A stretch of 64,000 bases of DNA from Thermodesulfobium sp. 4217-1 (lineage in GTDB: Bacteria; Thermodesulfobiota; Thermodesulfobiia; Thermodesulfobiales; Thermodesulfobiaceae). Numbering within the stretch: position 1 is the stretch's first letter; each line of letters starts with the position of its first letter. The notes under the pieces are model-generated. The model ran no database searches and was not told the origin of the DNA. It was given only the letters and a program-made list of their open reading frames with translations. The stretch covers positions 1 to 64,000 of the forward strand of contig NZ_JBAGBW010000008.1 in assembly GCF_039822205.1 (NCBI RefSeq). The letters run 5' to 3'. Shown in pieces: positions 1 through 64,000 of this stretch. The position numbers were made by a program, and so were the translations under genes.

Positions 1-62
1 CCCAAATAATATCCAAGCTTTAAAGCTAAGGAAAAATCCATAGTGGCTGTGAAAGGATCCAA
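1..62 (-). CDS. possible start of a gene running off the left edge (partial)
   Basis: After the dgt stop the minus strand stays open to the window edge. A TTG at 62 or an ATG at 41 could start a protein, the ATG version beginning MDFSLALKLGYYL. The only ribosome-site candidate, AGGA, is too close to the TTG and too far from the ATG. The product is not recognisable, and the open stretch could be chance. Confidence 0.2.
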   Translation of the reverse strand, partial: MDPFTATMDFSLALKLGYYL

Positions 63-89
63 GATCCTACAATGACAGCTTATTCTGCA

Positions 90-1133
90 CTAAAGTGACG
101 AAGATGGGTTAAGAGGCCAGCTTGCAGGCAAGAAATTTCTCTCAAAATACAACACTATGTAAGAATCGGTCATTCCGGAAATATAATCCTTTATTGCAGT
201 ATCGACCGTTTCTGAATCAAAAACACTTTTCCCATAAACCTCTGGCAAATTTGGAATCAGACTCAAATTCGACTTTAAATATTCGATTATGAAATTAAAC
301 ATTCTCGTCACTTTTTCTTCTTCTCTTCTTAAAACTTCAGCAGAATATATCTTTTGCATCATAAAGTCTCTTAAATTTTTGATTATCTCAATAAACTTTT
401 CATTTTCAAGAAAGCCCTCTTTTTGATCAAAGCCATCAATTATCAATCTAATCAGCGTGTCTATCCTCTCACTATGAGTCTTGCCAATTTCCTTTACAAA
501 CAGGGGCAAGTCATCATATTTCAAAAGGCCAGCTCTAACAGCATCGTCAAGGTCGTGACATATATAAGAAATTTTATCGCAATATCTTACCAAGAGACCT
601 TCCTGGGTAATAGGCCGAATTTCGTCATTTATGCTGTGTCTCAAGATACCGTCTCTTGTCTCCCGAGTGAGATTTAATCCGAAACCCTTGCCATCTCTTT
701 TCTCTAGAATATCCACAACTCGTAAGCTTTGTTCCTCGTGACTAAAAGGCGGCAGCAATTTGTTCAATACGTCTTCGCCAATATGGCCAAATGGTGTATG
801 TCCTAAATCGTGACCCAGACTAATAGCCTCTACCAAATCCTCATTCAAGCTAAGGATTCTTGCACAAGTTCTTGCAATCTGAGACACCTCAAGCACGTGA
901 GTAAGTCTTGTCCTAAAGTGATCACCTTCAGGAGAGATAAATACCTGTGTCTTATGCTTCAATCGCCTAAATGCCTTTGAATGAAGAATCCTGTCCCTAT
1001 CCCTTTGAAAGGCATTTCTATACTCACACTCAGGCTCAGGAAATTGGCGACCCATAGTATTAGAACTTAGAGCCGCCAATCTTGAAAGATACTTCTTTTC
1101 TCTTTCCTCCTGGATAATTCTATTAACTAACAT
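90..1133 (-). CDS. dgt: dGTP triphosphohydrolase-like HD protein
   Basis: This 347-residue protein belongs to the cytosolic dGTPase family, which hydrolyses dNTPs to deoxynucleoside and triphosphate and so trims nucleotide pools. The metal-binding HD signature is intact: His79 (RLTHV), His108-Asp109, the GHTPFGH stretch at 111-117, and a later Asp in a CHDLDD context. The early DRDRILHS segment is also typical. Its length matches the short bacterial dGTPase-like subfamily. It lies 25 bases after ppdK on the same strand and is probably co-transcribed with it. The ATG start lacks a strong ribosome site. Substrate preference within dNTPs cannot be read from the sequence. Confidence 0.88.
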   Translation of the reverse strand: MLVNRIIQEEREKKYLSRLAALSSNTMGRQFPEPECEYRNAFQRDRDRILHSKAFRRLKHKTQVFISPEGDHFRTRLTHVLEVSQIARTCARILSLNEDLVEAISLGHDLGHTPFGHIGEDVLNKLLPPFSHEEQSLRVVDILEKRDGKGFGLNLTRETRDGILRHSINDEIRPITQEGLLVRYCDKISYICHDLDDAVRAGLLKYDDLPLFVKEIGKTHSERIDTLIRLIIDGFDQKEGFLENEKFIEIIKNLRDFMMQKIYSAEVLRREEEKVTRMFNFIIEYLKSNLSLIPNLPEVYGKSVFDSETVDTAIKDYISGMTDSYIVLYFERNFLPASWPLNPSSSL

Positions 1134-1158
1134 TTACATTTTAAGTTACAGTTAAACT

Positions 1159-3810
1159 TTATTTGTCAGATTCATATTTCATCCTTGCAAGAATAGTTGC
1201 TCTTGCTGCAGCTAGCCTTGCCACTGGCACCCTAAATGGAGAACAGCTAACATAGTTAAGGCCTATTTCATAACAAAAAGCTACAGAATCAGGATCTCCG
1301 CCATGTTCACCGCAAATACCTATCTCCAGTCCCTTGTTTGCTCGCCTGCCTCTTTCCACAGCAATTTTCATCAGTTCGCCTACCCCATCTCTATCCAAAG
1401 TCTGGAATGGGTTCACTGCCAATATGCCTCGTTCAAGATAAACTGGCAGGAACTTGCTTTCTGCATCGTCTCGGCTAAATCCGAATGTCATCTGTGTGAG
1501 ATCATTTGTGCCAAAGGAGAAAAACTTAGCGTATTGTGCTATCTCTTCAGCTCTCAGGGCAGCCCTCGGAAGCTCTATCATAGTTCCAAAAAGATATGGT
1601 ATTTGAACGCCCTGTTCTGAGAGAACTTCTTTTACAACTTCATCAAGTTTTTCTCTAACCAGCTTTATTTCGTTTACGTGGCCTACAAGAGGAACCATAA
1701 TCTCCGGGAATACCAATCCGCCTTCTTTTATAACCATTGATGCAGCTTCCAATATAGCCCTAACTTGCATCTCGTTTATCTCAGGATAGACAAGTCCCAG
1801 CCTGCAACCTCTAAAGCCCATCATTGGATTGGATTCTTTCAGAGCCTCTGCCCTTCTTAGCAGCCTCTTTTTCTTCTCCAATAGGTCTTTTTCACCGTTT
1901 TTCTCATGTTGGGCAATCTCCTCTTTCAAGATCTCCCTCTTTGGCAAAAATTCGTGAAGAGGCGGATCAAGAAGTCTGATTATTACAGGGTATCCCTTCA
2001 TTTCTTTAAATATTCCATAAAAATCTTCTCTTTGCATAGGCAAAATCTTTTCAAGCGCTGCTTTTCTCTCTTCAATAGTCTCAGCTACAATCATTTCCTG
2101 CATAGCAGGGAGCCTATCCTGAGCCATAAACATATGTTCAGTTCTACAAAGTCCTATTCCCTTTGCGCCAAATTCATAGCTCCTTCTTGCATCCTCTGGA
2201 GTATCTGCGTTCGAGCGAACCTGAATCTTTGCTATCTTATCCGACAAAGTTAGCAAGTCTTTAAGGTCTTCGCTCAATTCTGGCATTACAAGAGGTGCAA
2301 TACCCTTGAAAATATTGCCAGAAGTCCCATCTATCGTTAAGATATCAAATTCCTTAACAGTCTCGCCGTTTACAGTGAAAAGTCTTTGTTTTAGATCTAT
2401 CTTGACTGACTCAGCTCCTACTATAGCGGGCTTTCCCATGCCCCTTGCCACCACAGCAGCGTGGCTGGTCATACCGCCTCTTGCTGTAAGGACTCCCCTT
2501 GCAGCAGCCAATCCATGTATGTCGTCAGGAACGGTTTCAGATCTTACAAGTATTACATCTTCCTCGCTCATCTTCGCAGCCAGATCGGCATCAAAAACGA
2601 CCTTACCAGTTGCGGCTCCTGGCGATGCTCCCAAACCCTTTGCTATGCTCTGTAGTTTCGAAGACACGTCAATCCTTGGGTGTAGCAGAAAATCTACCTG
2701 TGAAGGGTCGACTCTCAGAATCGCCTCTTCTTCATCTATCATGCCCTCTTTCAGAAATTCCATAGCCAGCTTTACAGCAGCTCCCGGAGTTCTTTTGCCA
2801 GTCCTTACCTGCAGCATATAAAGCTTTCCCTTTTCTATAGTAAACTCTATGTCCTGCATGTCCTTGTAGTGATCCTCAAGAACTTTACAGAAATTTAAAA
2901 ATTCTTCGTATACATTTGGCATCTCATCTTTTAGCTTAATAATAGGTTTAGGAGTTCTTATGCCAGCCACCACGTCCTCGCCCTGGGCATTTACGAGATA
3001 TTCGCCAAATACTCCCTTATCGCCTTTTTTCGGATCTCTCGTAAAGGCCACGCCAGTAGCGCTATCGTCTCCCATATTGCCAAAGACCATAGCAACCACG
3101 TTTACAGCCGTGCCAAGGTCATTTGCTATATTATTTATTCTCCTGTAAGTAATTGCACGTGGGGCATTCCAAGATCTAAATACAGCTTCAATTGACATCT
3201 TTAGTTGGACAAATGGATCCTGCGGAAAAACTTTTTTGGAATTTTCATATATTTTCATATACCTTTTGACAAGTTCTTTAAGATCGTCAGCGTTCAATTC
3301 GACATCGTTTTTTACGCCCTTTTTTGATTTCATATTCTCAAGCTCGTTCTCAAAAGGGTGAATTCCCATATCCAGCACAATATCACCAAACATCTGTATG
3401 AGCCTTCTGTAAGAGTCATACGCAAGCCTTGGATTATCTGATTCTTTGCTGAATAATTCTACTGTTTCATCGTTTAGGCCGATATTTAAAACGGTGTCCA
3501 TCATTCCTGGCATTGAAAACTTTGCACCAGATCTTACTGAAAAAAGAAGAGGCAATCCTGACTGGGCACCAAATTTCTTCCCAGTCTTTTCTTCGACTAT
3601 CTTGACCTTTTCAAGCACCGTAGGCCAGAGCTCTTCAATAATCTTATCCCCTTTTTCCATGTACAGATTACATACCTCAGTAGTAATAGTAAATCCAGGG
3701 GGTACAGGTAAGCCAATGTTTGTCATCTCAGCAAGGCCAGCACCTTTGCCACCTAAAAGGTCTCGCATAGAAGCGCTGCCCTCTTCAAATAAATATACCC
3801 ATTTCCCCAT
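1159..3810 (-). CDS. ppdK: pyruvate, phosphate dikinase
   Basis: PPDK reversibly converts ATP, phosphate and pyruvate to AMP, pyrophosphate and phosphoenolpyruvate. In anaerobes it links pyruvate to gluconeogenesis or works glycolytically with PPi. At 883 residues it has the usual length and order: N-terminal ATP-grasp nucleotide-binding domain, central phospho-histidine domain with GGMTSHAAVVAR (catalytic His near residue 460), and C-terminal PEP/pyruvate TIM barrel with EIGICGEHGGD (catalytic Cys near 840). The ATG has a clear AGGAGG site. The PPDK regulatory protein is directly upstream on the same strand, so activity is probably controlled by phosphorylation next to the catalytic His. The carbon-flux direction is not shown by sequence. 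Confidence 0.97.
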   Translation of the reverse strand: MGKWVYLFEEGSASMRDLLGGKGAGLAEMTNIGLPVPPGFTITTEVCNLYMEKGDKIIEELWPTVLEKVKIVEEKTGKKFGAQSGLPLLFSVRSGAKFSMPGMMDTVLNIGLNDETVELFSKESDNPRLAYDSYRRLIQMFGDIVLDMGIHPFENELENMKSKKGVKNDVELNADDLKELVKRYMKIYENSKKVFPQDPFVQLKMSIEAVFRSWNAPRAITYRRINNIANDLGTAVNVVAMVFGNMGDDSATGVAFTRDPKKGDKGVFGEYLVNAQGEDVVAGIRTPKPIIKLKDEMPNVYEEFLNFCKVLEDHYKDMQDIEFTIEKGKLYMLQVRTGKRTPGAAVKLAMEFLKEGMIDEEEAILRVDPSQVDFLLHPRIDVSSKLQSIAKGLGASPGAATGKVVFDADLAAKMSEEDVILVRSETVPDDIHGLAAARGVLTARGGMTSHAAVVARGMGKPAIVGAESVKIDLKQRLFTVNGETVKEFDILTIDGTSGNIFKGIAPLVMPELSEDLKDLLTLSDKIAKIQVRSNADTPEDARRSYEFGAKGIGLCRTEHMFMAQDRLPAMQEMIVAETIEERKAALEKILPMQREDFYGIFKEMKGYPVIIRLLDPPLHEFLPKREILKEEIAQHEKNGEKDLLEKKKRLLRRAEALKESNPMMGFRGCRLGLVYPEINEMQVRAILEAASMVIKEGGLVFPEIMVPLVGHVNEIKLVREKLDEVVKEVLSEQGVQIPYLFGTMIELPRAALRAEEIAQYAKFFSFGTNDLTQMTFGFSRDDAESKFLPVYLERGILAVNPFQTLDRDGVGELMKIAVERGRRANKGLEIGICGEHGGDPDSVAFCYEIGLNYVSCSPFRVPVARLAAARATILARMKYESDK

Positions 3811-3896
3811 AGTCTCTCCTCCTAAAAAAGATAAAATTTTAAGCCTTTTCCTTACAATAGCTAACTTAATTTTAGCACAAAGAAAATATTCTAAAT

Positions 3897-4709
3897 TTAA
3901 GAAATCCTATTATTGCTTATGATATTTAATATTTCTGTGGCAGTTTCTTCCACCGCTTTATTTGTAGCATCCACAATTCTGCAGCCAATTTTTTTCATAA
4001 TATTATTTGAGTAAAATAACTCTTCTTCCACAAACCGCATATCCATATATGCCTTCATACCTGTAATGCCCATCTTCTCCAACCTCTTTGCCCTTATAGC
4101 AGCCAGGGCGCTCGGTTCAATAGTTAGGCCTATTATCTTCTCTCTGGGCAATTCGAACAGCACGTCTGGAGGATCTATGCCCAAAACCAAAGGTATATTT
4201 GCGACCTTATACCCCTGATGTGCCATATACATTGAAAGTGGAGTCTTAGATGTTCTTGATACGCCTATCAGAATTAGATCTGCTTTTAGCAAATCGCCAA
4301 TGTTTGCCCTTCCGTCATCACACCTTACAGCAAATTCTATAGCCTCTACTCTACTAAAATACAAAGTATCAAGCTTGTGTAATATTCCAGGCTTCTCAAT
4401 TGGACTTTGTTTTGTGAACATCTTCATAGCGTCAATTGTCTGACCGAGCACGTCAATAGCCTTTATGGATCTTTTTTCTACCTCATCCCTTAACAGCGAT
4501 CTGAGCTGACTGGTTACAATAGTATAAAGTATCAAGGTATTTTCTGCATCAATATTCTCTAAGATTTCAATAAGCTTTTTTTCATCGGTCACATAAGGAA
4601 TTCTCTTAATTCTAAAATCTACACCGTTATCAGGAAAAAGACTTGTAGCAGCCACTGCAACAGCCTGTGCAGTATGGCCCGTCGAATCAGATAATATAAG
4701 AATATTCAT
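3897..4709 (-). CDS. pyruvate, phosphate dikinase regulatory protein (DUF299 kinase/phosphorylase)
   Basis: The 270-residue protein is a member of the DUF299/PPRP family, bifunctional enzymes that inactivate PPDK by ADP-dependent threonine phosphorylation and reactivate it by phosphorolysis. The family P-loop is present as GVSRTSKT at residues 149-156, and the N-terminus (ILSDSTGHTA) is characteristic. PEP synthase regulators are homologous, but the adjacent ppdK makes PPDK the likely target. An 86-base gap separates it from ppdK, so both joint and separate transcription are possible. The start is ATG behind GGAGAC. Confidence 0.92.
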   Translation of the reverse strand: MNILILSDSTGHTAQAVAVAATSLFPDNGVDFRIKRIPYVTDEKKLIEILENIDAENTLILYTIVTSQLRSLLRDEVEKRSIKAIDVLGQTIDAMKMFTKQSPIEKPGILHKLDTLYFSRVEAIEFAVRCDDGRANIGDLLKADLILIGVSRTSKTPLSMYMAHQGYKVANIPLVLGIDPPDVLFELPREKIIGLTIEPSALAAIRAKRLEKMGITGMKAYMDMRFVEEELFYSNNIMKKIGCRIVDATNKAVEETATEILNIISNNRIS

Positions 4710-4735
4710 TATGTCTCCTTAAAATTTATCTAAAA

Positions 4736-6811
4736 CTATTGGTTTCTTACAATCTTTTTCCAATTCCACAGCCTAAAAAATGGCAGTGAAATTGAATTCA
4801 ATAGAGCCTTCCTGTTGTCCCTTAGTTTGCTGTCATCCACATTGACAAGAACCTTTTCAAAAAATGTGTGGACTGGGCCTGATAGGGCGACGATAATACC
4901 AAGAATCTCATCATAATTCTTATTTAATATTGCATTATCCAAGCTGCCTTTTAGATTAGAAAATCTTTCGAAAAGCTCTTTTTCCTCTTTCTCAACTAAA
5001 ATCGATGGATCGAATGAGATTATCTCTTCTTTATCTGAAATAATTCTGCCAAGGCGAATAATGGTGCTCACAATGTCAAAGAAGTCGTCCCTCTTTGACC
5101 ACTCATTTAGAACAGCCAATCTTCTCTTTGCCTTCACAGGAGATGAGGTGACATCCAGCACGGCGTCAACTAAATCATATCTATAACCCATGTCGATAAA
5201 TATTGAAGACATCCTATTTTTCATAAAGTTAATTAAGGCACTAATATCCCTTGAGGGGAGAGTGGTAATGTATGATATGGAATTTAGAGCAAAATTAAAT
5301 ATTTCTTCAAGCTCGTTTTCATATTCGCTATCCATCAGTATTCTCAAAACGCCGGCACTTGCTCTTCTTTGACCATAGGGATCCCCTGAGCCAGTTGGAG
5401 TTAAATTATTTAAAAAAGACATAAAAAGGTGATCACACTTATCAGAAAAAGAAAGAAGCTTCCCCAACAAAATTGTCGGCAATGGAGATCGCATATTTAT
5501 CGGCAGATAGTGTTCTTCTATCGCAGTGGAAATCTCAGGGTTCATCCCCTCTTTTTCAGCATAAATCCTGCCCATTATGCCCTGCAATTCTGGGAACTCG
5601 AAAACCATCTGCGTAACAAGATCGCATTTTAAGAGAGTGGAAGAATTTTTTATAAGGTCTTCGTCTAAATTTATATCAAAAAATCTATTAAAAGCAAGTG
5701 ATAGTTCTCTAATTCTAAAAGTCTTATCAAGATAGTTTCCAAGGCCCTCCAGGTATGAGATGGTACCAAGATCGTCCAATCTGTCCCTAAGCTTTTTTGT
5801 TAAGTCCTTTTTCATAAAGAACATCGCATCTGAAAGTCTTGCTTTTAAAACCTTTTCGTTTCCGGCACAAACAATCTTCGTGTCCTTGTCCACCCCATTT
5901 ATTATCCCGACAAAATTTGGCATTATTTTGTCATTTTCATCTACCACAGCAAAATATCTCTGATGCCTTGCCATAACTGTTATGAGCACTTCCTTAGGAA
6001 GTTTTAAAAAATCAGGATTGAAAGACCCTAAAAATGCCTTTGGACTCTCAACCAAAAACAATACTTCTCTGAGAAGATCTTCATCATAAACAATTTTTTT
6101 GTCCTTGCCCAGGATATTTTTAATTTCAAGATCTATGCGTTTAGCTCTTTCGTCTTGATTAAGGATAATATTTCTTTCTTTCATAATCTTAAAATAATCT
6201 TCAATTGAATTCACTTCATATTTTTCAGATGGAGTAAATCTCTCAAGATATGTAAATTCATCTGAGCTCATCTCTCCCAGGCTCAGCTTCACGGGGCCTT
6301 CGTCAGACATTGACAATATCCATCTAATGGGCCTGACAAATCTTATGCCTACACCCCATCTCATATTCTTTGGCATCTTCAACTCTGAGACTATCCTTGG
6401 CACGAGATCACGAATAACATCTGAGGCCTTTATGCCCTTATCACTTTTATAAAATGCCACATATTCGCCATTATCGGTCTTGTCAATCTCTACCTCTTCA
6501 ATAGAAATATTAAACTTTTCCACAAACTTAAATAGAGCAGGCAATGGCTTCATATCAGAATCATAAGCAAACCTTACAGGTGGACCCTTTATCTTTTGTT
6601 TCTTTACTGGAGTCGAATCTGGTAGTTGAGTTAATAAAACAATTCTTCTTGGGGTAGCATAACATTCTGTTTTTTGCTTGATCATTTCAAGATCTTCGCC
6701 ACTAAATATCTCTGATAATTTATTTAAAAAAACGTCTTTAAAGTCTGCGTAAACACTGGATGCAAAATTGAAGGGCATTTCCTCACAGCCTATTTCTAAT
6801 AAATATCTCAT
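4736..6811 (-). CDS. glyS: glycyl-tRNA synthetase beta subunit
   Basis: This is the beta chain of the bacterial alpha2beta2 glycyl-tRNA synthetase, which supplies tRNA recognition and the anticodon-binding part of the enzyme. The 691-residue length matches the family. The N-terminus MRYLLEIGCEEMP is the conserved opening, and the internal MARHQRYF and DKCDHL segments are typical. It follows glyQ by 47 bases on the minus strand, the usual alpha-beta order. AGGAAG lies rather far upstream of the ATG, so translation may depend partly on coupling. Confidence 0.96.
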   Translation of the reverse strand: MRYLLEIGCEEMPFNFASSVYADFKDVFLNKLSEIFSGEDLEMIKQKTECYATPRRIVLLTQLPDSTPVKKQKIKGPPVRFAYDSDMKPLPALFKFVEKFNISIEEVEIDKTDNGEYVAFYKSDKGIKASDVIRDLVPRIVSELKMPKNMRWGVGIRFVRPIRWILSMSDEGPVKLSLGEMSSDEFTYLERFTPSEKYEVNSIEDYFKIMKERNIILNQDERAKRIDLEIKNILGKDKKIVYDEDLLREVLFLVESPKAFLGSFNPDFLKLPKEVLITVMARHQRYFAVVDENDKIMPNFVGIINGVDKDTKIVCAGNEKVLKARLSDAMFFMKKDLTKKLRDRLDDLGTISYLEGLGNYLDKTFRIRELSLAFNRFFDINLDEDLIKNSSTLLKCDLVTQMVFEFPELQGIMGRIYAEKEGMNPEISTAIEEHYLPINMRSPLPTILLGKLLSFSDKCDHLFMSFLNNLTPTGSGDPYGQRRASAGVLRILMDSEYENELEEIFNFALNSISYITTLPSRDISALINFMKNRMSSIFIDMGYRYDLVDAVLDVTSSPVKAKRRLAVLNEWSKRDDFFDIVSTIIRLGRIISDKEEIISFDPSILVEKEEKELFERFSNLKGSLDNAILNKNYDEILGIIVALSGPVHTFFEKVLVNVDDSKLRDNRKALLNSISLPFFRLWNWKKIVRNQ

Positions 6812-6858
6812 AAAATTATCTATACTTCCTCGCTTTCTTTAGAATAGTGTTCATTAGG

Positions 6859-7740
6859 TTATGCATTTTTCTTCTTGTGCTCTATATGGTTTTCTTCAAC
6901 ATTTACCATTTTCTTAGCTACTTCTTTCGCGAGGTTTCTGACCCTTGAAATGTAGTGTGTTCTCTCCAGAACTCCAATCGCCCCTCGCGCATCAAGAAGG
7001 TTGAAGTTATGAGAACATTTTAAGACATAATCATAAGCAGGTCTAACCAAACCCAGATTTACCAATCGCAGAGCTTGTTGTTCATAATCATCAAAATGCC
7101 TTCTAAGCATTGGAACATCAGCCTCTTCAAAGTTAAACTTTGACCACTCAACTTCGCTGTTAAAGTGCACGTCACGATATGTTACCTTATCGTTCACCTT
7201 TATATCAAACACATTGTCTACATCCTGAAGATAAAGGGCTATTCTTTCGAGACCATAGGTTATCTCAAGGGAAATCGGATCAAGATCAATGCCGCCAGCC
7301 TGCTGAAAATATGTAAACTGAGTTATCTCCATACCGTCCAACCACACTTCCCAGCCAATTCCCCATGCGCCTAAGGTTGGTGATTCCCAGTCATCTTCTA
7401 CAAATCTTATATCATGTTTTTTAATATCCAGGCCAAGAGCCTCAAGACTTCTGATATATATGTCCTGAGTGAATATCGGAGCAGGTTTTAATATAACCTG
7501 AAACTGATAATAGTGCTGCAATCTATTTGGGTTCTCACCATACCTGCCATCAGTAGGTCTCCTGGATGGCTCTACATAGCAGGCATTCCAAGTGTCTCGC
7601 CCCAAAACCTTTAAAAAGGTTGATGGATTCATTGTCCCAGCACCTTTTTCCACATCATAGGGCTGAAGCATTACACAACCATTTTTTGTCCAAAAATCCT
7701 GAAGTTTTAATATAATCTGTTGAAAATTTAATTTTTTAAT
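6859..7740 (-). CDS. glyQ: glycyl-tRNA synthetase alpha subunit, probable ATT start
   Basis: The alpha chain carries the class II catalytic core that activates glycine. Recognisable elements are [20 protein letters not shown] near the N-terminus, the [17 protein letters not shown] motif and the [11 protein letters not shown] motif. The only standard in-frame start, GTG at 7749, lies inside the AGGAGGTG ribosome site itself and cannot be spaced correctly. The ATT at 7740 sits 8 bases after AGGAGG and gives [17 protein letters not shown], the normal N-terminus for the family. It begins one base after the stop of the upstream glycosyltransferase. Function is certain; the start codon is inferred. 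Confidence 0.95.
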
Positions 7741-7741
7741 C

Positions 7742-9202
7742 TCAAACACCTCCTAAACGTTTTGGGGAAACCCACATGGTAGGTTTTTTATCAAACAATA
7801 ATCTTTTAAAAACAAAAAACATTATAAACATCCAAGTCAACATATAGCAAGAAAAAAATACAGATATCAATAACCTTCTGAAAAAGCCTATTTTAAAATA
7901 ATCTTTCAGAAAATATATTGAAACTGGAAAGATTAAAAAAGAGTATGAAAAAAACATAATTAGAAAAATTATGACGTTACCCTTTCCCAATATTAACAAT
8001 CCTATTTCCTCAAATATAGAGAGTATAGCAAAAAAAGGAACTAAAAATTCCGAAATAAAAAAAAGAAAGAAGTCCAGATTAGATTTCTTTGATTCACTCA
8101 AACCTTTTGCGCAATCATCTTTTGGCTTTCTGGTAAAAGACCTCTTTATTATAAGTGCAGAATACTTAATATATCTCTTTAGCGATCCCTCAAGCCACCT
8201 AAACCGTTGCGCCCACCATGAAGAAAAATCAAAAACAGTTTGTTCATAGACAAATGGGTACTCAAGAAACACTATCTTTTTGCCATTAAAGAACAATCTG
8301 GAAGACATCTCGAGATCGTCTGTAATAGAATCTTCGTCAAACCCCCCGACATATTTCAACACATCGCTTTTGATTACCATCCCTGTCCCCCTGAGTTCGA
8401 CCGCACCACCAAAAGCATTTCTGGACTTTTGCATAAAGGAATCCAAGCACAGCTCAAGGGAAGATAGGTATGAAATTAAATTATAGTTTGGATTGGATGA
8501 AATTTTTCTCAACTGAATAGCATCAGGCTTAAATTCGCTGACAAAATTCGAAATTCTAATTAGATCGTCTTTATCAGAAAAATATGAATCTGCATCTAAC
8601 ATAACAATATGTGTGCCTGAACAAAGTTTTATGCCATCGTTTAAACTGGCTGATTTGCCAGGCTTAGAATCTTTATCTCTGTGTAAAACTTTAATTTCTC
8701 GGTAGCTATTTATATTAGAAATCTCACTTCTTTTATTATCAAATTTTTTATTATAAATAGAGACAAATTCATCTACAATTTTTCCAGTCTTATCGCTCGA
8801 TCTATCATCGACTACAACAATTTCAAAATTTCCAGCTAATCCTAAAATCTCTTTTAGAGTCTTTTCTATTACACTTTCTTCATTGTGCGCACAAATTAAA
8901 ATACTAAATTTACAATGTGAGCCATCATTTTTGCCCTTTGTTAAGTTCAAATCAAATAAATTACCAGCACTTTCAACTTTTTTAATGAGATAGGAAAGAT
9001 AGATAAAAAAGATAAAAATAAAAAATATATAAAATACTATCATTATTTCTCTTATAAAAAACCAAATTAGAAAATACAAACATACGAACACAACAGTTAG
9101 GACAGATCTGTGGGTCGCAAGATAAGAAAATATATTTGATATAACCCGTGATCTGGCTCCTATATAATTTTTGCATTCAATATCTTTGCTTTTAGAATTA
9201 AT
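7742..9202 (-). CDS. membrane glycosyltransferase family 2, probable ATT start
   Basis: This is a processive-type GT2 enzyme. After N-terminal membrane segments it has the nucleotide-sugar fold with [16 protein letters not shown], a TDDLEMS acid pair and a QRFRW motif, then C-terminal hydrophobic helices. That layout resembles poly-N-acetylglucosamine and hyaluronan-type synthases; the sugar is unknown. The first standard starts are GTG 9091 and ATG 9043, neither with a convincing ribosome site. The frame stays open upstream to ATT at 9202, 6 bases after GAGGTG, adding 37 residues that lengthen the first membrane segment. This leaves a normal 36-base gap to the next glycosyltransferase. It probably acts in surface polysaccharide synthesis. 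Confidence 0.85.
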
Positions 9203-9238
9203 TATCTACACCTCACAATTTTTTAATAAAAATATTGT

Positions 9239-10363
9239 TCAAAGCCTATTATTAATTAATAATTTTCTTGAACTAACTACATTATAATAAACATTTTCCA
9301 ACATTTGCATTTGCTTAAATATATTAAAATCATCTATAATCTCTTCCCTTGATCTCTTAGAACACTCTTCTCGCATAACTCTATCCCTGTAGCTATCCAT
9401 TAATGCGCGCGAAAGCTCATCCTTTAGGTTCATAGGATCTAAAAGTATTCCAAAACCGTGCAGCGCATCCTTTGTGGCTCCTACGTCGGTAGCTATGCAC
9501 ATAACCCCAGAACTCATAGCCTCTAAGAGAGCAAGAGACAACCCCTCTATTGATGATGGTAGAACAAAAACGTCGCTGGATCTGTATATGTCTTGTTTTA
9601 AATTTAAGTCTGCCTCGCCAAAGAAAATTATGTTTTTGTGCTCAAAATCCTTTTTTAGCTTAATAAGCTCAATACCGTCGCCAACAATTAAAAGCTTAAC
9701 TCTCTCAGGAAAATTATGTTCCAAAAATGCCTCGCACAATACTCTTACATTTTTTTCAGGGCTTATTCTCCCCAAGAAAAGAAACAAAAAATCCGCCTCA
9801 AGCCTTTCTTTAAGATCGGAAAAACCTGGCGAATATCTTATCGGGTCAACCCCATTTGGTATAATCTGAAGTTTTTCTTTTTTTACGCCCTTTTCAATAA
9901 GGAATTCACTCTGCACTGATGAAAGGGTAACGATTTTGTCATAATTGTTCAGAAATGGGGCATAAACATTGTAAACGAGCTGTGAAAACACGCCCCATAA
10001 GGTTTTATTTTTGTCAAAAGGAGGATGAAATGTAGCAACCACAGGAATTTCATCAAACAGATCTGGTATAAAAAAATCTAAAAAAGACAGTGTCAAAGAT
10101 ATGTGTATACAATCTGGTTTTACCGACTTCACAATATCTTTCAATTTTTTTATCGTCGATGGCGCTATCATAATGTATGGCTGAGTCTTAAATAGATATG
10201 GTAAAAAGCTTCTGTCGGCCTCGTCTTCGCCTTCATCGAAAAGTAGAAGGTGAATGCTGTGTCCTCTTTCTTCAAGCTTTTCCTTAATTTCCTGAACATA
10301 AACCGAATTTCCATCAAGCGGGGAAAGCCTACCAAGAATCAATATTTTAAGCTTATCCAACAC
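9239..10363 (-). CDS. glycosyltransferase family 4-type (GT-B fold)
   Basis: The 374-residue protein has the retaining GT-B layout. The N-terminal half opens with KILILGRLSPLDGNSVYV, a sugar-acceptor-side Rossmann domain. The C-terminal half contains FLGRISPEKNVRVL and the donor-site signature VLPSSIEGLSLALLEAMSSG, with its conserved E-x7-E pattern. The GTG start at 10363 is chosen because GGAGG lies 6 bases upstream; longer versions overlap the MFS gene without a ribosome site. It overlaps the MFS stop by 11 bases and is followed by GT2, suggesting a three-gene polysaccharide or glycolipid unit. The acceptor is not identifiable. Confidence 0.88.
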   Translation of the reverse strand: MLDKLKILILGRLSPLDGNSVYVQEIKEKLEERGHSIHLLLFDEGEDEADRSFLPYLFKTQPYIMIAPSTIKKLKDIVKSVKPDCIHISLTLSFLDFFIPDLFDEIPVVATFHPPFDKNKTLWGVFSQLVYNVYAPFLNNYDKIVTLSSVQSEFLIEKGVKKEKLQIIPNGVDPIRYSPGFSDLKERLEADFLFLFLGRISPEKNVRVLCEAFLEHNFPERVKLLIVGDGIELIKLKKDFEHKNIIFFGEADLNLKQDIYRSSDVFVLPSSIEGLSLALLEAMSSGVMCIATDVGATKDALHGFGILLDPMNLKDELSRALMDSYRDRVMREECSKRSREEIIDDFNIFKQMQMLENVYYNVVSSRKLLINNRL

Positions 10364-11549
10364 TGTCGGCCTCCAATGCAACAGATTTCATAGAAAAATA
10401 TAATGACGAGGTTAAAACGCCAAGCACCAGAAAACATATTCTTACGCCAAACATGTCTGCCAGTCCGCCAGTAAAAAGAATGGGAAAGGTCGAAGTAAAA
10501 CTGATAAACATATTTAAGATGGAAAAAACTCTCCCTCTAAAAGATTCTTTTACCACCTTCTGTATCATAGACTGAATTGGGATGTTTACAAGCGCATTTG
10601 AAATTCCTAAGAAGAATGAAACAATCGGAATAATAAAGATCTGAGTAAATACAGACATTAAAACCAGACACAAACTTGCAAACAATATTCCTGCTCTTAC
10701 AATTACAGAGTTTTTGAACGCAGTTGTTTTAATATGGCCTATAATTAAGGATCCTATAACCATCCCAAGGCCAGCAGGGACGACAATTATAGAAAAATTA
10801 GCCTCGCTAAGATGCAAGACCTCTCTAACATATCCCACTGCCAGAACGCTTACCATACCCATTAAAGAGGTAGCAATAGATTGTTGGAGTATTAATACCT
10901 GAATTAGCTTTGAAGACTTTATATAACTAAAGGAATCAAAAAGTGCCTTCTTGAAAGAGCAGGTTTTAATATCCGGGTGGGGTCTGTCATTTGGCAAAAT
11001 TGAAGAAACGAATGACGCTATCAAATATGATATTGCTGCGAACAGCACCGCTATCTTTATGCCAAAAAACAAAACAACTGGACTAATAGCAGCGAAACCA
11101 AGTATAAATGACATTACCCATGTAACGTTAAAAAGCGAATTAGCAGCAGGCAAGTTTTTCGTTGATGCAGTTTTTGGTATCATGGCGAATTCTGCAGGAG
11201 CAAATATAACAATCAAGGACGCTATAAGAAAGCTATACAGATAAATTGCAAAAAGGTTATTCAAAAAAAATACTAAAGCAGTAGATAAAAGACTCCTTAA
11301 AACATTTATGGTTATCAAAATAACCTTTCTATCCATCTTGTCCAAAAAAACTCCAACAAAGGGCGCTATTATTACAGAAGGAAGGGCAAAAGCAACCATC
11401 AAAGAAGAAACGCTAATATTGGTACTGGTAATATTAGAAACTGCGATCATTAAGGCTGCCATTAAAAATTTATCTGAAAACTGTGAAAAGATTTGTGCAA
11501 TCCACAGTCTCAAAAAATATTTATCTTCAAAAATCCAAATTTTTCCCAT
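10353..11549 (-). CDS. MFS transporter
   Basis: A 398-residue protein with about 12 hydrophobic segments. It contains the loop motif GVFLDKMDRKVIL after the second helix, which is the major facilitator motif A, and a related segment in the second half. The type resembles the MFS_3/enterobactin-exporter-like group; the substrate cannot be assigned. ATG at 11549 is preferred because AGGAA is 5 bases upstream. Its first 23 bases overlap the recO 3' end, implying translational coupling. The downstream glycosyltransferases hint at an envelope-related cargo, but that is only positional. Confidence 0.85.
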   Translation of the reverse strand: MGKIWIFEDKYFLRLWIAQIFSQFSDKFLMAALMIAVSNITSTNISVSSLMVAFALPSVIIAPFVGVFLDKMDRKVILITINVLRSLLSTALVFFLNNLFAIYLYSFLIASLIVIFAPAEFAMIPKTASTKNLPAANSLFNVTWVMSFILGFAAISPVVLFFGIKIAVLFAAISYLIASFVSSILPNDRPHPDIKTCSFKKALFDSFSYIKSSKLIQVLILQQSIATSLMGMVSVLAVGYVREVLHLSEANFSIIVVPAGLGMVIGSLIIGHIKTTAFKNSVIVRAGILFASLCLVLMSVFTQIFIIPIVSFFLGISNALVNIPIQSMIQKVVKESFRGRVFSILNMFISFTSTFPILFTGGLADMFGVRICFLVLGVLTSSLYFSMKSVALEADSVG

Positions 11550-12078
11550 AGACTTCCTTATCCACAAGTTTTATCGATTTTGGCAGGTAGCCCAAAATGT
11601 CGATAATTCTTCTCTTTATATTCTTATAATCCTCTACATCATCATTGCAAACGGTTGTATCTAAGAAGCCAGCGCAATAAAACTCTTCATTCAAACACCT
11701 TACCAACCAGGCTAAGTCTTTAAATTGCGTTTCTCCATCAGAAATTATATTTTCAGCTACTCTTTCCACAGATTCAAAAGCACCTCTTGCAATCTTATCT
11801 ATTATGTCCAGGTATGACAGTAACAAGATAGACTGATTGAAAGATTTTATTTCAGGCGATCTTATAATATTATATTCATTTAAAATTGCAACTTCACTCT
11901 TTGTCTTGACAAGTTCTATGTCCACAAGGGTGCCAGGAAAAACCAATTTTCTAAAAATATTTTTTTTGTTGCCTCTTAGAAAAACCGGAACTGAGCCTTC
12001 TTGATCTGTTAGAATCTTTACGATAAAACTGTTCTCTCTTATAGGAAAAGATCTTAAAAAGATACCCCTGTATATCAT
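11527..12078 (-). CDS. recO: DNA repair protein RecO, short form
   Basis: RecO helps load RecA at single-strand gaps through its N-terminal OB fold. The N-terminus (YRGIFLRSFPIRENSFIVKILT, then VFLRGNKK) matches this domain, and the helical domain follows. At 183 residues it is clearly shorter than typical RecO and ends before the zinc-binding cysteine motif. Only a lone Cys-Cys-poor tail (VCNDDVEDYKNI) remains. The downstream frame is taken up by the MFS gene start, so no lost segment is seen there. It overlaps cdd by one base (TAATG). Assignment rests on the N-terminal half and context. Confidence 0.75.
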   Translation of the reverse strand: MIYRGIFLRSFPIRENSFIVKILTDQEGSVPVFLRGNKKNIFRKLVFPGTLVDIELVKTKSEVAILNEYNIIRSPEIKSFNQSILLLSYLDIIDKIARGAFESVERVAENIISDGETQFKDLAWLVRCLNEEFYCAGFLDTTVCNDDVEDYKNIKRRIIDILGYLPKSIKLVDKEVYGKNLDF

Positions 12079-12533
12079 TAAGTCAGTTTAAAAGGGCGTC
12101 CTAATAGATCTGACAACAATACAATCTTTCTTTCGCTCTCTGAAACAAGGATAATTGGGAAATCGCCGCTCACAAATTCAGACAAAACCTGAAGGCAACA
12201 ACCACACGGATATGGCAGCACATCTTTATTGTAAACGCAAAGACAAAGGAAATTGCTATTTCCGGATGAAACAGACTTAAATATGGCCACCCTCTCAGCA
12301 CACATAGTAGCGCCATAAGAAGAATTTTCTACATTACATCCTAAAAATATATCTCCCTTATCTATCAACAAGCTAGAGCCGACAGCAAATTTAGAATAAG
12401 GCGAATAAGAAAACAATGAAGCTTTTTTAGCCCCATTTATAAGTTTTTCTATTAAGTTTTCATTTGTTTTACATTTAGAGTTTAAATGTAAATTTATCTT
12501 ATCTTCCATATTCAAATTTTTTACCCCATACAA
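12078..12533 (-). CDS. cdd: cytidine deaminase
   Basis: The tetrameric zinc-type cytidine deaminase converts cytidine or deoxycytidine to uridine in pyrimidine salvage. Zinc and proton-shuttle motifs are intact: GCNVENSSYG, then CAERVAIF (zinc Cys and catalytic Glu) and PCGCCLQVLSEF (two more zinc Cys). The TTG at 12533 is the longest option; TTG 12515 and ATG 12509 are equally plausible because residues before about 28 are not conserved. A TATAAT box at 12540-12545 lies so close that a shorter start is attractive. The gene is coupled to recO and lies near pyrG, giving a pyrimidine cluster. Confidence 0.9.
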   Translation of the reverse strand: MYGVKNLNMEDKINLHLNSKCKTNENLIEKLINGAKKASLFSYSPYSKFAVGSSLLIDKGDIFLGCNVENSSYGATMCAERVAIFKSVSSGNSNFLCLCVYNKDVLPYPCGCCLQVLSEFVSGDFPIILVSESERKIVLLSDLLGRPFKLT

Positions 12534-12539
12534 TTAATA

Positions 12540-12545
12540 ATTATA
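12540..12545 (-). promoter_or_regulatory. probable -10 box before cdd
   Basis: On the minus strand TATAAT lies just before the cdd reading frame. No good -35 hexamer is found at 17 bases; a weak TGTGCA occurs slightly further away. If transcription starts about 7 bases after this box, the longest cdd start would be leaderless, which favours the internal starts. Confidence 0.4.
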
Positions 12546-12602
12546 TCCAACTAAAAATACTAAATGCACATAAGCTAATTATAGCGCATTTAAATATCGA
12601 AT

Positions 12603-14225
12603 CTAATCGGTTGTTGCTGCTTTTATAAAGTCAAAAAAAAGTGGATGTGGTTTGTTTGGCCTTGATTTAAATTCGGGATGAAACTGAGTACCTAAAAACC
12701 ACTTGTGATCTTTCAATTCTACAATTTCAACTAAGTTTTTCTCTTCAAATAAGCCGCTAGTAACCATACCAGCGCCCTCAAAAGCCTCCTTGAAAAGGTT
12801 GTTAAACTCATATCTGTGTCTGTGTCTCTCTAATACCAGCTCTTGATTGTAAGCACGTTTTGCAATAGTATTGTCGGCCAACTTGCATGGAAAAGCTCCA
12901 AGTCGCATTGTAGCACCTTTATCTATTACACATTTTTGTTCTTCCATTAGGTCTATTATTGGGAACTTTGTATTTTCATCAAATTCTGTGCTGTTAGCAC
13001 CTTCCAACCCAAGCACATCTCTAGCAAATTCGATGCACATAATCTGCATACCCAAGCACAGTCCGAAATAAGGTATGTTATTTTCACGGGCATATCTTGC
13101 TGACAAGATCTTCCCTTCTATTCCTCTTACGCCAAATCCCCCAGGCACTACGATGCCCTTTACGCCTTCAAACATCTTCTTCGCATCATCCAAAGAATTA
13201 ATATCTTCAGTATTTATCCATCTAATTTTTAGATCATATCCTAAATGTAGACTGCTGTGTCTTAAAGACTCAACAACGCTAATATAGGAATCAGGCAGGC
13301 CTACATATTTTCCTGCGATAGCTATCTCAACCGAACCCTTTAGGCTTCTGGCCATTTCGACTATCCTTGCCCAGCTTTCCAATTGCGGTTCTACATAAGG
13401 CTCAATTTTTAACTTGCTTGACACGAGCTTGCTCAGCTTGTTTGACTCGAGCATTATTGGAGCCTCATAAATGACGTCCTTCACGTCTTGCAATGGGATT
13501 ACCGCTTCTGGCTCTACGTCGCAAAACAAAGATATTTTTTCCCTTATCGAGCTATTAATGGACTTTTCTGATCTAAGAATTATAATATCAGGCTGAATCC
13601 CAATACTTCTCAGTTCTTTAACGCTGTGCTGAGTGGGCTTTGTTTTAAGCTCTTTTGCAGCCTTTAAATAAGGGACAAGAGTTAAGTGAATATAAAGGGT
13701 GTTATCCCTGCCAACATCTTTCTTAAATTGTCTAATTGCCTCCAAAAACGGCTCGCCTTCAATATCTCCTACTGTGCCTCCGACCTCACAAATAAGGATG
13801 CCTCCATCTGTAAGCAGCTCTGCAGCCTCTTTTACCTTTGCCTTTATTTCGTTTATTACGTGTGGGACAACCTGCACGGTACCTCCCAAGAAATCTCCGC
13901 GCCTTTCCTTCAATAAAATTTCTTGATAGACCATGCCAGATGTCAGGTTCGATGATTTGGTTAGACTCGTATTTATAAATCTCTCATAGTGTCCAAGGTC
14001 AAGATCTGTCTCAGCCCCATCATCAGTTACAAATACTTCTCCATGTTGATAGGGATTCATTGTCCCCGGATCCACATTTAAATAAGGATCGAGTTTGATA
14101 ACGTTTACCTTTTGCCCCATAGACTTAAGGATCCTCCCTAAGGATGCAACTACTATACCCTTACCAAGCGATGAGGTAACCCCACCTGTGACAAAAACAA
14201 ACTTTGTATTATTGTTTGACTTCAT
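12603..14225 (-). CDS. pyrG: CTP synthase
   Basis: CTP synthase aminates UTP to CTP using glutamine and ATP. The 540-residue protein has the full two-domain layout. The N-terminal synthase domain opens with FVTGGVTSSLGKGIV (nucleotide loop), then KLDPYLNVDPGTMNPYQHGE. The C-terminal class I glutaminase has PYFGLCLGMQ with the nucleophile Cys, and a C-terminal HPEF for the His-Glu pair. The ATG has AAAGGAG 8 bases before it. It overlaps the preceding CBS-transporter gene by 17 bases, suggesting co-translation. Confidence 0.97.
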   Translation of the reverse strand: MKSNNNTKFVFVTGGVTSSLGKGIVVASLGRILKSMGQKVNVIKLDPYLNVDPGTMNPYQHGEVFVTDDGAETDLDLGHYERFINTSLTKSSNLTSGMVYQEILLKERRGDFLGGTVQVVPHVINEIKAKVKEAAELLTDGGILICEVGGTVGDIEGEPFLEAIRQFKKDVGRDNTLYIHLTLVPYLKAAKELKTKPTQHSVKELRSIGIQPDIIILRSEKSINSSIREKISLFCDVEPEAVIPLQDVKDVIYEAPIMLESNKLSKLVSSKLKIEPYVEPQLESWARIVEMARSLKGSVEIAIAGKYVGLPDSYISVVESLRHSSLHLGYDLKIRWINTEDINSLDDAKKMFEGVKGIVVPGGFGVRGIEGKILSARYARENNIPYFGLCLGMQIMCIEFARDVLGLEGANSTEFDENTKFPIIDLMEEQKCVIDKGATMRLGAFPCKLADNTIAKRAYNQELVLERHRHRYEFNNLFKEAFEGAGMVTSGLFEEKNLVEIVELKDHKWFLGTQFHPEFKSRPNKPHPLFFDFIKAATTD

Positions 14226-15513
14226 CGATCTCTCCTTTCTCTATTCTGACCAGTACATCCTTTATCCTCTTGCCATCTACCTTTAAAACTTTAAATTCTA
14301 TACCTTTAAATGTTATTTTGTCACCCTCTTTAGGAATTTTGCCGAATAAAGCGAACAAAAGTCCTGCAAGAGTCTCTTCATTATAATCATCGATAAAGTC
14401 TTCAAAATCGAGTTCTATTTTAGCTGCAAACTCTCTCAAACTCAATCTCCCATTGGCTACAAAACTATCCTCTGTATAATCCTTCACCAATGCTTCTTCA
14501 TCGAAATCATATTCATCTCTAATTTCACCGACTATTTCCTCAACCAGGTCTTCTACCGTCAAAAGTCCCGCAGTACCTCCAAATTCATCTATTACAATAG
14601 CCATGTACAGCCTTTTGGTCTGAAGTTCTCTGAAAAGCTCGCTAATATTTTTGCCTTCTGGAATAAAATATGCTTCTCGAAGGGATGAATCAATGTTTTT
14701 CGAATAGTCGGTCGACGGGCCTAAATTCATAAGGATATCTTTTACATATAAAATGCCTACTATATTGTCTATATCCTCATCAAAAACAGGATACCTCGAA
14801 TGCCCTTCATTTCTGATAATCTCTAACGTATCGCTCAAAGTAGTGCCTTTTTTTATACATACCATATCAATTCTTGGAATCATTATCTCCCTTACAACCT
14901 TGTCTTTGAATTCAAAGACACCGCTAATCATTTCTTTTTCCTCTTTCTCAATTACGCCCTCTTCCTCGCTTACGTTAACAAGATATTTCAATTCACTCTC
15001 TGTAATCGAGGGTAATCCCTTAATATTTTTTATTCCAAATGGCATCAAAAAGGTCCCCGATATTGAAGTAAACATAAAGACAAACGGTTTGCTAATATGT
15101 GTCATAAGATACAGGAAAGATATTAGAACAAAAAATATTTTATCAGCCATATAATAACCGATAGTCTTAGGAACTATCTCCCCTATTACAATGATAAAAA
15201 GTGAAGATATTACAATTGAAAATGTAGCAGCTATTGCAATAGAGCCAATATTGTTGACAGAAAAGAGCTCTATCATAAAAGAAGTTATCAGGGTAGAAAG
15301 GGCAATATTAACAAAGTTGTTCAACAGTAGAAGAGTTGTTATTACTTCTTGAGGATGTATCAAGAGGTATTCTGCTTTTTCATGCCCCGACTGTTTATCG
15401 TTGATCCACTGCATTATCTTGATTCTGCTGGCTTTTGTAAAAACAGTCTCAGTGCAAGACAAAAAGGCAGAACAGATAATCAAAAATAAAGATAACAAAA
15501 AATATGGCATCAT
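14209..15513 (-). CDS. CNNM/CorC-type membrane protein with CBS pair (hemolysin-C-like)
   Basis: The 434-residue inner-membrane protein has an N-terminal DUF21/CNNM region of four hydrophobic segments (about 1-180, including GEIVPKTIGYY). A tandem CBS nucleotide-sensing pair follows (VREIMIPRIDMVCI and a DEFGGTAGLLTVEDLVEEIVGEI segment), then a C-terminal CorC/HlyC transporter-associated domain. Relatives move or sense Mg2+ and Co2+; the hemolysin label is historical. It starts one base after dgkA and runs into pyrG, so the genes are probably one operon. Metal specificity is not predictable here. Confidence 0.9.
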   Translation of the reverse strand: MMPYFLLSLFLIICSAFLSCTETVFTKASRIKIMQWINDKQSGHEKAEYLLIHPQEVITTLLLLNNFVNIALSTLITSFMIELFSVNNIGSIAIAATFSIVISSLFIIVIGEIVPKTIGYYMADKIFFVLISFLYLMTHISKPFVFMFTSISGTFLMPFGIKNIKGLPSITESELKYLVNVSEEEGVIEKEEKEMISGVFEFKDKVVREIMIPRIDMVCIKKGTTLSDTLEIIRNEGHSRYPVFDEDIDNIVGILYVKDILMNLGPSTDYSKNIDSSLREAYFIPEGKNISELFRELQTKRLYMAIVIDEFGGTAGLLTVEDLVEEIVGEIRDEYDFDEEALVKDYTEDSFVANGRLSLREFAAKIELDFEDFIDDYNEETLAGLLFALFGKIPKEGDKITFKGIEFKVLKVDGKRIKDVLVRIEKGEIDEVKQ

Positions 15514-15514
15514 A

Positions 15515-15925
15515 TTAGGTTAACACCTTAAACGAATGACTAACAAGGTTGCCAAAACCTACAATATGTGGAGAAATTCTGTTGAAGATTAAAATTAAAA
15601 AGATGATTACAGAAAAAAAGCATGCGATTAAGACGAAGGAAGCTGACATATCTTTTATTATTCCAACTCTATCATCAAATTCTGGTTTAACAAAATCCAT
15701 AATCCTCTCAATCACAGAATTGATCATCTCAGAAACTATAACCATAGAAGAAGAGAGTAAAACCATAGCCCATTCATAAGGTCTAAACCTAATTAAAAAT
15801 CCTAAGAATAATAGAAATAAAAACATAGACATCTGAATTTTTAGATTCCTCTCCTCTTTAAGAGCCCTTAAAAAACCCTTTATAGCGAAATAAAAGCTCC
15901 TATAAATACTGTGAGACCTTTTCAA
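15515..15925 (-). CDS. dgkA: diacylglycerol kinase-type lipid kinase
   Basis: A 136-residue membrane protein of the DgkA family, which phosphorylates diacylglycerol or undecaprenol. It has three hydrophobic helices and the family signature in the form SEMINSVIERIMD (the E-x-N-x3-E pattern of the active site), plus AIKGFLRALKEERNLKIQ at the N-terminus. The start is TTG with AAGGAG about 10 bases upstream, and it overlaps the ybeY end by 26 bases. In non-proteobacterial lineages the YbeY-DgkA pair usually corresponds to undecaprenol kinase; which lipid is used here is undecided. Confidence 0.9.
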   Translation of the reverse strand: MKRSHSIYRSFYFAIKGFLRALKEERNLKIQMSMFLFLLFLGFLIRFRPYEWAMVLLSSSMVIVSEMINSVIERIMDFVKPEFDDRVGIIKDMSASFVLIACFFSVIIFLILIFNRISPHIVGFGNLVSHSFKVLT

Positions 15926-16349
15926 GACAAGCTTTCTCCTTAGATCTCATTTCTCCTTCACTAACTTCATTGTCATGATCGTACCCTAAATTGTGCAAAA
16001 TTCCGTGTATAGCCAACCACAATAAGTAGTTCTCAAAGCTACTTGTTGCAATACCCTGAGTCCATCCCCCATAAGAGTCAGACACAAAATCTTCTTTTGC
16101 TTTTTCAACAGAAATTACAATGTCTCCCAAAATACCAAAGTCTCTGTCACCTTCGAAAGACAAAACATCTGTAGGATAATCGTTTCCAAGATACTCTTTA
16201 TTTAACTGGGAAATCTCGTCATTATCTGTCAAGAGTAAACTAAGTTCGAGCTTTCCCACATCAAAAAACTTCATAGCCCCATTAATAGCTTTTTTTAAAC
16301 CACTGTAATTTATTTTATATCGTTTTCTTTTAGATAATACAAGACTCAT
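15900..16349 (-). CDS. ybeY: endoribonuclease YbeY
   Basis: YbeY is a zinc endoribonuclease used in 16S rRNA 3'-end maturation and ribosome quality control. The metal site HGILHNLGYDHD is complete, and the upstream LNKEYLGNDYPTDVLSF block is the family hallmark. The length of 149 residues is usual. There is no ribosome site directly before the ATG, but a 13-codon leader frame ends across it, which could couple translation. It is followed by dgkA, a common arrangement. Confidence 0.95.
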   Translation of the reverse strand: MSLVLSKRKRYKINYSGLKKAINGAMKFFDVGKLELSLLLTDNDEISQLNKEYLGNDYPTDVLSFEGDRDFGILGDIVISVEKAKEDFVSDSYGGWTQGIATSSFENYLLWLAIHGILHNLGYDHDNEVSEGEMRSKEKACLEKVSQYL

Positions 16350-16387
16350 GTAAGAATTATAAATCCAAAATTTTTGAAATGTCTCAT
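16346..16387 (-). CDS. possible 13-residue leader peptide coupled to ybeY
   Basis: A short frame, MRHFKNFGFIILT, starts at ATG 16387, 6 bases after a GGGG run, with a GGAGG further upstream. It stops at a TGA that overlaps the ybeY ATG. ybeY itself has no ribosome site, so the frame could deliver ribosomes to it. The peptide is unlike known proteins and could be chance. Confidence 0.3.
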   Translation of the reverse strand: MRHFKNFGFIILT

Positions 16388-16438
16388 AATAATCCCCAGT
16401 TTATAAATCCTCCAAAATTATTTAAATAATGTATAACT

Positions 16439-18481
16439 TTATTTTTTATTAAGTTCTGCTAAATCTGGATATTCAATTCTTTGATGAAAAGAACCCATAA
16501 ACAGCCTTATAAAGACTTCCTTGATCCTTAGAAGCTCTTGAAGTGTCATAGGAGATTCGCTGAGCTGACCATCCTCAAGCTTATTCTTAAAAATTCTATC
16601 AATTAAACTGTCTATCTTCGGGAATACCGATCCAGAAGAAGCCCTCACAGCAGCTTCTACCGCATCTGCGAGCATCACTATAGCAGCCTCCTTAGTTTTT
16701 GGCAGAGGGCCAGGATATCTAAAATCCTTCTCTTCAACCTCAGAAAAGCCAGACTGCAAAGCCTTATGGTAGAAGAAGACGATCAAGCTTGTGCCGTGGT
16801 GCTGTGAAACTATATCCAATATCTTTTCAGGAATGCCATAAGATTTTCCGATTTCCACACCATCTTTTACATGTGAAATCAATATTGTGGCAGAAAGCCA
16901 GGGCGATATTTCAGAATGCAAATTCACGCCGTTTTTCTGATTCTCTACAAAAAATTGAGGCCTTTTCAGCTTCCCAATATCATGATAATAAGAGGCAACT
17001 CTTGCCAATAAAGGATCGGCATTTATTTCTTCAGCAGCCGTTTCCGCCAGATTTGCAACTATCACGCTGTGATGATATGTACCAGGAGCCTCTATTTGCA
17101 ATCTCTTTAAAAGCGGATGGCTAGGATTCGATAAATCTATCAATTTCAATGGGCTAAGAACTCCCACAGTGCTCTCAATATAAGGTAGGGCTCCCATTGC
17201 AGCAATCGATGATAAAAATCCATTCGCAATAGCAAAAGCAAACTGACCCAAAGAATCAAGTATGTTTATACCGCTCCAAATATCCCAAAGCAAAACAGCC
17301 AAGAAAAAGGTCAGAGAAAATAGGAAGGCAGTATCGGACAAGTCGCCTCTTCTCTGTATGCCTCTACCGAAAAATGCTCCAGCAAATGCGCTGATAATTG
17401 CCATATAAAACCCAAGCAAACTAAAATTGCCAAAAAAGAACACTAATATAGCCAATACAACAGAATAAAGGAGAGATATAGCAGGTGTAAAAATCAACGA
17501 CAAGAGCAATGAAACACTGGCAAGTGGAACGATAATCGGAGAAATAGGGAACAATACAAAAACAAAAAGTATATAAACAGAAGATAATACTCCAAGGACT
17601 ATCATATGCCCCCTGTCAAGAACTATCTTTGGAGAGAAATTAGCTATAATAAACCTAAATGCCAACAATAGAAGTCCTGAAAAGAAAAATAGACTTACAA
17701 AATTTCTAATCCCCGAAAGATTGTCCATAATGCCCAATTCCTTAAGTACATATGCCTTTTCAGGAGTCAAAATCTCTCCGCTTCTCACCAGAATCTGACC
17801 CTTTTTCACATCGACTACTACTGGTACTATGTCTTGGATTGCCTTTTGTTTGAGCTCGTTCGTTAGACCGTTATCTACAGTTGCATTTATTCTAAAATAT
17901 CCCAAAATCAAATTCATAAATGACTGAGATGTGCCAGGATCGAGATTCAATGAATTTATTACCCCTGCCACTTCATTGGACAACACATCAAGCCTTTCTT
18001 CCCTGGGCAAAACAGCAAAAACTTTGTTAAGGTCTATCTCCAATTCTTTTGGATTAGCGCTCATAAGAGAAGTGATATCTCTTTGCGTTAAAAAGGGTGC
18101 CAGATCCTTTAGCTTGGTAGATCTTTGAGATTCAGACAAATCCTTAGTAGATTGCAAATTTGAAAGAAAAAGGTTGACAGACTCCTGAACAGAAACAAAT
18201 TTGCTAATTGAAACCACAAGGACATCTGGGACAGATCTCTCCCGTTGTAGTTTAAGAGCCTCGGTAGCAACTGTATTGACAATTTGGGCGTCTTTTGGAG
18301 AAACCACATCAAACGGAACCATCTTCCCAACAGATAAAGAAGGATAAACCCCTCCCATATTATAAAGAAGGGCTGATAACATAAGCGCGATTAACAGGTA
18401 ACTAAAGAGCTCTTCCCCTTTGAATCGCAACCAAAAAGGCTTTAGCTGACCGAATAGAGAGCCAAAGCGAGTGAAATACAT
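16439..18481 (-). CDS. PgpH/7TM-HD family cyclic-dinucleotide phosphodiesterase
   Basis: The 680-residue membrane protein has one N-terminal helix (about 28-48), a large outside domain to about residue 260 typical of the 7TMR-HDED family, then a seven-helix block. A cytosolic HD domain follows with YHHSVIVANLAE and YYHDIGKLKRP (metal ligands His and His-Asp). Characterised PgpH proteins degrade c-di-AMP, so that is the likely reaction. It lies upstream of ybeY, as in many Gram-positives, and downstream of rpsU. No good ribosome site is seen at the ATG. Confidence 0.9.
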   Translation of the reverse strand: MYFTRFGSLFGQLKPFWLRFKGEELFSYLLIALMLSALLYNMGGVYPSLSVGKMVPFDVVSPKDAQIVNTVATEALKLQRERSVPDVLVVSISKFVSVQESVNLFLSNLQSTKDLSESQRSTKLKDLAPFLTQRDITSLMSANPKELEIDLNKVFAVLPREERLDVLSNEVAGVINSLNLDPGTSQSFMNLILGYFRINATVDNGLTNELKQKAIQDIVPVVVDVKKGQILVRSGEILTPEKAYVLKELGIMDNLSGIRNFVSLFFFSGLLLLAFRFIIANFSPKIVLDRGHMIVLGVLSSVYILFVFVLFPISPIIVPLASVSLLLSLIFTPAISLLYSVVLAILVFFFGNFSLLGFYMAIISAFAGAFFGRGIQRRGDLSDTAFLFSLTFFLAVLLWDIWSGINILDSLGQFAFAIANGFLSSIAAMGALPYIESTVGVLSPLKLIDLSNPSHPLLKRLQIEAPGTYHHSVIVANLAETAAEEINADPLLARVASYYHDIGKLKRPQFFVENQKNGVNLHSEISPWLSATILISHVKDGVEIGKSYGIPEKILDIVSQHHGTSLIVFFYHKALQSGFSEVEEKDFRYPGPLPKTKEAAIVMLADAVEAAVRASSGSVFPKIDSLIDRIFKNKLEDGQLSESPMTLQELLRIKEVFIRLFMGSFHQRIEYPDLAELNKK

Positions 18482-18492
18482 TTTAATCTAAG

Positions 18493-18672
18493 TTATCTTT
18501 TTTTTCTTTTTTTTGCAGCCTCAGCTCTCTTCTTCTTTTTCTTAACACTTGGACTTTCATAAAATTCCCTTTTTCGAACCTCGGAAAGGATTCCCTCTTG
18601 CTGAACTACCTTGTTGAAACGTTTTAATGCACTGTCTATTGATTCATCTTTGTTAATACGAATTTCTGGCAA
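18493..18672 (-). CDS. rpsU: small ribosomal subunit protein bS21
   Basis: This 59-residue basic protein starts [20 protein letters not shown] and ends in a lysine-arginine tail, which is S21. It binds the 30S platform near the anti-Shine-Dalgarno region and helps initiation. The start is TTG, with GAGGAGG about 10 bases upstream. It lies between the HIT gene and pgpH on the minus strand. Possession of S21 is of interest next to the non-standard start codons nearby, but no causal link can be shown. Confidence 0.95.
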
Positions 18673-18696
18673 AGTTTAACAACCTCCTCAAAATTA

Positions 18697-19032
18697 TCAT
18701 CCAGGTGGCCACTCCATTGGCCTGCCACCAATCACATGAAAATGAAGATGGAACACTGTCTGTCCTCCATCATCTCCAACATTTGTAACAACTCTGTATC
18801 CTTTAACAAGTCCTGCATTTTGGGCAATCAAATCGCACACATACAACAAATGGGAAACTAGCCCAAAATCAGAAACATCATTAAGACTCTTTATGTGTTT
18901 CTTTGGTATTACAAGGGCATGAAAAGGAGCTACAGGATTGATATCTTTGAAAGCTAAAGAATTATCATCCTCATATATTATCTGAGAGTCAAGCTTTTTT
19001 TCTGCTATAAGGCAAAATACGCAATTCTCCAG
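18697..19032 (-). CDS. HIT-family nucleotide hydrolase, probable CTG start
   Basis: A 111-residue HINT-type protein. The N-terminal pair of cysteines (ENCVFC) and the C-terminal histidine triad FHLHFHVIGG place it with bacterial HinT/YcfF, purine nucleoside phosphoramidases. No ATG, GTG or TTG exists at the right place. AGGAGG at 19039-19044 lies 6 bases before CTG at 19030-19032, which gives the standard MENCVFCLIAEKK start. Longer reading upstream runs into the 6S RNA and is not coding. It is downstream of 6S RNA and upstream of rpsU, probably in one transcript. Confidence 0.93.
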   Translation of the reverse strand: MENCVFCLIAEKKLDSQIIYEDDNSLAFKDINPVAPFHALVIPKKHIKSLNDVSDFGLVSHLLYVCDLIAQNAGLVKGYRVVTNVGDDGGQTVFHLHFHVIGGRPMEWPPG

Positions 19033-19048
19033 ATAAAACCTCCTAAAT

Positions 19049-19222
19049 AAAGTACTCCCGCAGTGCCGTGTGCCAAGAGTCTTGAACCCAATCCTCATAC
19101 AGTAATGGGCATACCTTCTTGCTAATTGTTTGCGATATGCAAACACAACGCCAGAAGCGATCTGCCCTTGAAGTTCGGTGTTAGCTCAAGATCTCAAGAG
19201 TATCACGAGCACCGCAGGAACT
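19049..19222 (-). ncRNA. ssrS: 6S RNA
   Basis: The minus strand from 19222 can form a long closed rod of about 174 bases. The 5' strand CCTGCGGTGCTCGTG pairs with the 3' strand CACGGCACTGCGGG, with a single bulge and wobble pairs. Inside, TCTTGAGCTAACAC on the 5' side and GGGTTCAAG on the 3' side resemble the conserved flanks of the open central bubble in 6S RNA. 6S RNA binds housekeeping RNA polymerase and mimics an open promoter. A good promoter precedes it. The ends are approximate; a covariance-model search was not possible here. Confidence 0.82.
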
Positions 19223-19228
19223 TATAAG

Positions 19229-19257
19229 AGTATAACATAAAATAGACTTAGAGTTAA
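19229..19257 (-). promoter_or_regulatory. promoter of 6S RNA
   Basis: On the minus strand TTAACT and TATACT are separated by exactly 17 bases, a good housekeeping sigma promoter. Seven bases after the -10 box comes the AAGTTCC that forms the first strand of the 6S RNA closing stem. It could also drive HIT, rpsU and pgpH by read-through. Confidence 0.7.
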
Positions 19258-19328
19258 TAGAATAAAAGTTTGATGTTAAATAAGACCGTTTATAGCTTTG
19301 ACTGTAAAAAATAATTTAAGTTAAAGTA

Positions 19329-19334
19329 TATAAT
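19329..19334 (+). promoter_or_regulatory. -10 box next to the GT9 start, suggesting leaderless mRNA
   Basis: A perfect TATAAT ends 6 bases before the GT9 ATG, so transcription would begin at or beside the start codon. There is no ribosome site before the ATG, in agreement. A TTGACT lies at 19298-19303 but is 25 bases away, too far for a normal -35. Confidence 0.45.
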
Positions 19335-19340
19335 ATAAAA

Positions 19341-20333
19341 ATGATTTCAAAAGAGAAAACTAAGATACTTGTAATATTTGGCTATCCCGGTATTGGTGAC
19401 ATATTATTGGCATCGCCAGTGTTAAGAGCATTAAATAGCTATTATAAAGACGTAGAATTTACCCTTTTTGCAAGGAAAATTTCTTCACTTTACAGCGTTT
19501 TCAACATTATCCCTTCCTGTGAAAAAGTTGTGTTCTATGATAAAAACGGCGAACACAAAGGTAACTTATCCTTTCTCAGGCTATGTACTTCTTTAAGAGG
19601 TCAGAAATTTGATCACGCTATAGTTTTGCACCACTCACCAAGAAATTCTATCGTCTCTTTTCTCTCTGGCGCTAAAAACAGAATAGGGTTAGACTATGGA
19701 ATAAACAAAATCTTTCTAACAAAATATGTAGAACCAAATGAAAATCAAAATATTATTTATTATTATGCTGATGTTCTAAAAGCTATGGGGATAAATATAT
19801 TTGACACAAGACCATGGATAATACGGCAAAATGTAGAAAGAGTAAAGAACAGGATAGTTTTCTCGATTGGTTCTAGTTGGTATCGAAAAGAATGGCCGCC
19901 TGAGTATTTTGCCCTGCTTGCGAATATGCTTGACAAAAATGGTTTTGAGGTAATCTTGGTCGGATCTGAAAAAGATATAGAAAAAGCAAACGTTATTATT
20001 TCAAAATCGAACGTTATAAATATGGTAAACAAAACAAAAAACCTTTTGGATCTGTGCAAGATAATAGAAAGCTCAAGCCTATTAATCTGCCCAGATACAG
20101 CAAGTCTTCACATAGCCAGAGGGCTTGACACAAAAACAATAAGCCTTTTTGGACCAACTTCACCTCTAATATATGGCCCCCTCCCAGAGGAAACAGATCA
20201 CAGGGCAATATACAAAAATCTTCCCTGCTCGGATAGATGCATTGACAAAGAGTGTCAGGAAAACCTTTGCATGAAGCAGATTAGCCCAGATGAGGTTTAT
20301 GAAAAAGCATTGGATATCCTCTCTAATCAGTAA
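19341..20333 (+). CDS. glycosyltransferase family 9 (heptosyltransferase-like)
   Basis: The 330-residue protein has the GT9 layout used for LPS core heptose transfer. It opens with FGYPGIGDILLASPVLRAL, has a central GSSWYRKEWPPEYFALLA and ends with the nucleotide-sugar motif CPDTASLHIARGLDTKTISLFGPTSP. A Cys cluster (CSDRC, KECQENLC) near the C-terminus occurs in many heptosyltransferase-like proteins. This supports an outer membrane with LPS or a similar glycolipid. There is no ribosome site; the mRNA may be leaderless. The gene converges on, and overlaps by 11 bases, the O-antigen-ligase-like gene. Confidence 0.9.
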   Translation: MISKEKTKILVIFGYPGIGDILLASPVLRALNSYYKDVEFTLFARKISSLYSVFNIIPSCEKVVFYDKNGEHKGNLSFLRLCTSLRGQKFDHAIVLHHSPRNSIVSFLSGAKNRIGLDYGINKIFLTKYVEPNENQNIIYYYADVLKAMGINIFDTRPWIIRQNVERVKNRIVFSIGSSWYRKEWPPEYFALLANMLDKNGFEVILVGSEKDIEKANVIISKSNVINMVNKTKNLLDLCKIIESSSLLICPDTASLHIARGLDTKTISLFGPTSPLIYGPLPEETDHRAIYKNLPCSDRCIDKECQENLCMKQISPDEVYEKALDILSNQ

Positions 20334-21471
20334 GCTTTATTGTTGAGAGGGTCATAAAGTATGCCAATATTTCAAGCTGCATTCTACCGTAAAACATATT
20401 TCCAGTAAGTCCCTCGCCAAGCCAATACCCCGTTATAAAAGTAACGAGAACAGAACATAGGGCCCATTGAAAACCCTTTGAATTTCTGAGCAAATTTATA
20501 GTCTGTTTGTAATACTGATAAAGCAATGCCACAAGACAAATTAAGCCAACTATTCCCATATCAGTTAAAACTTGAATAAAGGTGTTATGCGCGTGAGCTA
20601 CCGAGTTTGCAAGTGGGTCTTTTGGGTTGAGATATCTATAGTGATAAGCAAAGTGTCCCGCGCCTACACCGATTATTGGACTAAGAGGAAATATTTTAAA
20701 GATAGCTACCTTCCAGAACATTATCCTCTCGTGATTCGCAGTATATGTAAAGTTTAATAAATCAATAAAATTCGTTATACCCACATTTCTTTTAATAGGA
20801 GCGAGCAAGCCAATAGCGAAAATAATTGCCGAAGCAATCAGGCCCTTTGTCCTGAAAATCAATATCACAAATAAGCAAAGCCCTATTATGCTGGATATAA
20901 AGCTCCCTCTTGCACTTGATACATACAACACAAAAAGCTCAAAAAAGTAGATGGCAAACCAAAAATAAAAAGATTTCTTTCTATAGTTATATACTGCAAG
21001 GATAAAGGGAGCCAGTAGTGCAAGAGCCTGATAGGCGCTATAAGCGGTGTAGTAATGAAAGCTACCGACAACCTCGCGATTTCTTAGCCATTGGAAGAAA
21101 AATGCATATATTGTAATGGGCAGGGAAGAACAAGTCAAAGCAATAAAAGAGAAAACCACATCTCTTTTGGATTTTATAATACAGTATGTAACAAATATTA
21201 CAATAGCATATTCAAGGTAGGTGCTAGTCCATCTCAACCACAGTTCTTTATCAGCAGCTGCTATGCCAGAGAGAACGGCCGATCCGAACAAAAATAGCGC
21301 ATAAGGCAGTATGCCCTTTTTTAATATAGACAAGTTTTCTTTGGTCAGGCATGTTAACAAAGACAAAGTTAAAAACAGATAATCAACGGCATTGCTGAGA
21401 GGATTTGAAAATAAAAATAAACAAAAGAAGATCAAAGAAATTTTATGCCTATTCATAAATACGTTTTTCAT
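20323..21471 (-). CDS. O-antigen ligase/polymerase-like membrane protein
   Basis: A 382-residue integral membrane protein with about 10-12 hydrophobic segments. A Wzy_C-type loop includes SARGSFISSIIGL (Arg of the ligase family), GVGAGHFAYHYRY and AHNTFIQVLTDMGIVGLI, whose His is the hallmark catalytic residue. It attaches or polymerises undecaprenyl-linked glycans on the outside of the inner membrane. Its pairing with GT9 supports an LPS role. WaaL and Wzy cannot be separated by sequence alone. The ATG has GGGAG upstream. Confidence 0.85.
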   Translation of the reverse strand: MKNVFMNRHKISLIFFCLFLFSNPLSNAVDYLFLTLSLLTCLTKENLSILKKGILPYALFLFGSAVLSGIAAADKELWLRWTSTYLEYAIVIFVTYCIIKSKRDVVFSFIALTCSSLPITIYAFFFQWLRNREVVGSFHYYTAYSAYQALALLAPFILAVYNYRKKSFYFWFAIYFFELFVLYVSSARGSFISSIIGLCLFVILIFRTKGLIASAIIFAIGLLAPIKRNVGITNFIDLLNFTYTANHERIMFWKVAIFKIFPLSPIIGVGAGHFAYHYRYLNPKDPLANSVAHAHNTFIQVLTDMGIVGLICLVALLYQYYKQTINLLRNSKGFQWALCSVLVTFITGYWLGEGLTGNMFYGRMQLEILAYFMTLSTIKLTD

Positions 21472-21618
21472 AAAGGTGCTCCCTATTAAAATTTTTTATA
21501 TTTTAACACCAAACACAAAAATAAGTCTTGAAAGTTGTATAAGTGGTTTTATTTTAAACTAATTATTTACAAAAAATTAACATTCTTCATGTTTAATATT
21601 TAAGAAGAGGTGATAAAT

Positions 21619-23376
21619 ATGAAACAATTGTTAAGAGAGATAATAGAGAATAAACATTTTACAACCTTGTTCCAACCTATATTTTCACTTTCAAACGGCA
21701 ATGTGGTTGGCTATGAAGCTCTTACAAGGGGTCCAGAAGGATCTATATTGTATAATCCAGAAAAGCTATTTGAAAGTGCAAAAAATGAAAGCTTATTATG
21801 GGAAATGGAATTATCTACAAGATCAAGTGCTATAGAAAGATTTCTTAGCTTTCAATCAGATAAAATGCTATTTTTAAACGTGGATCCAGATATAATAAAG
21901 GATGAAAAATTTGTTAAGGGATCTACGAAACATCTACTCGAAAATATAATTAAGCAGTCCAATATAGTATTTGAAATTACTGAAAAAACAGCAATAAAAG
22001 ATTATATAGAGTTCAAAGAAATTATCAAAAACTATAAAACGCAAGGTTACAAAATTGCAATTGACGATGTGGGAGCAGGATATTCTGGTCTTACCACCAT
22101 TTCTGAAGTAAGACCAAACTTTATAAAAATTGACATGTTTCTTATAAGGGACATCGATAAAAATAATTTCAAAAAATCTATAGTAAAGGCACTCGTAGAA
22201 CTCGCCAACAACTCAAATCTAAAGCTCATAGCTGAAGGAATAGAGACATTAGATGAGCTAAAAACTGTGATTGAATTAGGAATTACTATGGCACAAGGAT
22301 TCTTGTTAGGGAAGCCATCAAAAGAGCTTTTAGTTTTGGATAATGTATTGCAAAACTTCATTCAAGAGACAAAGTTGTCCTTAGAAAAAATGAAATTTAC
22401 ATCAGCATTTAAATCACAAATAGGAAAAATAGCGAGAAGAGATGAAGGCAAACAATGTTCAAACTTATCAAAGGATATAGAGAAAATATTTTTAAGCAAT
22501 GTTAACCTGCATGGCATAGTACTATTAGATGAAGACAAGGCTGCGGGACTGATTACAAGAAGAGAATTTTTCACTCAACTGGGTACACAATTCGGAAGAG
22601 AATTGTATCTAAACAAACCAATAGAGAAGATAATGGACCAGGAGCCCCTAATACTTGACTACTCAATTCCAATTGACCAAGTAATAAAAAAGATAGCGAA
22701 TAGAGAAGAGAATAAACTGTATGACTATGTAATTGTAGAAAAGGATGAAAAGTATTTTGGAGTAGTCCCAATAATAAGTCTTTTAGAAAAATCTATGGAA
22801 TTAGAGCTAAATGTAGCCAAATACTCAAATCCTCTTACGGGACTGCCTGGAAACCTAATAATTGAAGAAAAGATTAGAGAATTTATAGATAAAGAAGTGC
22901 CATTTTCTTTAATTTATTTCGATCTAAATAATTTCAAATCTTTCAACGACTATTACAGCTTTGAAAGGGGCGATAAAGTTATAAAATATACTGCAAACAT
23001 ATTAGAGAGACATATTGGTTTTCATAAAGATGCATTTTTAGGGCACGTAGGAGGAGACGACTTCATAGCAGTTGTAGGGGCTTATGAGATAGAAAGGTTA
23101 TGCTGCAACATTACTGAAGAATTTGATTTTAATATCAAGAGATTTTATAACGAAGAAGATATAAACAAGGGTTACATAACATCAATCGACAGAGATGTTA
23201 CAGAAAAGCACTTCCCAATGATTAGCATTTCAATAGCATCTGTAAATAACAAGAAGATCGCAAATTATGAAAATATGACCGAAAAGGTTTCGGAAATTAA
23301 AAAAATATGCAAAGAATTGTGCAAAAAATTTAAGAAAAGTTATTTTTTGTCGGAAGAAGAAGTTCTTATAAAATAG
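21619..23376 (+). CDS. EAL-CBS-GGDEF c-di-GMP protein
   Basis: 585 residues with no membrane segment. Residues 1-250 form an EAL phosphodiesterase with all key residues visible: YEALTRGP, FLNVDP, FEITEK, IDDVGAGYSG, FIKIDMF, IAEGIET and QGFLLGKP. Residues about 265-400 are a CBS pair, which may bind a nucleotide. Residues about 415-580 are a GGDEF domain with FDLNNFKSFNDYY and the motif written GGDDF. Both synthesis and breakdown of c-di-GMP are therefore possible, gated by the CBS unit. ATG 21619 is preferred over GTG 21610 because AGAGGTG is correctly spaced. Confidence 0.92.
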   Translation: MKQLLREIIENKHFTTLFQPIFSLSNGNVVGYEALTRGPEGSILYNPEKLFESAKNESLLWEMELSTRSSAIERFLSFQSDKMLFLNVDPDIIKDEKFVKGSTKHLLENIIKQSNIVFEITEKTAIKDYIEFKEIIKNYKTQGYKIAIDDVGAGYSGLTTISEVRPNFIKIDMFLIRDIDKNNFKKSIVKALVELANNSNLKLIAEGIETLDELKTVIELGITMAQGFLLGKPSKELLVLDNVLQNFIQETKLSLEKMKFTSAFKSQIGKIARRDEGKQCSNLSKDIEKIFLSNVNLHGIVLLDEDKAAGLITRREFFTQLGTQFGRELYLNKPIEKIMDQEPLILDYSIPIDQVIKKIANREENKLYDYVIVEKDEKYFGVVPIISLLEKSMELELNVAKYSNPLTGLPGNLIIEEKIREFIDKEVPFSLIYFDLNNFKSFNDYYSFERGDKVIKYTANILERHIGFHKDAFLGHVGGDDFIAVVGAYEIERLCCNITEEFDFNIKRFYNEEDINKGYITSIDRDVTEKHFPMISISIASVNNKKIANYENMTEKVSEIKKICKELCKKFKKSYFLSEEEVLIK

Positions 23377-23404
23377 TAAAATGACAGATAAACCAAAATG
23401 ACAC

Positions 23405-23433
23405 TTGCAAACAATTTTTAAATGTGATAATAT
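23405..23433 (+). promoter_or_regulatory. promoter of tRNA-Asp
   Basis: TTGCAA and TAATAT are separated by 17 bases, ending about 14 bases before the mature tRNA. Spacing and sequence fit a housekeeping promoter. Confidence 0.6.
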
Positions 23434-23447
23434 ACTTTTCATTCAAA

Positions 23448-23525
23448 GGGGTGGTGGTGTAGTCGGCCCAACACACCTGCCTGTCACGCAGGAGATCGCG
23501 AGTTCGAATCTCGTCCACCCCGCCA
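23448..23525 (+). tRNA. tRNA-Asp (anticodon GTC), CCA encoded
   Basis: A complete cloverleaf is visible. Acceptor strands GGGGTGG and CCACCCC pair, followed by discriminator G and an encoded CCA. The anticodon stem CCTGC/GCAGG encloses CTGTCAC, giving anticodon GTC. The T arm is GCGAG-TTCGAAT-CTCGT. The discriminator G agrees with aspartate identity. Confidence 0.98.
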
Positions 23526-23536
23526 CTTAAATTATT

Positions 23537-23584
23537 AATTAACCTAATCCTTAGTCAGGAGATTGGTTAATTTTTAATTTTTTT
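23537..23584 (+). terminator. rho-independent terminator after tRNA-Asp
   Basis: AATTAACCTAATC pairs with GATTGGTTAATT around an 11-base loop, with one bulged T, and is followed by a T-rich run. It ends the tRNA transcript and separates it from the NlpC/P60 gene. Confidence 0.7.
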
Positions 23585-23634
23585 CTAATCTCATAGTTTA
23601 TAATAGATCAATTACTATTGTAAAAGAGGTCTTA

Positions 23635-24336
23635 GTGAAAAGGAAAATTTTCTTTATATTGGTGCTTTTTCTTATAGTTTCTTCTGCGAGCAGTTACTCT
23701 TTTGCTGTCACCCTCAGGCCAGGAGATAGCTCTGACGAGGTCCAAAATATAAAAGTAAAGCTTTACGACCTAGGATACAACGTAACGGTAAACAAAAACT
23801 TCGATGAAAAGACCGAAAATGCAGTAAAGCTTTATCAAAAAGAAGCCAAACTCCCTGTCACAGGAATCATAGATGACATTACCTATCAATGTCTCACAAT
23901 GGGCAGAATGACAGTAATAGAAAAATACAAAACCTTCGACCTTGCGTCCCTTTCAAGACAGATGGACGTTAATTCGAACCCCATAATAAGAACTGCAGTA
24001 AGATTTATGGGCATCTCATATAGGTGGGGCGGAGAAATGCCCTCTACAGGGTTTGACTGTTCTGGATATGTCCAATATGTCTTTAGATTAAATGGGATAA
24101 GCCTTCCAAGAACGGCCGATCTCCAATATGACTCGGGAACTCCAATATCTGTTTCAGAGCTTAGACCAGGAGATTTAGTATTTTTTACAACTTATCTGCC
24201 AGGAGCTTCACACGATGGGATATATATTGGTAATGGAAAATTTATAGCTGCGAATACTAGCACGGGGGTTAGTATAAGCTCTCTTGATGACCCTTATTGG
24301 AAAACCAGGTATTTTGGAGCAGTTAGAGTTCGATAA
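23635..24336 (+). CDS. secreted NlpC/P60 peptidoglycan hydrolase with PG-binding domain
   Basis: A 233-residue exported protein. Residues 1-25 form a signal peptide (KRK then a hydrophobic run, ending SYSFA). Residues about 27-88 are a PG_binding_1 domain (LRPGDSSDEVQNIKVKLYDLGY). Residues about 115-233 form an NlpC/P60 cysteine peptidase with FDCSGYVQYVF (Cys nucleophile), SHDGIYIGNGKFI (His) and a third polar residue in AANTS. It should cleave gamma-glutamyl-diamino-acid links in peptidoglycan. The start is GTG with AAGAGG upstream. The 3' end overlaps ispE on the other strand by 14 bases. Confidence 0.92.
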   Translation: MKRKIFFILVLFLIVSSASSYSFAVTLRPGDSSDEVQNIKVKLYDLGYNVTVNKNFDEKTENAVKLYQKEAKLPVTGIIDDITYQCLTMGRMTVIEKYKTFDLASLSRQMDVNSNPIIRTAVRFMGISYRWGGEMPSTGFDCSGYVQYVFRLNGISLPRTADLQYDSGTPISVSELRPGDLVFFTTYLPGASHDGIYIGNGKFIAANTSTGVSISSLDDPYWKTRYFGAVRVR

Positions 24337-25153
24337 GATCCATATTTAGTGGCTTTAAAACTGAAGACCTTACCTGAGCCAGTCCTTCCAGCTCCTTTCC
24401 GATCAGGGTTTCATTTTCTGATTTTGCAAAAAAGACAGAGCCAGATCCGCTCATCAGATTCCAATCAGACAGTCCATTTAATACTTCTTTAATTTTTTTT
24501 AAATCAGAATCTATTGGCAAAATCAAATCTTCAAAAACATTCCCTGTTTTAATAAAACCTCTCCTTCTTTCATCACAAAACTGTTTCGTATAGTTAGTAA
24601 TTTTCGGATCTTTATCGTACAGGTTATACGCAAAGGATGTTGATATTCCTTTGTTTGGCAAAATCAATATTATTTTTTCTTCTAAATACTCTTCTAATTT
24701 AGAGACCTTTTCTCCTCTCCCTTCGACCAGGCACATTCCCCCATAAAAAAAATATGCTATATCAGAACCAAAATTGAGAGACAGATCGAGCAAATCCTTT
24801 CTCTTTAAACCTAAGGAAAAAATTAAGTTGATAGCGTACAGAAAAGCTGCCGCATCGCTTGAACCGCCTCCCAGACCAGCCATCAGGGGTATGTTTTTTT
24901 CTAAATTAACGTATACTCCACTCTTAACATCATAGTTTGATGAAATATAATGCCAAATTTTGTGTAAGATGTTGTTTTCAATCTTAATGTTAGAATCAAG
25001 AATCAAGTTTTTATTATCAATAGGCCTCAAAGACAATGAATCGAAAAAATCAATACTGTGAAAAACAGAAGCAATTTCGTGATAACCATCTGGATATTTG
25101 CCTAAAATATCAAGGCTTAAGTTAACTTTTGCAAAGGCATTTATAGTAAAAAT
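24323..25153 (-). CDS. ispE: 4-diphosphocytidyl-2-C-methyl-D-erythritol kinase, probable ATT start
   Basis: IspE is the GHMP kinase of the MEP isoprenoid pathway. The ATP loop MAGLGGGSSDAAAFLY and the C-terminal LMSGSGSVFFAK are present. The first standard start (TTG 25036) would remove the conserved AFAKVNLSLDILGKYPDGYHEI substrate segment, which is readable in the same frame upstream. Between a TAA stop and that segment there is no ATG, GTG or TTG. Only GTT (8 bases after AGGAGG) and ATT at 25153 (11 bases after) remain. ATT gives 276 residues, the family length. The exact codon is inferred. Confidence 0.92.
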   Translation of the reverse strand: MFTINAFAKVNLSLDILGKYPDGYHEIASVFHSIDFFDSLSLRPIDNKNLILDSNIKIENNILHKIWHYISSNYDVKSGVYVNLEKNIPLMAGLGGGSSDAAAFLYAINLIFSLGLKRKDLLDLSLNFGSDIAYFFYGGMCLVEGRGEKVSKLEEYLEEKIILILPNKGISTSFAYNLYDKDPKITNYTKQFCDERRRGFIKTGNVFEDLILPIDSDLKKIKEVLNGLSDWNLMSGSGSVFFAKSENETLIGKELEGLAQVRSSVLKPLNMDLIEL

Positions 25154-25261
25154 AACTTTTTTATCCTCCTGACATTAAATAATTAAATCAATCTAATTAA
25201 AATATAACTTATACCAAACTATAATTGATATAATATTCTAAACTATAAAAGAGGTGAAGTT

Positions 25262-25927
25262 TTGGAACAAATTTCAAATTTGCTAAATGTAATTTATTCA
25301 AGCGTACTGAGCATGAATATGAACATATGGGTCTTTTGCTCTATCGCATTTTTCTGGCTTTTTTTAGATTCAATGGGATTACCCCTGCCCTATGAAGGAA
25401 TGCTATTAATTACAGGCGCTCTTGTAGGCGCTGGTTTCATAAACCCAGTAGAAGCTATCGCACTCACAATATTTTCAACAATTTTTGGAGCATGTTTATC
25501 TTTCTTAATCGGCGTAAAACTAAAGCCATTTACTACAAAATTAGGTCCAAGGTACCTAAACATATTAGAACATATCTTATATCTCATTGAGGGAGAGAAG
25601 GGCTTTGTAATTCTTATAGTTGTCAGATTTCTACCTGGAATAAGACATTTTTCTTCCTACATCGCAGGGATTTCGAAAGTTGATCTAAAAGATTTTTTAA
25701 TCCCAACTAGCATAGGCAGCTCAATATGGACTATTTTTGTATTAATAGTGGGCTTTTCAGGAATGGAGAGCATAAAGATGTTCAAAGAAAATTCGCTATT
25801 AGCATCCTTAATTCTCGTAATCACAATTTCTATATTTGGCTATGTTTATTTTTCCCTACACAAACACAGCAAAAAAATTCTAAAAGTTAAAAAAGGAGAT
25901 ATTTATGAGAAAAAGACTGTTAATTGA
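25262..25927 (+). CDS. DedA-family membrane protein
   Basis: The 221-residue inner-membrane protein belongs to the DedA/VTT family, which includes undecaprenyl-phosphate and phospholipid flippases. The early acidic LDSMGLPLPYEGMLLITGAL and the later RFLPGIRHFSSYIAGISKVDLKDFL (family Arg residues) are characteristic. TTG is the start, with AGAGGTG 5 bases before. Its last 23 bases overlap the Lin0512-type gene. Divergent from ispE; both could share the AT-rich region 25154-25261. Transported lipid unknown. Confidence 0.9.
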   Translation: MEQISNLLNVIYSSVLSMNMNIWVFCSIAFFWLFLDSMGLPLPYEGMLLITGALVGAGFINPVEAIALTIFSTIFGACLSFLIGVKLKPFTTKLGPRYLNILEHILYLIEGEKGFVILIVVRFLPGIRHFSSYIAGISKVDLKDFLIPTSIGSSIWTIFVLIVGFSGMESIKMFKENSLLASLILVITISIFGYVYFSLHKHSKKILKVKKGDIYEKKTVN

Positions 25928-26270
25928 AATGGGTATGGGCATAGACCAGCACGGACAGTCTCCTACAAAGGCAGCAATTAAAGCTATTAAAAACGCAATA
26001 CAGAACGTTTACATAACTGGATTAATAGAAATATTTAACATTAAGAATCTGGAAGAAATCGAAATTTTAGCAGAATTAGGAGTTCCAAATCCAGACATGA
26101 TAGATATTGAAGAGCTAAAAACTGCCTTTCCAATTCAGGGGAATATAAAGATAGATGTGAAAGATGGAGGTATGAAGATAAAGGCTCTTAAAATAGAAGA
26201 GCTAAAAGACCTCAGCGATGAAGTAATTATTTGCTGTGCAGCAGTAAGCGTATTTGTAAACGTAAACTGA
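25905..26270 (+). CDS. Lin0512-family protein of unknown function
   Basis: The 121-residue protein has the conserved opening RLLIEMGMGIDQHGQSPTKAA and an inner repeat-like ALGI/ELGV segment seen in the Lin0512 family, small cytosolic proteins with no established function. The GMGIDxHGQ motif contains candidate ligand residues (Asp, His). AAAGGAG stands before the ATG, and the gene overlaps the DedA end, so the two are co-translated. No biochemical role should be assumed. Confidence 0.85.
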   Translation: MRKRLLIEMGMGIDQHGQSPTKAAIKAIKNAIQNVYITGLIEIFNIKNLEEIEILAELGVPNPDMIDIEELKTAFPIQGNIKIDVKDGGMKIKALKIEELKDLSDEVIICCAAVSVFVNVN

Positions 26271-26282
26271 GATTAGATTATA

Positions 26283-27425
26283 TTATCCTATACTTGAAAG
26301 GTTTTCTAAGGTTCTTGCTCTTATTGTTGGGCTGTCAGGGTATGGCTCTTCAATAGGCAAAAGTAAAGATACAGTCTGTGATTTACAAACTGGGCATACA
26401 CTTTGGTTATTTTTGTCTTTGTGAACGACAAATCTTTTGCCACAATGCGAGCAATATATCAAATCCTTTTGCCCTGACTTCTTGCCCCTCTTGGCAATGG
26501 GTTCTCCTTCGATCTCCACAATATCCATTGAAAAGTTTATTATTGGTGCATTTGTCAAAGCAGTGCCCACGCCAAATATGTCTGCCACATCGCTAAGATC
26601 TTTGGCCACATATTCATCAATGCCCCCTGAAAGGGCAATCTTTACCTTATTAAAACCGCGCAAATCGAGCTCCCACCTAACCTCTTCAAGAATCTTTCTA
26701 ATATTGCCTCTCCTTGAGGACGGCGTATCCAGCCTTACGGCATAAAGTCTTTCGCCCAAAAGCTTGGCAGCCTCAATAGCTTCAAATTTTTCATCACAAA
26801 AAGTATCGACAAGGGCAATACGAGGTATAGCTTTATCAATCACGTCGTCAAATGCCTTAAGAGCATCTTTCAAGGACCCCATAAGCAGCACCAAAGAATG
26901 AGGCATAGTCCCCTTTGGGGTTTGATTGATTACTTTACCGCCAATAATGCTTGAAACCCCATCACAACCTCCAATATATGCGTTCCTCTCAAGATGAGCT
27001 GTAATAGAAGGGTGAGCGCGCCTCGAACCAAATGAGATAAGCTGCTTGGAACCTATGACCTTTTTAATTCTGGCAGCCTTAGTGGCTACCGCCGATGCCT
27101 GGCAAAGAATGCCCAATACTGCAGTTTCAAAAAGAGCAAAATCTACATATCTACCTTTAATAGACAAAACTGGCTCGTCAGGATAAAATAAGCTGCCCTC
27201 TCGCATAGATAATACTTCTATGCCTCTTATATTATTAAGTATCATCCTGGCTTCATTAATGCCTGCAAAAATCCCCCAATCATAGCCTGTCGGCAATGAA
27301 GAAGCTTTTATCTCAACCAAAACACTCTTGTTGATATCTTTTTCGTTCAGGATTTTCAAAGTTCTTAGAAAATACGAATCAGCGGTAAAACCGTCTATTA
27401 TTTCATCAAAGTCTGAAATAAGCAA
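26283..27425 (-). CDS. pncB: nicotinate phosphoribosyltransferase with C-terminal zinc ribbon
   Basis: The 380-residue enzyme joins nicotinate and PRPP in NAD salvage. The opening DGFTADSYFLRTLKIL, the FGSRRAHPSI substrate loop and the ALSGGIDEYVAKDL and FGVGTAL phosphate-binding parts match the archaeal/short bacterial NAPRTase group. After residue 330 there is a four-cysteine ribbon, YCSHCGKRF and CPVCKSQ, consistent with one zinc. The start is TTG with AGAAGA upstream; ATT a few codons later is also conceivable. It lies 5 bases behind thyX on the same strand. Confidence 0.88.
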   Translation of the reverse strand: MLISDFDEIIDGFTADSYFLRTLKILNEKDINKSVLVEIKASSLPTGYDWGIFAGINEARMILNNIRGIEVLSMREGSLFYPDEPVLSIKGRYVDFALFETAVLGILCQASAVATKAARIKKVIGSKQLISFGSRRAHPSITAHLERNAYIGGCDGVSSIIGGKVINQTPKGTMPHSLVLLMGSLKDALKAFDDVIDKAIPRIALVDTFCDEKFEAIEAAKLLGERLYAVRLDTPSSRRGNIRKILEEVRWELDLRGFNKVKIALSGGIDEYVAKDLSDVADIFGVGTALTNAPIINFSMDIVEIEGEPIAKRGKKSGQKDLIYCSHCGKRFVVHKDKNNQSVCPVCKSQTVSLLLPIEEPYPDSPTIRARTLENLSSIG

Positions 27426-27430
27426 TTCTT

Positions 27431-28144
27431 CTAAGACTCTTTTTTAGGCTTTCTGCCGCAAGATTTCTCCTCATTGCAATAGCCTGTAATTTCACACTTT
27501 GGGTATAAAAATTCTGACAAGAAGGGAGAAACCTCAAAAACTCTTACCTTTATCTCCTCAAATATTGAACGTATTTCCCATTGTGCCCTTTGACAAAGCC
27601 TAAGATTGGATGCATGCATAAGCTCCCTGAAGTTCATAGTCATAACAAGAGAGGTATGAGCGCTATTTGGCAGAATATACCTTGCGTCCTCAGCAGGAAC
27701 TCCCTTAGACAAAAGATCCTCGTACAATCTCCTCCCAAGCTCCAGATAGTCCCTGTATTTCGTAAGAATTGATGGATGTTTCTGGAATGTTTGCGGGAAT
27801 ACGTATAAATCTTCTATCTCAACTCTTTTGTTAGATTCAGAATCTCGACTCCTCATGCCAAACCTGGTATATCTTTGGCTCTTTTGTGTAAAGGACGCTA
27901 TCCTGTGCCTTACAAGCTGATGAGAGCAGGATCTGGAGATATTTTCAACTCCAAACGTAAAAGAAACATGCTCAAAAGGAGTATGATGTCCCATCTTATA
28001 CAATCTCTTTACAAGCTCTTGGGCCTCATCTTCTTTAAGATCAGAATATACGTCAAAGATAGATTTCGTAGTCACTGAGACCCTTGCCCCCAGGGCAATA
28101 GCCCTGACGGGGTCTGGAGTACAGTAAATAAGTGAAATCTTAAT
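27431..28144 (-). CDS. thyX: FAD-dependent thymidylate synthase ThyX, probable ATT start
   Basis: ThyX makes dTMP from dUMP using FAD and methylenetetrahydrofolate. The ThyX motif reads [16 protein letters not shown], and the dUMP-side [23 protein letters not shown] follows. Starting at GTG 28075 would delete the conserved first strand. The frame upstream reads [22 protein letters not shown], as in other ThyX proteins, and begins at ATT 28144. AGAGGA lies 8 bases before this ATT. The ATT overlaps the rpmE TAA as ATTAA, a coupling arrangement equivalent to ATGA. Length becomes 237 residues. A C-terminal Cys/Lys tail may be disordered. Confidence 0.94.
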
Positions 28145-28364
28145 TTTTTTCTTCCTCTTTGAATTTCTTGCTATATTTTTTGTTAAACTTCTCTATCCTG
28201 CCTTCTGTGTCAACAAGTTTCTGAGTTCCAGTGAAAAATGGGTGACATTTTGAGCAGATATCTACCTTGATAGCCTTCTTGTTTGAACCTGTGGTAAAAG
28301 TATTGCCACAAGCGCATGTAACCACGCAGTCCTCATAAAATTGAGGATGAATTCCTTCTTTCAA
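28140..28364 (-). CDS. rpmE: large ribosomal subunit protein bL31, zinc-binding form
   Basis: A 74-residue L31 with the [12 protein letters not shown] opening and four zinc-type cysteines (CAC near residue 14, CSKC near 38). TTG 28364 is chosen because GGAGGTG lies 6 bases upstream; TTG 28379 would have no ribosome site. Four-cysteine L31 acts in 50S assembly and as a zinc store. It precedes thyX with a 5-base overlap. Confidence 0.95.
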
Positions 28365-28396
28365 TTGATACACCTCCAATACAAATTAAAAATATT

Positions 28397-28425
28397 TTAA
28401 CATAATTTGAAATAGAATGTATAAT
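28397..28425 (+). promoter_or_regulatory. promoter of the dsrE-like gene
   Basis: TTAACA and TATAAT stand exactly 17 bases apart. Transcription would begin about 45 bases before the ATG, with AAAGGAGG as the ribosome site. Confidence 0.65.
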
Positions 28426-28476
28426 TACAAGGATTGTAAAAAATAAATTTATTGAAAACAATTTAAAGGAGGATCT

Positions 28477-28839
28477 ATGTCAGAAAAACTTGTTGTAACA
28501 GTAACGGTGGGACCAGATGATCCAGAAAAGGCTACCTTTGCCTTTATAATGGCGAACACTGCTCTAATTATGGAGATGGATGTAACAATGATATTCCAAT
28601 CAAATGGAATTTATAACGTCACCAAGGGAGCATACGAACACATAAAGGCTGTAGAGCACGAAACCATTAAAGAACATGTAGACAATTTTATTGAAAATGG
28701 AGGAAAGCTGCTCGCTTGTATCCCTGCTTGTATTTCAAAAGAGATACCAAAGGACCAGCTAATAGATGGTGTCCAAATGATAAAGGCAGGAAGGGCTCTC
28801 AAGGAGATGATGGAAGCCAATCTCGTTCTGAATTATTAA
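28477..28839 (+). CDS. DsrE/F-like sulfur-relay family protein
   Basis: The 120-residue protein fits the DsrE fold: VTVTVGPDDPEKATFAFIMANTAL, a central MIFQSNGIYN strand, and KLLACIPACISKEI with two cysteines in the segment where DsrE relatives carry a sulfur-accepting Cys. Such proteins pass persulfide sulfur or bind small sulfur compounds in the cytosol. It has its own promoter and is closed by a strong terminator, so it is monocistronic. Whether it serves sulfite reduction or thiolation of RNA is unknown. Confidence 0.82.
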   Translation: MSEKLVVTVTVGPDDPEKATFAFIMANTALIMEMDVTMIFQSNGIYNVTKGAYEHIKAVEHETIKEHVDNFIENGGKLLACIPACISKEIPKDQLIDGVQMIKAGRALKEMMEANLVLNY

Positions 28840-28923
28840 AAATTAGCTTATAAGTTTTTTGTCACCTATTTTTACAGATCAGCTGATCGGATAAATATTA
28901 TTAACGAGCTAACATTAAATTCA

Positions 28924-28959
28924 AAAAAGGTGTATGCACTAAAGTGCATACACCTTTTT
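28924..28959. terminator. bidirectional terminator between dsrE-like gene and cydB
   Basis: A perfect 17-base inverted repeat (AAAAAGGTGTATGCACT and its complement) with a two-base loop ends in T runs on both strands. It serves the converging dsrE-like and cydAB transcripts. Confidence 0.9.
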
Positions 28960-28967
28960 CTTGTTAA

Positions 28968-29978
28968 TTAATAGCCCTCTCCTTCACCTTCTTTTATCTT
29001 GTAGCTAAATGTTTTATATGTCCAAAATTTATACGCAAGTACAATCGGTACGAATATTATCACTACAACTGTCATAACGGTTAATGTATATTGGCTTGAA
29101 GATGAGTTAAAAGCGCTTAAGCTAAAAGCATTGTTGATGCTAGAAGGAATAAGATTTGGATATAATCCTCCTACGCCAGTAAACGTTAAAAATATTATAC
29201 ATATCGCCGATGATAGAAAGGCCATAATTTCAGAGGAATTGATAAAAAATCCTGCTCCCAAAAGCCCAATTACACAAAGAATGGGCACAATAAGTAGAAA
29301 TGGCATAGAAAAGTAGTTGGCATAAAGATTGGTTACAAAGTAAGCGCTTACCAAGAACAAAACTGCAAAGAATAGCGTGATAAACCATAGCTTCCTGGCA
29401 AGAGCCTTAGCCCTAAGATTGATATCCCCTTCAGTTCTAAAAGAAAGCCAAAGAGAGCCATGCAACAAGAAAGCTACTACAAACAAGATACCGGTAATTA
29501 GCCCAAACGGGTTAAGAAGCGTTATCAGATTTCCATGATAGCCGGTCTGATCGATTGGAAGTCCTTGAAAAATATTCCCAAAGGCAACTCCAAGCAAAAG
29601 TGCAGGTAAAAGACTCCCAAGAAACAATCCATTTTCTAACAAAGAAGCTAAAGAAGGATTATTTACCTTATACCTAAATTCAAGGCATACAGCTCTTATT
29701 ATCAAGCCGTACAAAATAAGCATAAGCGGAAGGTATAGAAAACTGAACATATAGGCATATGTAGTCGGAAAAGCAGCAAAAGTAGCGCCTCCTGCAGTTA
29801 TAAGCCATACCTCGTTAGCATCCCAAACGGGGCCAACGCTTTCAAGCATAGTCTTTTTGTCTTGATCTGTTTTACCAAAAAATGGAAATAACATACCTAT
29901 TCCAAGATCAAAACCATCAAGGGCAAAATACATAGCCCAAAGCAGTCCCCAAATGATAAACCACAATATATTTAACAT
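28968..29978 (-). CDS. cydB: cytochrome bd quinol oxidase subunit II
   Basis: A 336-residue polytopic protein with the CydB opening MYFALDGFDLGIGMLFPF and VGPVWDANEVWLITAGGATFAAFP, a signature of the subunit. With CydA it oxidises quinol and reduces oxygen to water without proton pumping. It lies 11 bases behind cydA and ends before the terminator. No cydX-like small gene is visible after it. In a presumed anaerobe it likely serves oxygen removal. Confidence 0.95.
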   Translation of the reverse strand: MLNILWFIIWGLLWAMYFALDGFDLGIGMLFPFFGKTDQDKKTMLESVGPVWDANEVWLITAGGATFAAFPTTYAYMFSFLYLPLMLILYGLIIRAVCLEFRYKVNNPSLASLLENGLFLGSLLPALLLGVAFGNIFQGLPIDQTGYHGNLITLLNPFGLITGILFVVAFLLHGSLWLSFRTEGDINLRAKALARKLWFITLFFAVLFLVSAYFVTNLYANYFSMPFLLIVPILCVIGLLGAGFFINSSEIMAFLSSAICIIFLTFTGVGGLYPNLIPSSINNAFSLSAFNSSSSQYTLTVMTVVVIIFVPIVLAYKFWTYKTFSYKIKEGEGEGY

Positions 29979-29989
29979 AACTTCACCCC

Positions 29990-31306
29990 CTAATCCGTTT
30001 CCAAAGGACCCTTGCGGGCATAATAAGTTAATAGCGTAAAATCAAGAACAGCAAGCGCTGTATACAAAACAATGAAAATTCCAAGAGTTAATATGACGTC
30101 TCCAATTGTCAAGTTTTTGCTAACAGCATCGTTCGTCTTCAACAAACCATACACTATCCAGGGCTGTCTTCCAACCTCAGCAACAATCCAGCCAACTTGA
30201 GTAGCAATATATGGAAGAGGAAGTGAGTAGAGCATTATTCTCAAAAAACCACGATGATTGAGCAATTTGTCTTTCTTAGCAAGCCACCATGCCAAAATCG
30301 TTAGAAATATAAAAAGCGTTCCCAAACCAACCATTATCCTAAAACTCAGAAAAACTGGAGTTACAGGGGGGATATCGTTCTGAGGGAAGCTATTTAGCCC
30401 CCTGACTGTAGCATTGGGATCATGATAAGCAAGCAAGCTTAAGAGAGACGGTATAGGAAAAGCCTCTACCAGATTTGACTTTTTAGCATCATCAGGCACC
30501 AACAAAAGGTAAATTGGAGCTGATTTTTCAGTATTCCAAAGAGACTCCATTGCAGCTATTTTTGTTGGTTGAACATGTGCAACCTCTGCAGCGTGCATAT
30601 CACCAATAAAAAATACAAGTAAACTCGAAATCATGCCAAAGGTGGCAGCAATGTAAAATGACTTTTTAAAAAACTCAACATTTTGTTTTTTCAAAAGATG
30701 ATAGGCAGATATACCCATTACAAAAAAAGCACCTACAACAAAGCCTGCTGTAATGGTGTGGGTAAACTTAAGCCATGCGTATGGGTTAAACACCACAGCA
30801 GCAAAATTGGTCATCTCTGCTCTATTGTTCTTAAGAACAAAGCCTACAGGATCTTGCATCCAAGCATTGGCAATGAGTATCCATAGAGCAGACAGATTTG
30901 ATGAGAAGGCCACAAGCCAGATACTAATTAAGTGCATCTTTGGCGATATCCTTTTCCACCCAAAAAGCCAAACTCCCAAGAATGTAGATTCAAGGAAGAA
31001 AGCAAGTGTAGCCTCTATTGCAAGAGGCGCGCCAAAAATATCACCCACATAAATAGAGTATTGAGCCCAGTTAGTACCAAATTGAAATTCAAGTGTAATA
31101 CCAGTGACAATGCCTAAAACAAAATTAATTAGAAATAGCCTTCCCCAAAATTTTGTCATCTTCAGATAAATTTCATTTTTTGTTCTGTAATGAAGAGTTT
31201 CCATTATTGCCACAAGGATGCCCAAGCCCAAAGTTAATGGGACAAAAATAAAGTGGTACATTGCAGTAGCTCCAAATTGCAGTCTTGACAATGTTACAAC
31301 GTCCAT
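29990..31306 (-). CDS. cydA: cytochrome bd quinol oxidase subunit I
   Basis: A 438-residue subunit carrying hemes b558, b595 and d. FGATAMYHFIFVPLTLG contains the N-terminal heme His. KFTHTITAGFVVGAF has the second axial His, and GRQPWIVYGLLKT is the conserved C-terminal motif. The Q loop appears short, as in non-enterobacterial forms. The ATG follows GGGGGAAAT. The upstream gap 31307-31399 is shared with a divergent methyltransferase gene and should contain the promoter. Confidence 0.96.
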   Translation of the reverse strand: MDVVTLSRLQFGATAMYHFIFVPLTLGLGILVAIMETLHYRTKNEIYLKMTKFWGRLFLINFVLGIVTGITLEFQFGTNWAQYSIYVGDIFGAPLAIEATLAFFLESTFLGVWLFGWKRISPKMHLISIWLVAFSSNLSALWILIANAWMQDPVGFVLKNNRAEMTNFAAVVFNPYAWLKFTHTITAGFVVGAFFVMGISAYHLLKKQNVEFFKKSFYIAATFGMISSLLVFFIGDMHAAEVAHVQPTKIAAMESLWNTEKSAPIYLLLVPDDAKKSNLVEAFPIPSLLSLLAYHDPNATVRGLNSFPQNDIPPVTPVFLSFRIMVGLGTLFIFLTILAWWLAKKDKLLNHRGFLRIMLYSLPLPYIATQVGWIVAEVGRQPWIVYGLLKTNDAVSKNLTIGDVILTLGIFIVLYTALAVLDFTLLTYYARKGPLETD

Positions 31307-31399
31307 AAATTTCCCCCTTTCATTTTTTATTATAATAAATTATAGTTAACAATAGATAAAAGTCAATAGAAATGAGAATTACTTCTAAGAGGTGAAATA

Positions 31400-32587
31400 A
31401 TGGAAAAAATTAATAAAGATTCAAGGATCTCGTTATCAATAGATTTAACATGGGAAGAGAACAATATTAAGCATGTAGAAAATTATTTTGCAAGACCACA
31501 CATGTGGCTTGATGCAAATACTTTACCAGACAATTTACATGAATGGTTACCCGGAAAAGAAGTTGGAGAGGTATTTGAGTTTACTTATGGTGCAGGAGAG
31601 CTTTTTTCACCTTACTCATCCAAAAATATAATACCAATAAAGTGGTTCTCAGAAGAAGAAAAGCAAATTTTTAAAGTTGGCAGGTTTTATAGAATAGAGG
31701 CTCTAATGGGCAGAGAAGGTAAAAATTCTATTAAAAAGCCTTTGTTTAGGTGTATAGAGAAAAGAGACGATCTGTTCTTTGCTGATTTCAATCACCCACT
31801 ATCAGAGATAAAGTGTACTCTTACGGCTAAAGTAATGAGGATTGCCCAACAACCAGAGGTTCAGTTTGGCACAGGCGGAATGTGTTTTGATTGGATATCT
31901 GACATCGGAAATGGCATAGGAATGCAGGGAAAATTTAAACAAATTGACACTGATTTTTATTCAGCTAACTCGTTTGAAGTAAGAGACACAGAAGAAGGTG
32001 GAATATTTTATGAAAATAATTCCTCAATAATAAATGTAGACATTGTGCTAAAAAATAAAATAAGCGAAGTTTTAGAAAACATGATTGATAATAGCTCCAA
32101 AATTTTAGATATTATGGGCAGAACCTCTCCCTATTTAAAGAATAATCCTGATATAACAATAATTGGCTTAAACAAAGAAATATCCTCAATAGACAAAAAG
32201 ATTTCATCAATCAATAATAAAAATATTGTAAAAGATCCACGCCTGCCATATTATGAAGGCCAATTCGATTTTGTAATATGTAGCTTCTGTTTCGAATATT
32301 TACCTCGTCCACAAGAGTTTGTGAACGAGGTAAATAGGATTTTAAAACCTGGTGGTTCCTTTATAACAATATTTACAAATAGATACTTCAAACCTAAATC
32401 AATACTTTTATGGTCCGAGCTAAATGATTTCGAAAGGCTTGGATATTTGCAAGATAATTACAAAAGAACCAACTTTAAAAATATATCCACCTATACTTCG
32501 CGTGGATATCTAAGAGCACTTTCTGACCCTGAAGCCGTAATAGACAGGCAAAGCGCCCCTCTTTTTTTAATAAAGGGCACAAAATAA
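31400..32587 (+). CDS. SlyD/FKBP-like domain fused to a SAM-dependent methyltransferase-like domain
   Basis: A 395-residue soluble protein. Residues about 25-165 resemble a SlyD-type FKBP: LPGKEVGEVFEFTYGAGE, then PIKWFSEEE and KVGRFYR, and DLFFADFNHPLSEIKCTLTAKV, where FNHPL is the SlyD hallmark. Residues about 230-395 resemble a class I methyltransferase (ILDIMGRTSP, FDFVICSFCFEYLPRPQEFVNEVNRILKPGGSF). The glycine-rich SAM loop is poorly conserved. No substrate is evident. AAGAGGTG precedes the ATG. It is divergent from cydA and convergent with the DUF134 gene. Confidence 0.72.
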   Translation: MEKINKDSRISLSIDLTWEENNIKHVENYFARPHMWLDANTLPDNLHEWLPGKEVGEVFEFTYGAGELFSPYSSKNIIPIKWFSEEEKQIFKVGRFYRIEALMGREGKNSIKKPLFRCIEKRDDLFFADFNHPLSEIKCTLTAKVMRIAQQPEVQFGTGGMCFDWISDIGNGIGMQGKFKQIDTDFYSANSFEVRDTEEGGIFYENNSSIINVDIVLKNKISEVLENMIDNSSKILDIMGRTSPYLKNNPDITIIGLNKEISSIDKKISSINNKNIVKDPRLPYYEGQFDFVICSFCFEYLPRPQEFVNEVNRILKPGGSFITIFTNRYFKPKSILLWSELNDFERLGYLQDNYKRTNFKNISTYTSRGYLRALSDPEAVIDRQSAPLFLIKGTK

Positions 32588-32589
32588 AT

Positions 32590-32913
32590 CTATTTGGCTA
32601 CCTCTTTGTCAACATCCTGATTGATAAATTCATAATTGCCATCAGTTTTGATTTTCAAAACTTTGCCGTTGACAAGAAAGTCAGCCAGCTTTTTTCCTGC
32701 GATGTCTACTGTTCTTCCGACAGTCTGTCTGGAAACGCCAAGCTTCTTTGCGGCTCCATCCTGATCTAAGCCTTCACCAAAAACAAGCCTGAGAGTTTCG
32801 ACTTCATCAAGATCCATCAAAACCTCTTCTTTTGTTTTGCCTGCACCTTTTGGAGCATATACGCTATACTTAGGCTCCATTTGAATAAATCTTTTCAATT
32901 TCGGTCTTGGCAC
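32590..32913 (-). CDS. DUF134/UPF0251 helix-turn-helix protein
   Basis: The 107-residue protein begins MPRPKLKRFIQMEP, has the DEVETLRLVFGEGLDQDGAAKKLGVSRQTVGRTVDIAGKKLADFLVNGKVL core of the family, and carries a sigma-factor-like helix-turn-helix. GTG 32913 is preferred: AAGGAG lies 9 bases upstream and the protein then starts with the usual PRP. It is divergent from the Spy-like gene, and the gap contains a CACAATTGTG palindrome, so it may control that gene. Ligand and targets are unproven. Confidence 0.88.
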   Translation of the reverse strand: MPRPKLKRFIQMEPKYSVYAPKGAGKTKEEVLMDLDEVETLRLVFGEGLDQDGAAKKLGVSRQTVGRTVDIAGKKLADFLVNGKVLKIKTDGNYEFINQDVDKEVAK

Positions 32914-32934
32914 AAAAATCATCTCCTTATATTA

Positions 32935-32944
32935 CACAATTGTG
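32935..32944. promoter_or_regulatory. possible operator between DUF134 gene and spy-like gene
   Basis: CACAATTGTG is a perfect 10-base palindrome, about 20 bases upstream of the DUF134 start. A looser inverted repeat (ATTG...CAAT) follows. Binding by the DUF134 protein is a guess from position. Confidence 0.3.
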
Positions 32945-33073
32945 ATTAAAAACTATTACATTGTAGCATATTGCAATAATTAAAGATTAAAAAATTCTGT
33001 TACTTTCTAATGAAAGCTACCGTATATAAAAGTATCAAGAGAGTTTTAAATCTGATATTTTAGGAGGAAAAGA

Positions 33074-33541
33074 ATGAAAAAGTTTTTCGTAGGCGTTATG
33101 GCTTTAGCTCTACTTGCATCTGTTTGGTTTATGGGAAATTCGTTTGCTTTTGGTACAGGAGGTTTTGGTCCAGGTTCGGGTCATGGTTATGCAATGGATC
33201 AGGCTCATAATGGACAGGGCTTTAATTACGAGCAAAGAGAAAACTTTATGCTCGATAAGTTGAAAGCAAAGTTAAGCTTGACAGATGACCAGGTTACACA
33301 GATTAAATCATTGCTCGATAACAAGTATTCCCAAGCTAAGGTTGTAAGAACAAAGCTCTGGAATCTAAACAATGACTACAGAAATTTAGTAGCTAATAAG
33401 GCAGATATGTCTACCCTTGAATCAAAGATAAAGGAGATAAATAGCGCAAAAGTTGAGATGTTAAATTTGAACACAGATTATAGAATTAAAATATTAGAAG
33501 TGCTAACCCCCGACCAAAGAGTTTTAATGTCTATGAGATAG
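33074..33541 (+). CDS. Spy/CpxP-like periplasmic protein
   Basis: A 155-residue exported protein with a signal peptide (MKKFFVG then hydrophobic, cut near SFA), a Gly/His-rich linker, then helical LTxxQ-type repeats (KLSLTDDQVTQIKSLL and VLTPDQRVLMSM). Spy/CpxP proteins act as periplasmic chaperones or metal/stress sensors. AGGAGG precedes the ATG, and a strong terminator follows. The neighbouring DUF134 regulator may control it. It is further evidence for a periplasm. Confidence 0.8.
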   Translation: MKKFFVGVMALALLASVWFMGNSFAFGTGGFGPGSGHGYAMDQAHNGQGFNYEQRENFMLDKLKAKLSLTDDQVTQIKSLLDNKYSQAKVVRTKLWNLNNDYRNLVANKADMSTLESKIKEINSAKVEMLNLNTDYRIKILEVLTPDQRVLMSMR

Positions 33542-33570
33542 ATTTATTTAAAAAACAAGTGCTTTACATA

Positions 33571-33599
33571 AAAAACCCCGCTATTGAGCGGGGTTTTTT
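33571..33599 (+). terminator. rho-independent terminator after spy-like gene
   Basis: AAACCCCGCT and AGCGGGGTTT pair around ATTG, followed by Ts. Confidence 0.92.
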
Positions 33600-33872
33600 A
33601 TTATGAAAGTAGAATGTGATTTTATAGCTGACGAACTAATCCAAACATATGTTATTCATAATTTGCAAATATGCTACCTATTCTGAAAGAAAATCTCCTA
33701 AAATTATTGGCATAATTTCATAAAAAACACAGTAATAAGGTATCAATTAGAAAAATTTTAACTCTAAACACAACAGCTTGCAGTGGTTGATGCTGTTGAG
33801 AAATTTTAATTAAAATTATCAAGATTGGTGTTGTATAATTAATTAAACATATGAAAATTAAGGGGGATAAAA
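33600..33872. other. intergenic region, no gene recognised
   Basis: This stretch has only very short open frames. Around 33748-33825 an outer AAAATTT/AAATTTT pair and an inner CAACAGC/GCTGTTG pair could form a hairpin. The last 40 bases should contain the promoter and the AAGGGGG ribosome site of the sulfite-reductase-like gene. Confidence 0.5.
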
Positions 33873-34532
33873 ATGGAAGTTGAAAAAAATGGTGCAATTT
33901 TACAAAGAGATAAAGAAACATACGCCGTAGTAGCAAGGATCCCTTGTGGGATACTCTCTCTTGAAACTATGGAAACAATTTCATCAGTAGTAAAAAAGTA
34001 TTCTATACCAATAGTTAAAATCTCATCAGGACAAAGAATTGTGTTAGTTGGGATCAAGCCTGACGAAATTGATCTAGTCTGGGCAGATCTAAAAACAGGA
34101 ATTGGCAGGGCGCTTGAGCCTTGTCTACACTATGTCCAAGCATGTCCTGGGACAAGCGTTTGCAGATTTGGGCAAAAAAATTCTCTTGAAATGGGCATGA
34201 AATTAGAAAATATTTTATACGGCTTGCCTACTGCTGCAAAAATAAAAATTGGAGTATCAGGATGTCCATTTAACTGTGGTGAAGCTTTCACAAGAGACAT
34301 AGGTTTGATTGGAACAGTTAAAGGTTGGAAATTGATTTTTGGAGGCAATTCTGGCAGGGCTCCCAGGATTGGTGACGTCATAAAAGAAGAGCTATCTGAA
34401 GAGGATGCAGTGGATCTGGTTAAAAGGGCTATAAAAATATATACAGACAAGGCTAACCCAAAAGATAGGAGTGCAAGATTCATCGAAAAGTTTGGCATAG
34501 AAAATTTTAAAAAAGAGGTTTTTGGCTCTTAA
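33873..34532 (+). CDS. small siroheme/4Fe-4S sulfite-nitrite reductase-like protein
   Basis: The 219-residue protein carries the NIR/SIR fold: an N-terminal ferredoxin-like half (VARIPCGILSLETMETISSVV) and the siroheme-iron-sulfur site CPGTSVC plus GCPFNCGEA, giving C-x5-C and C-x3-C. Its size matches the low-molecular-weight assimilatory-type sulfite reductases of sulfate reducers and methanogens rather than the large DsrAB or CysI. No electron partner gene is adjacent. It probably reduces sulfite or nitrite, or detoxifies sulfite; substrate not determined. Confidence 0.87.
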   Translation: MEVEKNGAILQRDKETYAVVARIPCGILSLETMETISSVVKKYSIPIVKISSGQRIVLVGIKPDEIDLVWADLKTGIGRALEPCLHYVQACPGTSVCRFGQKNSLEMGMKLENILYGLPTAAKIKIGVSGCPFNCGEAFTRDIGLIGTVKGWKLIFGGNSGRAPRIGDVIKEELSEEDAVDLVKRAIKIYTDKANPKDRSARFIEKFGIENFKKEVFGS

Positions 34533-34634
34533 AATAATAATTATTCTTTTGTGTTATAATGAAAACCTCTAAACAACTTTCTAAATTTATTTGCAAAATA
34601 TTTAGAAATAAATTATATCTTAAAGAGGCATACG

Positions 34635-35849
34635 GTGGATTCTTTTATAGCAAGGCAGCCAATATTAAATAGCGATAAAAAAACATTTGGGTACGAAGTT
34701 TTATTTAGAAGCTCATCAAAAAATGAATACGCCCAAGAAAATCCGGAAGAAGCTACATTAAGAGTTCTGGTTGATCTATTTACAAATTACGGAATAAATT
34801 ACATAGGCAAGGGATTGCCTGTATTTATAAATATCCCCCTTGATACCCTGAAAAGATCTATTCCGCCTACGCCCAAAGAGTCTGTTTTTTTTGAAATTAA
34901 CCAAAAAGACATTGACGTTCAAAAAGACTTTGCCTTTTTAAGAGACCTGTTCTATGCAGGATTTAACCTATCACATGAAGGAACAGATCTGCCTCATCCA
35001 TCAATCATAAACTTCTTTAAGGTCGTAAAAATTGACTTCACCTCCACTCCAAAAGATAAAAGGAAAGCTCTTCCCAAATTCATTGCTCCAAATATACTGT
35101 TAATTGCACACAAGGTAGAAAATCATAAAGTTTATGAAGAGGCATTGGAAGAAGGCTACGGACTATTTCAGGGATTTTATTTTTCAAAGCCAGAGACGTT
35201 GTCAAAAAAAGACTTTACGGCTTCACAAGTTGAACTCTTGAATATTTTAAAAATGCTCTTATCAGAAGATCTAAATTGGGATAAAGTTGAAAAGGAAATA
35301 AAGAAAAATGCATATTTAACAATTAAAATACTTAAGCTTGTCAATTCTTCTTTTTTTGGTTTTAGATGTGAGGTTAATTCGATACTACAAGCTATAGTTT
35401 TGTTGGGAAGAAAGCAAATGGTAAAGTGGATAGTGATGATCCTTATTATTGAAAAAACCTCAGCACCTTTAGAGCTTATAAAAATTACGCTGACAAGAGC
35501 AAGGCTTATGCAGCTGTTGGCACAGGAAACATCAAAAAAATTTAAAGAAGAAGAATATTACCTCATAGGATTGCTCTCTCTCTTTGACGTCATAACCGGT
35601 TTCTCAAAAGATAATCTTTTGGTGCATCTGCCTCTTAGCGATACGGTTTCAAATTCTATAAGAGGCGTTGATAATCCACAAACTAGAGGATATGTCCAAG
35701 CCCTAAAACTTGTCGAGTTCTATGAAAAGGGAGATTGGGACAAAGTGATAGCAATATGTTATGATCTTAGGATTAGACATGAAAGGATGGGCAATCTTTA
35801 TATGGAAGCAATAAGCTGGGCTGAGAGCACGCTCGAATCTATAAATTAA
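34635..35849 (+). CDS. EAL-HDOD signalling protein (YuxH-like)
   Basis: 404 residues. The N-terminal half opens FIARQPILNSDKKTFGYEVLFRSS, a degenerate EAL domain in which EAL is EVL and the metal residues are mostly lost (no DDFG motif). The C-terminal half is an HDOD domain (LTIKILKLVNSSFFGFRCEVNSILQAIVLLGRKQMVKWI). Such proteins usually act as c-di-GMP-related or regulatory scaffolds without catalysis. The start is GTG behind AAAGAGG. Tail-to-tail with the adenosine-specific kinase gene, overlapping 4 bases. Confidence 0.88.
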   Translation: MDSFIARQPILNSDKKTFGYEVLFRSSSKNEYAQENPEEATLRVLVDLFTNYGINYIGKGLPVFINIPLDTLKRSIPPTPKESVFFEINQKDIDVQKDFAFLRDLFYAGFNLSHEGTDLPHPSIINFFKVVKIDFTSTPKDKRKALPKFIAPNILLIAHKVENHKVYEEALEEGYGLFQGFYFSKPETLSKKDFTASQVELLNILKMLLSEDLNWDKVEKEIKKNAYLTIKILKLVNSSFFGFRCEVNSILQAIVLLGRKQMVKWIVMILIIEKTSAPLELIKITLTRARLMQLLAQETSKKFKEEEYYLIGLLSLFDVITGFSKDNLLVHLPLSDTVSNSIRGVDNPQTRGYVQALKLVEFYEKGDWDKVIAICYDLRIRHERMGNLYMEAISWAESTLESIN

Positions 35850-36334
35850 ACAAGTTTATATCCAATCTTCCTCAAAAATGCTTTTCTTTTTCCCTTATCA
35901 TCTAAATCTTCGACACCTTTAGGCTTGAGCCCGTCTATGACTCCCAATATACCACCGTTTCCATCTTCATCGTAGGAAACCACAACTTTAACGTCGTTTG
36001 CGGTTGCACAAAAGATAGATGCAACTTCCTGGCAGTTTTTTATGGCGTTTAAGATGTTTATTGGAAATGCATCTGTTAGTATAATGACAAAGCTGTGCCC
36101 ACAAGATAACTCGATGAGATTTTTTACGGCAACGTTAACAAGGTCATTACTGTTTCCCTCAGTCCTAATCAGACAATCTCCAGATGCCTCTGAAAATGCA
36201 ATGCCAAATTTAGCGTTTGGGCTGATGGATATTATAATTTCATAAAGATCCTCAATTGTTTTGATAAAATGAGCTTGGCCTAGTATTACGTTGGAATCAC
36301 TTGGAAAAGTTAACCTCTTGATCTCTAAGTTCAT
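35846..36334 (-). CDS. adenosine-specific kinase family protein
   Basis: The 162-residue protein matches the conserved adenosine-specific kinase family: VILGQAHFIKTIEDLYE, KFGIAFSEASGDCLIRTEGN, FPINILNAIKNCQEVASIFCATAN and GNGGILGVIDG are family blocks. The role in the cell is poorly known. ATG 36334 is chosen because GGAGG is 5 bases upstream; the longer start lacks one. It is divergent from the DEAD-box gene. Confidence 0.85.
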   Translation of the reverse strand: MNLEIKRLTFPSDSNVILGQAHFIKTIEDLYEIIISISPNAKFGIAFSEASGDCLIRTEGNSNDLVNVAVKNLIELSCGHSFVIILTDAFPINILNAIKNCQEVASIFCATANDVKVVVSYDEDGNGGILGVIDGLKPKGVEDLDDKGKRKAFLRKIGYKLV

Positions 36335-36412
36335 TGTGTCCTCCATTCTACGTTTATAGATTTAATGATACAATTTTAGCAATAAAAAGAAAAAGAAAAA
36401 AGGAGAAATAAA

Positions 36413-37990
36413 TTGTCAAAAAGTTCTTATTTCGGAGAAATTGAATTAAGCGAAAAAACATTTTTAGCATTAAAAGAAATGGGATTTGAGGAGCCATCCC
36501 CAATTCAGAAACAAACAGTACCAATTGTAATGCAAGGAGCGGATGTAATTGGCCAGGCGCAAACTGGAACAGGAAAAACAGCAGCATTTGGAATACCAAT
36601 AGTTGAAAAAACCACCAACGAAAAGGTGGCCCAGTCTTTAGTACTTACTCCCACCAGAGAGCTCGCAATACAGGTAGCAGAAGAAATATCCAAAATTGCA
36701 AAATACAAAGGACTAAGAGTTGTGCCAATATATGGCGGACAATCTATTGAAAGGCAGATAAAAGCACTAAAGAATGGAGCTCAGGTAATAATTGGCACCC
36801 CAGGGAGACTTCTTGATCACATCAGAAGAGGAACTATATTTTTATCTAAGATTTCAATCCTGGTATTGGATGAAGCTGACGAAATGCTTGATATGGGCTT
36901 CATTGACGATATAGAAACAATTATAAAATCTATCCAAAAAGAAAATAGGCAAACGCTATTGTTTTCTGCTACTATGCCAGGTCCGATCTTATCTCTTACG
37001 AAAAAATATATGAACAATCCAAAGGTTTTTTCGATAAGCAAGGAACAACTGACAGTACCTTTAACGGATCAGTTTTATTGTGAATCAAAAGATAAACTTG
37101 AAGCGCTTTGTAGAATACTTGAAACAGAAGATATGGATAAGACAATCATATTCTGTAGAACAAAAAAGGGAGTAGATGAGCTGGTAGCATCGCTAAACAC
37201 AAGAGGCTACAGCGCAGAAGGCTTGCACGGAGATCTGACTCAATCTCAGAGAGATAGAGTAATGAAGTCCTTTAGAGAGAAAAAATTAGAAGTTCTTGTG
37301 GCCACAGATGTAGCAGCGAGAGGGCTTGACATCTCAGACGTAAGTCATGTTATAAATTTTGACATACCTCAGGATCCAGAATCTTATGTTCACAGAATTG
37401 GCAGAACAGGAAGAGCAGGAAAATCTGGTATCGCTATAACGTTTATAACGCCAAGGGAGTTTAGACAGTTAAGATTGATCGAAAAGGTCATCAGAGTAAC
37501 GATTAGGAGAAAAGAAGTCCCAAGCATATCAGATCTTTTAGAGAAACAAAAAGATGAGTTAAAAAGTTTGATATTTAAAATAATTAAACAGGAGAATATA
37601 TCGCATTATATCTCAATAGTCGAAGAAATGACGGAAGAGTTTGAGCCAGAAAAAATTGCAGCTGCTGCCATTAGACTATATCAAGAAGGAGAACCAACAG
37701 AAAAGGTAGAGGTTGACAGAGAAAAATTCGCAAAAACAGGTGCAAAGCAAGGCATGTCAAGACTTTTTATTAACATTGGCAAGGAAAAAAATATTTCAAA
37801 AGATGATATTTTAAATTATATTTGCGAAGAAGGAGATATGAAGAAGAAGGATATAAAGAATATAAGAATACTTGACAAGTTCACCTTTCTTGAAGTGCCC
37901 GAAGAGGTATCAGAAAGAATAATTGCTGTGTTGCACAAATCAATCATAAAAGGGCACAGAATTCATGCAGAGCAAGCAAAACCTAGATAG
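36413..37990 (+). CDS. deaD: DEAD-box RNA helicase
   Basis: 525 residues with the complete helicase set: Q motif (PSPIQKQTVPIV), AQTGTGKTAAF, PTRELA, GTPGRLLDH, DEADEMLDMGF, SATMP, ATDVAARGLD and HRIGRTGRAG. A C-terminal DbpA-type RNA-binding domain (about 450-525) follows the core, as in CsdA/DeaD, which remodels rRNA and mRNA in ribosome assembly. The start is TTG behind AAGGAG. The next gene starts 3 bases later. Confidence 0.94.
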   Translation: MSKSSYFGEIELSEKTFLALKEMGFEEPSPIQKQTVPIVMQGADVIGQAQTGTGKTAAFGIPIVEKTTNEKVAQSLVLTPTRELAIQVAEEISKIAKYKGLRVVPIYGGQSIERQIKALKNGAQVIIGTPGRLLDHIRRGTIFLSKISILVLDEADEMLDMGFIDDIETIIKSIQKENRQTLLFSATMPGPILSLTKKYMNNPKVFSISKEQLTVPLTDQFYCESKDKLEALCRILETEDMDKTIIFCRTKKGVDELVASLNTRGYSAEGLHGDLTQSQRDRVMKSFREKKLEVLVATDVAARGLDISDVSHVINFDIPQDPESYVHRIGRTGRAGKSGIAITFITPREFRQLRLIEKVIRVTIRRKEVPSISDLLEKQKDELKSLIFKIIKQENISHYISIVEEMTEEFEPEKIAAAAIRLYQEGEPTEKVEVDREKFAKTGAKQGMSRLFINIGKEKNISKDDILNYICEEGDMKKKDIKNIRILDKFTFLEVPEEVSERIIAVLHKSIIKGHRIHAEQAKPR

Positions 37991-37993
37991 AAA

Positions 37994-38503
37994 ATGAAAA
38001 ATTTCAGTTATAAATATATAGCTGTTTCTTTTATCTTTATTCTAAGCACAATAGTTTTCTTATCCAATAGCCGATTAAACTCTGAAGAAATTTCTTCGGA
38101 GTTTAGTTCTGGCTATGATTTAGCCAAGTCTTGCTTCGAATCATCTACAAATAGGTTTGAAAACAATAAAGAAGAATATGATTATGAAAGCTGTGTATTA
38201 TCAAAGGAAAAAGGCTTCACAAAAGAAGACAAAAAGAGAAGTTTTTTTCAGCTTGGATTTAACTACAGTGCGTTTAACTATGAAGAACTCAGATTAATAT
38301 TGCAGTCATTGAACGGGCCATTTGATAAAGAAATGGTAAAATTTGCCCTAAACCACTACACCATTACCAGAGATTTACAGAAAAAATTGAAAATAGACGA
38401 TGCAACTCTTGCATCTTGGCTTTCAATTAGCAAACAGAAGTTAGAAGACCAATACACCAAGTGGGACAATATAAAAGCTCAGTATTCAAATCCTACGCCT
38501 TAG
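37994..38503 (+). CDS. unknown exported protein
   Basis: The 169-residue protein has an N-terminal hydrophobic segment (residues 9-24) and then a charged soluble part with two cysteines (SCFESS, ESCVLS) that could form a disulfide outside the membrane. No family is recognised. No ribosome site is visible, and it begins 3 bases after the helicase stop, so translation may be coupled. Its end overlaps the next minus-strand gene by 11 bases. It is not obviously related to the helicase. Confidence 0.65.
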   Translation: MKNFSYKYIAVSFIFILSTIVFLSNSRLNSEEISSEFSSGYDLAKSCFESSTNRFENNKEEYDYESCVLSKEKGFTKEDKKRSFFQLGFNYSAFNYEELRLILQSLNGPFDKEMVKFALNHYTITRDLQKKLKIDDATLASWLSISKQKLEDQYTKWDNIKAQYSNPTP

Positions 38504-38972
38504 GTTTGCCCGGTAAAATCGCATTTAAAAAATAAAACATATAATATGAATTTACAACAACAATAAATGCCAATGTCACAAAAAACCCCCACTGAAATTG
38601 GACAGAAACCCCAGCAGACTTTGCTACAATGCCAATGGTAAAAGAAAAAACAAAAAAAGATGCGAGCAGAACAACGCTCAAGATTCCGCACACCAATCTA
38701 GTTTGTTTTGCAACTGGTTTTATTAAGCAAAAAAGAGTTCCAAAAGCAGTGGAGAAGTATATAACCTCTGATATAAGGCCAAGATTGGTCTTTTGTGCAT
38801 TTATCAGGGAAGATATCGTTTGATTGCTTGTTATAGCATTAAAAGTCAGATTCTGTGTCAAAACGTTTTGCGAAGTTAACAATTTACAAAATGGGAGAGA
38901 ACCTAATAGAATGCCAATAAAGGAAAATAGGATAGCTGGTAGATATAAGATAAGTGCGTCTTTAAATTTCAT
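38493..38972 (-). CDS. unknown four-helix membrane protein
   Basis: A 159-residue protein with four hydrophobic segments (about 7-27, 72-92, 100-120, 128-150) and a soluble loop after the first. It matches nothing I can name. GGAGG stands before the ATG. It is divergent from the ThrE-type exporter with only 54 bases between, and the intervening palindrome suggests shared control. Confidence 0.68.
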   Translation of the reverse strand: MKFKDALILYLPAILFSFIGILLGSLPFCKLLTSQNVLTQNLTFNAITSNQTISSLINAQKTNLGLISEVIYFSTAFGTLFCLIKPVAKQTRLVCGILSVVLLASFFVFSFTIGIVAKSAGVSVQFQWGFFVTLAFIVVVNSYYMFYFLNAILPGKPKA

Positions 38973-38980
38973 TTTACCTC

Positions 38981-39014
38981 CTGATATATTTATTTCAACT
39001 AATAAATATATCAG
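38981..39014. repeat. 14-base inverted repeat in a divergent start region
   Basis: CTGATATATTTATT and its exact complement flank the six bases TCAACT. It fills most of the 54-base gap between two divergent genes, directly after the ribosome site of the left gene. It may be an operator or an mRNA hairpin. Confidence 0.7.
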
Positions 39015-39026
39015 ATTCTATTAAAA

Positions 39027-40268
39027 ATGAATAGCAAAAAAGCAACTTTTCCAGGCAAAAACAGTCCAGAAGTAAAATTTATAGTAGAACTTGGCAGATC
39101 ATTTCACAAATGCGGCTTCTCATCTTATGCACTCGAAGAAAGGCTCATGGAAGTTGCCTCTAATTTCGACATTTCATTGCAAGTTTACTCCTCTCCAACA
39201 GGTATTTTTTTATCTTTTGAAGACCAGGATGCCTTTACCACTACCATCTTAAGGGTTGAGCCAGGAATTCTTGATCTCGAAAAAATCGCATTGACAAATG
39301 AAATATCAAACAGAGTTCTCGATAAAAAGACGACAGCTAAGGAGGGCTTAGATCTCTTAAAAAGAGTGATGTCCAAAGGAAATAGGTTTCCTTTTTGGAT
39401 AGTCATTCTGTCATATGCTGCAATTTCTGTTATGGTTTCTACTATTATTGGCGGGGGTTTGAAAGAACTTTTTGTTTCTTGTTTTTTGGGTTTAATAGTT
39501 GGAATAATATTTATAATATCCAATAAGTTCAATCTCACAAGGTTGTTAGAATTTATTTGTGCGGCTTCAGTTGGAGCCCTATCAAATATTTTATATACAC
39601 TAATCGGCCCCTACGATCAGTCTATAGCAATCATATCTGGCTTGATAGTACTCTTTCCAGGACTTACACTGATATCAGGAATCGACGAAATTGCTAACAG
39701 AAATCCTTTATCTGGAACCACGAGACTAAGCTCTGCACTTTTCATTCTTATGTTTATAGTGTTTGGAGTAGCACTAGGTAGCAATTTCTTTTTTCCACAA
39801 ACTAATTCATACATTTTTAACATAAAGAATTTATCACTCCCAATATATCTTCAATACATTGCTACATTTTTAGCTCCTTTAACTTTTATAGCCATACTAA
39901 ATGCAAGGTTCAAAGACGCTCCTGTAATGCTTCTTTCTTCCCTGCTTGCACAAATTGGTCTTTATTTTGGAAATAGAATTGTAAGCGATCAAATTGGAAT
40001 TTTTTTTGCGGCATTAATCCTTGGGCTATTTTCAAATTCCTGGGCAAGACTCAGCAAGGGATCTCAGTACATCCCACTAATCTCAGGCTTAATACTACTC
40101 GTACCTGGCGTTGTAGGATATCAAAGCCTTTCATCCTTTTTATCAAAGGATATCAGCGAAGGGATTATGATTGCATTCAATATGAGCTTGAGGGCAATAG
40201 CACTTGTTACAGGGCTGCTATGTTCCAATTTTATGGTTTCAGCATATAAGAGTAGGGATCAGAAATAG
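39027..40268 (+). CDS. ThrE-type threonine/serine exporter family protein
   Basis: 413 residues in the fused DUF1212-DUF3815 layout. An N-terminal soluble part (FIVELGRSFHKCGFSSYALEERL) is followed by five helices, then a second five-helix part with GLIVLFPGLTLISGIDEI and PLISGLILLVPGVVGYQSL. Relatives export L-threonine and L-serine across the inner membrane. There is no ribosome site before the ATG; a hairpin-forming palindrome lies just upstream. Substrate by homology only. Confidence 0.85.
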   Translation: MNSKKATFPGKNSPEVKFIVELGRSFHKCGFSSYALEERLMEVASNFDISLQVYSSPTGIFLSFEDQDAFTTTILRVEPGILDLEKIALTNEISNRVLDKKTTAKEGLDLLKRVMSKGNRFPFWIVILSYAAISVMVSTIIGGGLKELFVSCFLGLIVGIIFIISNKFNLTRLLEFICAASVGALSNILYTLIGPYDQSIAIISGLIVLFPGLTLISGIDEIANRNPLSGTTRLSSALFILMFIVFGVALGSNFFFPQTNSYIFNIKNLSLPIYLQYIATFLAPLTFIAILNARFKDAPVMLLSSLLAQIGLYFGNRIVSDQIGIFFAALILGLFSNSWARLSKGSQYIPLISGLILLVPGVVGYQSLSSFLSKDISEGIMIAFNMSLRAIALVTGLLCSNFMVSAYKSRDQK

Positions 40269-40283
40269 TATTTATAAATAAAA

Positions 40284-41870
40284 CTACTTCTTTTTTATAA
40301 ATTTAATTCCCAAGAAATTGAAGCTACTATCTTGGTCTTCTGACCGAAAGGTTACTATCTGATCGCCAAAATCTAAAATCTTTGCACTGTCATCATAGAC
40401 CGGCACCAATACCAAATTCGTCTCTTTCCCTGCTGATTCATCGTATTTCAAAATATAAAATCCCCTAAATTTTTCAATATCCATTTCTTTAATAGCACTG
40501 TTATTGTCAGAGCCAATCCACTTACCGAGCCTGTCTTCCCATGCATCATCGTATTTTGGCTGTTCAATTTCTCTTGCAAAAGTTAAACTTTGCCCAAAAT
40601 CTAATAAACTAAGATATCTGGTTCCATTAATATATGTAAACCTAAACCTAAATTCTTTAATATAATCATTTGAGCTATCTACAGGATATAGACTAAAGCT
40701 ACCGTCATCATAAAATTTTACATTGTAAAATTTTTTATCCATATTGCACATCAAATTGTTATCAACGACATGAAATTCTATTATTCCGTTCTTATTTTCA
40801 AAAAACCCCATATAAGAACTTAGATAATCATCTTTTTCGTCAACTTTTTTCAATGATAAGGTAGATCTATAGTCAAAAATGTCCATTTTAAGAAAATCTT
40901 TTACTGTAGTCTTTAGCAATTCTTTTGAAAAGTATTCCTCCCTGGCAATGCTAACAGGAAAATTTGAAAGGAAGATAACAGCAAATTTTTTTTCTGGAAT
41001 TGCAAATATAAAAGAATTTGTTTCTTTATCGTATTGATAAAAGAGAGTGTATTTATCATAACTATTATTTTGATCTATTAAAGTAATATTCTGAGATTCA
41101 AAACATGGGGTAAAGTACAGGTCTTGATCATAGGAAGTGCTCTCAAACCTTGCGAAGACCGATTTTGAAAGATTTTTATCTGACATGATACTACTTATAA
41201 ACTGGCCAATATTTTCAGGCGAGCTATAAAGTCTGTCAGAAATAGAAAGTCGATTGCTTTTTTGGCTATCAATAAAGTTAGTATTGCTAAGATTAAATTT
41301 TTTAAATAGACTGTCCATAGAATCATTAAAATTGCTCTTCTCAACTCTTTCAATTATTAAAAGCAAGATATCACTATCAATTTGGGATCTGTTATAAACG
41401 TTATCGTATTTTAAAATATCTTCATTGCTTTTTAGAAAGTTCAATACATCTCCAGTAGATTTTATTTTATATGGGTAGGTATAAGGAAGATATGTGTGAT
41501 CTTTTAAAAGATCGGATATTTTGATATTGGTTTTGTATTCGTTCTTTAGCTCTGGCAGATATTTAAATATCGAATCGTCTAAACTTATCTTTCCAAGCTC
41601 GCTAAGTCTAACTATTTGTGCCCCTATAAATAATCTGGAAAGGTCTCCTACATCATAACTTTCGTTTACGCTATCAGAATCTTTACCAAAATTCTGCGAA
41701 AAATTCTTGTCACCATAGACAATATAGACTGACGCCCTCTGCCCAGTCTCCAAGGTGGTATTGTTTCTTACTATTGTGCTCAAATCGTTACTAATATTAT
41801 CCAATTCTTTCGATATTCCAGGCTTTTGTAAAATTAGGAGAAATAGAATAGCTAAAACTATTGTTTTCAT
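40284..41870 (-). CDS. exported beta-lactamase-fold protein, catalytic residues altered
   Basis: A 528-residue exported protein (signal peptide to about residue 20). It has the class C beta-lactamase/serine hydrolase outline: YDVGDLSRLFIGAQIVRLSELGKISLDDSIFKYLPEL aligns with the nucleophile region. The Ser-x-x-Lys is replaced (Asp and Arg), and YSN reads YNR. The C-terminal 200 residues are a mostly beta extension. It is probably not a working hydrolase and may bind cell-wall peptides. GGAGG precedes the ATG. Confidence 0.75.
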   Translation of the reverse strand: MKTIVLAILFLLILQKPGISKELDNISNDLSTIVRNNTTLETGQRASVYIVYGDKNFSQNFGKDSDSVNESYDVGDLSRLFIGAQIVRLSELGKISLDDSIFKYLPELKNEYKTNIKISDLLKDHTYLPYTYPYKIKSTGDVLNFLKSNEDILKYDNVYNRSQIDSDILLLIIERVEKSNFNDSMDSLFKKFNLSNTNFIDSQKSNRLSISDRLYSSPENIGQFISSIMSDKNLSKSVFARFESTSYDQDLYFTPCFESQNITLIDQNNSYDKYTLFYQYDKETNSFIFAIPEKKFAVIFLSNFPVSIAREEYFSKELLKTTVKDFLKMDIFDYRSTLSLKKVDEKDDYLSSYMGFFENKNGIIEFHVVDNNLMCNMDKKFYNVKFYDDGSFSLYPVDSSNDYIKEFRFRFTYINGTRYLSLLDFGQSLTFAREIEQPKYDDAWEDRLGKWIGSDNNSAIKEMDIEKFRGFYILKYDESAGKETNLVLVPVYDDSAKILDFGDQIVTFRSEDQDSSFNFLGIKFIKKK

Positions 41871-42011
41871 ATAACCTCCTTAAAATTGAAAAATAATATA
41901 TAATAATTTATAAGCCATTTTATCATAATAATCATATGCTACTTTTAATTATTTGTTTAAAAAGCTTTGAAAAAATTTTTTAAGTTCTCAAAAATCTAAG
42001 GAGGAATAAAA

Positions 42012-43217
42012 TTGAAAGATTTTAAATTTTCATCTGTGGAAGAGGCCCTAAACGATATAAGAAATTCAAAAATGATCATTATAACTGACGATGAAGATAG
42101 GGAAAATGAAGGAGATCTATTTATACCTGCAGAAAAGGTAACTCCTGAGCATATTAATTTTATGGCAACTTATGGAAAAGGTCTTATATGTCTTCCGCTA
42201 ACCGAAGAAAGACTAAACCAGCTGGGAATTGAGATATTGGAGTCAAACAGTCCAGATCCATTTTATACTGCCTTTACTATGCCAATTGATGCCAAGAAAA
42301 ATACAACCACAGGAATAAGTGCCTTTGACAGAGCCCAAACTGCAAAGATGGCAATTGATCCAAATGCAACGCCAGATGACTTTGTCAAGCCAGGCCACAT
42401 TTTCCCACTCAGGGCAAGAAAGGGTGGAGTCGTAATAAGAGCAGGGCACACAGAAGCAGCAGTCGACCTCGCAAGCATTGCTGGCATGTCCCCCGCAGGC
42501 GTTATATGTGAAATTATGAAAGACGATGGAACGATGGCAAGGATGCCAGATTTAATTGAATTTTCTAAAAAGCACAACATAAAAATATTAACTATCGCAG
42601 ATCTCATAAAATATAGATTACAAAGCGAAATATGGGTACAAAGAATGGCCGAAGCTCATCTTCCCACTAAATATGGAGATTTTAAAATTTATGCTTATAC
42701 ATACTTGATGGACAAAAGTGAACACGTCGCCGTTGTAAAAGGTGATGTAAGAAATAAAGAAAATGTACTCGTAAGGGTTCATTCAGAGTGTCTTACAGGA
42801 GATGTTTTTGGATCTCTCAGGTGTGATTGCGGCGACCAGCTGCATGCCGCTATGAAAATGATAAACGAAGAAGGTCTTGGCGTAATACTTTATCTGAGGC
42901 AAGAAGGAAGAGGAATAGGGCTTGCAAACAAGATTAAAGCATATCACCTGCAAGATTCCTGTCACTTAGATACCGTAGAAGCAAATATAAAACTCGGTTT
43001 TCCGCCAGATCTAAGAGAATACGGTATGGGTGCAATGATGCTAAAAGATTTAGGGCTCTCCACAATAAGAATTCTAACAAACAATCCAAAAAAGCTGCTT
43101 GGTATAAAGGGCTTTGGGCTTCAGATAACAGAAAGAGTGCCAATAAAAACTGATCCAAACCCATACAACAAGGATTATCTTAAGTGTAAGGTTGAAAAAA
43201 TGGGACACATATTTTAA
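42012..43217 (+). CDS. ribBA: bifunctional DHBP synthase / GTP cyclohydrolase II
   Basis: 401 residues joining both entry reactions of riboflavin synthesis. Residues 1-200 form the RibB half (DDEDRENEGDLF, RAGHTEAAVDLASIAG). Residues 205-401 form the RibA half (VHSECLTGDVFGSLRCDCGDQL with zinc cysteines, RQEGRGIGL). The start is TTG with AAGGAGG 7 bases upstream. No FMN riboswitch is seen in the 140 bases before it. ribH follows after 45 bases; ribD and ribE are not in the window. Confidence 0.97.
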   Translation: MKDFKFSSVEEALNDIRNSKMIIITDDEDRENEGDLFIPAEKVTPEHINFMATYGKGLICLPLTEERLNQLGIEILESNSPDPFYTAFTMPIDAKKNTTTGISAFDRAQTAKMAIDPNATPDDFVKPGHIFPLRARKGGVVIRAGHTEAAVDLASIAGMSPAGVICEIMKDDGTMARMPDLIEFSKKHNIKILTIADLIKYRLQSEIWVQRMAEAHLPTKYGDFKIYAYTYLMDKSEHVAVVKGDVRNKENVLVRVHSECLTGDVFGSLRCDCGDQLHAAMKMINEEGLGVILYLRQEGRGIGLANKIKAYHLQDSCHLDTVEANIKLGFPPDLREYGMGAMMLKDLGLSTIRILTNNPKKLLGIKGFGLQITERVPIKTDPNPYNKDYLKCKVEKMGHIF

Positions 43218-43262
43218 AGGCAATTAATAAGATATTTCAATTTTTAATTAGGAGGAGCTTTA

Positions 43263-43736
43263 ATGCAAATAAATGAAGGAAAGCTGATTGCAAAAGATCT
43301 TAAGATAGGCATAGTTGTCAGTAGGTTCAACAGCATAATTACTTCGAAACTATTAGATGGAGCCTTAGATTGTTTGGGCAGACACGAATGTAAGGATAAG
43401 GACATAAGCATTTATTATGTGCCAGGAGCTTGGGAAATACCCCTCACGCTAAAAAAGCTGGCAAAATTAGAGAAATTTGATGGGCTTATCGCCCTGGGAG
43501 CCGTAATAAGAGGAGAAACCCCGCATTTTGATTATGTGGCCTCAGAGACATCAAAAGGTGTTGCTTTGGTTTCTCTCGAAAAAGAGCTCCCAATTTCTTT
43601 TGGTGTACTCACGACTGACACCATGGATCAAGCCTTTGATAGAGCTGGCGGAAAAGCAGGTAACAAGGGATTCGACTCAGCACTTTCTTTAATTGAAACT
43701 ATACAGCTATTGAAGATAGCGTCTATGGATGGTTAA
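43263..43736 (+). CDS. ribH: lumazine synthase
   Basis: 157-residue 6,7-dimethyl-8-ribityllumazine synthase. FNSIITSKLLDGALD, YVPGAWEIPLTLKKL and GAVIRGETPHFDYV contain the substrate-binding Phe, the PGAxEIP loop and the catalytic His. It forms icosahedral or pentameric cages. AGGAGG precedes the ATG. Its stop overlaps an ATG that opens the probable out-of-frame beginning of recG. Confidence 0.97.
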   Translation: MQINEGKLIAKDLKIGIVVSRFNSIITSKLLDGALDCLGRHECKDKDISIYYVPGAWEIPLTLKKLAKLEKFDGLIALGAVIRGETPHFDYVASETSKGVALVSLEKELPISFGVLTTDTMDQAFDRAGGKAGNKGFDSALSLIETIQLLKIASMDG

Positions 43737-43785
43737 TTCGGATTTAGACGAAATAACCTACAATATTTATGGCAATAAAAAATAG
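43729..43785 (+). other. short frame resembling the missing N-terminus of RecG
   Basis: ATG 43729 overlaps the ribH stop and encodes 18 codons ending LDEITYNIYGNKK before a TAG. Joined to the recG frame at the AAAAAA run (43777-43782), it gives the usual Y-x-x-G...REP..L start of RecG. Removing a single A merges both frames. Confidence 0.5.
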
Positions 43786-45772
43786 AGAACCGTCTGACCT
43801 TATAAGAGACCTCTCTCTGGATTCTATTGAAGATATTGTCTATTCATTTCCAAAAAAATATAAAGAATTTACGGTAGTCAAATCAGCAGAAGACGTAATC
43901 CCAGGGAAAAATCTTGCCTTTAAGGCTCAGATAGGCATGCCTATATACTATCCAGAGAGGAAAAGGCTAGTAAAGGTAGAGTTAAACATCGAGGGGAAAA
44001 GAGCAAGCGCTTGCTGGTTCAATCAACCCTATAAAAAAATTCAAATTTTAAAATTAAAGCCCAGTGCCTATTTTGCCGGAGAAGCAGTAGCTAACAATAG
44101 AGAGATTGTTTTCTACCACCCCATGGTCGGGAGAGAACCCATATACCAAAATTCTGGGATATATCCGGAATATTGCCTTGAAGTTAACGACAATGAAGTT
44201 AGAACGATCATAAAGAATGTATTTGATGATAATGGGATCATAAAGGAGACGCTACCAGAGTCGTTAATAAATAAGCTAAAACTAATGAAGCTTAAAGATG
44301 CGCTTTATTTAATGCATTTTCCAAAAGATCTATCGAATCTGGAAAGGGCTAGAAAGAGAATTGCATTTGATGAGCTTTTGCAGTGGAAGCTGACAATCCT
44401 AACTGAGAAACAAAAATACAATTCAAAAAATGCTCCAATATTAAATCCTGATTCCGAACTAATAAAAAATTTTATCTCTTCATTGCCATTTAAATTGACC
44501 ATAGATCAGAAGAGAGTAGTGGAAGAAGTTTTTTCAGATGTTAAAAGCAGCAAACCAATGCACAGACTCTTGCAGGGAGATGTTGGCTCCGGGAAGACCG
44601 TAATTGCAGTTAGCGCACTACTATGTGCGATCTCTTCTGGTTTTCAAGCGGCATTTATGGTGCCATCAGAAATATTATCGAAACAACACTTTGAAAAACT
44701 TAGAGAATGGCTGGCTCCTATGGGGGTAAAAATCTATCTTTTAACGGGTTCAACCAAAAAATCAGAAAGAAATCTAATAATAGAAGAGATAAATAAAGGC
44801 GTGCCATTAATATTGACAGGAACACATGCTCTTATTACCGAAGGCCTTGAATTAAAAAACTTAGGCTTGGTTGTAATAGACGAGCAGCACAGATTTGGTG
44901 TAAGACAGAGATTGAGCTTAATAGAAAAGGGTATCTGTCCACACACGTTAGTTATGACAGCCACTCCGATACCAAGAACATTAGCATCAATTTTTTACGC
45001 TGACCTGGATTATTCTGAGATTAAAACTATGCCAGAAGGAAGACAGGAAATAGTTACAAAAATAATAAATAAAAATGATGTCAAAAAGTTATACTCAATA
45101 ATAAAAGAAAATTTGAAAAATTACGACTCAAGAGTTTTCTATGTATGCCCGCTGATAGAAGATTCAGACTCCCTTAGATTAGAATCAGTAAAAAAGAGAC
45201 ACAAAGAATTAGTGAACCTTTTTCCTGAGTTTGAAGTTGGTCTTATACACGGGAAAATCAAACAAAGCGAACAAGATAAAGTTATGCAAGATTTTAGGAC
45301 AGGAAAGATTAAAATATTGGTTTCTACTACGGTCATTGAAGTGGGAATTGACATACCTCAGGCAAATATCATGGTGATTGAAAACCCAGAAAGATTTGGC
45401 TTAGCTCAACTGCACCAGCTTCGAGGAAGAATTGGCAGAGGGAAACTCGGCTCAACCTGTTATCTCCTGGTAGATGAAGAGGTATATTCCTCAAAAAGAA
45501 TACAAATCTTTGAAAAGGTAAGCGATGGGTTTGAACTTGCAGAAAAAGACTTAGAATTAAGAGGTCAGGGCGAGATAATTGGCTCCAAACAAAGCGGTAT
45601 CGATCAAACGTTAAAAGTTGCAAATCCCTTAAAGGATACAGACATAATGAGAGTGGCACAAAAAGTGGCAGAGGTAATTATGCAAAAAGATCCAGATCTG
45701 CTACACTTCAAAGAATTAAAATTTAAAATGGAAAAAACATTTAAAGATAGAGAGGTAATAAAAGCAATTTGA
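43769..45772 (+). CDS. recG: ATP-dependent DNA helicase RecG
   Basis: RecG remodels stalled forks and Holliday junctions. From ATG 43769 it has 667 residues: wedge OB domain (about 40-170), then helicase core with DVGSGKTVIA, DEQHRFG, MTATPIPRT, STTVIEVGIDIPQA and HQLRGRIGRG. No ribosome site precedes this ATG, and the conserved first segment is absent from this frame but readable one base out of frame just upstream (43729-43785). Either the sequence carries a homopolymer error, the cell shifts frame, or a shortened RecG is made. It is part of the ribBA-ribH-recG-rsmD-coaD run. Confidence 0.93.
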   Translation: MAIKNREPSDLIRDLSLDSIEDIVYSFPKKYKEFTVVKSAEDVIPGKNLAFKAQIGMPIYYPERKRLVKVELNIEGKRASACWFNQPYKKIQILKLKPSAYFAGEAVANNREIVFYHPMVGREPIYQNSGIYPEYCLEVNDNEVRTIIKNVFDDNGIIKETLPESLINKLKLMKLKDALYLMHFPKDLSNLERARKRIAFDELLQWKLTILTEKQKYNSKNAPILNPDSELIKNFISSLPFKLTIDQKRVVEEVFSDVKSSKPMHRLLQGDVGSGKTVIAVSALLCAISSGFQAAFMVPSEILSKQHFEKLREWLAPMGVKIYLLTGSTKKSERNLIIEEINKGVPLILTGTHALITEGLELKNLGLVVIDEQHRFGVRQRLSLIEKGICPHTLVMTATPIPRTLASIFYADLDYSEIKTMPEGRQEIVTKIINKNDVKKLYSIIKENLKNYDSRVFYVCPLIEDSDSLRLESVKKRHKELVNLFPEFEVGLIHGKIKQSEQDKVMQDFRTGKIKILVSTTVIEVGIDIPQANIMVIENPERFGLAQLHQLRGRIGRGKLGSTCYLLVDEEVYSSKRIQIFEKVSDGFELAEKDLELRGQGEIIGSKQSGIDQTLKVANPLKDTDIMRVAQKVAEVIMQKDPDLLHFKELKFKMEKTFKDREVIKAI

Positions 45773-46335
45773 AGACTTCAATAGTTGGAGGAGAATTTAA
45801 GAACAGATCTTTGCTAAGCCCAAAAACCAATGAGGTTAGGCCCCTTAGCTCTAGGGTTAGAAAATCTCTAATGGATATTCTTGGTAACACAGTTGACAAT
45901 TGTCTCTTGTTAGACCTTTTTGCCGGTATAGGATCGGTTTCCATAGAATTTTTATCTCGTGGCGCAAAGAGCGTAATTAGTGTTGAAAAAAGTCCAAAGA
46001 TCGCATCATTTCTTGAAAAAAACTTAAGCAATTTTAACCTGCTAGACAGATGTACAATATTAAATTATTCTGTTGAAAGGTTTATGCTTAATTGTCATGA
46101 CATAAAATTTGATATAATCTATGTGGATCCACCTTTTTCTTATGATTTAGACGCTTTATTAAATAATTTTTCTGACTTTAAGTGTTACCATGAAAATTCA
46201 ATATTTATTTTGCATCATTTTTTCAAAAAAAAGCCAAAGGAGCAGGTAGGTTGCTGGAAAATATCAGACTCAAGGACTTACTCGAGCAATACAATTACAT
46301 TTTATACTCCAGAAAAACTTTCTGTAGATGATTAA
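45769..46335 (+). CDS. rsmD: 16S rRNA guanine-N2 methyltransferase RsmD
   Basis: 188 residues. RsmD methylates G966 of 16S rRNA. The opening SIVGGEFKNRSLLSP, the SAM motif LLDLFAGIGSVSIEFLSRGA and the catalytic DPPF (IIYVDPPFSYD) are present. TTG start overlaps the recG stop by 4 bases (TTGA). It overlaps coaD by 8 bases, the classic rsmD-coaD pair. Confidence 0.94.
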   Translation: MKTSIVGGEFKNRSLLSPKTNEVRPLSSRVRKSLMDILGNTVDNCLLLDLFAGIGSVSIEFLSRGAKSVISVEKSPKIASFLEKNLSNFNLLDRCTILNYSVERFMLNCHDIKFDIIYVDPPFSYDLDALLNNFSDFKCYHENSIFILHHFFKKKPKEQVGCWKISDSRTYSSNTITFYTPEKLSVDD

Positions 46336-46831
46336 GAAAGCGCTTTATCCTGGCAGTTTTGATCCGATAACGCTTGGTCATTTAGATGTAGCCAGACGCG
46401 CATCACATCTATTTGACGAGGTAATTATTGCAGTAGCATACAATGAAAAAAAACGAGCCCTCTTTAATATGGAAGAGAGGGTAAACCTCATTAAGGAATC
46501 ACTAATAGAGAGAAATATGCCAAAAAATGTTTTAGTAACGAGCTATACATGCCTAACAATTGATTTCGCGCGATCATTAAGCATAAATTCAATAATAAGG
46601 GGGCTAAGGGTAATCTCTGACTTTGAGTTTGAATTCCAGATGGCCCTCACCAACAGGAGAATGGAACCAAGAATAGAAACTGTCTTCTTGATGACTCATG
46701 AAGATTATTCGTATATAAGCTCTACTATAATAAAGGAGATTGCGTCTTTAAATGGAAATGTAACTCCTTGGGTAACTGATATCGTAAAAAATGCACTAAA
46801 CACAAAATTAATCGAAAGCGAGGGAAAATAA
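46328..46831 (+). CDS. coaD: phosphopantetheine adenylyltransferase
   Basis: 167 residues catalysing the penultimate step of coenzyme A synthesis. PGSFDPITLGHLDVARRA carries the T/HxGH nucleotidyltransferase motif, NRRMEPRIETVFLM and YSYISSTIIKEIASL the second one. ATG overlaps rsmD, and the stop overlaps the next ATG (TAATG). Confidence 0.97.
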   Translation: MIKKALYPGSFDPITLGHLDVARRASHLFDEVIIAVAYNEKKRALFNMEERVNLIKESLIERNMPKNVLVTSYTCLTIDFARSLSINSIIRGLRVISDFEFEFQMALTNRRMEPRIETVFLMTHEDYSYISSTIIKEIASLNGNVTPWVTDIVKNALNTKLIESEGK

Positions 46832-47283
46832 TGAGTCAAACTTTTTTAAAGGTCATTGAAGATCTTGAACTTCTAGTAATGAGCTCTCCGAAGATACCGC
46901 TTACAAATATGGTTTTTGTAAATGAACAAGAAATCTTTAGAATCATCGATTCAATAAGAATGAACGTTCCGCAAGAGGTTGTTGATGCCCAGAGGTTCTT
47001 GCAGGAAAAAGAAGATATTATAAACGACGCCAAAAAAAAAGCTGACGAGATAATCATTAACGCCGACTTAAAAGCTAAACAAAAATTAGACGAGAACGAC
47101 CTGGTTATAAAGGCAAAGGAAGAATCAGAAAAAATAAGGAATGAGGCAAGGAAAGAAGCTAACAAACTCATGAAAGAAGCCAAAGACTATTCAGAAAATG
47201 TCTTGATAAAGCTCGAATCTGAAGTTGACAAGCTTCTAACTTCTATTAGAAGGGGTAAAGAGGTATTAAGGTCGAAAGAATAA
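46831..47283 (+). CDS. coiled-coil protein of unknown function
   Basis: 150 residues. Residues 1-50 are a small folded part (FVNEQEIFRIIDSIRMNVPQEV). Residues 55-140 are a charged Lys/Glu/Ala-rich helix typical of a coiled coil, similar in composition to V-ATPase subunit H or DivIVA-like proteins. Comparable proteins follow coaD in several lineages, but no function is known. It is the last gene of the run and converges on the secB-like gene. Confidence 0.72.
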   Translation: MSQTFLKVIEDLELLVMSSPKIPLTNMVFVNEQEIFRIIDSIRMNVPQEVVDAQRFLQEKEDIINDAKKKADEIIINADLKAKQKLDENDLVIKAKEESEKIRNEARKEANKLMKEAKDYSENVLIKLESEVDKLLTSIRRGKEVLRSKE

Positions 47284-47285
47284 GC

Positions 47286-47720
47286 TTATTTTTCAACCTC
47301 TAAGAGATTCATAGGGACTATAATTGCAGGAATGCCAGCTCTGAAAAACATATTTTGTGAAAACTCTCTTATAAATGGCCAAATGGCCTTAACGGACGCC
47401 TCAATAACAAGACTGTCCTTCTCTTTTATTTTTTGATTTTCTGTTATTACCAAAAAGTAGGTAGCTGAAAACTCAAGCCAAGGTTTTTTTCTTCTGGTGC
47501 CAACTTCTTCTAAGTCTTCATTTAGCTCTGTGCCTCTAATGTTCGTAACAATTTCCACCTCATGTGTCCTATCTACTGTATTTTTTATCAAAGGCTTTAT
47601 GTCTACAGAAATAGAACTCTCAGGGGCATGCAATGGTTTCATCTTAAAAGTGCAATTTATAAGAGACAGGGCTTCCAATTTATAGTCATTATTCGAATGG
47701 TCAATACTTCTTTTTTTCAT
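47286..47720 (-). CDS. SecB-like export chaperone
   Basis: 144 residues. The C-terminal block VKAIWPFIREFSQNMFFRAGIPAIIVPMNL is the SecB signature; the first half contributes the beta strands with alternating hydrophobics (FSATYFLVI). SecB keeps exported proteins unfolded and hands them to SecA. It is found mainly in two-membrane bacteria. AGGAGG precedes the ATG. SecB-like chaperones also serve toxin-antitoxin systems, but no toxin is adjacent. Confidence 0.78.
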   Translation of the reverse strand: MKKRSIDHSNNDYKLEALSLINCTFKMKPLHAPESSISVDIKPLIKNTVDRTHEVEIVTNIRGTELNEDLEEVGTRRKKPWLEFSATYFLVITENQKIKEKDSLVIEASVKAIWPFIREFSQNMFFRAGIPAIIVPMNLLEVEK

Positions 47721-47771
47721 AACTCCTCCTAAATTTCATAGGAATATTATATCAGATTTTAAAAAAATTAA

Positions 47772-49169
47772 TTAATTTTTTCTTATAATATCAATCAATT
47801 CTTGTCTGTTAGAAATATTACATTTTCTAAATATATTTCTCATATGAGTCTTAAAAGTGTTTTCTGAAATGTGCAAATTGTCAACAATATATCTACCATT
47901 CCTGCCCATCAATATATATTTAACAATCTCCTTTTCTCTTGGGGTTAATCCAAAAATAGCGAAACTTTTATCAAAATCCAGTTTAAATAAGGCGTTTTCA
48001 CTCAAGATAGGGGGCATTTCTTGTCCGAAGAACAAAAAAGGATTGTAATCATCGGCTTTTACAAAGACAAAGAACAAAAGTAACATTATGCTTACCGCAT
48101 AAGACGCAAAGTTAAATATCTCATAATTTTGCGAAATGTTATGAATAAAGAAATAGAGAACTTCTCCAAAAAATAGAGAGATGGTGATTATAAAATAGCC
48201 AAAAGACAATACCCTTATGTCATTTTTCTCCCTAATTGCAAAAGAGAGTATTAGTGACAGAGAATAAAAATCAAAAATTGCAAATCCAATCTGAAAAATA
48301 GCAAAAATTATGTTAGAGAATGGATGTGCAAAATAAACCGGCAGCCAAAAAAAGGCAGCTATCAGGAGAGCCAGAGACGGTCTGTACAGGCTTGAGATTT
48401 CCAATTTCCTAAAATAAATTATCGAAGGCAACAACATAATAGTTAGGCAGTAAGCTATGCTTGTAAAAAAATAAATATAGGTGGAAGAAAAACTTAAAAG
48501 ATAATTGTATACCGCCCCACCGCAACAATAATATCCAAAAAATAGAAAAATAACCTTTTTGGGAAAAATATTAAAGCTAAACTTACTAAAGCTTCTTGAA
48601 AAAAATAAATTTAAATCATATTTTGGCAAAATAAATAAAAATAGTGGAAATAATGAAAAGATAAAATATGCCGCATTATTGTTTAATGCACTTAATAAAA
48701 ACATAGCAACTGTAGCAAAAAGAGTTGATATAGCAAATATTATTGCCCAAGAAATAAATTTTTCTTTGAAAAACGTGGTGAGTATTAAGACAAAAAAATA
48801 TGAGAAAAAGATGGAACAAAAAATAACCAAAATTATAGGTAAAAAAATAAAATTTATCAGTGAGTGCCCAAAAAATAGCGCAAGTAGAAAAGTAGAAAAA
48901 AGGATAGAAAAAATTTTATTTAAAAATTTAATTATTGAGAGAATATGCTTATTTTCAAAAAATTTAATGATAAATAATAAAGTTATGGACTGAGTAAACA
49001 AAAAAACCCTAAACAAGAGAGCATGTGAAATCTGCCACCGATCCGCCACCACATATAAAAAGGGACCACCAAGGAAAAATAGCCATAGAATAACAAATAA
49101 CAAGCCTAATGAAAAAGAGAGGTGAACTCTCTCTTTTGTAAGATAGGATAAATAATACCTTAAAATCAA
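47772..49169 (-). CDS. membrane-bound LuxR-type transcription regulator
   Basis: 465 residues. The first about 390 form roughly 10-12 hydrophobic helices rich in Phe and Ile, in the style of MFS-like sensors. The last 65 form a LuxR helix-turn-helix: FGLTPREKEIVKYILMGRNGRYIVDNLHISENTFKTHMRNIFRKC. No receiver domain exists, so sensing probably occurs in the membrane part. The TTG start has AAGGGG upstream. It is divergent from the small gene and exporter operon at 49255, its likely target. Confidence 0.85.
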   Translation of the reverse strand: MILRYYLSYLTKERVHLSFSLGLLFVILWLFFLGGPFLYVVADRWQISHALLFRVFLFTQSITLLFIIKFFENKHILSIIKFLNKIFSILFSTFLLALFFGHSLINFIFLPIILVIFCSIFFSYFFVLILTTFFKEKFISWAIIFAISTLFATVAMFLLSALNNNAAYFIFSLFPLFLFILPKYDLNLFFSRSFSKFSFNIFPKKVIFLFFGYYCCGGAVYNYLLSFSSTYIYFFTSIAYCLTIMLLPSIIYFRKLEISSLYRPSLALLIAAFFWLPVYFAHPFSNIIFAIFQIGFAIFDFYSLSLILSFAIREKNDIRVLSFGYFIITISLFFGEVLYFFIHNISQNYEIFNFASYAVSIMLLLFFVFVKADDYNPFLFFGQEMPPILSENALFKLDFDKSFAIFGLTPREKEIVKYILMGRNGRYIVDNLHISENTFKTHMRNIFRKCNISNRQELIDIIRKN

Positions 49170-49254
49170 CCAAATAACCCCTTTTGAGTGATATACAAGA
49201 TTTGTCCTAAATTATAACATCTATTTATAAATAAATTTTTGGAAGGAGTTTGTT

Positions 49255-49461
49255 ATGAAAAATTCATTTAGGAATGGAGAAAAGTTTAAATGGTCAACTG
49301 TTGTTGGTATTCCTAAATGCGTCACTTTTCCAGAAACTAAAGAACCAAATTACAGGATAAAAAATGGTTACAAAATCGAATTCGCTATGACGCTTGAAGG
49401 TTTGGGGATCCACAATGCATTACTCGTTGAAAAAGAAACTTCATGGAATGGTATAATGTAA
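49255..49461 (+). CDS. small protein of unknown function before the HlyD/ABC operon
   Basis: 68 residues with a good GGAAGG ribosome site 7 bases before the ATG. The product is soluble, slightly basic, with no recognised domain. It lies 26 bases before the HlyD gene and may be cotranscribed. Its position between a membrane LuxR regulator and an exporter suggests a peptide or accessory role, without proof. Confidence 0.5.
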   Translation: MKNSFRNGEKFKWSTVVGIPKCVTFPETKEPNYRIKNGYKIEFAMTLEGLGIHNALLVEKETSWNGIM

Positions 49462-49487
49462 TCAAAATAAAACATTAAGGTGTATTG

Positions 49488-50477
49488 TTGAAAAACAAAA
49501 AAACATTAATTATCTTTAGTCTAATATTGGCAGTATGTGTTGGCATATATTGGATTATATTCAACAGGGAATCGCCAAGCAATTATTTAGAAGTTTCTGG
49601 CAACATTGAAGCAGATCAGTACAACGTTTCTTTTCAGGTTTATGGAACCCTATCCTCCTTAAAAGTAGATGAAGGCGACAAGGTAAAAAAAGGCGAGCTA
49701 CTTGCCACTCTTTCAAGAAAGGATCTTGCGGATTCTCTTCAAGCAGCTATACACAATAAAGACAAAGCAAAAGCTCTCTACGATCAATATCTTTCAGGAT
49801 ATAGATCTCAGGATATAAAAATGGCTCAAGCTGATAGAGACGCAAAGCTCGCAGAATTTGAAAAGGCAAAAAATGACTATATTAGATATGAAAAACTATA
49901 TAAAGAGGACGCAATACCTGCATCAAGTTTTGATAGCATAAAAAGTACCTATCTCTCATCTAAAGAGGCACTAAATTCAAGCGAACAGAAGTTCAAAGAA
50001 TTACAAATTGGCTACAGAGAAGAAGAAATTAAGTCTGCGAAAGAAGCATATGAGGCAAGCGTCTCTCAGGTGGAACAAGCCAAGACGATTTTAGGCTATA
50101 CAGCGATTTATTCGCCTATTGATGGAGTCGTATTTTCCAAAGATTCAGAACCAGGGGAATTCGTTTCTTCTGGAACTCCAGTCCTAACTTTATACGATCT
50201 AAACAGCACATATGTGAAGGTATATGTTAGCGAAAAAGACATTGGCTTTGTAAAATTGAACGCGCCCTGCACAATAAAAGTTGATTCCTTCCCAAATAAA
50301 AATTTTAGCGGCTATGTAGAGGCAATATCAGACAAAGCAGAATATACCCCTAAATTTATCCAAACTAAGGATGAAAGGGTAAAATATATGTTCTGGGTAA
50401 AGGTAAAAATCAATAATCCAGATGGAGTTCTAAAACCAGGCATGCCAGCTGACACCATGATCGAAAAAACACAATGA
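49488..50477 (+). CDS. HlyD-type membrane fusion protein
   Basis: 329 residues: one N-terminal helix (about 5-25), biotinyl-lipoyl half (DEGDKVKKGELLATLSRKD), a long coiled-coil hairpin (about 75-200), second lipoyl half (IYSPIDGVVFSKDSEPGEFVSSGTPVLTLYD) and beta-barrel. It joins an ABC pump to an outer-membrane channel. TTG 49488 is taken because AAGGTG is 5 bases upstream. Followed by two ATPases, as in YbhGFSR-like exporters. Confidence 0.9.
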   Translation: MKNKKTLIIFSLILAVCVGIYWIIFNRESPSNYLEVSGNIEADQYNVSFQVYGTLSSLKVDEGDKVKKGELLATLSRKDLADSLQAAIHNKDKAKALYDQYLSGYRSQDIKMAQADRDAKLAEFEKAKNDYIRYEKLYKEDAIPASSFDSIKSTYLSSKEALNSSEQKFKELQIGYREEEIKSAKEAYEASVSQVEQAKTILGYTAIYSPIDGVVFSKDSEPGEFVSSGTPVLTLYDLNSTYVKVYVSEKDIGFVKLNAPCTIKVDSFPNKNFSGYVEAISDKAEYTPKFIQTKDERVKYMFWVKVKINNPDGVLKPGMPADTMIEKTQ

Positions 50478-51367
50478 TATCAATAGAGAATATATGCAAA
50501 AGTTTTGGAAACAAAAAAGTATTAGATGATATAAATATAAATGTAGAAAAAGGAGAGATTTTAGCAATACTTGGCTCGGACGGTTCAGGAAAATCAACCT
50601 TAATAAAAATTATTATTGGAATGATAAAGCCTGATTCAGGAAAAATATCAGTAAACGATATAGACATAACAAAAGACATTTCCTCTACCAGAGAATTATT
50701 GGGTTATAAAGCACAAGAATTTTCCCTATATCAAGATCTTACAGTCAGTGAAAACATAAGATTCTTCGGAAGTCTATATGCGCTTTCTGGCAAAGACCTT
50801 GATGAAAGGGAGAGCTTTATACTCGACTTTATAGGCCTAAAGGACTTTAAGCAAAGATTTGCAGAAGCACTTTCAGGCGGGATGAAAAGTAGGCTTGCTA
50901 TTGGCTGCGCCCTTGTTCACAACCCCCTAGTACTTTTATTGGATGAGCCAAACGTAGGCGTAGATCCTGCCTCAAGAAAGAGCGTATGGAAACTCTTAAG
51001 AGATCTCACTAAGTCTGGCAAGACAATTGTATTAACTACCCCTTACTTCTTAGAAGGCGATCTGGCAGACAAAGTAACTTTTATTAAAAATGGAAAAATC
51101 GTATTGTTTGGCAGACCAAAAGATCTTTTAGAAAATCTTGATTTTATACCGTACATCGTAAATGGAGATAACTTACAAGATTTTTATTTTGACTTAAAAA
51201 AGAAACATCTAGATTTTAAATTCTGGTTGAAAAACGAACACATAAGAGTCCTATTACGTAAAGATATAGAAATTGATACGCTGTCAGAAAAAATTTCTAT
51301 AAATAGAGACTTAATAAAAAGAGATAACCCCGACCTGGAAGATATCTATCTATGGCACTCGGCATAG
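50474..51367 (+). CDS. ABC exporter ATPase 1
   Basis: 297 residues of the CcmA/YbhF-like group. Walker A is GSDGSGKST, the Q loop is near KAQEFSLYQDL, signature LSGGM, Walker B LLLDEPNVGVDP. A C-terminal extension after about 220 is typical for drug/toxin-type exporters. ATGA overlap with the HlyD gene; its end overlaps the next ATPase by 16 bases. Confidence 0.93.
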   Translation: MISIENICKSFGNKKVLDDININVEKGEILAILGSDGSGKSTLIKIIIGMIKPDSGKISVNDIDITKDISSTRELLGYKAQEFSLYQDLTVSENIRFFGSLYALSGKDLDERESFILDFIGLKDFKQRFAEALSGGMKSRLAIGCALVHNPLVLLLDEPNVGVDPASRKSVWKLLRDLTKSGKTIVLTTPYFLEGDLADKVTFIKNGKIVLFGRPKDLLENLDFIPYIVNGDNLQDFYFDLKKKHLDFKFWLKNEHIRVLLRKDIEIDTLSEKISINRDLIKRDNPDLEDIYLWHSA

Positions 51368-52089
51368 AAAATGCAATTGAAGTTGAAAATCTCACAAAAA
51401 AATTTGGAGATTTCACTGCAGTTGATAACATAAGTTTTTCAATAAAACAAGGCACGGTATTCGGTTTTTTGGGCCCAAATGGAGCAGGAAAAACGACAAC
51501 TATAAAGTTAGTTCTGGGACTTATCAACAAAACTAGTGGCAAAATAAAGATCTTTGGAGACGATATAGAGAAATTTACAAAAGAGAGATTGGGCTATATG
51601 TCTCAAAAATTCTCGCTCTATCCAGATCTAAAAGTAATTGAAAATATGATTTTTTATGGTTCTATTTACGGTTATTCAAGAAAAGATTTAGAAAAAAGAA
51701 TAGATTTTTTGCTGGAGTCATACAACCTTACAGAAGTAAAAAACACTATGGTAAGAGATATTGGAGGTCTAAGGCAAAGAGTCGCCTTTTGCACAGCCAT
51801 TCTTCACAGCCCAGACATACTGGTCCTTGATGAACCGACAAGCGGTGTAGATCCAGATGCCAGGATAGACTTTTGGGATGCTATCTACAGTTACGCAAGA
51901 GAAGGCAGAACAGTTTTAGTTACAACTCATTATATGGATGAAGCTGAATTTTGCAACCAGATAGGATTCATCATTTCGGGAAAGCTAAAGTTTATAGGCA
52001 GCCCAAACAACGCAAAAAAAATCTACTATGACAACTCACACAAAATTGGAAATCTCGAAGATGCCTTTTTGTGGTTTATGGAAAACTAA
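51352..52089 (+). CDS. ABC exporter ATPase 2, unusual signature
   Basis: 245 residues. Walker A GPNGAGKTT and Walker B LVLDEPTSGVDP are normal, and a switch His is in TTHYMDE. The signature sequence reads IGGLRQR instead of LSGGQ, so one of the two ATP sites in the dimer may be weak. GGAAGA is 10 bases before the ATG. With ATPase 1 it corresponds to the two halves of YbhF. Confidence 0.92.
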   Translation: MALGIENAIEVENLTKKFGDFTAVDNISFSIKQGTVFGFLGPNGAGKTTTIKLVLGLINKTSGKIKIFGDDIEKFTKERLGYMSQKFSLYPDLKVIENMIFYGSIYGYSRKDLEKRIDFLLESYNLTEVKNTMVRDIGGLRQRVAFCTAILHSPDILVLDEPTSGVDPDARIDFWDAIYSYAREGRTVLVTTHYMDEAEFCNQIGFIISGKLKFIGSPNNAKKIYYDNSHKIGNLEDAFLWFMEN

Positions 52090-52665
52090 TTAGATAAAAA
52101 AGTATCTTTTAACCTTCTTCCTATAAGATTCATATTTATAACCAAATCTCTTTGTAAGTTCCCTCTCTTCAAAAGGGATTACCAAAAAATTATTTATTAA
52201 AAAATCAAATATGCTCACAACAAGAGACATTGTTCCCCCACTAATAAGAAATACTCCAAAAAATAGCAAGGAATGCGAAAGATATGTTGGATGCCTCATA
52301 TATTTATATATAAATCTCGTTTCCAAGTCGCCTGGATCCTCTAATACGAATTCATTTAAACCAAGAATTCTGCCCTTTAAGATCGACAAAGTTAAGAGTT
52401 GAAGAAATGCCCCAACAACAAATATAAAAAAACCAAACAGTTGTAAGGTAAATGAAATCGGAATGTACATATTTAATAAGTTTTGATTGTTGATCAAAAA
52501 ATATAGATATGGAATATATAATATGCATATTAATATAAAAGTTAAAAATTTAATTTTTTTTGCAAAGTTGGTAAAAAAATGTACAAATAGCCAATACATA
52601 GGGATTAGAGGCCAAACAAAAACCAAAAGATGGTTTAAAATGTTTAAGTAAGAAAAACTAAACAT
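52090..52665 (-). CDS. ICMT/PEMT-like membrane methyltransferase
   Basis: 191 residues with about five hydrophobic segments. FIYKYMRHPTYLSHSLLFFGV and PFEERELTKRFGYKYESYRKKVKRY are the SAM-binding signature of isoprenylcysteine or phospholipid methyltransferase-like proteins. The substrate is unknown. It is on the opposite strand, starting one base after the ATPase 2 stop, and splits the exporter genes from selD and the permease. No clear ribosome site. Confidence 0.85.
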   Translation of the reverse strand: MFSFSYLNILNHLLVFVWPLIPMYWLFVHFFTNFAKKIKFLTFILICILYIPYLYFLINNQNLLNMYIPISFTLQLFGFFIFVVGAFLQLLTLSILKGRILGLNEFVLEDPGDLETRFIYKYMRHPTYLSHSLLFFGVFLISGGTMSLVVSIFDFLINNFLVIPFEERELTKRFGYKYESYRKKVKRYFFI

Positions 52666-52806
52666 ATTTGAATTTGATAAAAGATATATAATGTAAGTTC
52701 ATGCATTAATTATATATTAAAATGGTTTCTATAATAAATTTTATAATTATTATTTTTTTCTTTGTATAATTGATAGATAAAGATTATTCTCAGAGGAGGT
52801 GAAAAA

Positions 52807-53871
52807 GTGAACAGTTTCCCAAAGCTTACTTCTTTAGTTCGTTGTGCTGGCTGAGCAGCAAAACTCAATCCAAAGGACCTAGGTGAGGTCTTAAAAGATT
52901 TACCAAAATTTGAGCATCCTGGACTAATTTTTAGCTCTGATGGCCTTGATGACGCAGGAGCTTTTGTGATAAAAGATGATTTAGCCATTGTTCAATCTGT
53001 TGACTTTTTCCCTCCTGTAGTAAACAGCCCCGACTTATACGGGAAGATTGCCGCTGCTAATTCTCTCTCGGATTTATATGCCGTTGGAGCAAAGCCGATA
53101 ACTGCATTAAATATCCTCGGATTTCCAAGATATGATATTGAACTCGATGTGATAAACGAAATACTTAGAGGCTCTCACGAAAAAGTTAAAGAAGCCGGTG
53201 CATTGATTCTTGGTGGGCACACTGTCGACGATTTAGAATTAAAATATGGACTTAGTGTTACTGGAATTGCAAAAAAGGATGAGCTGATTGCCCACAACAG
53301 AGCACAGCCAGGCGATATAATCATCCTTACAAAACCGCTTGGTACAGGAATACTCACTTCTGCCTTAAAAATTGACCTGATAGATGAAGAGGATATGAAA
53401 GACGCTCTTCAATCTATGCAAGAGCTAAATTATTTTGCTGGTGAAGCACAAAAAAGGTTTAAAGCAACTTCTGGCACAGATATAACAGGTTTTGGCCTGG
53501 TCGGACACGCAGCAAATATAGCAAGATCCAGCAAAGTCGTATTTGAGATATTTTCTAAATCACTACCTATATTTGAAGGAGTTTTAAACCTTGCAAACGA
53601 TAGCGTGCTCCCTGCTGGGATATTCGCAAATATTGATTTTTATAAAGAAAATGTCGTTGAAATAGGCAAAATTGATGAAAATTATAAATACGTCATTTAT
53701 GATCCACAGACCTCAGGTGGGCTTCTTTCTACTTACAATCCAGATGTCGTAGACGATGTATTAAAATTTCTTAAAGACAATGGAGTTGATGGATACATTA
53801 TAGGCAGTGTAAAAAAAGGAGCTGCATTTAGTTCTGGCACAATCGTTTTTAAAGAAGGATCATTTAGATGA
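52807..53871 (+). CDS. selD: selenide, water dikinase with in-frame selenocysteine codon
   Basis: SelD makes selenophosphate for selenocysteine and selenouridine. From GTG 52807 (GAGGAGGTG upstream) the frame reads VNSFPKLTSLVRCAG, TGA (52852-52854), AAKLNPKDL. The TGA stands at the catalytic Cys17 position of E. coli SelD, and the essential Lys follows three residues later. The frame then stays open for 338 codons with GHTVDDLELKYGLSVTG and TDITGFGLVGHA. Product 354 residues including Sec16. An annotation beginning at 52966 would be truncated. ATGA overlap with the permease gene. Confidence 0.95.
52874..52892 (+). promoter_or_regulatory. SECIS-like hairpin in selD
   Basis: AGGACCT and AGGTCTT can pair (one wobble pair) around AGGTG. 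The hairpin begins 20 bases after the TGA, where bacterial SECIS elements lie to bind SelB. It is within coding sequence. Confidence 0.6.
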
Positions 53872-55004
53872 GCGCATCGCTTCAAAGAATATGGGCTGTA
53901 TTCATTAAAGAATTCATCCAATTTTTCAGAGATAAGGTTACCTTTATAACGGCCATTGCTATCCCTTTAATACAGCTGATTTTATACGGATATGCAATAA
54001 ATACAGATGTAAAACACCAGTCTACAGTAGTATACGATCAATCAAAATCAGTGATGTCAAGAGACATACTATACAAGTTTCAAAGCTCACAATATTTTGA
54101 CATAAAGGGATTTCTAAATAGTTCAAATGCAGTCGGCAAAGCAATTGACAATGGACAAGCAAAGGTGGGAATTATTATTCCGCCAAAACTCGAATCAAAC
54201 ATATTGGACAACAAGTCAAGCCAGATATTGGTAATAATTGACGCATCCGATCCTATGTCATCAAGCTCTGCCCTATCGGCATCTCAGATGATAGGCCTGA
54301 TGGAAAATCAAGAGATATTAACAAACAAACTTCAACAAAACGGAATAATATTGCCCAATAAAAACCCCTTTGAAGTGGATGTTAGGGCATGGTATAACCC
54401 CGATCTACTGTCAACGTATTTTCTTGTTCCAGGTTTAATCGCTGTTTTAATAAGCTTATCGACATTGGTTTTAACAGCAATGGCGATTGTGAGAGAGAAG
54501 GAAAGAGGCACATACGAGCAGCTTATAGTTACCCCGCTTAGGCCAATTGAGCTGACCATCGGGAAGGTTATGCCTTATGCAATTATAGGATATGCTCAAA
54601 TGTCTCTTGTTATAATAGCCGCAGTGGCGCTATTTAATCTCAACATTAAGGGGAATTTATTTTTATTGTACATTTTCGCACTACCCTTTATACTTGCCAA
54701 TTTAAGCCTTGGATACATAATTTCTACTCTTGCAAAAAACCAACAGCAAGCTCTCCAAATGTCATTCTTTCTTATGGTGCCCATCTTCTTGCTGAGCGGC
54801 TTTATGTTCCCAAGAGAGGCTATGCCTGGCATAATATATTATTTAAGCTATATCGCACCAGCCACATTCTTCCTGGTGGTAGTACGAGGCATCATCTTAA
54901 AAGGTTTAGGCTTTTTCGAGCTTTGGCAATGGGAAGTCGGATTGATAATATATATTATAATTGCTTTAAATATATCAAGGTTCTTGCTTAAAAGAAAGTC
55001 ATAA
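53868..55004 (+). CDS. ABC-2 type exporter permease
   Basis: 378 residues. One N-terminal helix (about 25-45), a large outside domain to about 170, then five helices; VREKERGTYEQLIVTPLRPIELTIGK is the ABC-2 coupling motif. It resembles YbhR/YhhJ permeases and most likely belongs with the HlyD and ATPases at 49488-52089. It is separated from them by an opposite-strand gene and selD. Only one permease is present, so it may work as a homodimer. Confidence 0.92.
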   Translation: MSASLQRIWAVFIKEFIQFFRDKVTFITAIAIPLIQLILYGYAINTDVKHQSTVVYDQSKSVMSRDILYKFQSSQYFDIKGFLNSSNAVGKAIDNGQAKVGIIIPPKLESNILDNKSSQILVIIDASDPMSSSSALSASQMIGLMENQEILTNKLQQNGIILPNKNPFEVDVRAWYNPDLLSTYFLVPGLIAVLISLSTLVLTAMAIVREKERGTYEQLIVTPLRPIELTIGKVMPYAIIGYAQMSLVIIAAVALFNLNIKGNLFLLYIFALPFILANLSLGYIISTLAKNQQQALQMSFFLMVPIFLLSGFMFPREAMPGIIYYLSYIAPATFFLVVVRGIILKGLGFFELWQWEVGLIIYIIIALNISRFLLKRKS

Positions 55005-55043
55005 AATTAAACTATAAGCGTTAGCGTAGGTAGTAGGGGTATG

Positions 55044-55454
55044 TCAAACTATAAGTATTGGGATTTTTGATTTCTCAATCAAGAATCTAGCAATGGAGTG
55101 GTGCATAATAGACGCCTCAAAGCCAGTTTTTCTACCCAGCACGATCAGGTCAACATTAAATTTTTTTGCAGCGTTATAAATTTCCATTGAAGGGCTCTCC
55201 CCTTCTTGGATTGAAATTTCATCTATAATATCTGGGTCTTTTATTTCTTTTTTTAGCTCATCTACAAGAGCACTAGCCCTTTTATATCCCGCTTCTTCGG
55301 CATCAGGGTTAAGGTCAGCAACTTGTGTAGGCATTTCAATAACATGAAAGAGTATTATTTTTGCACCACTTAATTTTGCCAACTCATAGCCTATACTCAT
55401 AACATCATGTCTTTTAGGCGTCGAATCAACTGCAAACAATATCTTCTTAAACAT
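55044..55454 (-). CDS. universal stress protein family protein
   Basis: 136 residues. MFKKILFAVDSTPKRHDVM and VDLIVLGRKTGFEASIMHHSIARFLIEKSKIPILIV match the UspA fold, with the ATP-loop glycine pattern altered at its end (HHS in place of GS). ATG 55454 follows AGGAGG by 4 bases; the longer frame has no ribosome site. It ends the module TauE-membrane protein-Usp on the minus strand. Confidence 0.9.
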   Translation of the reverse strand: MFKKILFAVDSTPKRHDVMSIGYELAKLSGAKIILFHVIEMPTQVADLNPDAEEAGYKRASALVDELKKEIKDPDIIDEISIQEGESPSMEIYNAAKKFNVDLIVLGRKTGFEASIMHHSIARFLIEKSKIPILIV

Positions 55455-55473
55455 TACTCCTCCTAAGAAATGA

Positions 55474-56442
55474 TTATATAATTGCAAACCCCTTGAGAAT
55501 GCTCATTAAGCCAGAAACAGAAAGCAAAATAATTACTAGCCACCTTACAATTCTAGGTTTTGTAAGAGCTAACAATCTGACTCCCACCTGAGAGCCCAGC
55601 ATCATGCCTACTACTGATGGCACTGCAATAATGGGCAGCACAGCGCCATTGTTTAGGTATATCCAGGCTGCCGATGTATCGGTAATAGATAATAAAAAGT
55701 TGCTAGAAGCTACTGATATCTTTAAAGGAGCTCCAAGAACCAGGTTAAAAACTGCCACATTGGCCCAGCCAGCGCCTAAACCAAACATACCAGCAATAAA
55801 CCCAACCAAAAAAAACAGTACAAGCCCAATGTGAGAATTTTGAATTTGCCAATTAATATTTTTTCTTTGTGTAATTTCATAGTAAATACCGTGTATACCA
55901 AGAATCTGAGCAATTTTGTCACGCTTGGTTATCTCAGGGAATTCAGATCTCTTGGATGTAAGAAGCACAAAACAAATTGCAAGAATAACTAATCCTAATG
56001 CAATTCTTACTATGTTTTGTGGCAAGGCCAACCCCACCATAGCACCCATAATAGAAGAGATTGATGCAATCAGAGCCATAGGCATACAAAGTCTCAGAGA
56101 AGCAAGATTTCTCATCAAAAGTCCAGGACCTGCAGAAAGCGATCCTGCCAAAGCTACCATCAAACCAGCGCCCCTTACAAAATCCATATGAAAAGGAAAA
56201 AATGTGCCAAGTATAGGCACGAAAAGGACACCGCCTCCAACACCTGCCAAGACTGCTACAATGCCTAAACCAAAACAAAAAACAAACAAAGACAGTGGCC
56301 ATATCCACCATGGAATTCCGACCGATGTCTCTTCAGCAAGGATTATATCCTTTGCAGCAAATGCATGTGGTACTAAAAAAAATACAAAAAATAAAAACAT
56401 AAAAAAGGAAAAAAACAATACTAAATTCTTTGAAGAGTTCAC
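55474..56442 (-). CDS. TauE/SafE family transporter 1
   Basis: 322 residues with an N-terminal signal-like helix and about eight further helices. GVGGGVLFVPILGTFFPF and GFIAGMFGLGAGWANVAVFNLVLGAPLKISVASSNFLLS are the paired TauE/SafE repeats. The family exports sulfite, sulfoacetate or related anions. GTG start with GGAGG 6 bases upstream. Substrate not defined; other sulfur genes in the window make a sulfur anion plausible. Confidence 0.9.
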   Translation of the reverse strand: MNSSKNLVLFFSFFMFLFFVFFLVPHAFAAKDIILAEETSVGIPWWIWPLSLFVFCFGLGIVAVLAGVGGGVLFVPILGTFFPFHMDFVRGAGLMVALAGSLSAGPGLLMRNLASLRLCMPMALIASISSIMGAMVGLALPQNIVRIALGLVILAICFVLLTSKRSEFPEITKRDKIAQILGIHGIYYEITQRKNINWQIQNSHIGLVLFFLVGFIAGMFGLGAGWANVAVFNLVLGAPLKISVASSNFLLSITDTSAAWIYLNNGAVLPIIAVPSVVGMMLGSQVGVRLLALTKPRIVRWLVIILLSVSGLMSILKGFAII

Positions 56443-56452
56443 AGTATGCCTC

Positions 56453-56884
56453 CTATTCTACTTTGAGAAATCCGCTAGCTGCCAAAGCAAGAATGGATAT
56501 CTCCAATATTACTATAAAAATCATTGCAAATTCTTTCTTCTTAATATATATTGGCAAAACTGTTAAGTAGCACAAAATTGGCACAAAAGCCAAAAAAGTA
56601 AGCGCTGCCTTTGCCATCATATCAGATTTAAAAATTAAATTCATCCAACCCCAGCCTGTTTCAATTCCAAAGCTTTCATTAAGCAGCGCAGAATTTTTTA
56701 CCCATAAGCGCGGCAGCTTATCCAAAGGTATTACGGGAGAAATCAATCCAGAAAGATAGATAAAAAAAGTAAGCAAAATAGAAAAAAGGCCAACTCTTGC
56801 CGACCACTTAAGAACAGTAGCGTATTTCTTTTGATCGATTGGCGTTTCAATATTCTGCCCGATACTGCTAGCAGTTTTTTCCAT
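56453..56884 (-). CDS. small membrane protein linked to TauE/SafE 1
   Basis: 143 residues with three hydrophobic segments (about 33-53, 94-112, 118-138) and a periplasmic loop of about 40 residues. It resembles DUF1634-like partners of TauE/SafE genes in layout, but identity is not secure. GGGAG is 9 bases before the ATG. It is the first gene of the left module. Confidence 0.72.
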   Translation of the reverse strand: MEKTASSIGQNIETPIDQKKYATVLKWSARVGLFSILLTFFIYLSGLISPVIPLDKLPRLWVKNSALLNESFGIETGWGWMNLIFKSDMMAKAALTFLAFVPILCYLTVLPIYIKKKEFAMIFIVILEISILALAASGFLKVE

Positions 56885-57270
56885 AACCCAAAACTCCCTT
56901 CAAATTTATTTGTCTATAAATTATAAGTAATGGCAAAAGCTAATTTTAATAAAGTAAAAACACCTACATGATGTAGTAAATCTTAATGTCAATTATAACA
57001 TATTCTTATGGAATTTATGTGTTTTAGTTATACATACAAAAAAAATAAAAATCTATGTCGTAAGGGATTTTGCTTACATTAATACAATGCTTTCCCTAAT
57101 AAAAACTTCATCTTTCCCCAACTATTTTTTTATATAACTAAATTTTATCATTAATACAAATAAAATTTATGAATAAATTTTATAAACGATTCGAGGAGGT
57201 GACAGAGTAATTTCGCTCAAAAGAATTTTAGTTAGTAAAGTATAAAAAATTTTAAGGGAGGGAAACAAAA
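56885..57270. other. 386-base divergent region between two TauE/SafE modules
   Basis: No normal-length gene is found. CTACATGATGTAG at 56964-56976 is a 13-base palindrome and possible operator. A strong GAGGAGG ribosome site at 57193-57199 precedes an 11-codon frame starting with ATT at 57210. The real TauE/SafE 2 ribosome site, AAGGGAGGG, comes 60 bases later. Promoters for both modules must be here, but several AT-rich candidates cannot be ranked. Confidence 0.5.
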
Positions 57271-58572
57271 ATGTTAAAAGGATTTTTCGGAGGGCTTTAT
57301 AAGACAGGAGAGTTAATTAATGAGGCTTCAAAGGCTCAGGGGAAGTGGCAGTTGGAGACAAGCAATACGATATTAATGAGGAGAAAGAAATTTTTACTCA
57401 TATTATTTCTCCCAGTGCTTGCAGGATTGGCGATGCAGTGTGCATTTGCAGCAGGACCGACATATATTGGCGGTGGGCATGCCTATATGCCTGCAGTAGC
57501 CACTACTCAAATGCTTTGCGGTATCCTTGTAATCGGTTTGTTGTCAGGCCTAATCACTGGAGTCATAGGAGCTGGAGGAGGATATGTTCTTACTCCTGCG
57601 TTAATGACGCTTGGCGTAAAGGGAATTATGGCAGTTGGAACAGATCAATTTGCAATATTTGCAAACGCAATACTTGGAACAACACTTCACAAAAAGTTAG
57701 GCAACGTAAACCTTTGGTTAGCAGTATGGTTTGTAGTAGGTTCATTCGCAGGGGTCACTATAGGAGCATCTATCAATAGGCAAATCTATGCGCTAAGTCC
57801 AGCTCTCAGCGATGCTTTTATTTCCACAGTTTATGTAATATTGCTCGGAATACTTGGATTCTACTCAACTATGGACTATATAAAGTTAAGAAAGGGACAA
57901 AAGGATACCTCAAGAAAGGCGATCATGGATGTTAGAACTGGATTCGCACGCTGGCTTCAAAACATCCCATTAAAGCCAAGAATCAAATTTGATGACCACA
58001 TATTCGAAGGCGGAATGAGCATATCTGTATACCCAGTTGTTATATGCGGCTTTATAGTAGGTTTTGTAGCAGCGATAATGGGAGTCGGTGGAGGATTCTT
58101 GACATTTCCTCTCTTTGTATATGGATTAGGAGTTTCAACCTTTACAACGGTAGGCACGGACATTCTTCAAATAATCTTTACAACAGCCTATTCGTCAATC
58201 TTTAACTATGCAATATACGGCTATATCTTTTACAGCATAGCCATAACGATGCTTCTTGGCTCCCTGATAGGAGTTCAAATCGGCGCTATGGTAACAACAT
58301 TTGTAAAGGGCACAACAATCAAGCTCTTTTATGCACTAACCATATTAGCAGGATTCGTAAACAGGCTTGCAGCACTCCCACCAAGATTATCAGATGCAAA
58401 TATTATCGCTATAAGCAAGGAAGCTTCAAGTGTCTTAACAATGATTGGAACAGTTGTATTCTTTGGATTGGTAGCGCTATTTGGATTCTTTGTGCTGTAT
58501 ACCTTTTACGCTAACGTAATAATATCAAAGAAGCCAGCCAAGGAAGTTGTCGAATCAAAGAAGATCTCTTAA
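57271..58572 (+). CDS. TauE/SafE family transporter 2, N-terminally extended
   Basis: 433 residues. A 45-residue amphipathic N-terminal extension precedes the first helix, then two TauE/SafE repeats follow: GVIGAGGGYVLTPALMTLGVKGIMAVGTDQF and AIMGVGGGFLTFPLFVYGLGVSTFTTVGTDIL. The loop between them is longer than in TauE/SafE 1. Long forms of this type are frequent in sulfate reducers. AAGGGAGGG precedes the ATG. It heads the right-hand module. Confidence 0.9.
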   Translation: MLKGFFGGLYKTGELINEASKAQGKWQLETSNTILMRRKKFLLILFLPVLAGLAMQCAFAAGPTYIGGGHAYMPAVATTQMLCGILVIGLLSGLITGVIGAGGGYVLTPALMTLGVKGIMAVGTDQFAIFANAILGTTLHKKLGNVNLWLAVWFVVGSFAGVTIGASINRQIYALSPALSDAFISTVYVILLGILGFYSTMDYIKLRKGQKDTSRKAIMDVRTGFARWLQNIPLKPRIKFDDHIFEGGMSISVYPVVICGFIVGFVAAIMGVGGGFLTFPLFVYGLGVSTFTTVGTDILQIIFTTAYSSIFNYAIYGYIFYSIAITMLLGSLIGVQIGAMVTTFVKGTTIKLFYALTILAGFVNRLAALPPRLSDANIIAISKEASSVLTMIGTVVFFGLVALFGFFVLYTFYANVIISKKPAKEVVESKKIS

Positions 58573-58599
58573 GAACAAAATACGAGAGGAGTGAAGAAG

Positions 58600-59385
58600 A
58601 TGTTATCAAATAAGAATAAGCTTCAATTAGGTCTTATAGGAATAATAAGCTTTATGGCAATGTTGGTAGTATGGCTTAGCCCTGTCGCACCAGGACACCT
58701 GACAGGACTTCAGTGGACCGATCAATTTTTCAACGGTCTTACAAAGGCATCAGCTTATCAATATCCAAAAGTGTTCAAGGATAGTGAGCGCTTTATAGGC
58801 AAAACATTTAATCTAAACTATCGTGCATCGAATGAAAACGAAGCAAAAATGCTCGAAAAGCTATATACATCCTTTGGCGCAAAGGTTGAAATTCAGGGAA
58901 CTTCTTTAGCTATTAGCGGAGACTTAGGAAGGGTGTCACAAGGAATACTCTCATATAGCGAGGACTTCTTCAACAATAGAAGAAAGGATATGACAAGCGT
59001 ATTAGGTTTTGATAGCAAAGACGGACTATATGCTATATATCTATCTCAGCAAGCCCTTGAAAAGTCCTATTTAAGAAACAATCAGGCATCAGAGCTACAA
59101 TTTGTAAGAGAAATTTTAGAAAGAGCTATAGAGCCAGCCTACAATTTTGACGGAATAGTTGCTGCTGGAGCTCCAAAGTCCGTTGAAGGAGAATATGCCC
59201 TGGGCGCCCTTAGAAGTTATCCAAGCATAGAACAAAGCCCTGTTGGGATAAAGGAAATGATAATTCTTAGCGCTTTAATAATATTTTATCTACTATATAC
59301 CTGCTGGTATGGTTTCTCGCTAATGTACCTATTAGAAGGCGCAGGAGTATCAAAGCTAAGTAAGAAGTCAAGAAAAGAAGCATAG
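58600..59385 (+). CDS. membrane-anchored protein linked to TauE/SafE 2
   Basis: 261 residues with one helix at each end (about 11-28 and 222-242) and a soluble domain of about 190 residues between, predicted outside the cytoplasm. There are no cysteines for cofactors and no named domain. ATG 58600 is chosen because AGGAG lies 8-9 bases before; GTG 58591 overlaps that site. It is the middle gene of the right module and may be a partner subunit of the transporter. Confidence 0.75.
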   Translation: MLSNKNKLQLGLIGIISFMAMLVVWLSPVAPGHLTGLQWTDQFFNGLTKASAYQYPKVFKDSERFIGKTFNLNYRASNENEAKMLEKLYTSFGAKVEIQGTSLAISGDLGRVSQGILSYSEDFFNNRRKDMTSVLGFDSKDGLYAIYLSQQALEKSYLRNNQASELQFVREILERAIEPAYNFDGIVAAGAPKSVEGEYALGALRSYPSIEQSPVGIKEMIILSALIIFYLLYTCWYGFSLMYLLEGAGVSKLSKKSRKEA

Positions 59386-59399
59386 GCAATGTTCAACAC

Positions 59400-59426
59400 A
59401 GAGGGCACATCAAATATGTGCCCTCT
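59400..59426. repeat. perfect hairpin between module genes
   Basis: AGAGGGCACAT and its complement flank CAAAT. No T run follows on either strand, so it is likely an mRNA-stability or partial-termination element between the membrane protein and Usp-like genes. Confidence 0.7.
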
Positions 59427-59461
59427 CAAGAAAAAATCTCATAAAAGGGGTGATGAAGAAG

Positions 59462-59881
59462 ATGAATCCAATATTAATAGTCATAAAAGATATAAAAAAC
59501 GATAAAAATGTCTTAAAAGGAGGATTCGAAAAGGCGATAGAAGAAGGAAGACCTGCAGTCATAGCTAAGATAATAGAAAAATCAGAGCACCTTGGAGTTT
59601 ACAACCCAGAAGCAGAGGAATATTTCGTCCAAAAAGCGTGGCAGGAAATCGAAAAGGCGATTGAAGATGGAAGAAGACTAGGAATAAATGCTTATGGAAT
59701 CGTGAAAATAGGCTTGCTAGAAGAAAAGATAGATGAAGTAGCAAAGGAAGTAAAAGCAAAACTCGTAGTGATTGGGCAAAAGAAATTGAGTGGTCTTAAA
59801 AAACTCGTGTTTGGCCACGGCATCACAGAAGAGGGAAGCTTTGAAAACGTTTGTCCGGTATTACTAATAGGGAAAAAATAA
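59462..59881 (+). CDS. universal-stress-protein-like protein
   Basis: 139 residues. NPILIVIKDIKNDKNVLKGGFEKAIEEG, KAKLVVIGQKKLSGLKKLVFGHGITEEGSFENVCPVLLIGKK fit the UspA fold with a near-standard G-x2-L...G-x9 segment. ATG 59462 is preferred because AAGGGGTG is well spaced; two starts further upstream are too close to it. It ends the right module, mirroring the Usp of the left one. Confidence 0.8.
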   Translation: MNPILIVIKDIKNDKNVLKGGFEKAIEEGRPAVIAKIIEKSEHLGVYNPEAEEYFVQKAWQEIEKAIEDGRRLGINAYGIVKIGLLEEKIDEVAKEVKAKLVVIGQKKLSGLKKLVFGHGITEEGSFENVCPVLLIGKK

Positions 59882-59940
59882 GTAACGTCCTTTAAGCAAT
59901 AAACATTTTTTGTGCTAAAATTATTAAAAAAAGTGGGGGT

Positions 59941-60906
59941 ATTAAGACCTTTAAAAACTTTAATCTGTCAATTTTAAATTTAGCAAAAAAGCCATATCTA
60001 TTTCTAATAGCTATTTTAATATGCGCATTTTTAGCTTTTTTATGTTTTGTTATGAGGGCAGATTTCAGCTTAGAACCCAGCACATATATTAATCTAAACG
60101 AAAGGCTTTCCAATAGCTATTTAGAAAGGGACAAAACCGACATACTAAGGGTGGTGGTCTCGTCGACCCTCAGTCCAAAAGAGACAATTCACACCTATCA
60201 GCCTTTGCTCCAATATATCTCAAAAAAAACTGGTCTACAATGCATCCTAATACAAAAAAAGACAAATTTTGAAATCAAAGATTTGTTCAACTCTAAAGCG
60301 GTAGATATAGGAATAATAACGGCAAGCGCATATGTCCTTGATCAGGATCAGATGGACATTTTGGCGATACCTGTAATAAATAATGACTTAACTTTTTCAT
60401 CAGTTATAGTCTCAAACAAAAATAATATAAGAACATTTGAAGATTTAAAAGGAAAATCAATAGCATTTACCGATATCGCATCCTTTTCTGGATATCTTAT
60501 ACCCTTATACTATCTCAGAGAAAATAATTTGGATATAAACTACTTTTCCAATCACATTTTTACATTTAATAGTTCTGACTCTATTCGCGCTCTCTTAGAA
60601 AACATCGTAGATGCTGCAGCTTTAAATAGTAAATTTTTTAGAACCTATGTAAAAGAAAACCCTGAAATGTCAGAAAATCTACATATTGTCTGGCAATCTC
60701 CAATCAGAATCGGAAACCCGCCAATCGTAGCCAGAAAAAATATAAGTCCCGAGGTTGAAAAAAAAGTTAAAGATGTATTATTAAATATGTCCAACGATCC
60801 TGAAGGACAAAGAATTCTCAAAAATATGGGATACGACAACTTCTCCAGACCACAATCATTACTATATTTGCCTATAAAAATGATACTGCGAAAACTCGAA
60901 CAATGA
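59941..60906 (+). CDS. PhnD-like periplasmic binding protein, anchored, probable ATT start
   Basis: The PhnD/TtrS-type fold is clear: ILRVVVSSTLSPKETIHTYQPLLQYISKKTG, then VDIGIITASAYVLDQ, LKGKSIAFTDIASFSGYLIPLYYL and VDAAALNSKFF. The first ATG (60052) would leave out an in-frame helix (YLFLIAILICAFLAFLCFV) needed for export. The frame is open upstream to ATT 59941, next to a GGGGG ribosome-like run, without ATG, GTG or TTG in between. This gives 321 residues. ATGA overlap with the kinase gene implies a sensing role; the ligand is unknown. Confidence 0.85.
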   Translation: MKTFKNFNLSILNLAKKPYLFLIAILICAFLAFLCFVMRADFSLEPSTYINLNERLSNSYLERDKTDILRVVVSSTLSPKETIHTYQPLLQYISKKTGLQCILIQKKTNFEIKDLFNSKAVDIGIITASAYVLDQDQMDILAIPVINNDLTFSSVIVSNKNNIRTFEDLKGKSIAFTDIASFSGYLIPLYYLRENNLDINYFSNHIFTFNSSDSIRALLENIVDAAALNSKFFRTYVKENPEMSENLHIVWQSPIRIGNPPIVARKNISPEVEKKVKDVLLNMSNDPEGQRILKNMGYDNFSRPQSLLYLPIKMILRKLEQ

Positions 60907-62300
60907 GCTTAAAAACAAAGATTTTAATTATCAATATATTTTCAATATTTATAATAACTTTAGGGATAGCTTTAGAAATAAAGATCGTACTAACACAAAA
61001 TCTTGAAGATAGGCTGATTCTGAGGACTAACAACATAGCATCCAACCTCTCGGACAGCGTAATAGAACCACTATTATCAAATAATATTTATTTTGTTCAT
61101 CAGATCCTTGTGCAATACAAAGAAAACAATCCTGAGGTAAGTTATATAAACATAATAGGCAACCAAAAAGAGGTACTTAGCAGCACCTTTAGCAATGGCT
61201 TTCCAAAAGAGCTTTATCTTTTACAAACTAGCGACACAGGGAACAATACAGAGGTATTTTCCTCTGAAATAGGTAAAATTATCGATATTAAATATCCTAT
61301 TGCAGATGGCTCTTTCGGATATATCCACGTTGGTGTCACAGAAAAAGAGGTTGAAAAAAGAATACAAGAAATAATAGAAACGATTCTTTTGTTTGGTTTC
61401 TTTATTAACCTGCTAGCCTCTGTTTTACTTTACAAGCTTACAAATTCAATAACCAATAATTTAAAAAAGCTGACTTTATACGCAAAAAGCATAGCTATTG
61501 GCAATAGCGTTTCTCAACCAGATATAAAAGCCGATGATGAGGTAAAAGAACTCTTTACGTCATTCAGGCACATGCTCATGTCGCTGGAAATATCCTCAAA
61601 AGAAGAAATAAAACTAATTACAAAGTTAAAAGATGAAGAAAGAAAAAGAGAACTTCTAAAAAAGACTATGGAGACGCTCGAGAAAGAAAGAAAAAGAATT
61701 TCGATGGAGATACACGATTCGGTAATGCAAAATCTTGCATCTATAAATATAATGCTAAAGATAATCCAATCAAGGCTAAATCAACAAGAAAAATTAGAAA
61801 TAGAAAATTTACAAAAATTAATAGAAGATACAATAGAAGAGCTCAGAAACATCGCAAGAAATCTTAGGCCGCCTCAATTAGAAAAATTGGGTTTAAAATC
61901 AAGTTTAGAATCTTTTTTTGATGAGATAGAAAAAAGACATAATTTAAAAATAGATTTTGACTTTACAATAAGTGAAGAAAAATTAGATTGGACCTGGTCA
62001 ATTAACATCTATAGGATAATTCAAGAGGCCATATCCAATATTGTCAAGCACACAAGTGCAGATATCGCCGTCGTTTTAATAAAAGAATTAGATGACAAAA
62101 TTGAGCTCGAGATAAGAGATAATGGAGAAGGATTTAATGTCGAGGACACCTTAAATAAAAAGGCAACTCGTCTTGGAATAATTGATATGAGAGAAAGGGC
62201 AAAAACATATGGAGGCCAATTTAATATAAGTTCCACAAAAGGAGGTGGTACAGTTGTCAAAATCTCTTTCCCAAAACCTAAAAACAATGATATTAGTTGA
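60903..62300 (+). CDS. NarL-type sensor histidine kinase
   Basis: 465 residues: helix (about 8-28), periplasmic sensor part (30-155), helix (about 160-180), HAMP-like linker, then HisKA_3 with KERKRISMEIHDSVMQNLASI (phospho-His) and HATPase with EAISNIVKHTSA (N box), IRDNGEGFN and STKGGGTVVKI. It should respond to the PhnD-like protein and phosphorylate the next regulator. Overlaps both neighbours. Confidence 0.94.
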   Translation: MSLKTKILIINIFSIFIITLGIALEIKIVLTQNLEDRLILRTNNIASNLSDSVIEPLLSNNIYFVHQILVQYKENNPEVSYINIIGNQKEVLSSTFSNGFPKELYLLQTSDTGNNTEVFSSEIGKIIDIKYPIADGSFGYIHVGVTEKEVEKRIQEIIETILLFGFFINLLASVLLYKLTNSITNNLKKLTLYAKSIAIGNSVSQPDIKADDEVKELFTSFRHMLMSLEISSKEEIKLITKLKDEERKRELLKKTMETLEKERKRISMEIHDSVMQNLASINIMLKIIQSRLNQQEKLEIENLQKLIEDTIEELRNIARNLRPPQLEKLGLKSSLESFFDEIEKRHNLKIDFDFTISEEKLDWTWSINIYRIIQEAISNIVKHTSADIAVVLIKELDDKIELEIRDNGEGFNVEDTLNKKATRLGIIDMRERAKTYGGQFNISSTKGGGTVVKISFPKPKNNDIS

Positions 62301-62952
62301 CGATCATGCCATATTGAGAGCAGGTTTAAAGGCATTGATCCAAGAACATCAAGAAAAATTTAACGTAATTGACGAAGCTTCAAGCGGAAAAGAAGCTGTT
62401 GAAAAAATAAAGAGACTGCAGCCAGACATAGCTGTATTAGACATTTCTTTGCCAGACTCAAGCGGGTTAGACTTAATAGATTCAATCAAATCCAGCTCTC
62501 CAAATACAAAAATTCTTATATTAAGCATGTTTGAAGATGAAACTATGATAGTTAAGGCATTGAAAATGGGGGCAAATGGATTTGTGCCAAAAAGATTGGC
62601 TTACGATGAGCTGATTGAAGCTCTTGAAACAATTTCAAACACAGAGGATACTTATATTCCATCATGTCTTGCAAAAACAGTCTTGAGAGGAATGTTAAAC
62701 AATGAGAAAAAGGTAAAACTCAGTACAAGAGAAAGCCAGGTCCTAAGATATACAGCCTTAGGATATGGAAACAAAGAAATGGCAAACAAACTTAATCTAT
62801 CAGTAAAAACAATAGAAACCTACAAGCTCAGGATTTCAGAAAAAATAAATGCTCAAAAAAAGTCTGATCTTGTAAAATACGCGATAAAAGAGGGCCTTCT
62901 AAAAGAAGAGGAAACAATAGACACATTAAATCATGATGACACATCTCAATAG
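62254..62952 (+). CDS. NarL/FixJ-type response regulator
   Basis: 232 residues: receiver with VDDHAILRAG and phospho-Asp in VLDISLPDSSG, and a LuxR helix-turn-helix (STRESQVLRYTALGYGNKEMANKLNLSVKTIETYKLRI). TTG 62254 is taken because AGGAGG is 8 bases upstream inside the kinase gene; GTG 62245 overlaps that site. It probably controls the permease directly after it and possibly the TauE modules upstream. Confidence 0.94.
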   Translation: MSKSLSQNLKTMILVDDHAILRAGLKALIQEHQEKFNVIDEASSGKEAVEKIKRLQPDIAVLDISLPDSSGLDLIDSIKSSSPNTKILILSMFEDETMIVKALKMGANGFVPKRLAYDELIEALETISNTEDTYIPSCLAKTVLRGMLNNEKKVKLSTRESQVLRYTALGYGNKEMANKLNLSVKTIETYKLRISEKINAQKKSDLVKYAIKEGLLKEEETIDTLNHDDTSQ

Positions 62953-64000
62953 ATGCGCACTTTGTTACAAATAAACTACCCCGATGTGAAAGTTATAATT
63001 TCATTATTGATTCTCTTATTTTTACTCTTTGTCTTATCGGCTGGAAAATCTCCATATCTAAAAATAAATAGAGCTTCCAGCGCGATCATTGGTTCATGCT
63101 TTATCATAATATTTGGAATTCTAAACTTCGATCAAGCTGTAAGCTCTGTGGATATCAGGACAATAGTAATACTATTCAATATGATGATCCTGTCAGGAAG
63201 CTTGAAATTGGCTGGGTTTTTCCCAATGGCAGGTTCATTTCTTATCTCAAACGCAAAAAACAGAATTGCACTGCTATATTTAACTATTTTTATTACAGGA
63301 ATTTTTTCTATGATAATAATAAACGATATAGTTTGTTTATTGTTTACACCAATAGTTATAATAATATGCTCTAGAACCAAAACCTATCCTATACCATTTT
63401 TATTAGGAGTAGCACTTGCATCCAATATTGGAAGTGCATGCTCTTTAATTGGGAACCCACAAAATATAATGATCGCAAATTTGTCCAAAATACCGTTTAC
63501 AGTATATTTTATTAAAACATTGCCGATAAGTTTGCTTGGATTAATATTGGTTGCAATATTTTTACACATAAGATATAGAGATAGGTTGCCAAAAGAGATT
63601 TTGGATACAAAGTATAGAAAGTTTGTCTTTCACAAATACTTAGTTTACAAAAGTATTTTAATTTTGTTTTTTGTAGTGTTAGGCTTTGTGATAAACCTCA
63701 ATCAAGTTGTAGTTTCTAGTCTTGGCGTTGTGTTTCTAATGTTAACCAGAAGAATAAAATCTGAAAAGCTCATTAAAGAGGTAGATTACAGCCTCCTTCT
63801 GACGTTTATCGGACTTTTTATAGTGATAGGGGGAGTTGAAAAAAGTGGGGTTATAAATATATTGGTCAACGATATAGGATATAACCTTTTTAAAAATACA
63901 AGTTTTTTCTCATTTTTAACAGCAATACTATCAAACATCATCGGAAATGTTCCGGCAGTAATGATGCTCCATTACTTTATCCCAAATGAAAATGCCAACT
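62953..64000 (+). CDS. SLC13/ArsB-like ion transporter (3' end outside window)
   Basis: Starting from ATG 62953, immediately after the regulator stop, 349 codons are open to the window edge. The product has about ten hydrophobic segments. FMIIINDIVCLLFTPIVI-like and ASNIGSACSLIGNPQNIMIANLSKI correspond to the substrate-loop signatures of the ion transporter superfamily (ArsB, NhaD, SLC13), and SNIIGNVPAVMML is the second copy. The substrate may be arsenite, sulfate or a carboxylate. No own ribosome site; coupled to the regulator. Confidence 0.88.
   Translation, partial: MRTLLQINYPDVKVIISLLILLFLLFVLSAGKSPYLKINRASSAIIGSCFIIIFGILNFDQAVSSVDIRTIVILFNMMILSGSLKLAGFFPMAGSFLISNAKNRIALLYLTIFITGIFSMIIINDIVCLLFTPIVIIICSRTKTYPIPFLLGVALASNIGSACSLIGNPQNIMIANLSKIPFTVYFIKTLPISLLGLILVAIFLHIRYRDRLPKEILDTKYRKFVFHKYLVYKSILILFFVVLGFVINLNQVVVSSLGVVFLMLTRRIKSEKLIKEVDYSLLLTFIGLFIVIGGVEKSGVINILVNDIGYNLFKNTSFFSFLTAILSNIIGNVPAVMMLHYFIPNENAN

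Follow-up and report, generated by a model that had tools for sequence, protein, structure and literature searches.

The window analysed here, a stretch of 64,000 nucleotides from Thermodesulfobium sp. 4217-1, ends in a tightly packed set of plus-strand genes in which a sequence-only reading had recognised a PhnD-like sensor, a kinase, a regulator and a permease in one operon; this description holds for all four genes (59941-64191). The first gene (59941-60906) encodes X1, a membrane-anchored, PhnD-like binding protein of the AioX/ArrX family with 321 amino acids (PF12974, E 1.5e-52). It overlaps by 4 bp with the gene for the NarL-type sensor histidine kinase S1 (60903-62300; HisKA_3 and HATPase_c, HAMP, and an sCache/PAS-like domain), which in turn overlaps by 56 bp with the gene for the NarL/LuxR-type response regulator R1 (62245-62952; Response_reg and GerE), where a later ATG may be the true start. 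The fourth gene (62953-64191), for a CitMHS/ArsB-like permease of 412 amino acids, is cut by the window end at 64000 and is whole in the contig; it follows R1 with a gap of 0, and a stop-ATG junction joins the two genes in all four congeneric species, an arrangement that gives no indication of independent transcription of the permease. The synteny of this cassette is kept across four congeneric species at 77-97% identity, which rules out chance open reading frames.

Upstream on the same strand lie tauE1 (57271-58572), whose 433-aa product belongs to the TSUP/TauE-SafE transporters (PF01925, 126.5 bits vs. a cut-off of 32.6); the gene for a 264-aa membrane protein (58591-59385) that has two transmembrane segments, is kept in four species, and is without a Pfam or NCBIfam match; and usp1 (59450-59881), for a universal stress protein (PF00582). 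Between the latter two, a plus-strand hairpin without a U run, AGAGGGCACAT..ATGTGCCCTCT (59400-59426), has its stem kept in four species. An extended -10-like element, TGcTAAAAT (59913-59921, plus strand), precedes X1 and recurs as TGnTAAAAT directly 5' of the gene in all four species; given this putative promoter of X1, tauE1-usp1 may be transcribed apart from X1-S1-R1-permease. A dyad-like motif, CCTACATGATGTAGT, is located at 56963-56977 (plus strand), 308 bp upstream of tauE1, and again upstream of a second, paralogous cassette; it is kept at both loci in four species and represents the best 15-column block common to both upstream regions (equalled in 0.7% of column shuffles), and for a 24-column block none of 300 column shuffles was as good as the common upstream block. 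A pattern search of the 2.0-Mb genome found only two exact matches to CCTACATGATGTAGT, one per cassette, with a pattern that was derived from these same sites. This motif is a candidate site for R1/R2 or another common regulator, and could serve a different regulator.

The start codon of X1 is uncertain; the reading frame has no ATG, GTG or TTG 5' of the membrane segment, and ATT was taken as the first codon, with GTG at 59933 followed by a -1 shift at TTTAAAA as an alternative.

Family affiliation of the sensor and its kinase

X1 is laid out as a transmembrane helix (residues ~18-39), a disordered linker (~39-65) and a two-lobed domain (68-320). Profile searches with X1/X2 ranked ArrX (E 1.2e-50) and AioX (1e-34) ahead of PhnD; ArrX was the best solved match of X1 by sequence and by fold (AlphaFold model of X1 vs. 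ArrX, TM 0.89-0.90 of target), and HptA was absent among the sequence matches of X1. In the phylogenetic tree, X1 and its second-cassette homolog X2 are sisters (99/97) within a group of sensors that is set apart from the ABC-type PhnD proteins (100/99). As judged by profile, fold and tree, X1 is a member of the AioX/ArxX/ArrX (XSR) sensor family and not the new type of sensor that had been envisaged; adjoining genes for X, kinase and regulator are present, and X1 is nearer to sensory X proteins than to ABC-type PhnD. Since the full set of pocket residues is missing, X1 is assigned to X-type sensors in the broad sense and not to AioX, ArxX or ArrX.

The kinase S1 has two transmembrane segments enclosing a periplasmic domain; its HAMP and sCache_3_2 scores fall just below cut-off. 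This periplasmic domain had been correctly noted, but it is no novelty and was rejected as such: two transmembrane segments ~130-150 residues apart occur in HK1 and HK2 and also in six further XSR kinases, and a periplasmic domain is general among the XSR kinases examined. A fold search with full-length S1 recovered only generic NarL-type kinase cores, for example DesK and VraS, and at a model pTM of 0.35 the fold of the sensor domain is provisional. The best NCBIfam matches of kinase and regulator, MctS and MctR, were under cut-off.

Like the tetrathionate system TtrS/TtrR, the first cassette couples a PhnD-like sensory module to a regulator of the LuxR type; yet TtrS has its PhnD-like part fused to the kinase, whereas X1 is encoded by a separate gene, and the TtrS model (15.4 vs. 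a cut-off of 750 bits) as well as the TtrR model on R1 (63 vs. 290 bits) scored far too low. AioXSR, ArxXSR and ArrXSR, the three-component systems for arsenic oxyanions (Badilla et al., 2018; PMC5908839), likewise combine a PhnD-like X protein, a two-TM kinase with periplasmic domain and a response regulator, and the regulator ArrR of Chrysiogenes is, as R1 is, of a non-NtrC type (FixJ-like in ArrR). In contrast to these systems, the first cassette has lost pocket residues, has no molybdoenzyme, tethers X1 by a transmembrane helix, and is flanked by TauE/Usp and CitMHS genes.

The paralogous cassette and the candidate transporters

The second cassette has the order Usp2a-small membrane protein-TauE2-Usp2b-X2-S2-R2 in all four species, and from TauE2 onward its genes are 2-9 bp apart or overlapping. 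TauE1 and TauE2 match at 33% over 307 amino acids, Usp2a is the paralogue of Usp1, and a CitMHS permease is absent from this cassette. Since TauE and Usp recur in the second copy but the permease does not, the conserved partners are TauE (TSUP) and Usp rather than the permease; the earlier reading was right in relating the TauE genes to the sensor operon, and its emphasis on the permease as main target was overstated. No TauE gene was found in the few kb seen around each of ~30 X loci of other lineages, and therefore the pairing of X and TauE is peculiar to the Thermodesulfobium lineage and kept in both copies. As a caveat, one duplication event made both cassettes, and the copies are not fully independent evidence for a functional link. 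The paralogous X-S-R cassette with TauE/Usp is new here, as is an altered but strongly conserved X cleft; we know of no description so far of XSR regulation of TSUP/TauE-SafE transporters.

The permease is a CitMHS protein according to Pfam (PF03600, 212.5 bits vs. a cut-off of 31.9) with a weaker match to ArsB (54.6 vs. 22.2); the DASS/SLC13 model TIGR00785 (71.2 vs. 198.6 bits) remained below its cut-off, and a PDB sequence search with the permease gave no match. The TauE and CitMHS families have varied substrates. The genome of this sulfate-reducing bacterium contains dsrA and approximately nine TauE genes, and SulP, DASS and CysP are absent from it. Thermodesulfobium narugense was reported with 0 SulP, 0 DASS, 0 CysP and 12 TSUP proteins, the latter being the only candidate sulfate-uptake family reported in this species; the TSUP/TauE-SafE transporters of sulfate reducers belong to the same PF01925 family as TauE1 and TauE2 (PMC5840216).

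In the mechanism proposed here, X1, tethered at the outer membrane face by its uncleaved helix and flexible linker, would bind a small anion in the periplasm; the loaded protein would dock on S1 at its periplasmic domain and alter its kinase activity, and phosphorylated R1 would then raise or lower transcription of the transporter genes in the cassette to which it belongs, presumably the permease of the same operon and the upstream tauE1-264 aa-usp1 genes. X2-S2-R2 would act likewise on TauE2-Usp. Such a coupling of binding protein, kinase and transporter has precedents. In Salmonella, the sensor protein, kinase and regulator PgtC-PgtB-PgtA switch on the permease PgtP, encoded alongside as in the first cassette; PgtP is a phosphoglycerate transporter (PMC11077982), whereas the permease of the first cassette is a CitMHS protein and not one of the GlpT/UhpT family. 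In Staphylococcus aureus HptA-HptS-HptR/UhpT, a binding protein that docks on the kinase's periplasmic domain controls a transporter (PMC8774646), although its ligand, glucose-6-phosphate, differs from that proposed for X1. The chances appear even that an AioX/ArrX-type X-S-R sensor has here been moved from the control of respiratory enzymes to the control of anion transporters; it probably adjusts the passage of anions, perhaps sulfur compounds, and not the use of arsenic.

The binding cleft and possible ligands

At the seven pocket positions defined in AioX (Tyr88, Cys106, Tyr131, Ser161, Ser163, His192 and Asp210), X1 has N109, T127, F152, S181, S183, S211 and N229, and X2 has Y, G, Y, S, A, I/V and D; X1 thus retains two of the seven AioX/ArrX residues, with the changes Y88N, C106T, Y131F, H192S and D210N, and X2 retains four. 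Neither protein has the arsenic-binding Cys106 or the His192, which almost every other X protein examined retains. A ligand pocket is nevertheless predicted, as the AlphaFold model shows a two-lobed fold with a conserved cleft, so that the loss of the pocket once considered is not seen.

The most likely ligand of X1 is, tentatively, one of the sulfur oxyanions sulfate, sulfite and thiosulfate. That X1 and X2 sense two different sulfur oxyanions (for example sulfate, and sulfite or thiosulfate), with the S-R pairs controlling TSUP gates, is a doubtful extension; if true, TSUP transporters would be the gates for sulfate/sulfite in an organism that reduces sulfate but is without other known sulfate carriers. 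In line with this extension, Phe152 of X1 naturally replaces the tyrosine that was mutated in ArrX Y138A, a variant that crystallised with bound sulfate (6x8w). Sulfur-oxyanion sensing and sulfate carriers in sulfate reducers are poorly known, and a sensor family so far known from arsenic respiration, found twice beside TSUP genes and with a rebuilt pocket, offers a testable route to ligand and transporter; it also points to roles of XSR sensors beyond arsenic and the control of molybdoenzymes.

The pocket changes of X1 point to no single ligand, and a carboxylate or other organic anion is possible. Sensing of an organic anion or organophosphate (carboxylate, sulfonate, phosphate ester), with the permease as main target and TauE/Usp as an unrelated older neighbour, is rather unlikely overall: R1 and permease abut, CitMHS is named for citrate transport, the MctS/MctR matches and the conserved -10-like element between Usp1 and X1 are compatible with it, and X-S-NarL-type R triads of Paenibacillus adjoin a GlpT/UhpT-like MFS gene (family called by eye), but a second cassette with TauE and Usp and without permease, and an upstream motif common to both TauE units, argue against it. 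Another reading, that X1 is a structural partner and no longer a ligand sensor, with the S1 periplasmic domain sensing instead, would explain the loss of five of seven pocket residues and suit the sCache/PAS-like domain of S1; yet the altered pocket is identical in four species, conservation is highest in the cleft blocks (across three species, 65/68 residues are identical there and 144/181 elsewhere in the lobes), and all XSR kinases examined have a periplasmic domain, which makes this reading quite improbable.

Of the sulfur or arsenic oxyanion originally suggested as ligand, the sulfur part is kept as the tentative best choice and the arsenic part is unlikely. Sensing of arsenite or arsenate by X1, coupled to arsenite export by an ArsB-like permease, has in its favour that ArrX and AioX are the nearest solved relatives of X1 and that the permease weakly resembles ArsB; but the NCBIfam ArsB score lies far under cut-off (81.4 vs. 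457 bits), Cys106 and His192 are gone from both X proteins, and arsR, arsC, acr3 or a molybdoenzyme were not recognised in the 18 kb examined. Pocket residues and model scores led to the rejection of a sensor paired with an ArsB pump, which is very improbable. The weakest candidate, X1 as the orphan binding protein of an ABC transporter for phosphonate or phosphite, agrees with the PF12974 and TIGR01098 matches of X1 but was rejected as a scarcely credible one, since X1 groups with the sensors in the tree, has a membrane anchor, shares an operon with kinase and regulator, and lacks PhnC/PhnE partners; without adjoining ABC genes, and with no PhnE in the genome reaching the cut-off (best score 56.5 vs. 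216.7 bits), X1 is no transporter subunit.

Reductase or oxidase genes, looked for beyond 64000, did not appear: no such operon of the arsenic or sulfur-oxyanion kind was found from 64191 to the contig end, and between 52 kb of the window and the end of the contig there is no aio, arx or arr molybdoenzyme. The genes after 64191 encode a convergent YjiG/YjiH-like pair, QueC, a double-cubane reductase with activase, a UmuC-like protein, lactate permeases and a chemoreceptor.

The sensor cluster and its family

All four genes that the sequence-only reading had described at the window end are present: X1 (59941-60906), a PF12974 protein whose N-terminal hydrophobic helix is followed by a linker that is disordered in the model; S1 (60903-62300), a HisKA_3 kinase that crosses the membrane twice and has a domain of its own in the periplasm; the receiver-GerE regulator R1 (62245-62952); and a CitMHS family permease (62953-64191, cut by the window end), which follows R1 with zero gap in all four species, the source organism and three congeners. 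The S1 periplasmic domain matches sCache_3_2 weakly and was modeled, with modest confidence, as helix plus beta-sheet. The contig extends to 75,033 bases; read to its end, it lacks, next to the cluster, the kind of reductase or oxidase operon that had been expected beyond 64000.

The interpretation as a binding protein-kinase-regulator-permease system holds; the proposed new sensor type is not borne out. Against solved chains, a profile of X1 and its paralog X2 ranked ArrX first (E 1.2e-50), then AioX (1e-34) and PhnD (1e-25); the X1 AlphaFold model (mean pLDDT 85, lobes mostly >90) had its best fold match in ArrX (TM 0.89-0.90 of target); in a tree of 34 rows, X1 and X2 paired (99/97) within a sensory X group separate from ABC-type PhnD-like proteins (100/99); and the neighbors of other X proteins were often kinases, regulators, and molybdoenzyme operons (families beyond X, S, and R were assigned by eye). 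On these grounds, X1-S1-R1 belongs to the XSR systems as Badilla et al. define them (PMC5908839). In each of eight XSR kinases examined, two transmembrane segments lie about 130-150 residues apart. Since no PhnE was found above cut-off in the source genome, X1 is very unlikely to be an ABC transporter component.

The Paenibacillus X-S-R triads (L024, L025, L026, around 8200-13000), with a NarL-type regulator, a divergent GlpT/UhpT-like MFS gene alongside, and the X pocket Tyr Ser Tyr Ser Ser His Asn, are a further instance in which the genes for an X protein and a permease lie together. Genome G291 (C25 and C68; L069, L077) encodes four X proteins, two of which depart from the usual pocket (His, Cys, Asp or Tyr, Ser, Ala, Ser).

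X1 offers no in-frame ATG, GTG, or TTG ahead of the membrane helix; in window 59913-59960, TGnTAAAAT, then GTGGGGGTATT and CCTTTAAAAA, are kept in 4/4 species. Candidate starts are ATT, a leaderless GTG with a -1 shift, or another start. The GTG frame, which otherwise stops after 12-14 codons, contains TTTAAAA in -1 slippery heptamer phase leading into the X1 frame, although a gene this rich in AT should have TTT AAA codons anyway.

The binding pocket and its possible ligand

In AioX numbering, anchored by the known spacing of the motifs, AioX, ArrX, and most other X proteins retain Tyr88, Cys106, Tyr131, Ser161, Ser163 (or Thr), His192, and Asp210 (or Glu). X1 has Asn109, Thr127, Phe152, Ser181, Ser183, Ser211, and Asn229 at these positions, and X2 has Tyr, Gly, Tyr, Ser, Ala, Ile/Val, and Asp; the arsenite-binding Cys is absent from both. 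The X1 pattern is identical in 4/4 species, and identity among three species is 65/68 in the cleft blocks, 144/181 elsewhere in the lobes, and 31/67 in anchor and linker. This favors a functional pocket that takes a different ligand, although structural constraint also often keeps clefts more conserved. The top fold match was the sulfate-bound ArrX Y138A, whose mutated tyrosine corresponds to Phe152; this is only a hint, as crystal sulfate may come from buffer. If sulfate- and phosphate-binding proteins are a guide, loss of the acidic acceptor Asp210 would suit a fully ionized anion, for example sulfate, but X2 retains this residue.

In the source genome (2.0 Mb, 69 contigs), TauE matches number about nine and dsrA scores 534 bits against a cut-off of 393; SulP, DASS, and CysP genes were not found in it. 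This content fits the report for Thermodesulfobium narugense, with no SulP, DASS, or CysP and 12 TSUP genes (PMC5840216). The organism and its TSUP genes make a sulfur oxyanion the likeliest candidate for the X1 ligand, the weakest step of the proposal. In PgtC-B-A-PgtP (PMC11077982) and HptASR-UhpT (PMC8774646), binding protein, kinase, and regulator control a permease, and the binding protein, once loaded, docks on the kinase; on this pattern, loaded X1 would dock on S1 while tethered, and the XSR targets would be TauE1/Usp1 and the permease. What is new is that a sensor family known from arsenic respiration has a remodeled pocket here and is associated with transporters.

Tandem TauE-like matches at G000:C2:76800-78243 are split in halves, some with internal stop codons, and are possibly pseudogenes or sequencing errors.

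A second cassette and a shared upstream motif

A second cassette, Usp2a - 80-aa membrane protein - TauE2 - Usp2b - X2 - S2 - R2, lies on another contig and is present in the source genome and all three congeners (one of them assembled as a single 1,898,865-base contig). Paralog identities are 33% (TauE1/TauE2), about 38-40% (X1/X2), 36% (S1/S2), and 48% (R1/R2). No permease follows R2, the CitMHS permease being confined to the window locus of the two cassettes, and therefore their common content is TauE, Usp, and XSR. Within the few kb covered around each of about 30 other X loci, no TauE gene occurred. As products of a single duplication, both cassettes together amount to one TauE/Usp/XSR association, retained through large divergence and across four species.

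Alignments of the four species share CYTACAWRANGTART upstream of tauE1 and usp2a; it was the best shared block at widths 13, 15, and 24, equaled in 5%, 0.7%, and 0/300 column shuffles, and at 18 columns a reverse-strand block outscores it. Within each species both sites are alike, e.g., CTTACAAAANGTAAT in genome G003 and CYTACATGANGTAGT in G000, in keeping with a single class of regulator at both sites. The motif, a candidate site for R1 and R2, has exactly two exact matches in the genome, one per cassette, for a pattern derived from those same sites. A strong hairpin between a 264-aa gene and usp1 (59400-59426), its stem kept in four species and lacking a U run, perhaps serves mRNA processing or stability.

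Other features of the contig

Past the permease locus, a YjiG/YjiH-like pair (L002 7193-8088) lies close to a double-cubane-cluster reductase and activase (L002 9185-11193; NF040772 465 bits, TIGR00241 190 bits). A 219-aa protein (33873-34532), which scores 172 bits with TIGR02374, below its cut-off, resembles NirB/sulfite reductases in their C-terminal part and is a predicted stand-alone siroheme/FeS-type domain. A cytochrome bd oxidase-like pair (28968-31306) was called by eye in this probable strict anaerobe. SelD (selenide, water dikinase; 52789-53871) is probably a selenoprotein: where the N-terminal Cys/Sec residue is expected (CAGUAAK), its frame reads through a TGA (52852-52854). Its mechanical ORF begins too late, at 52966.
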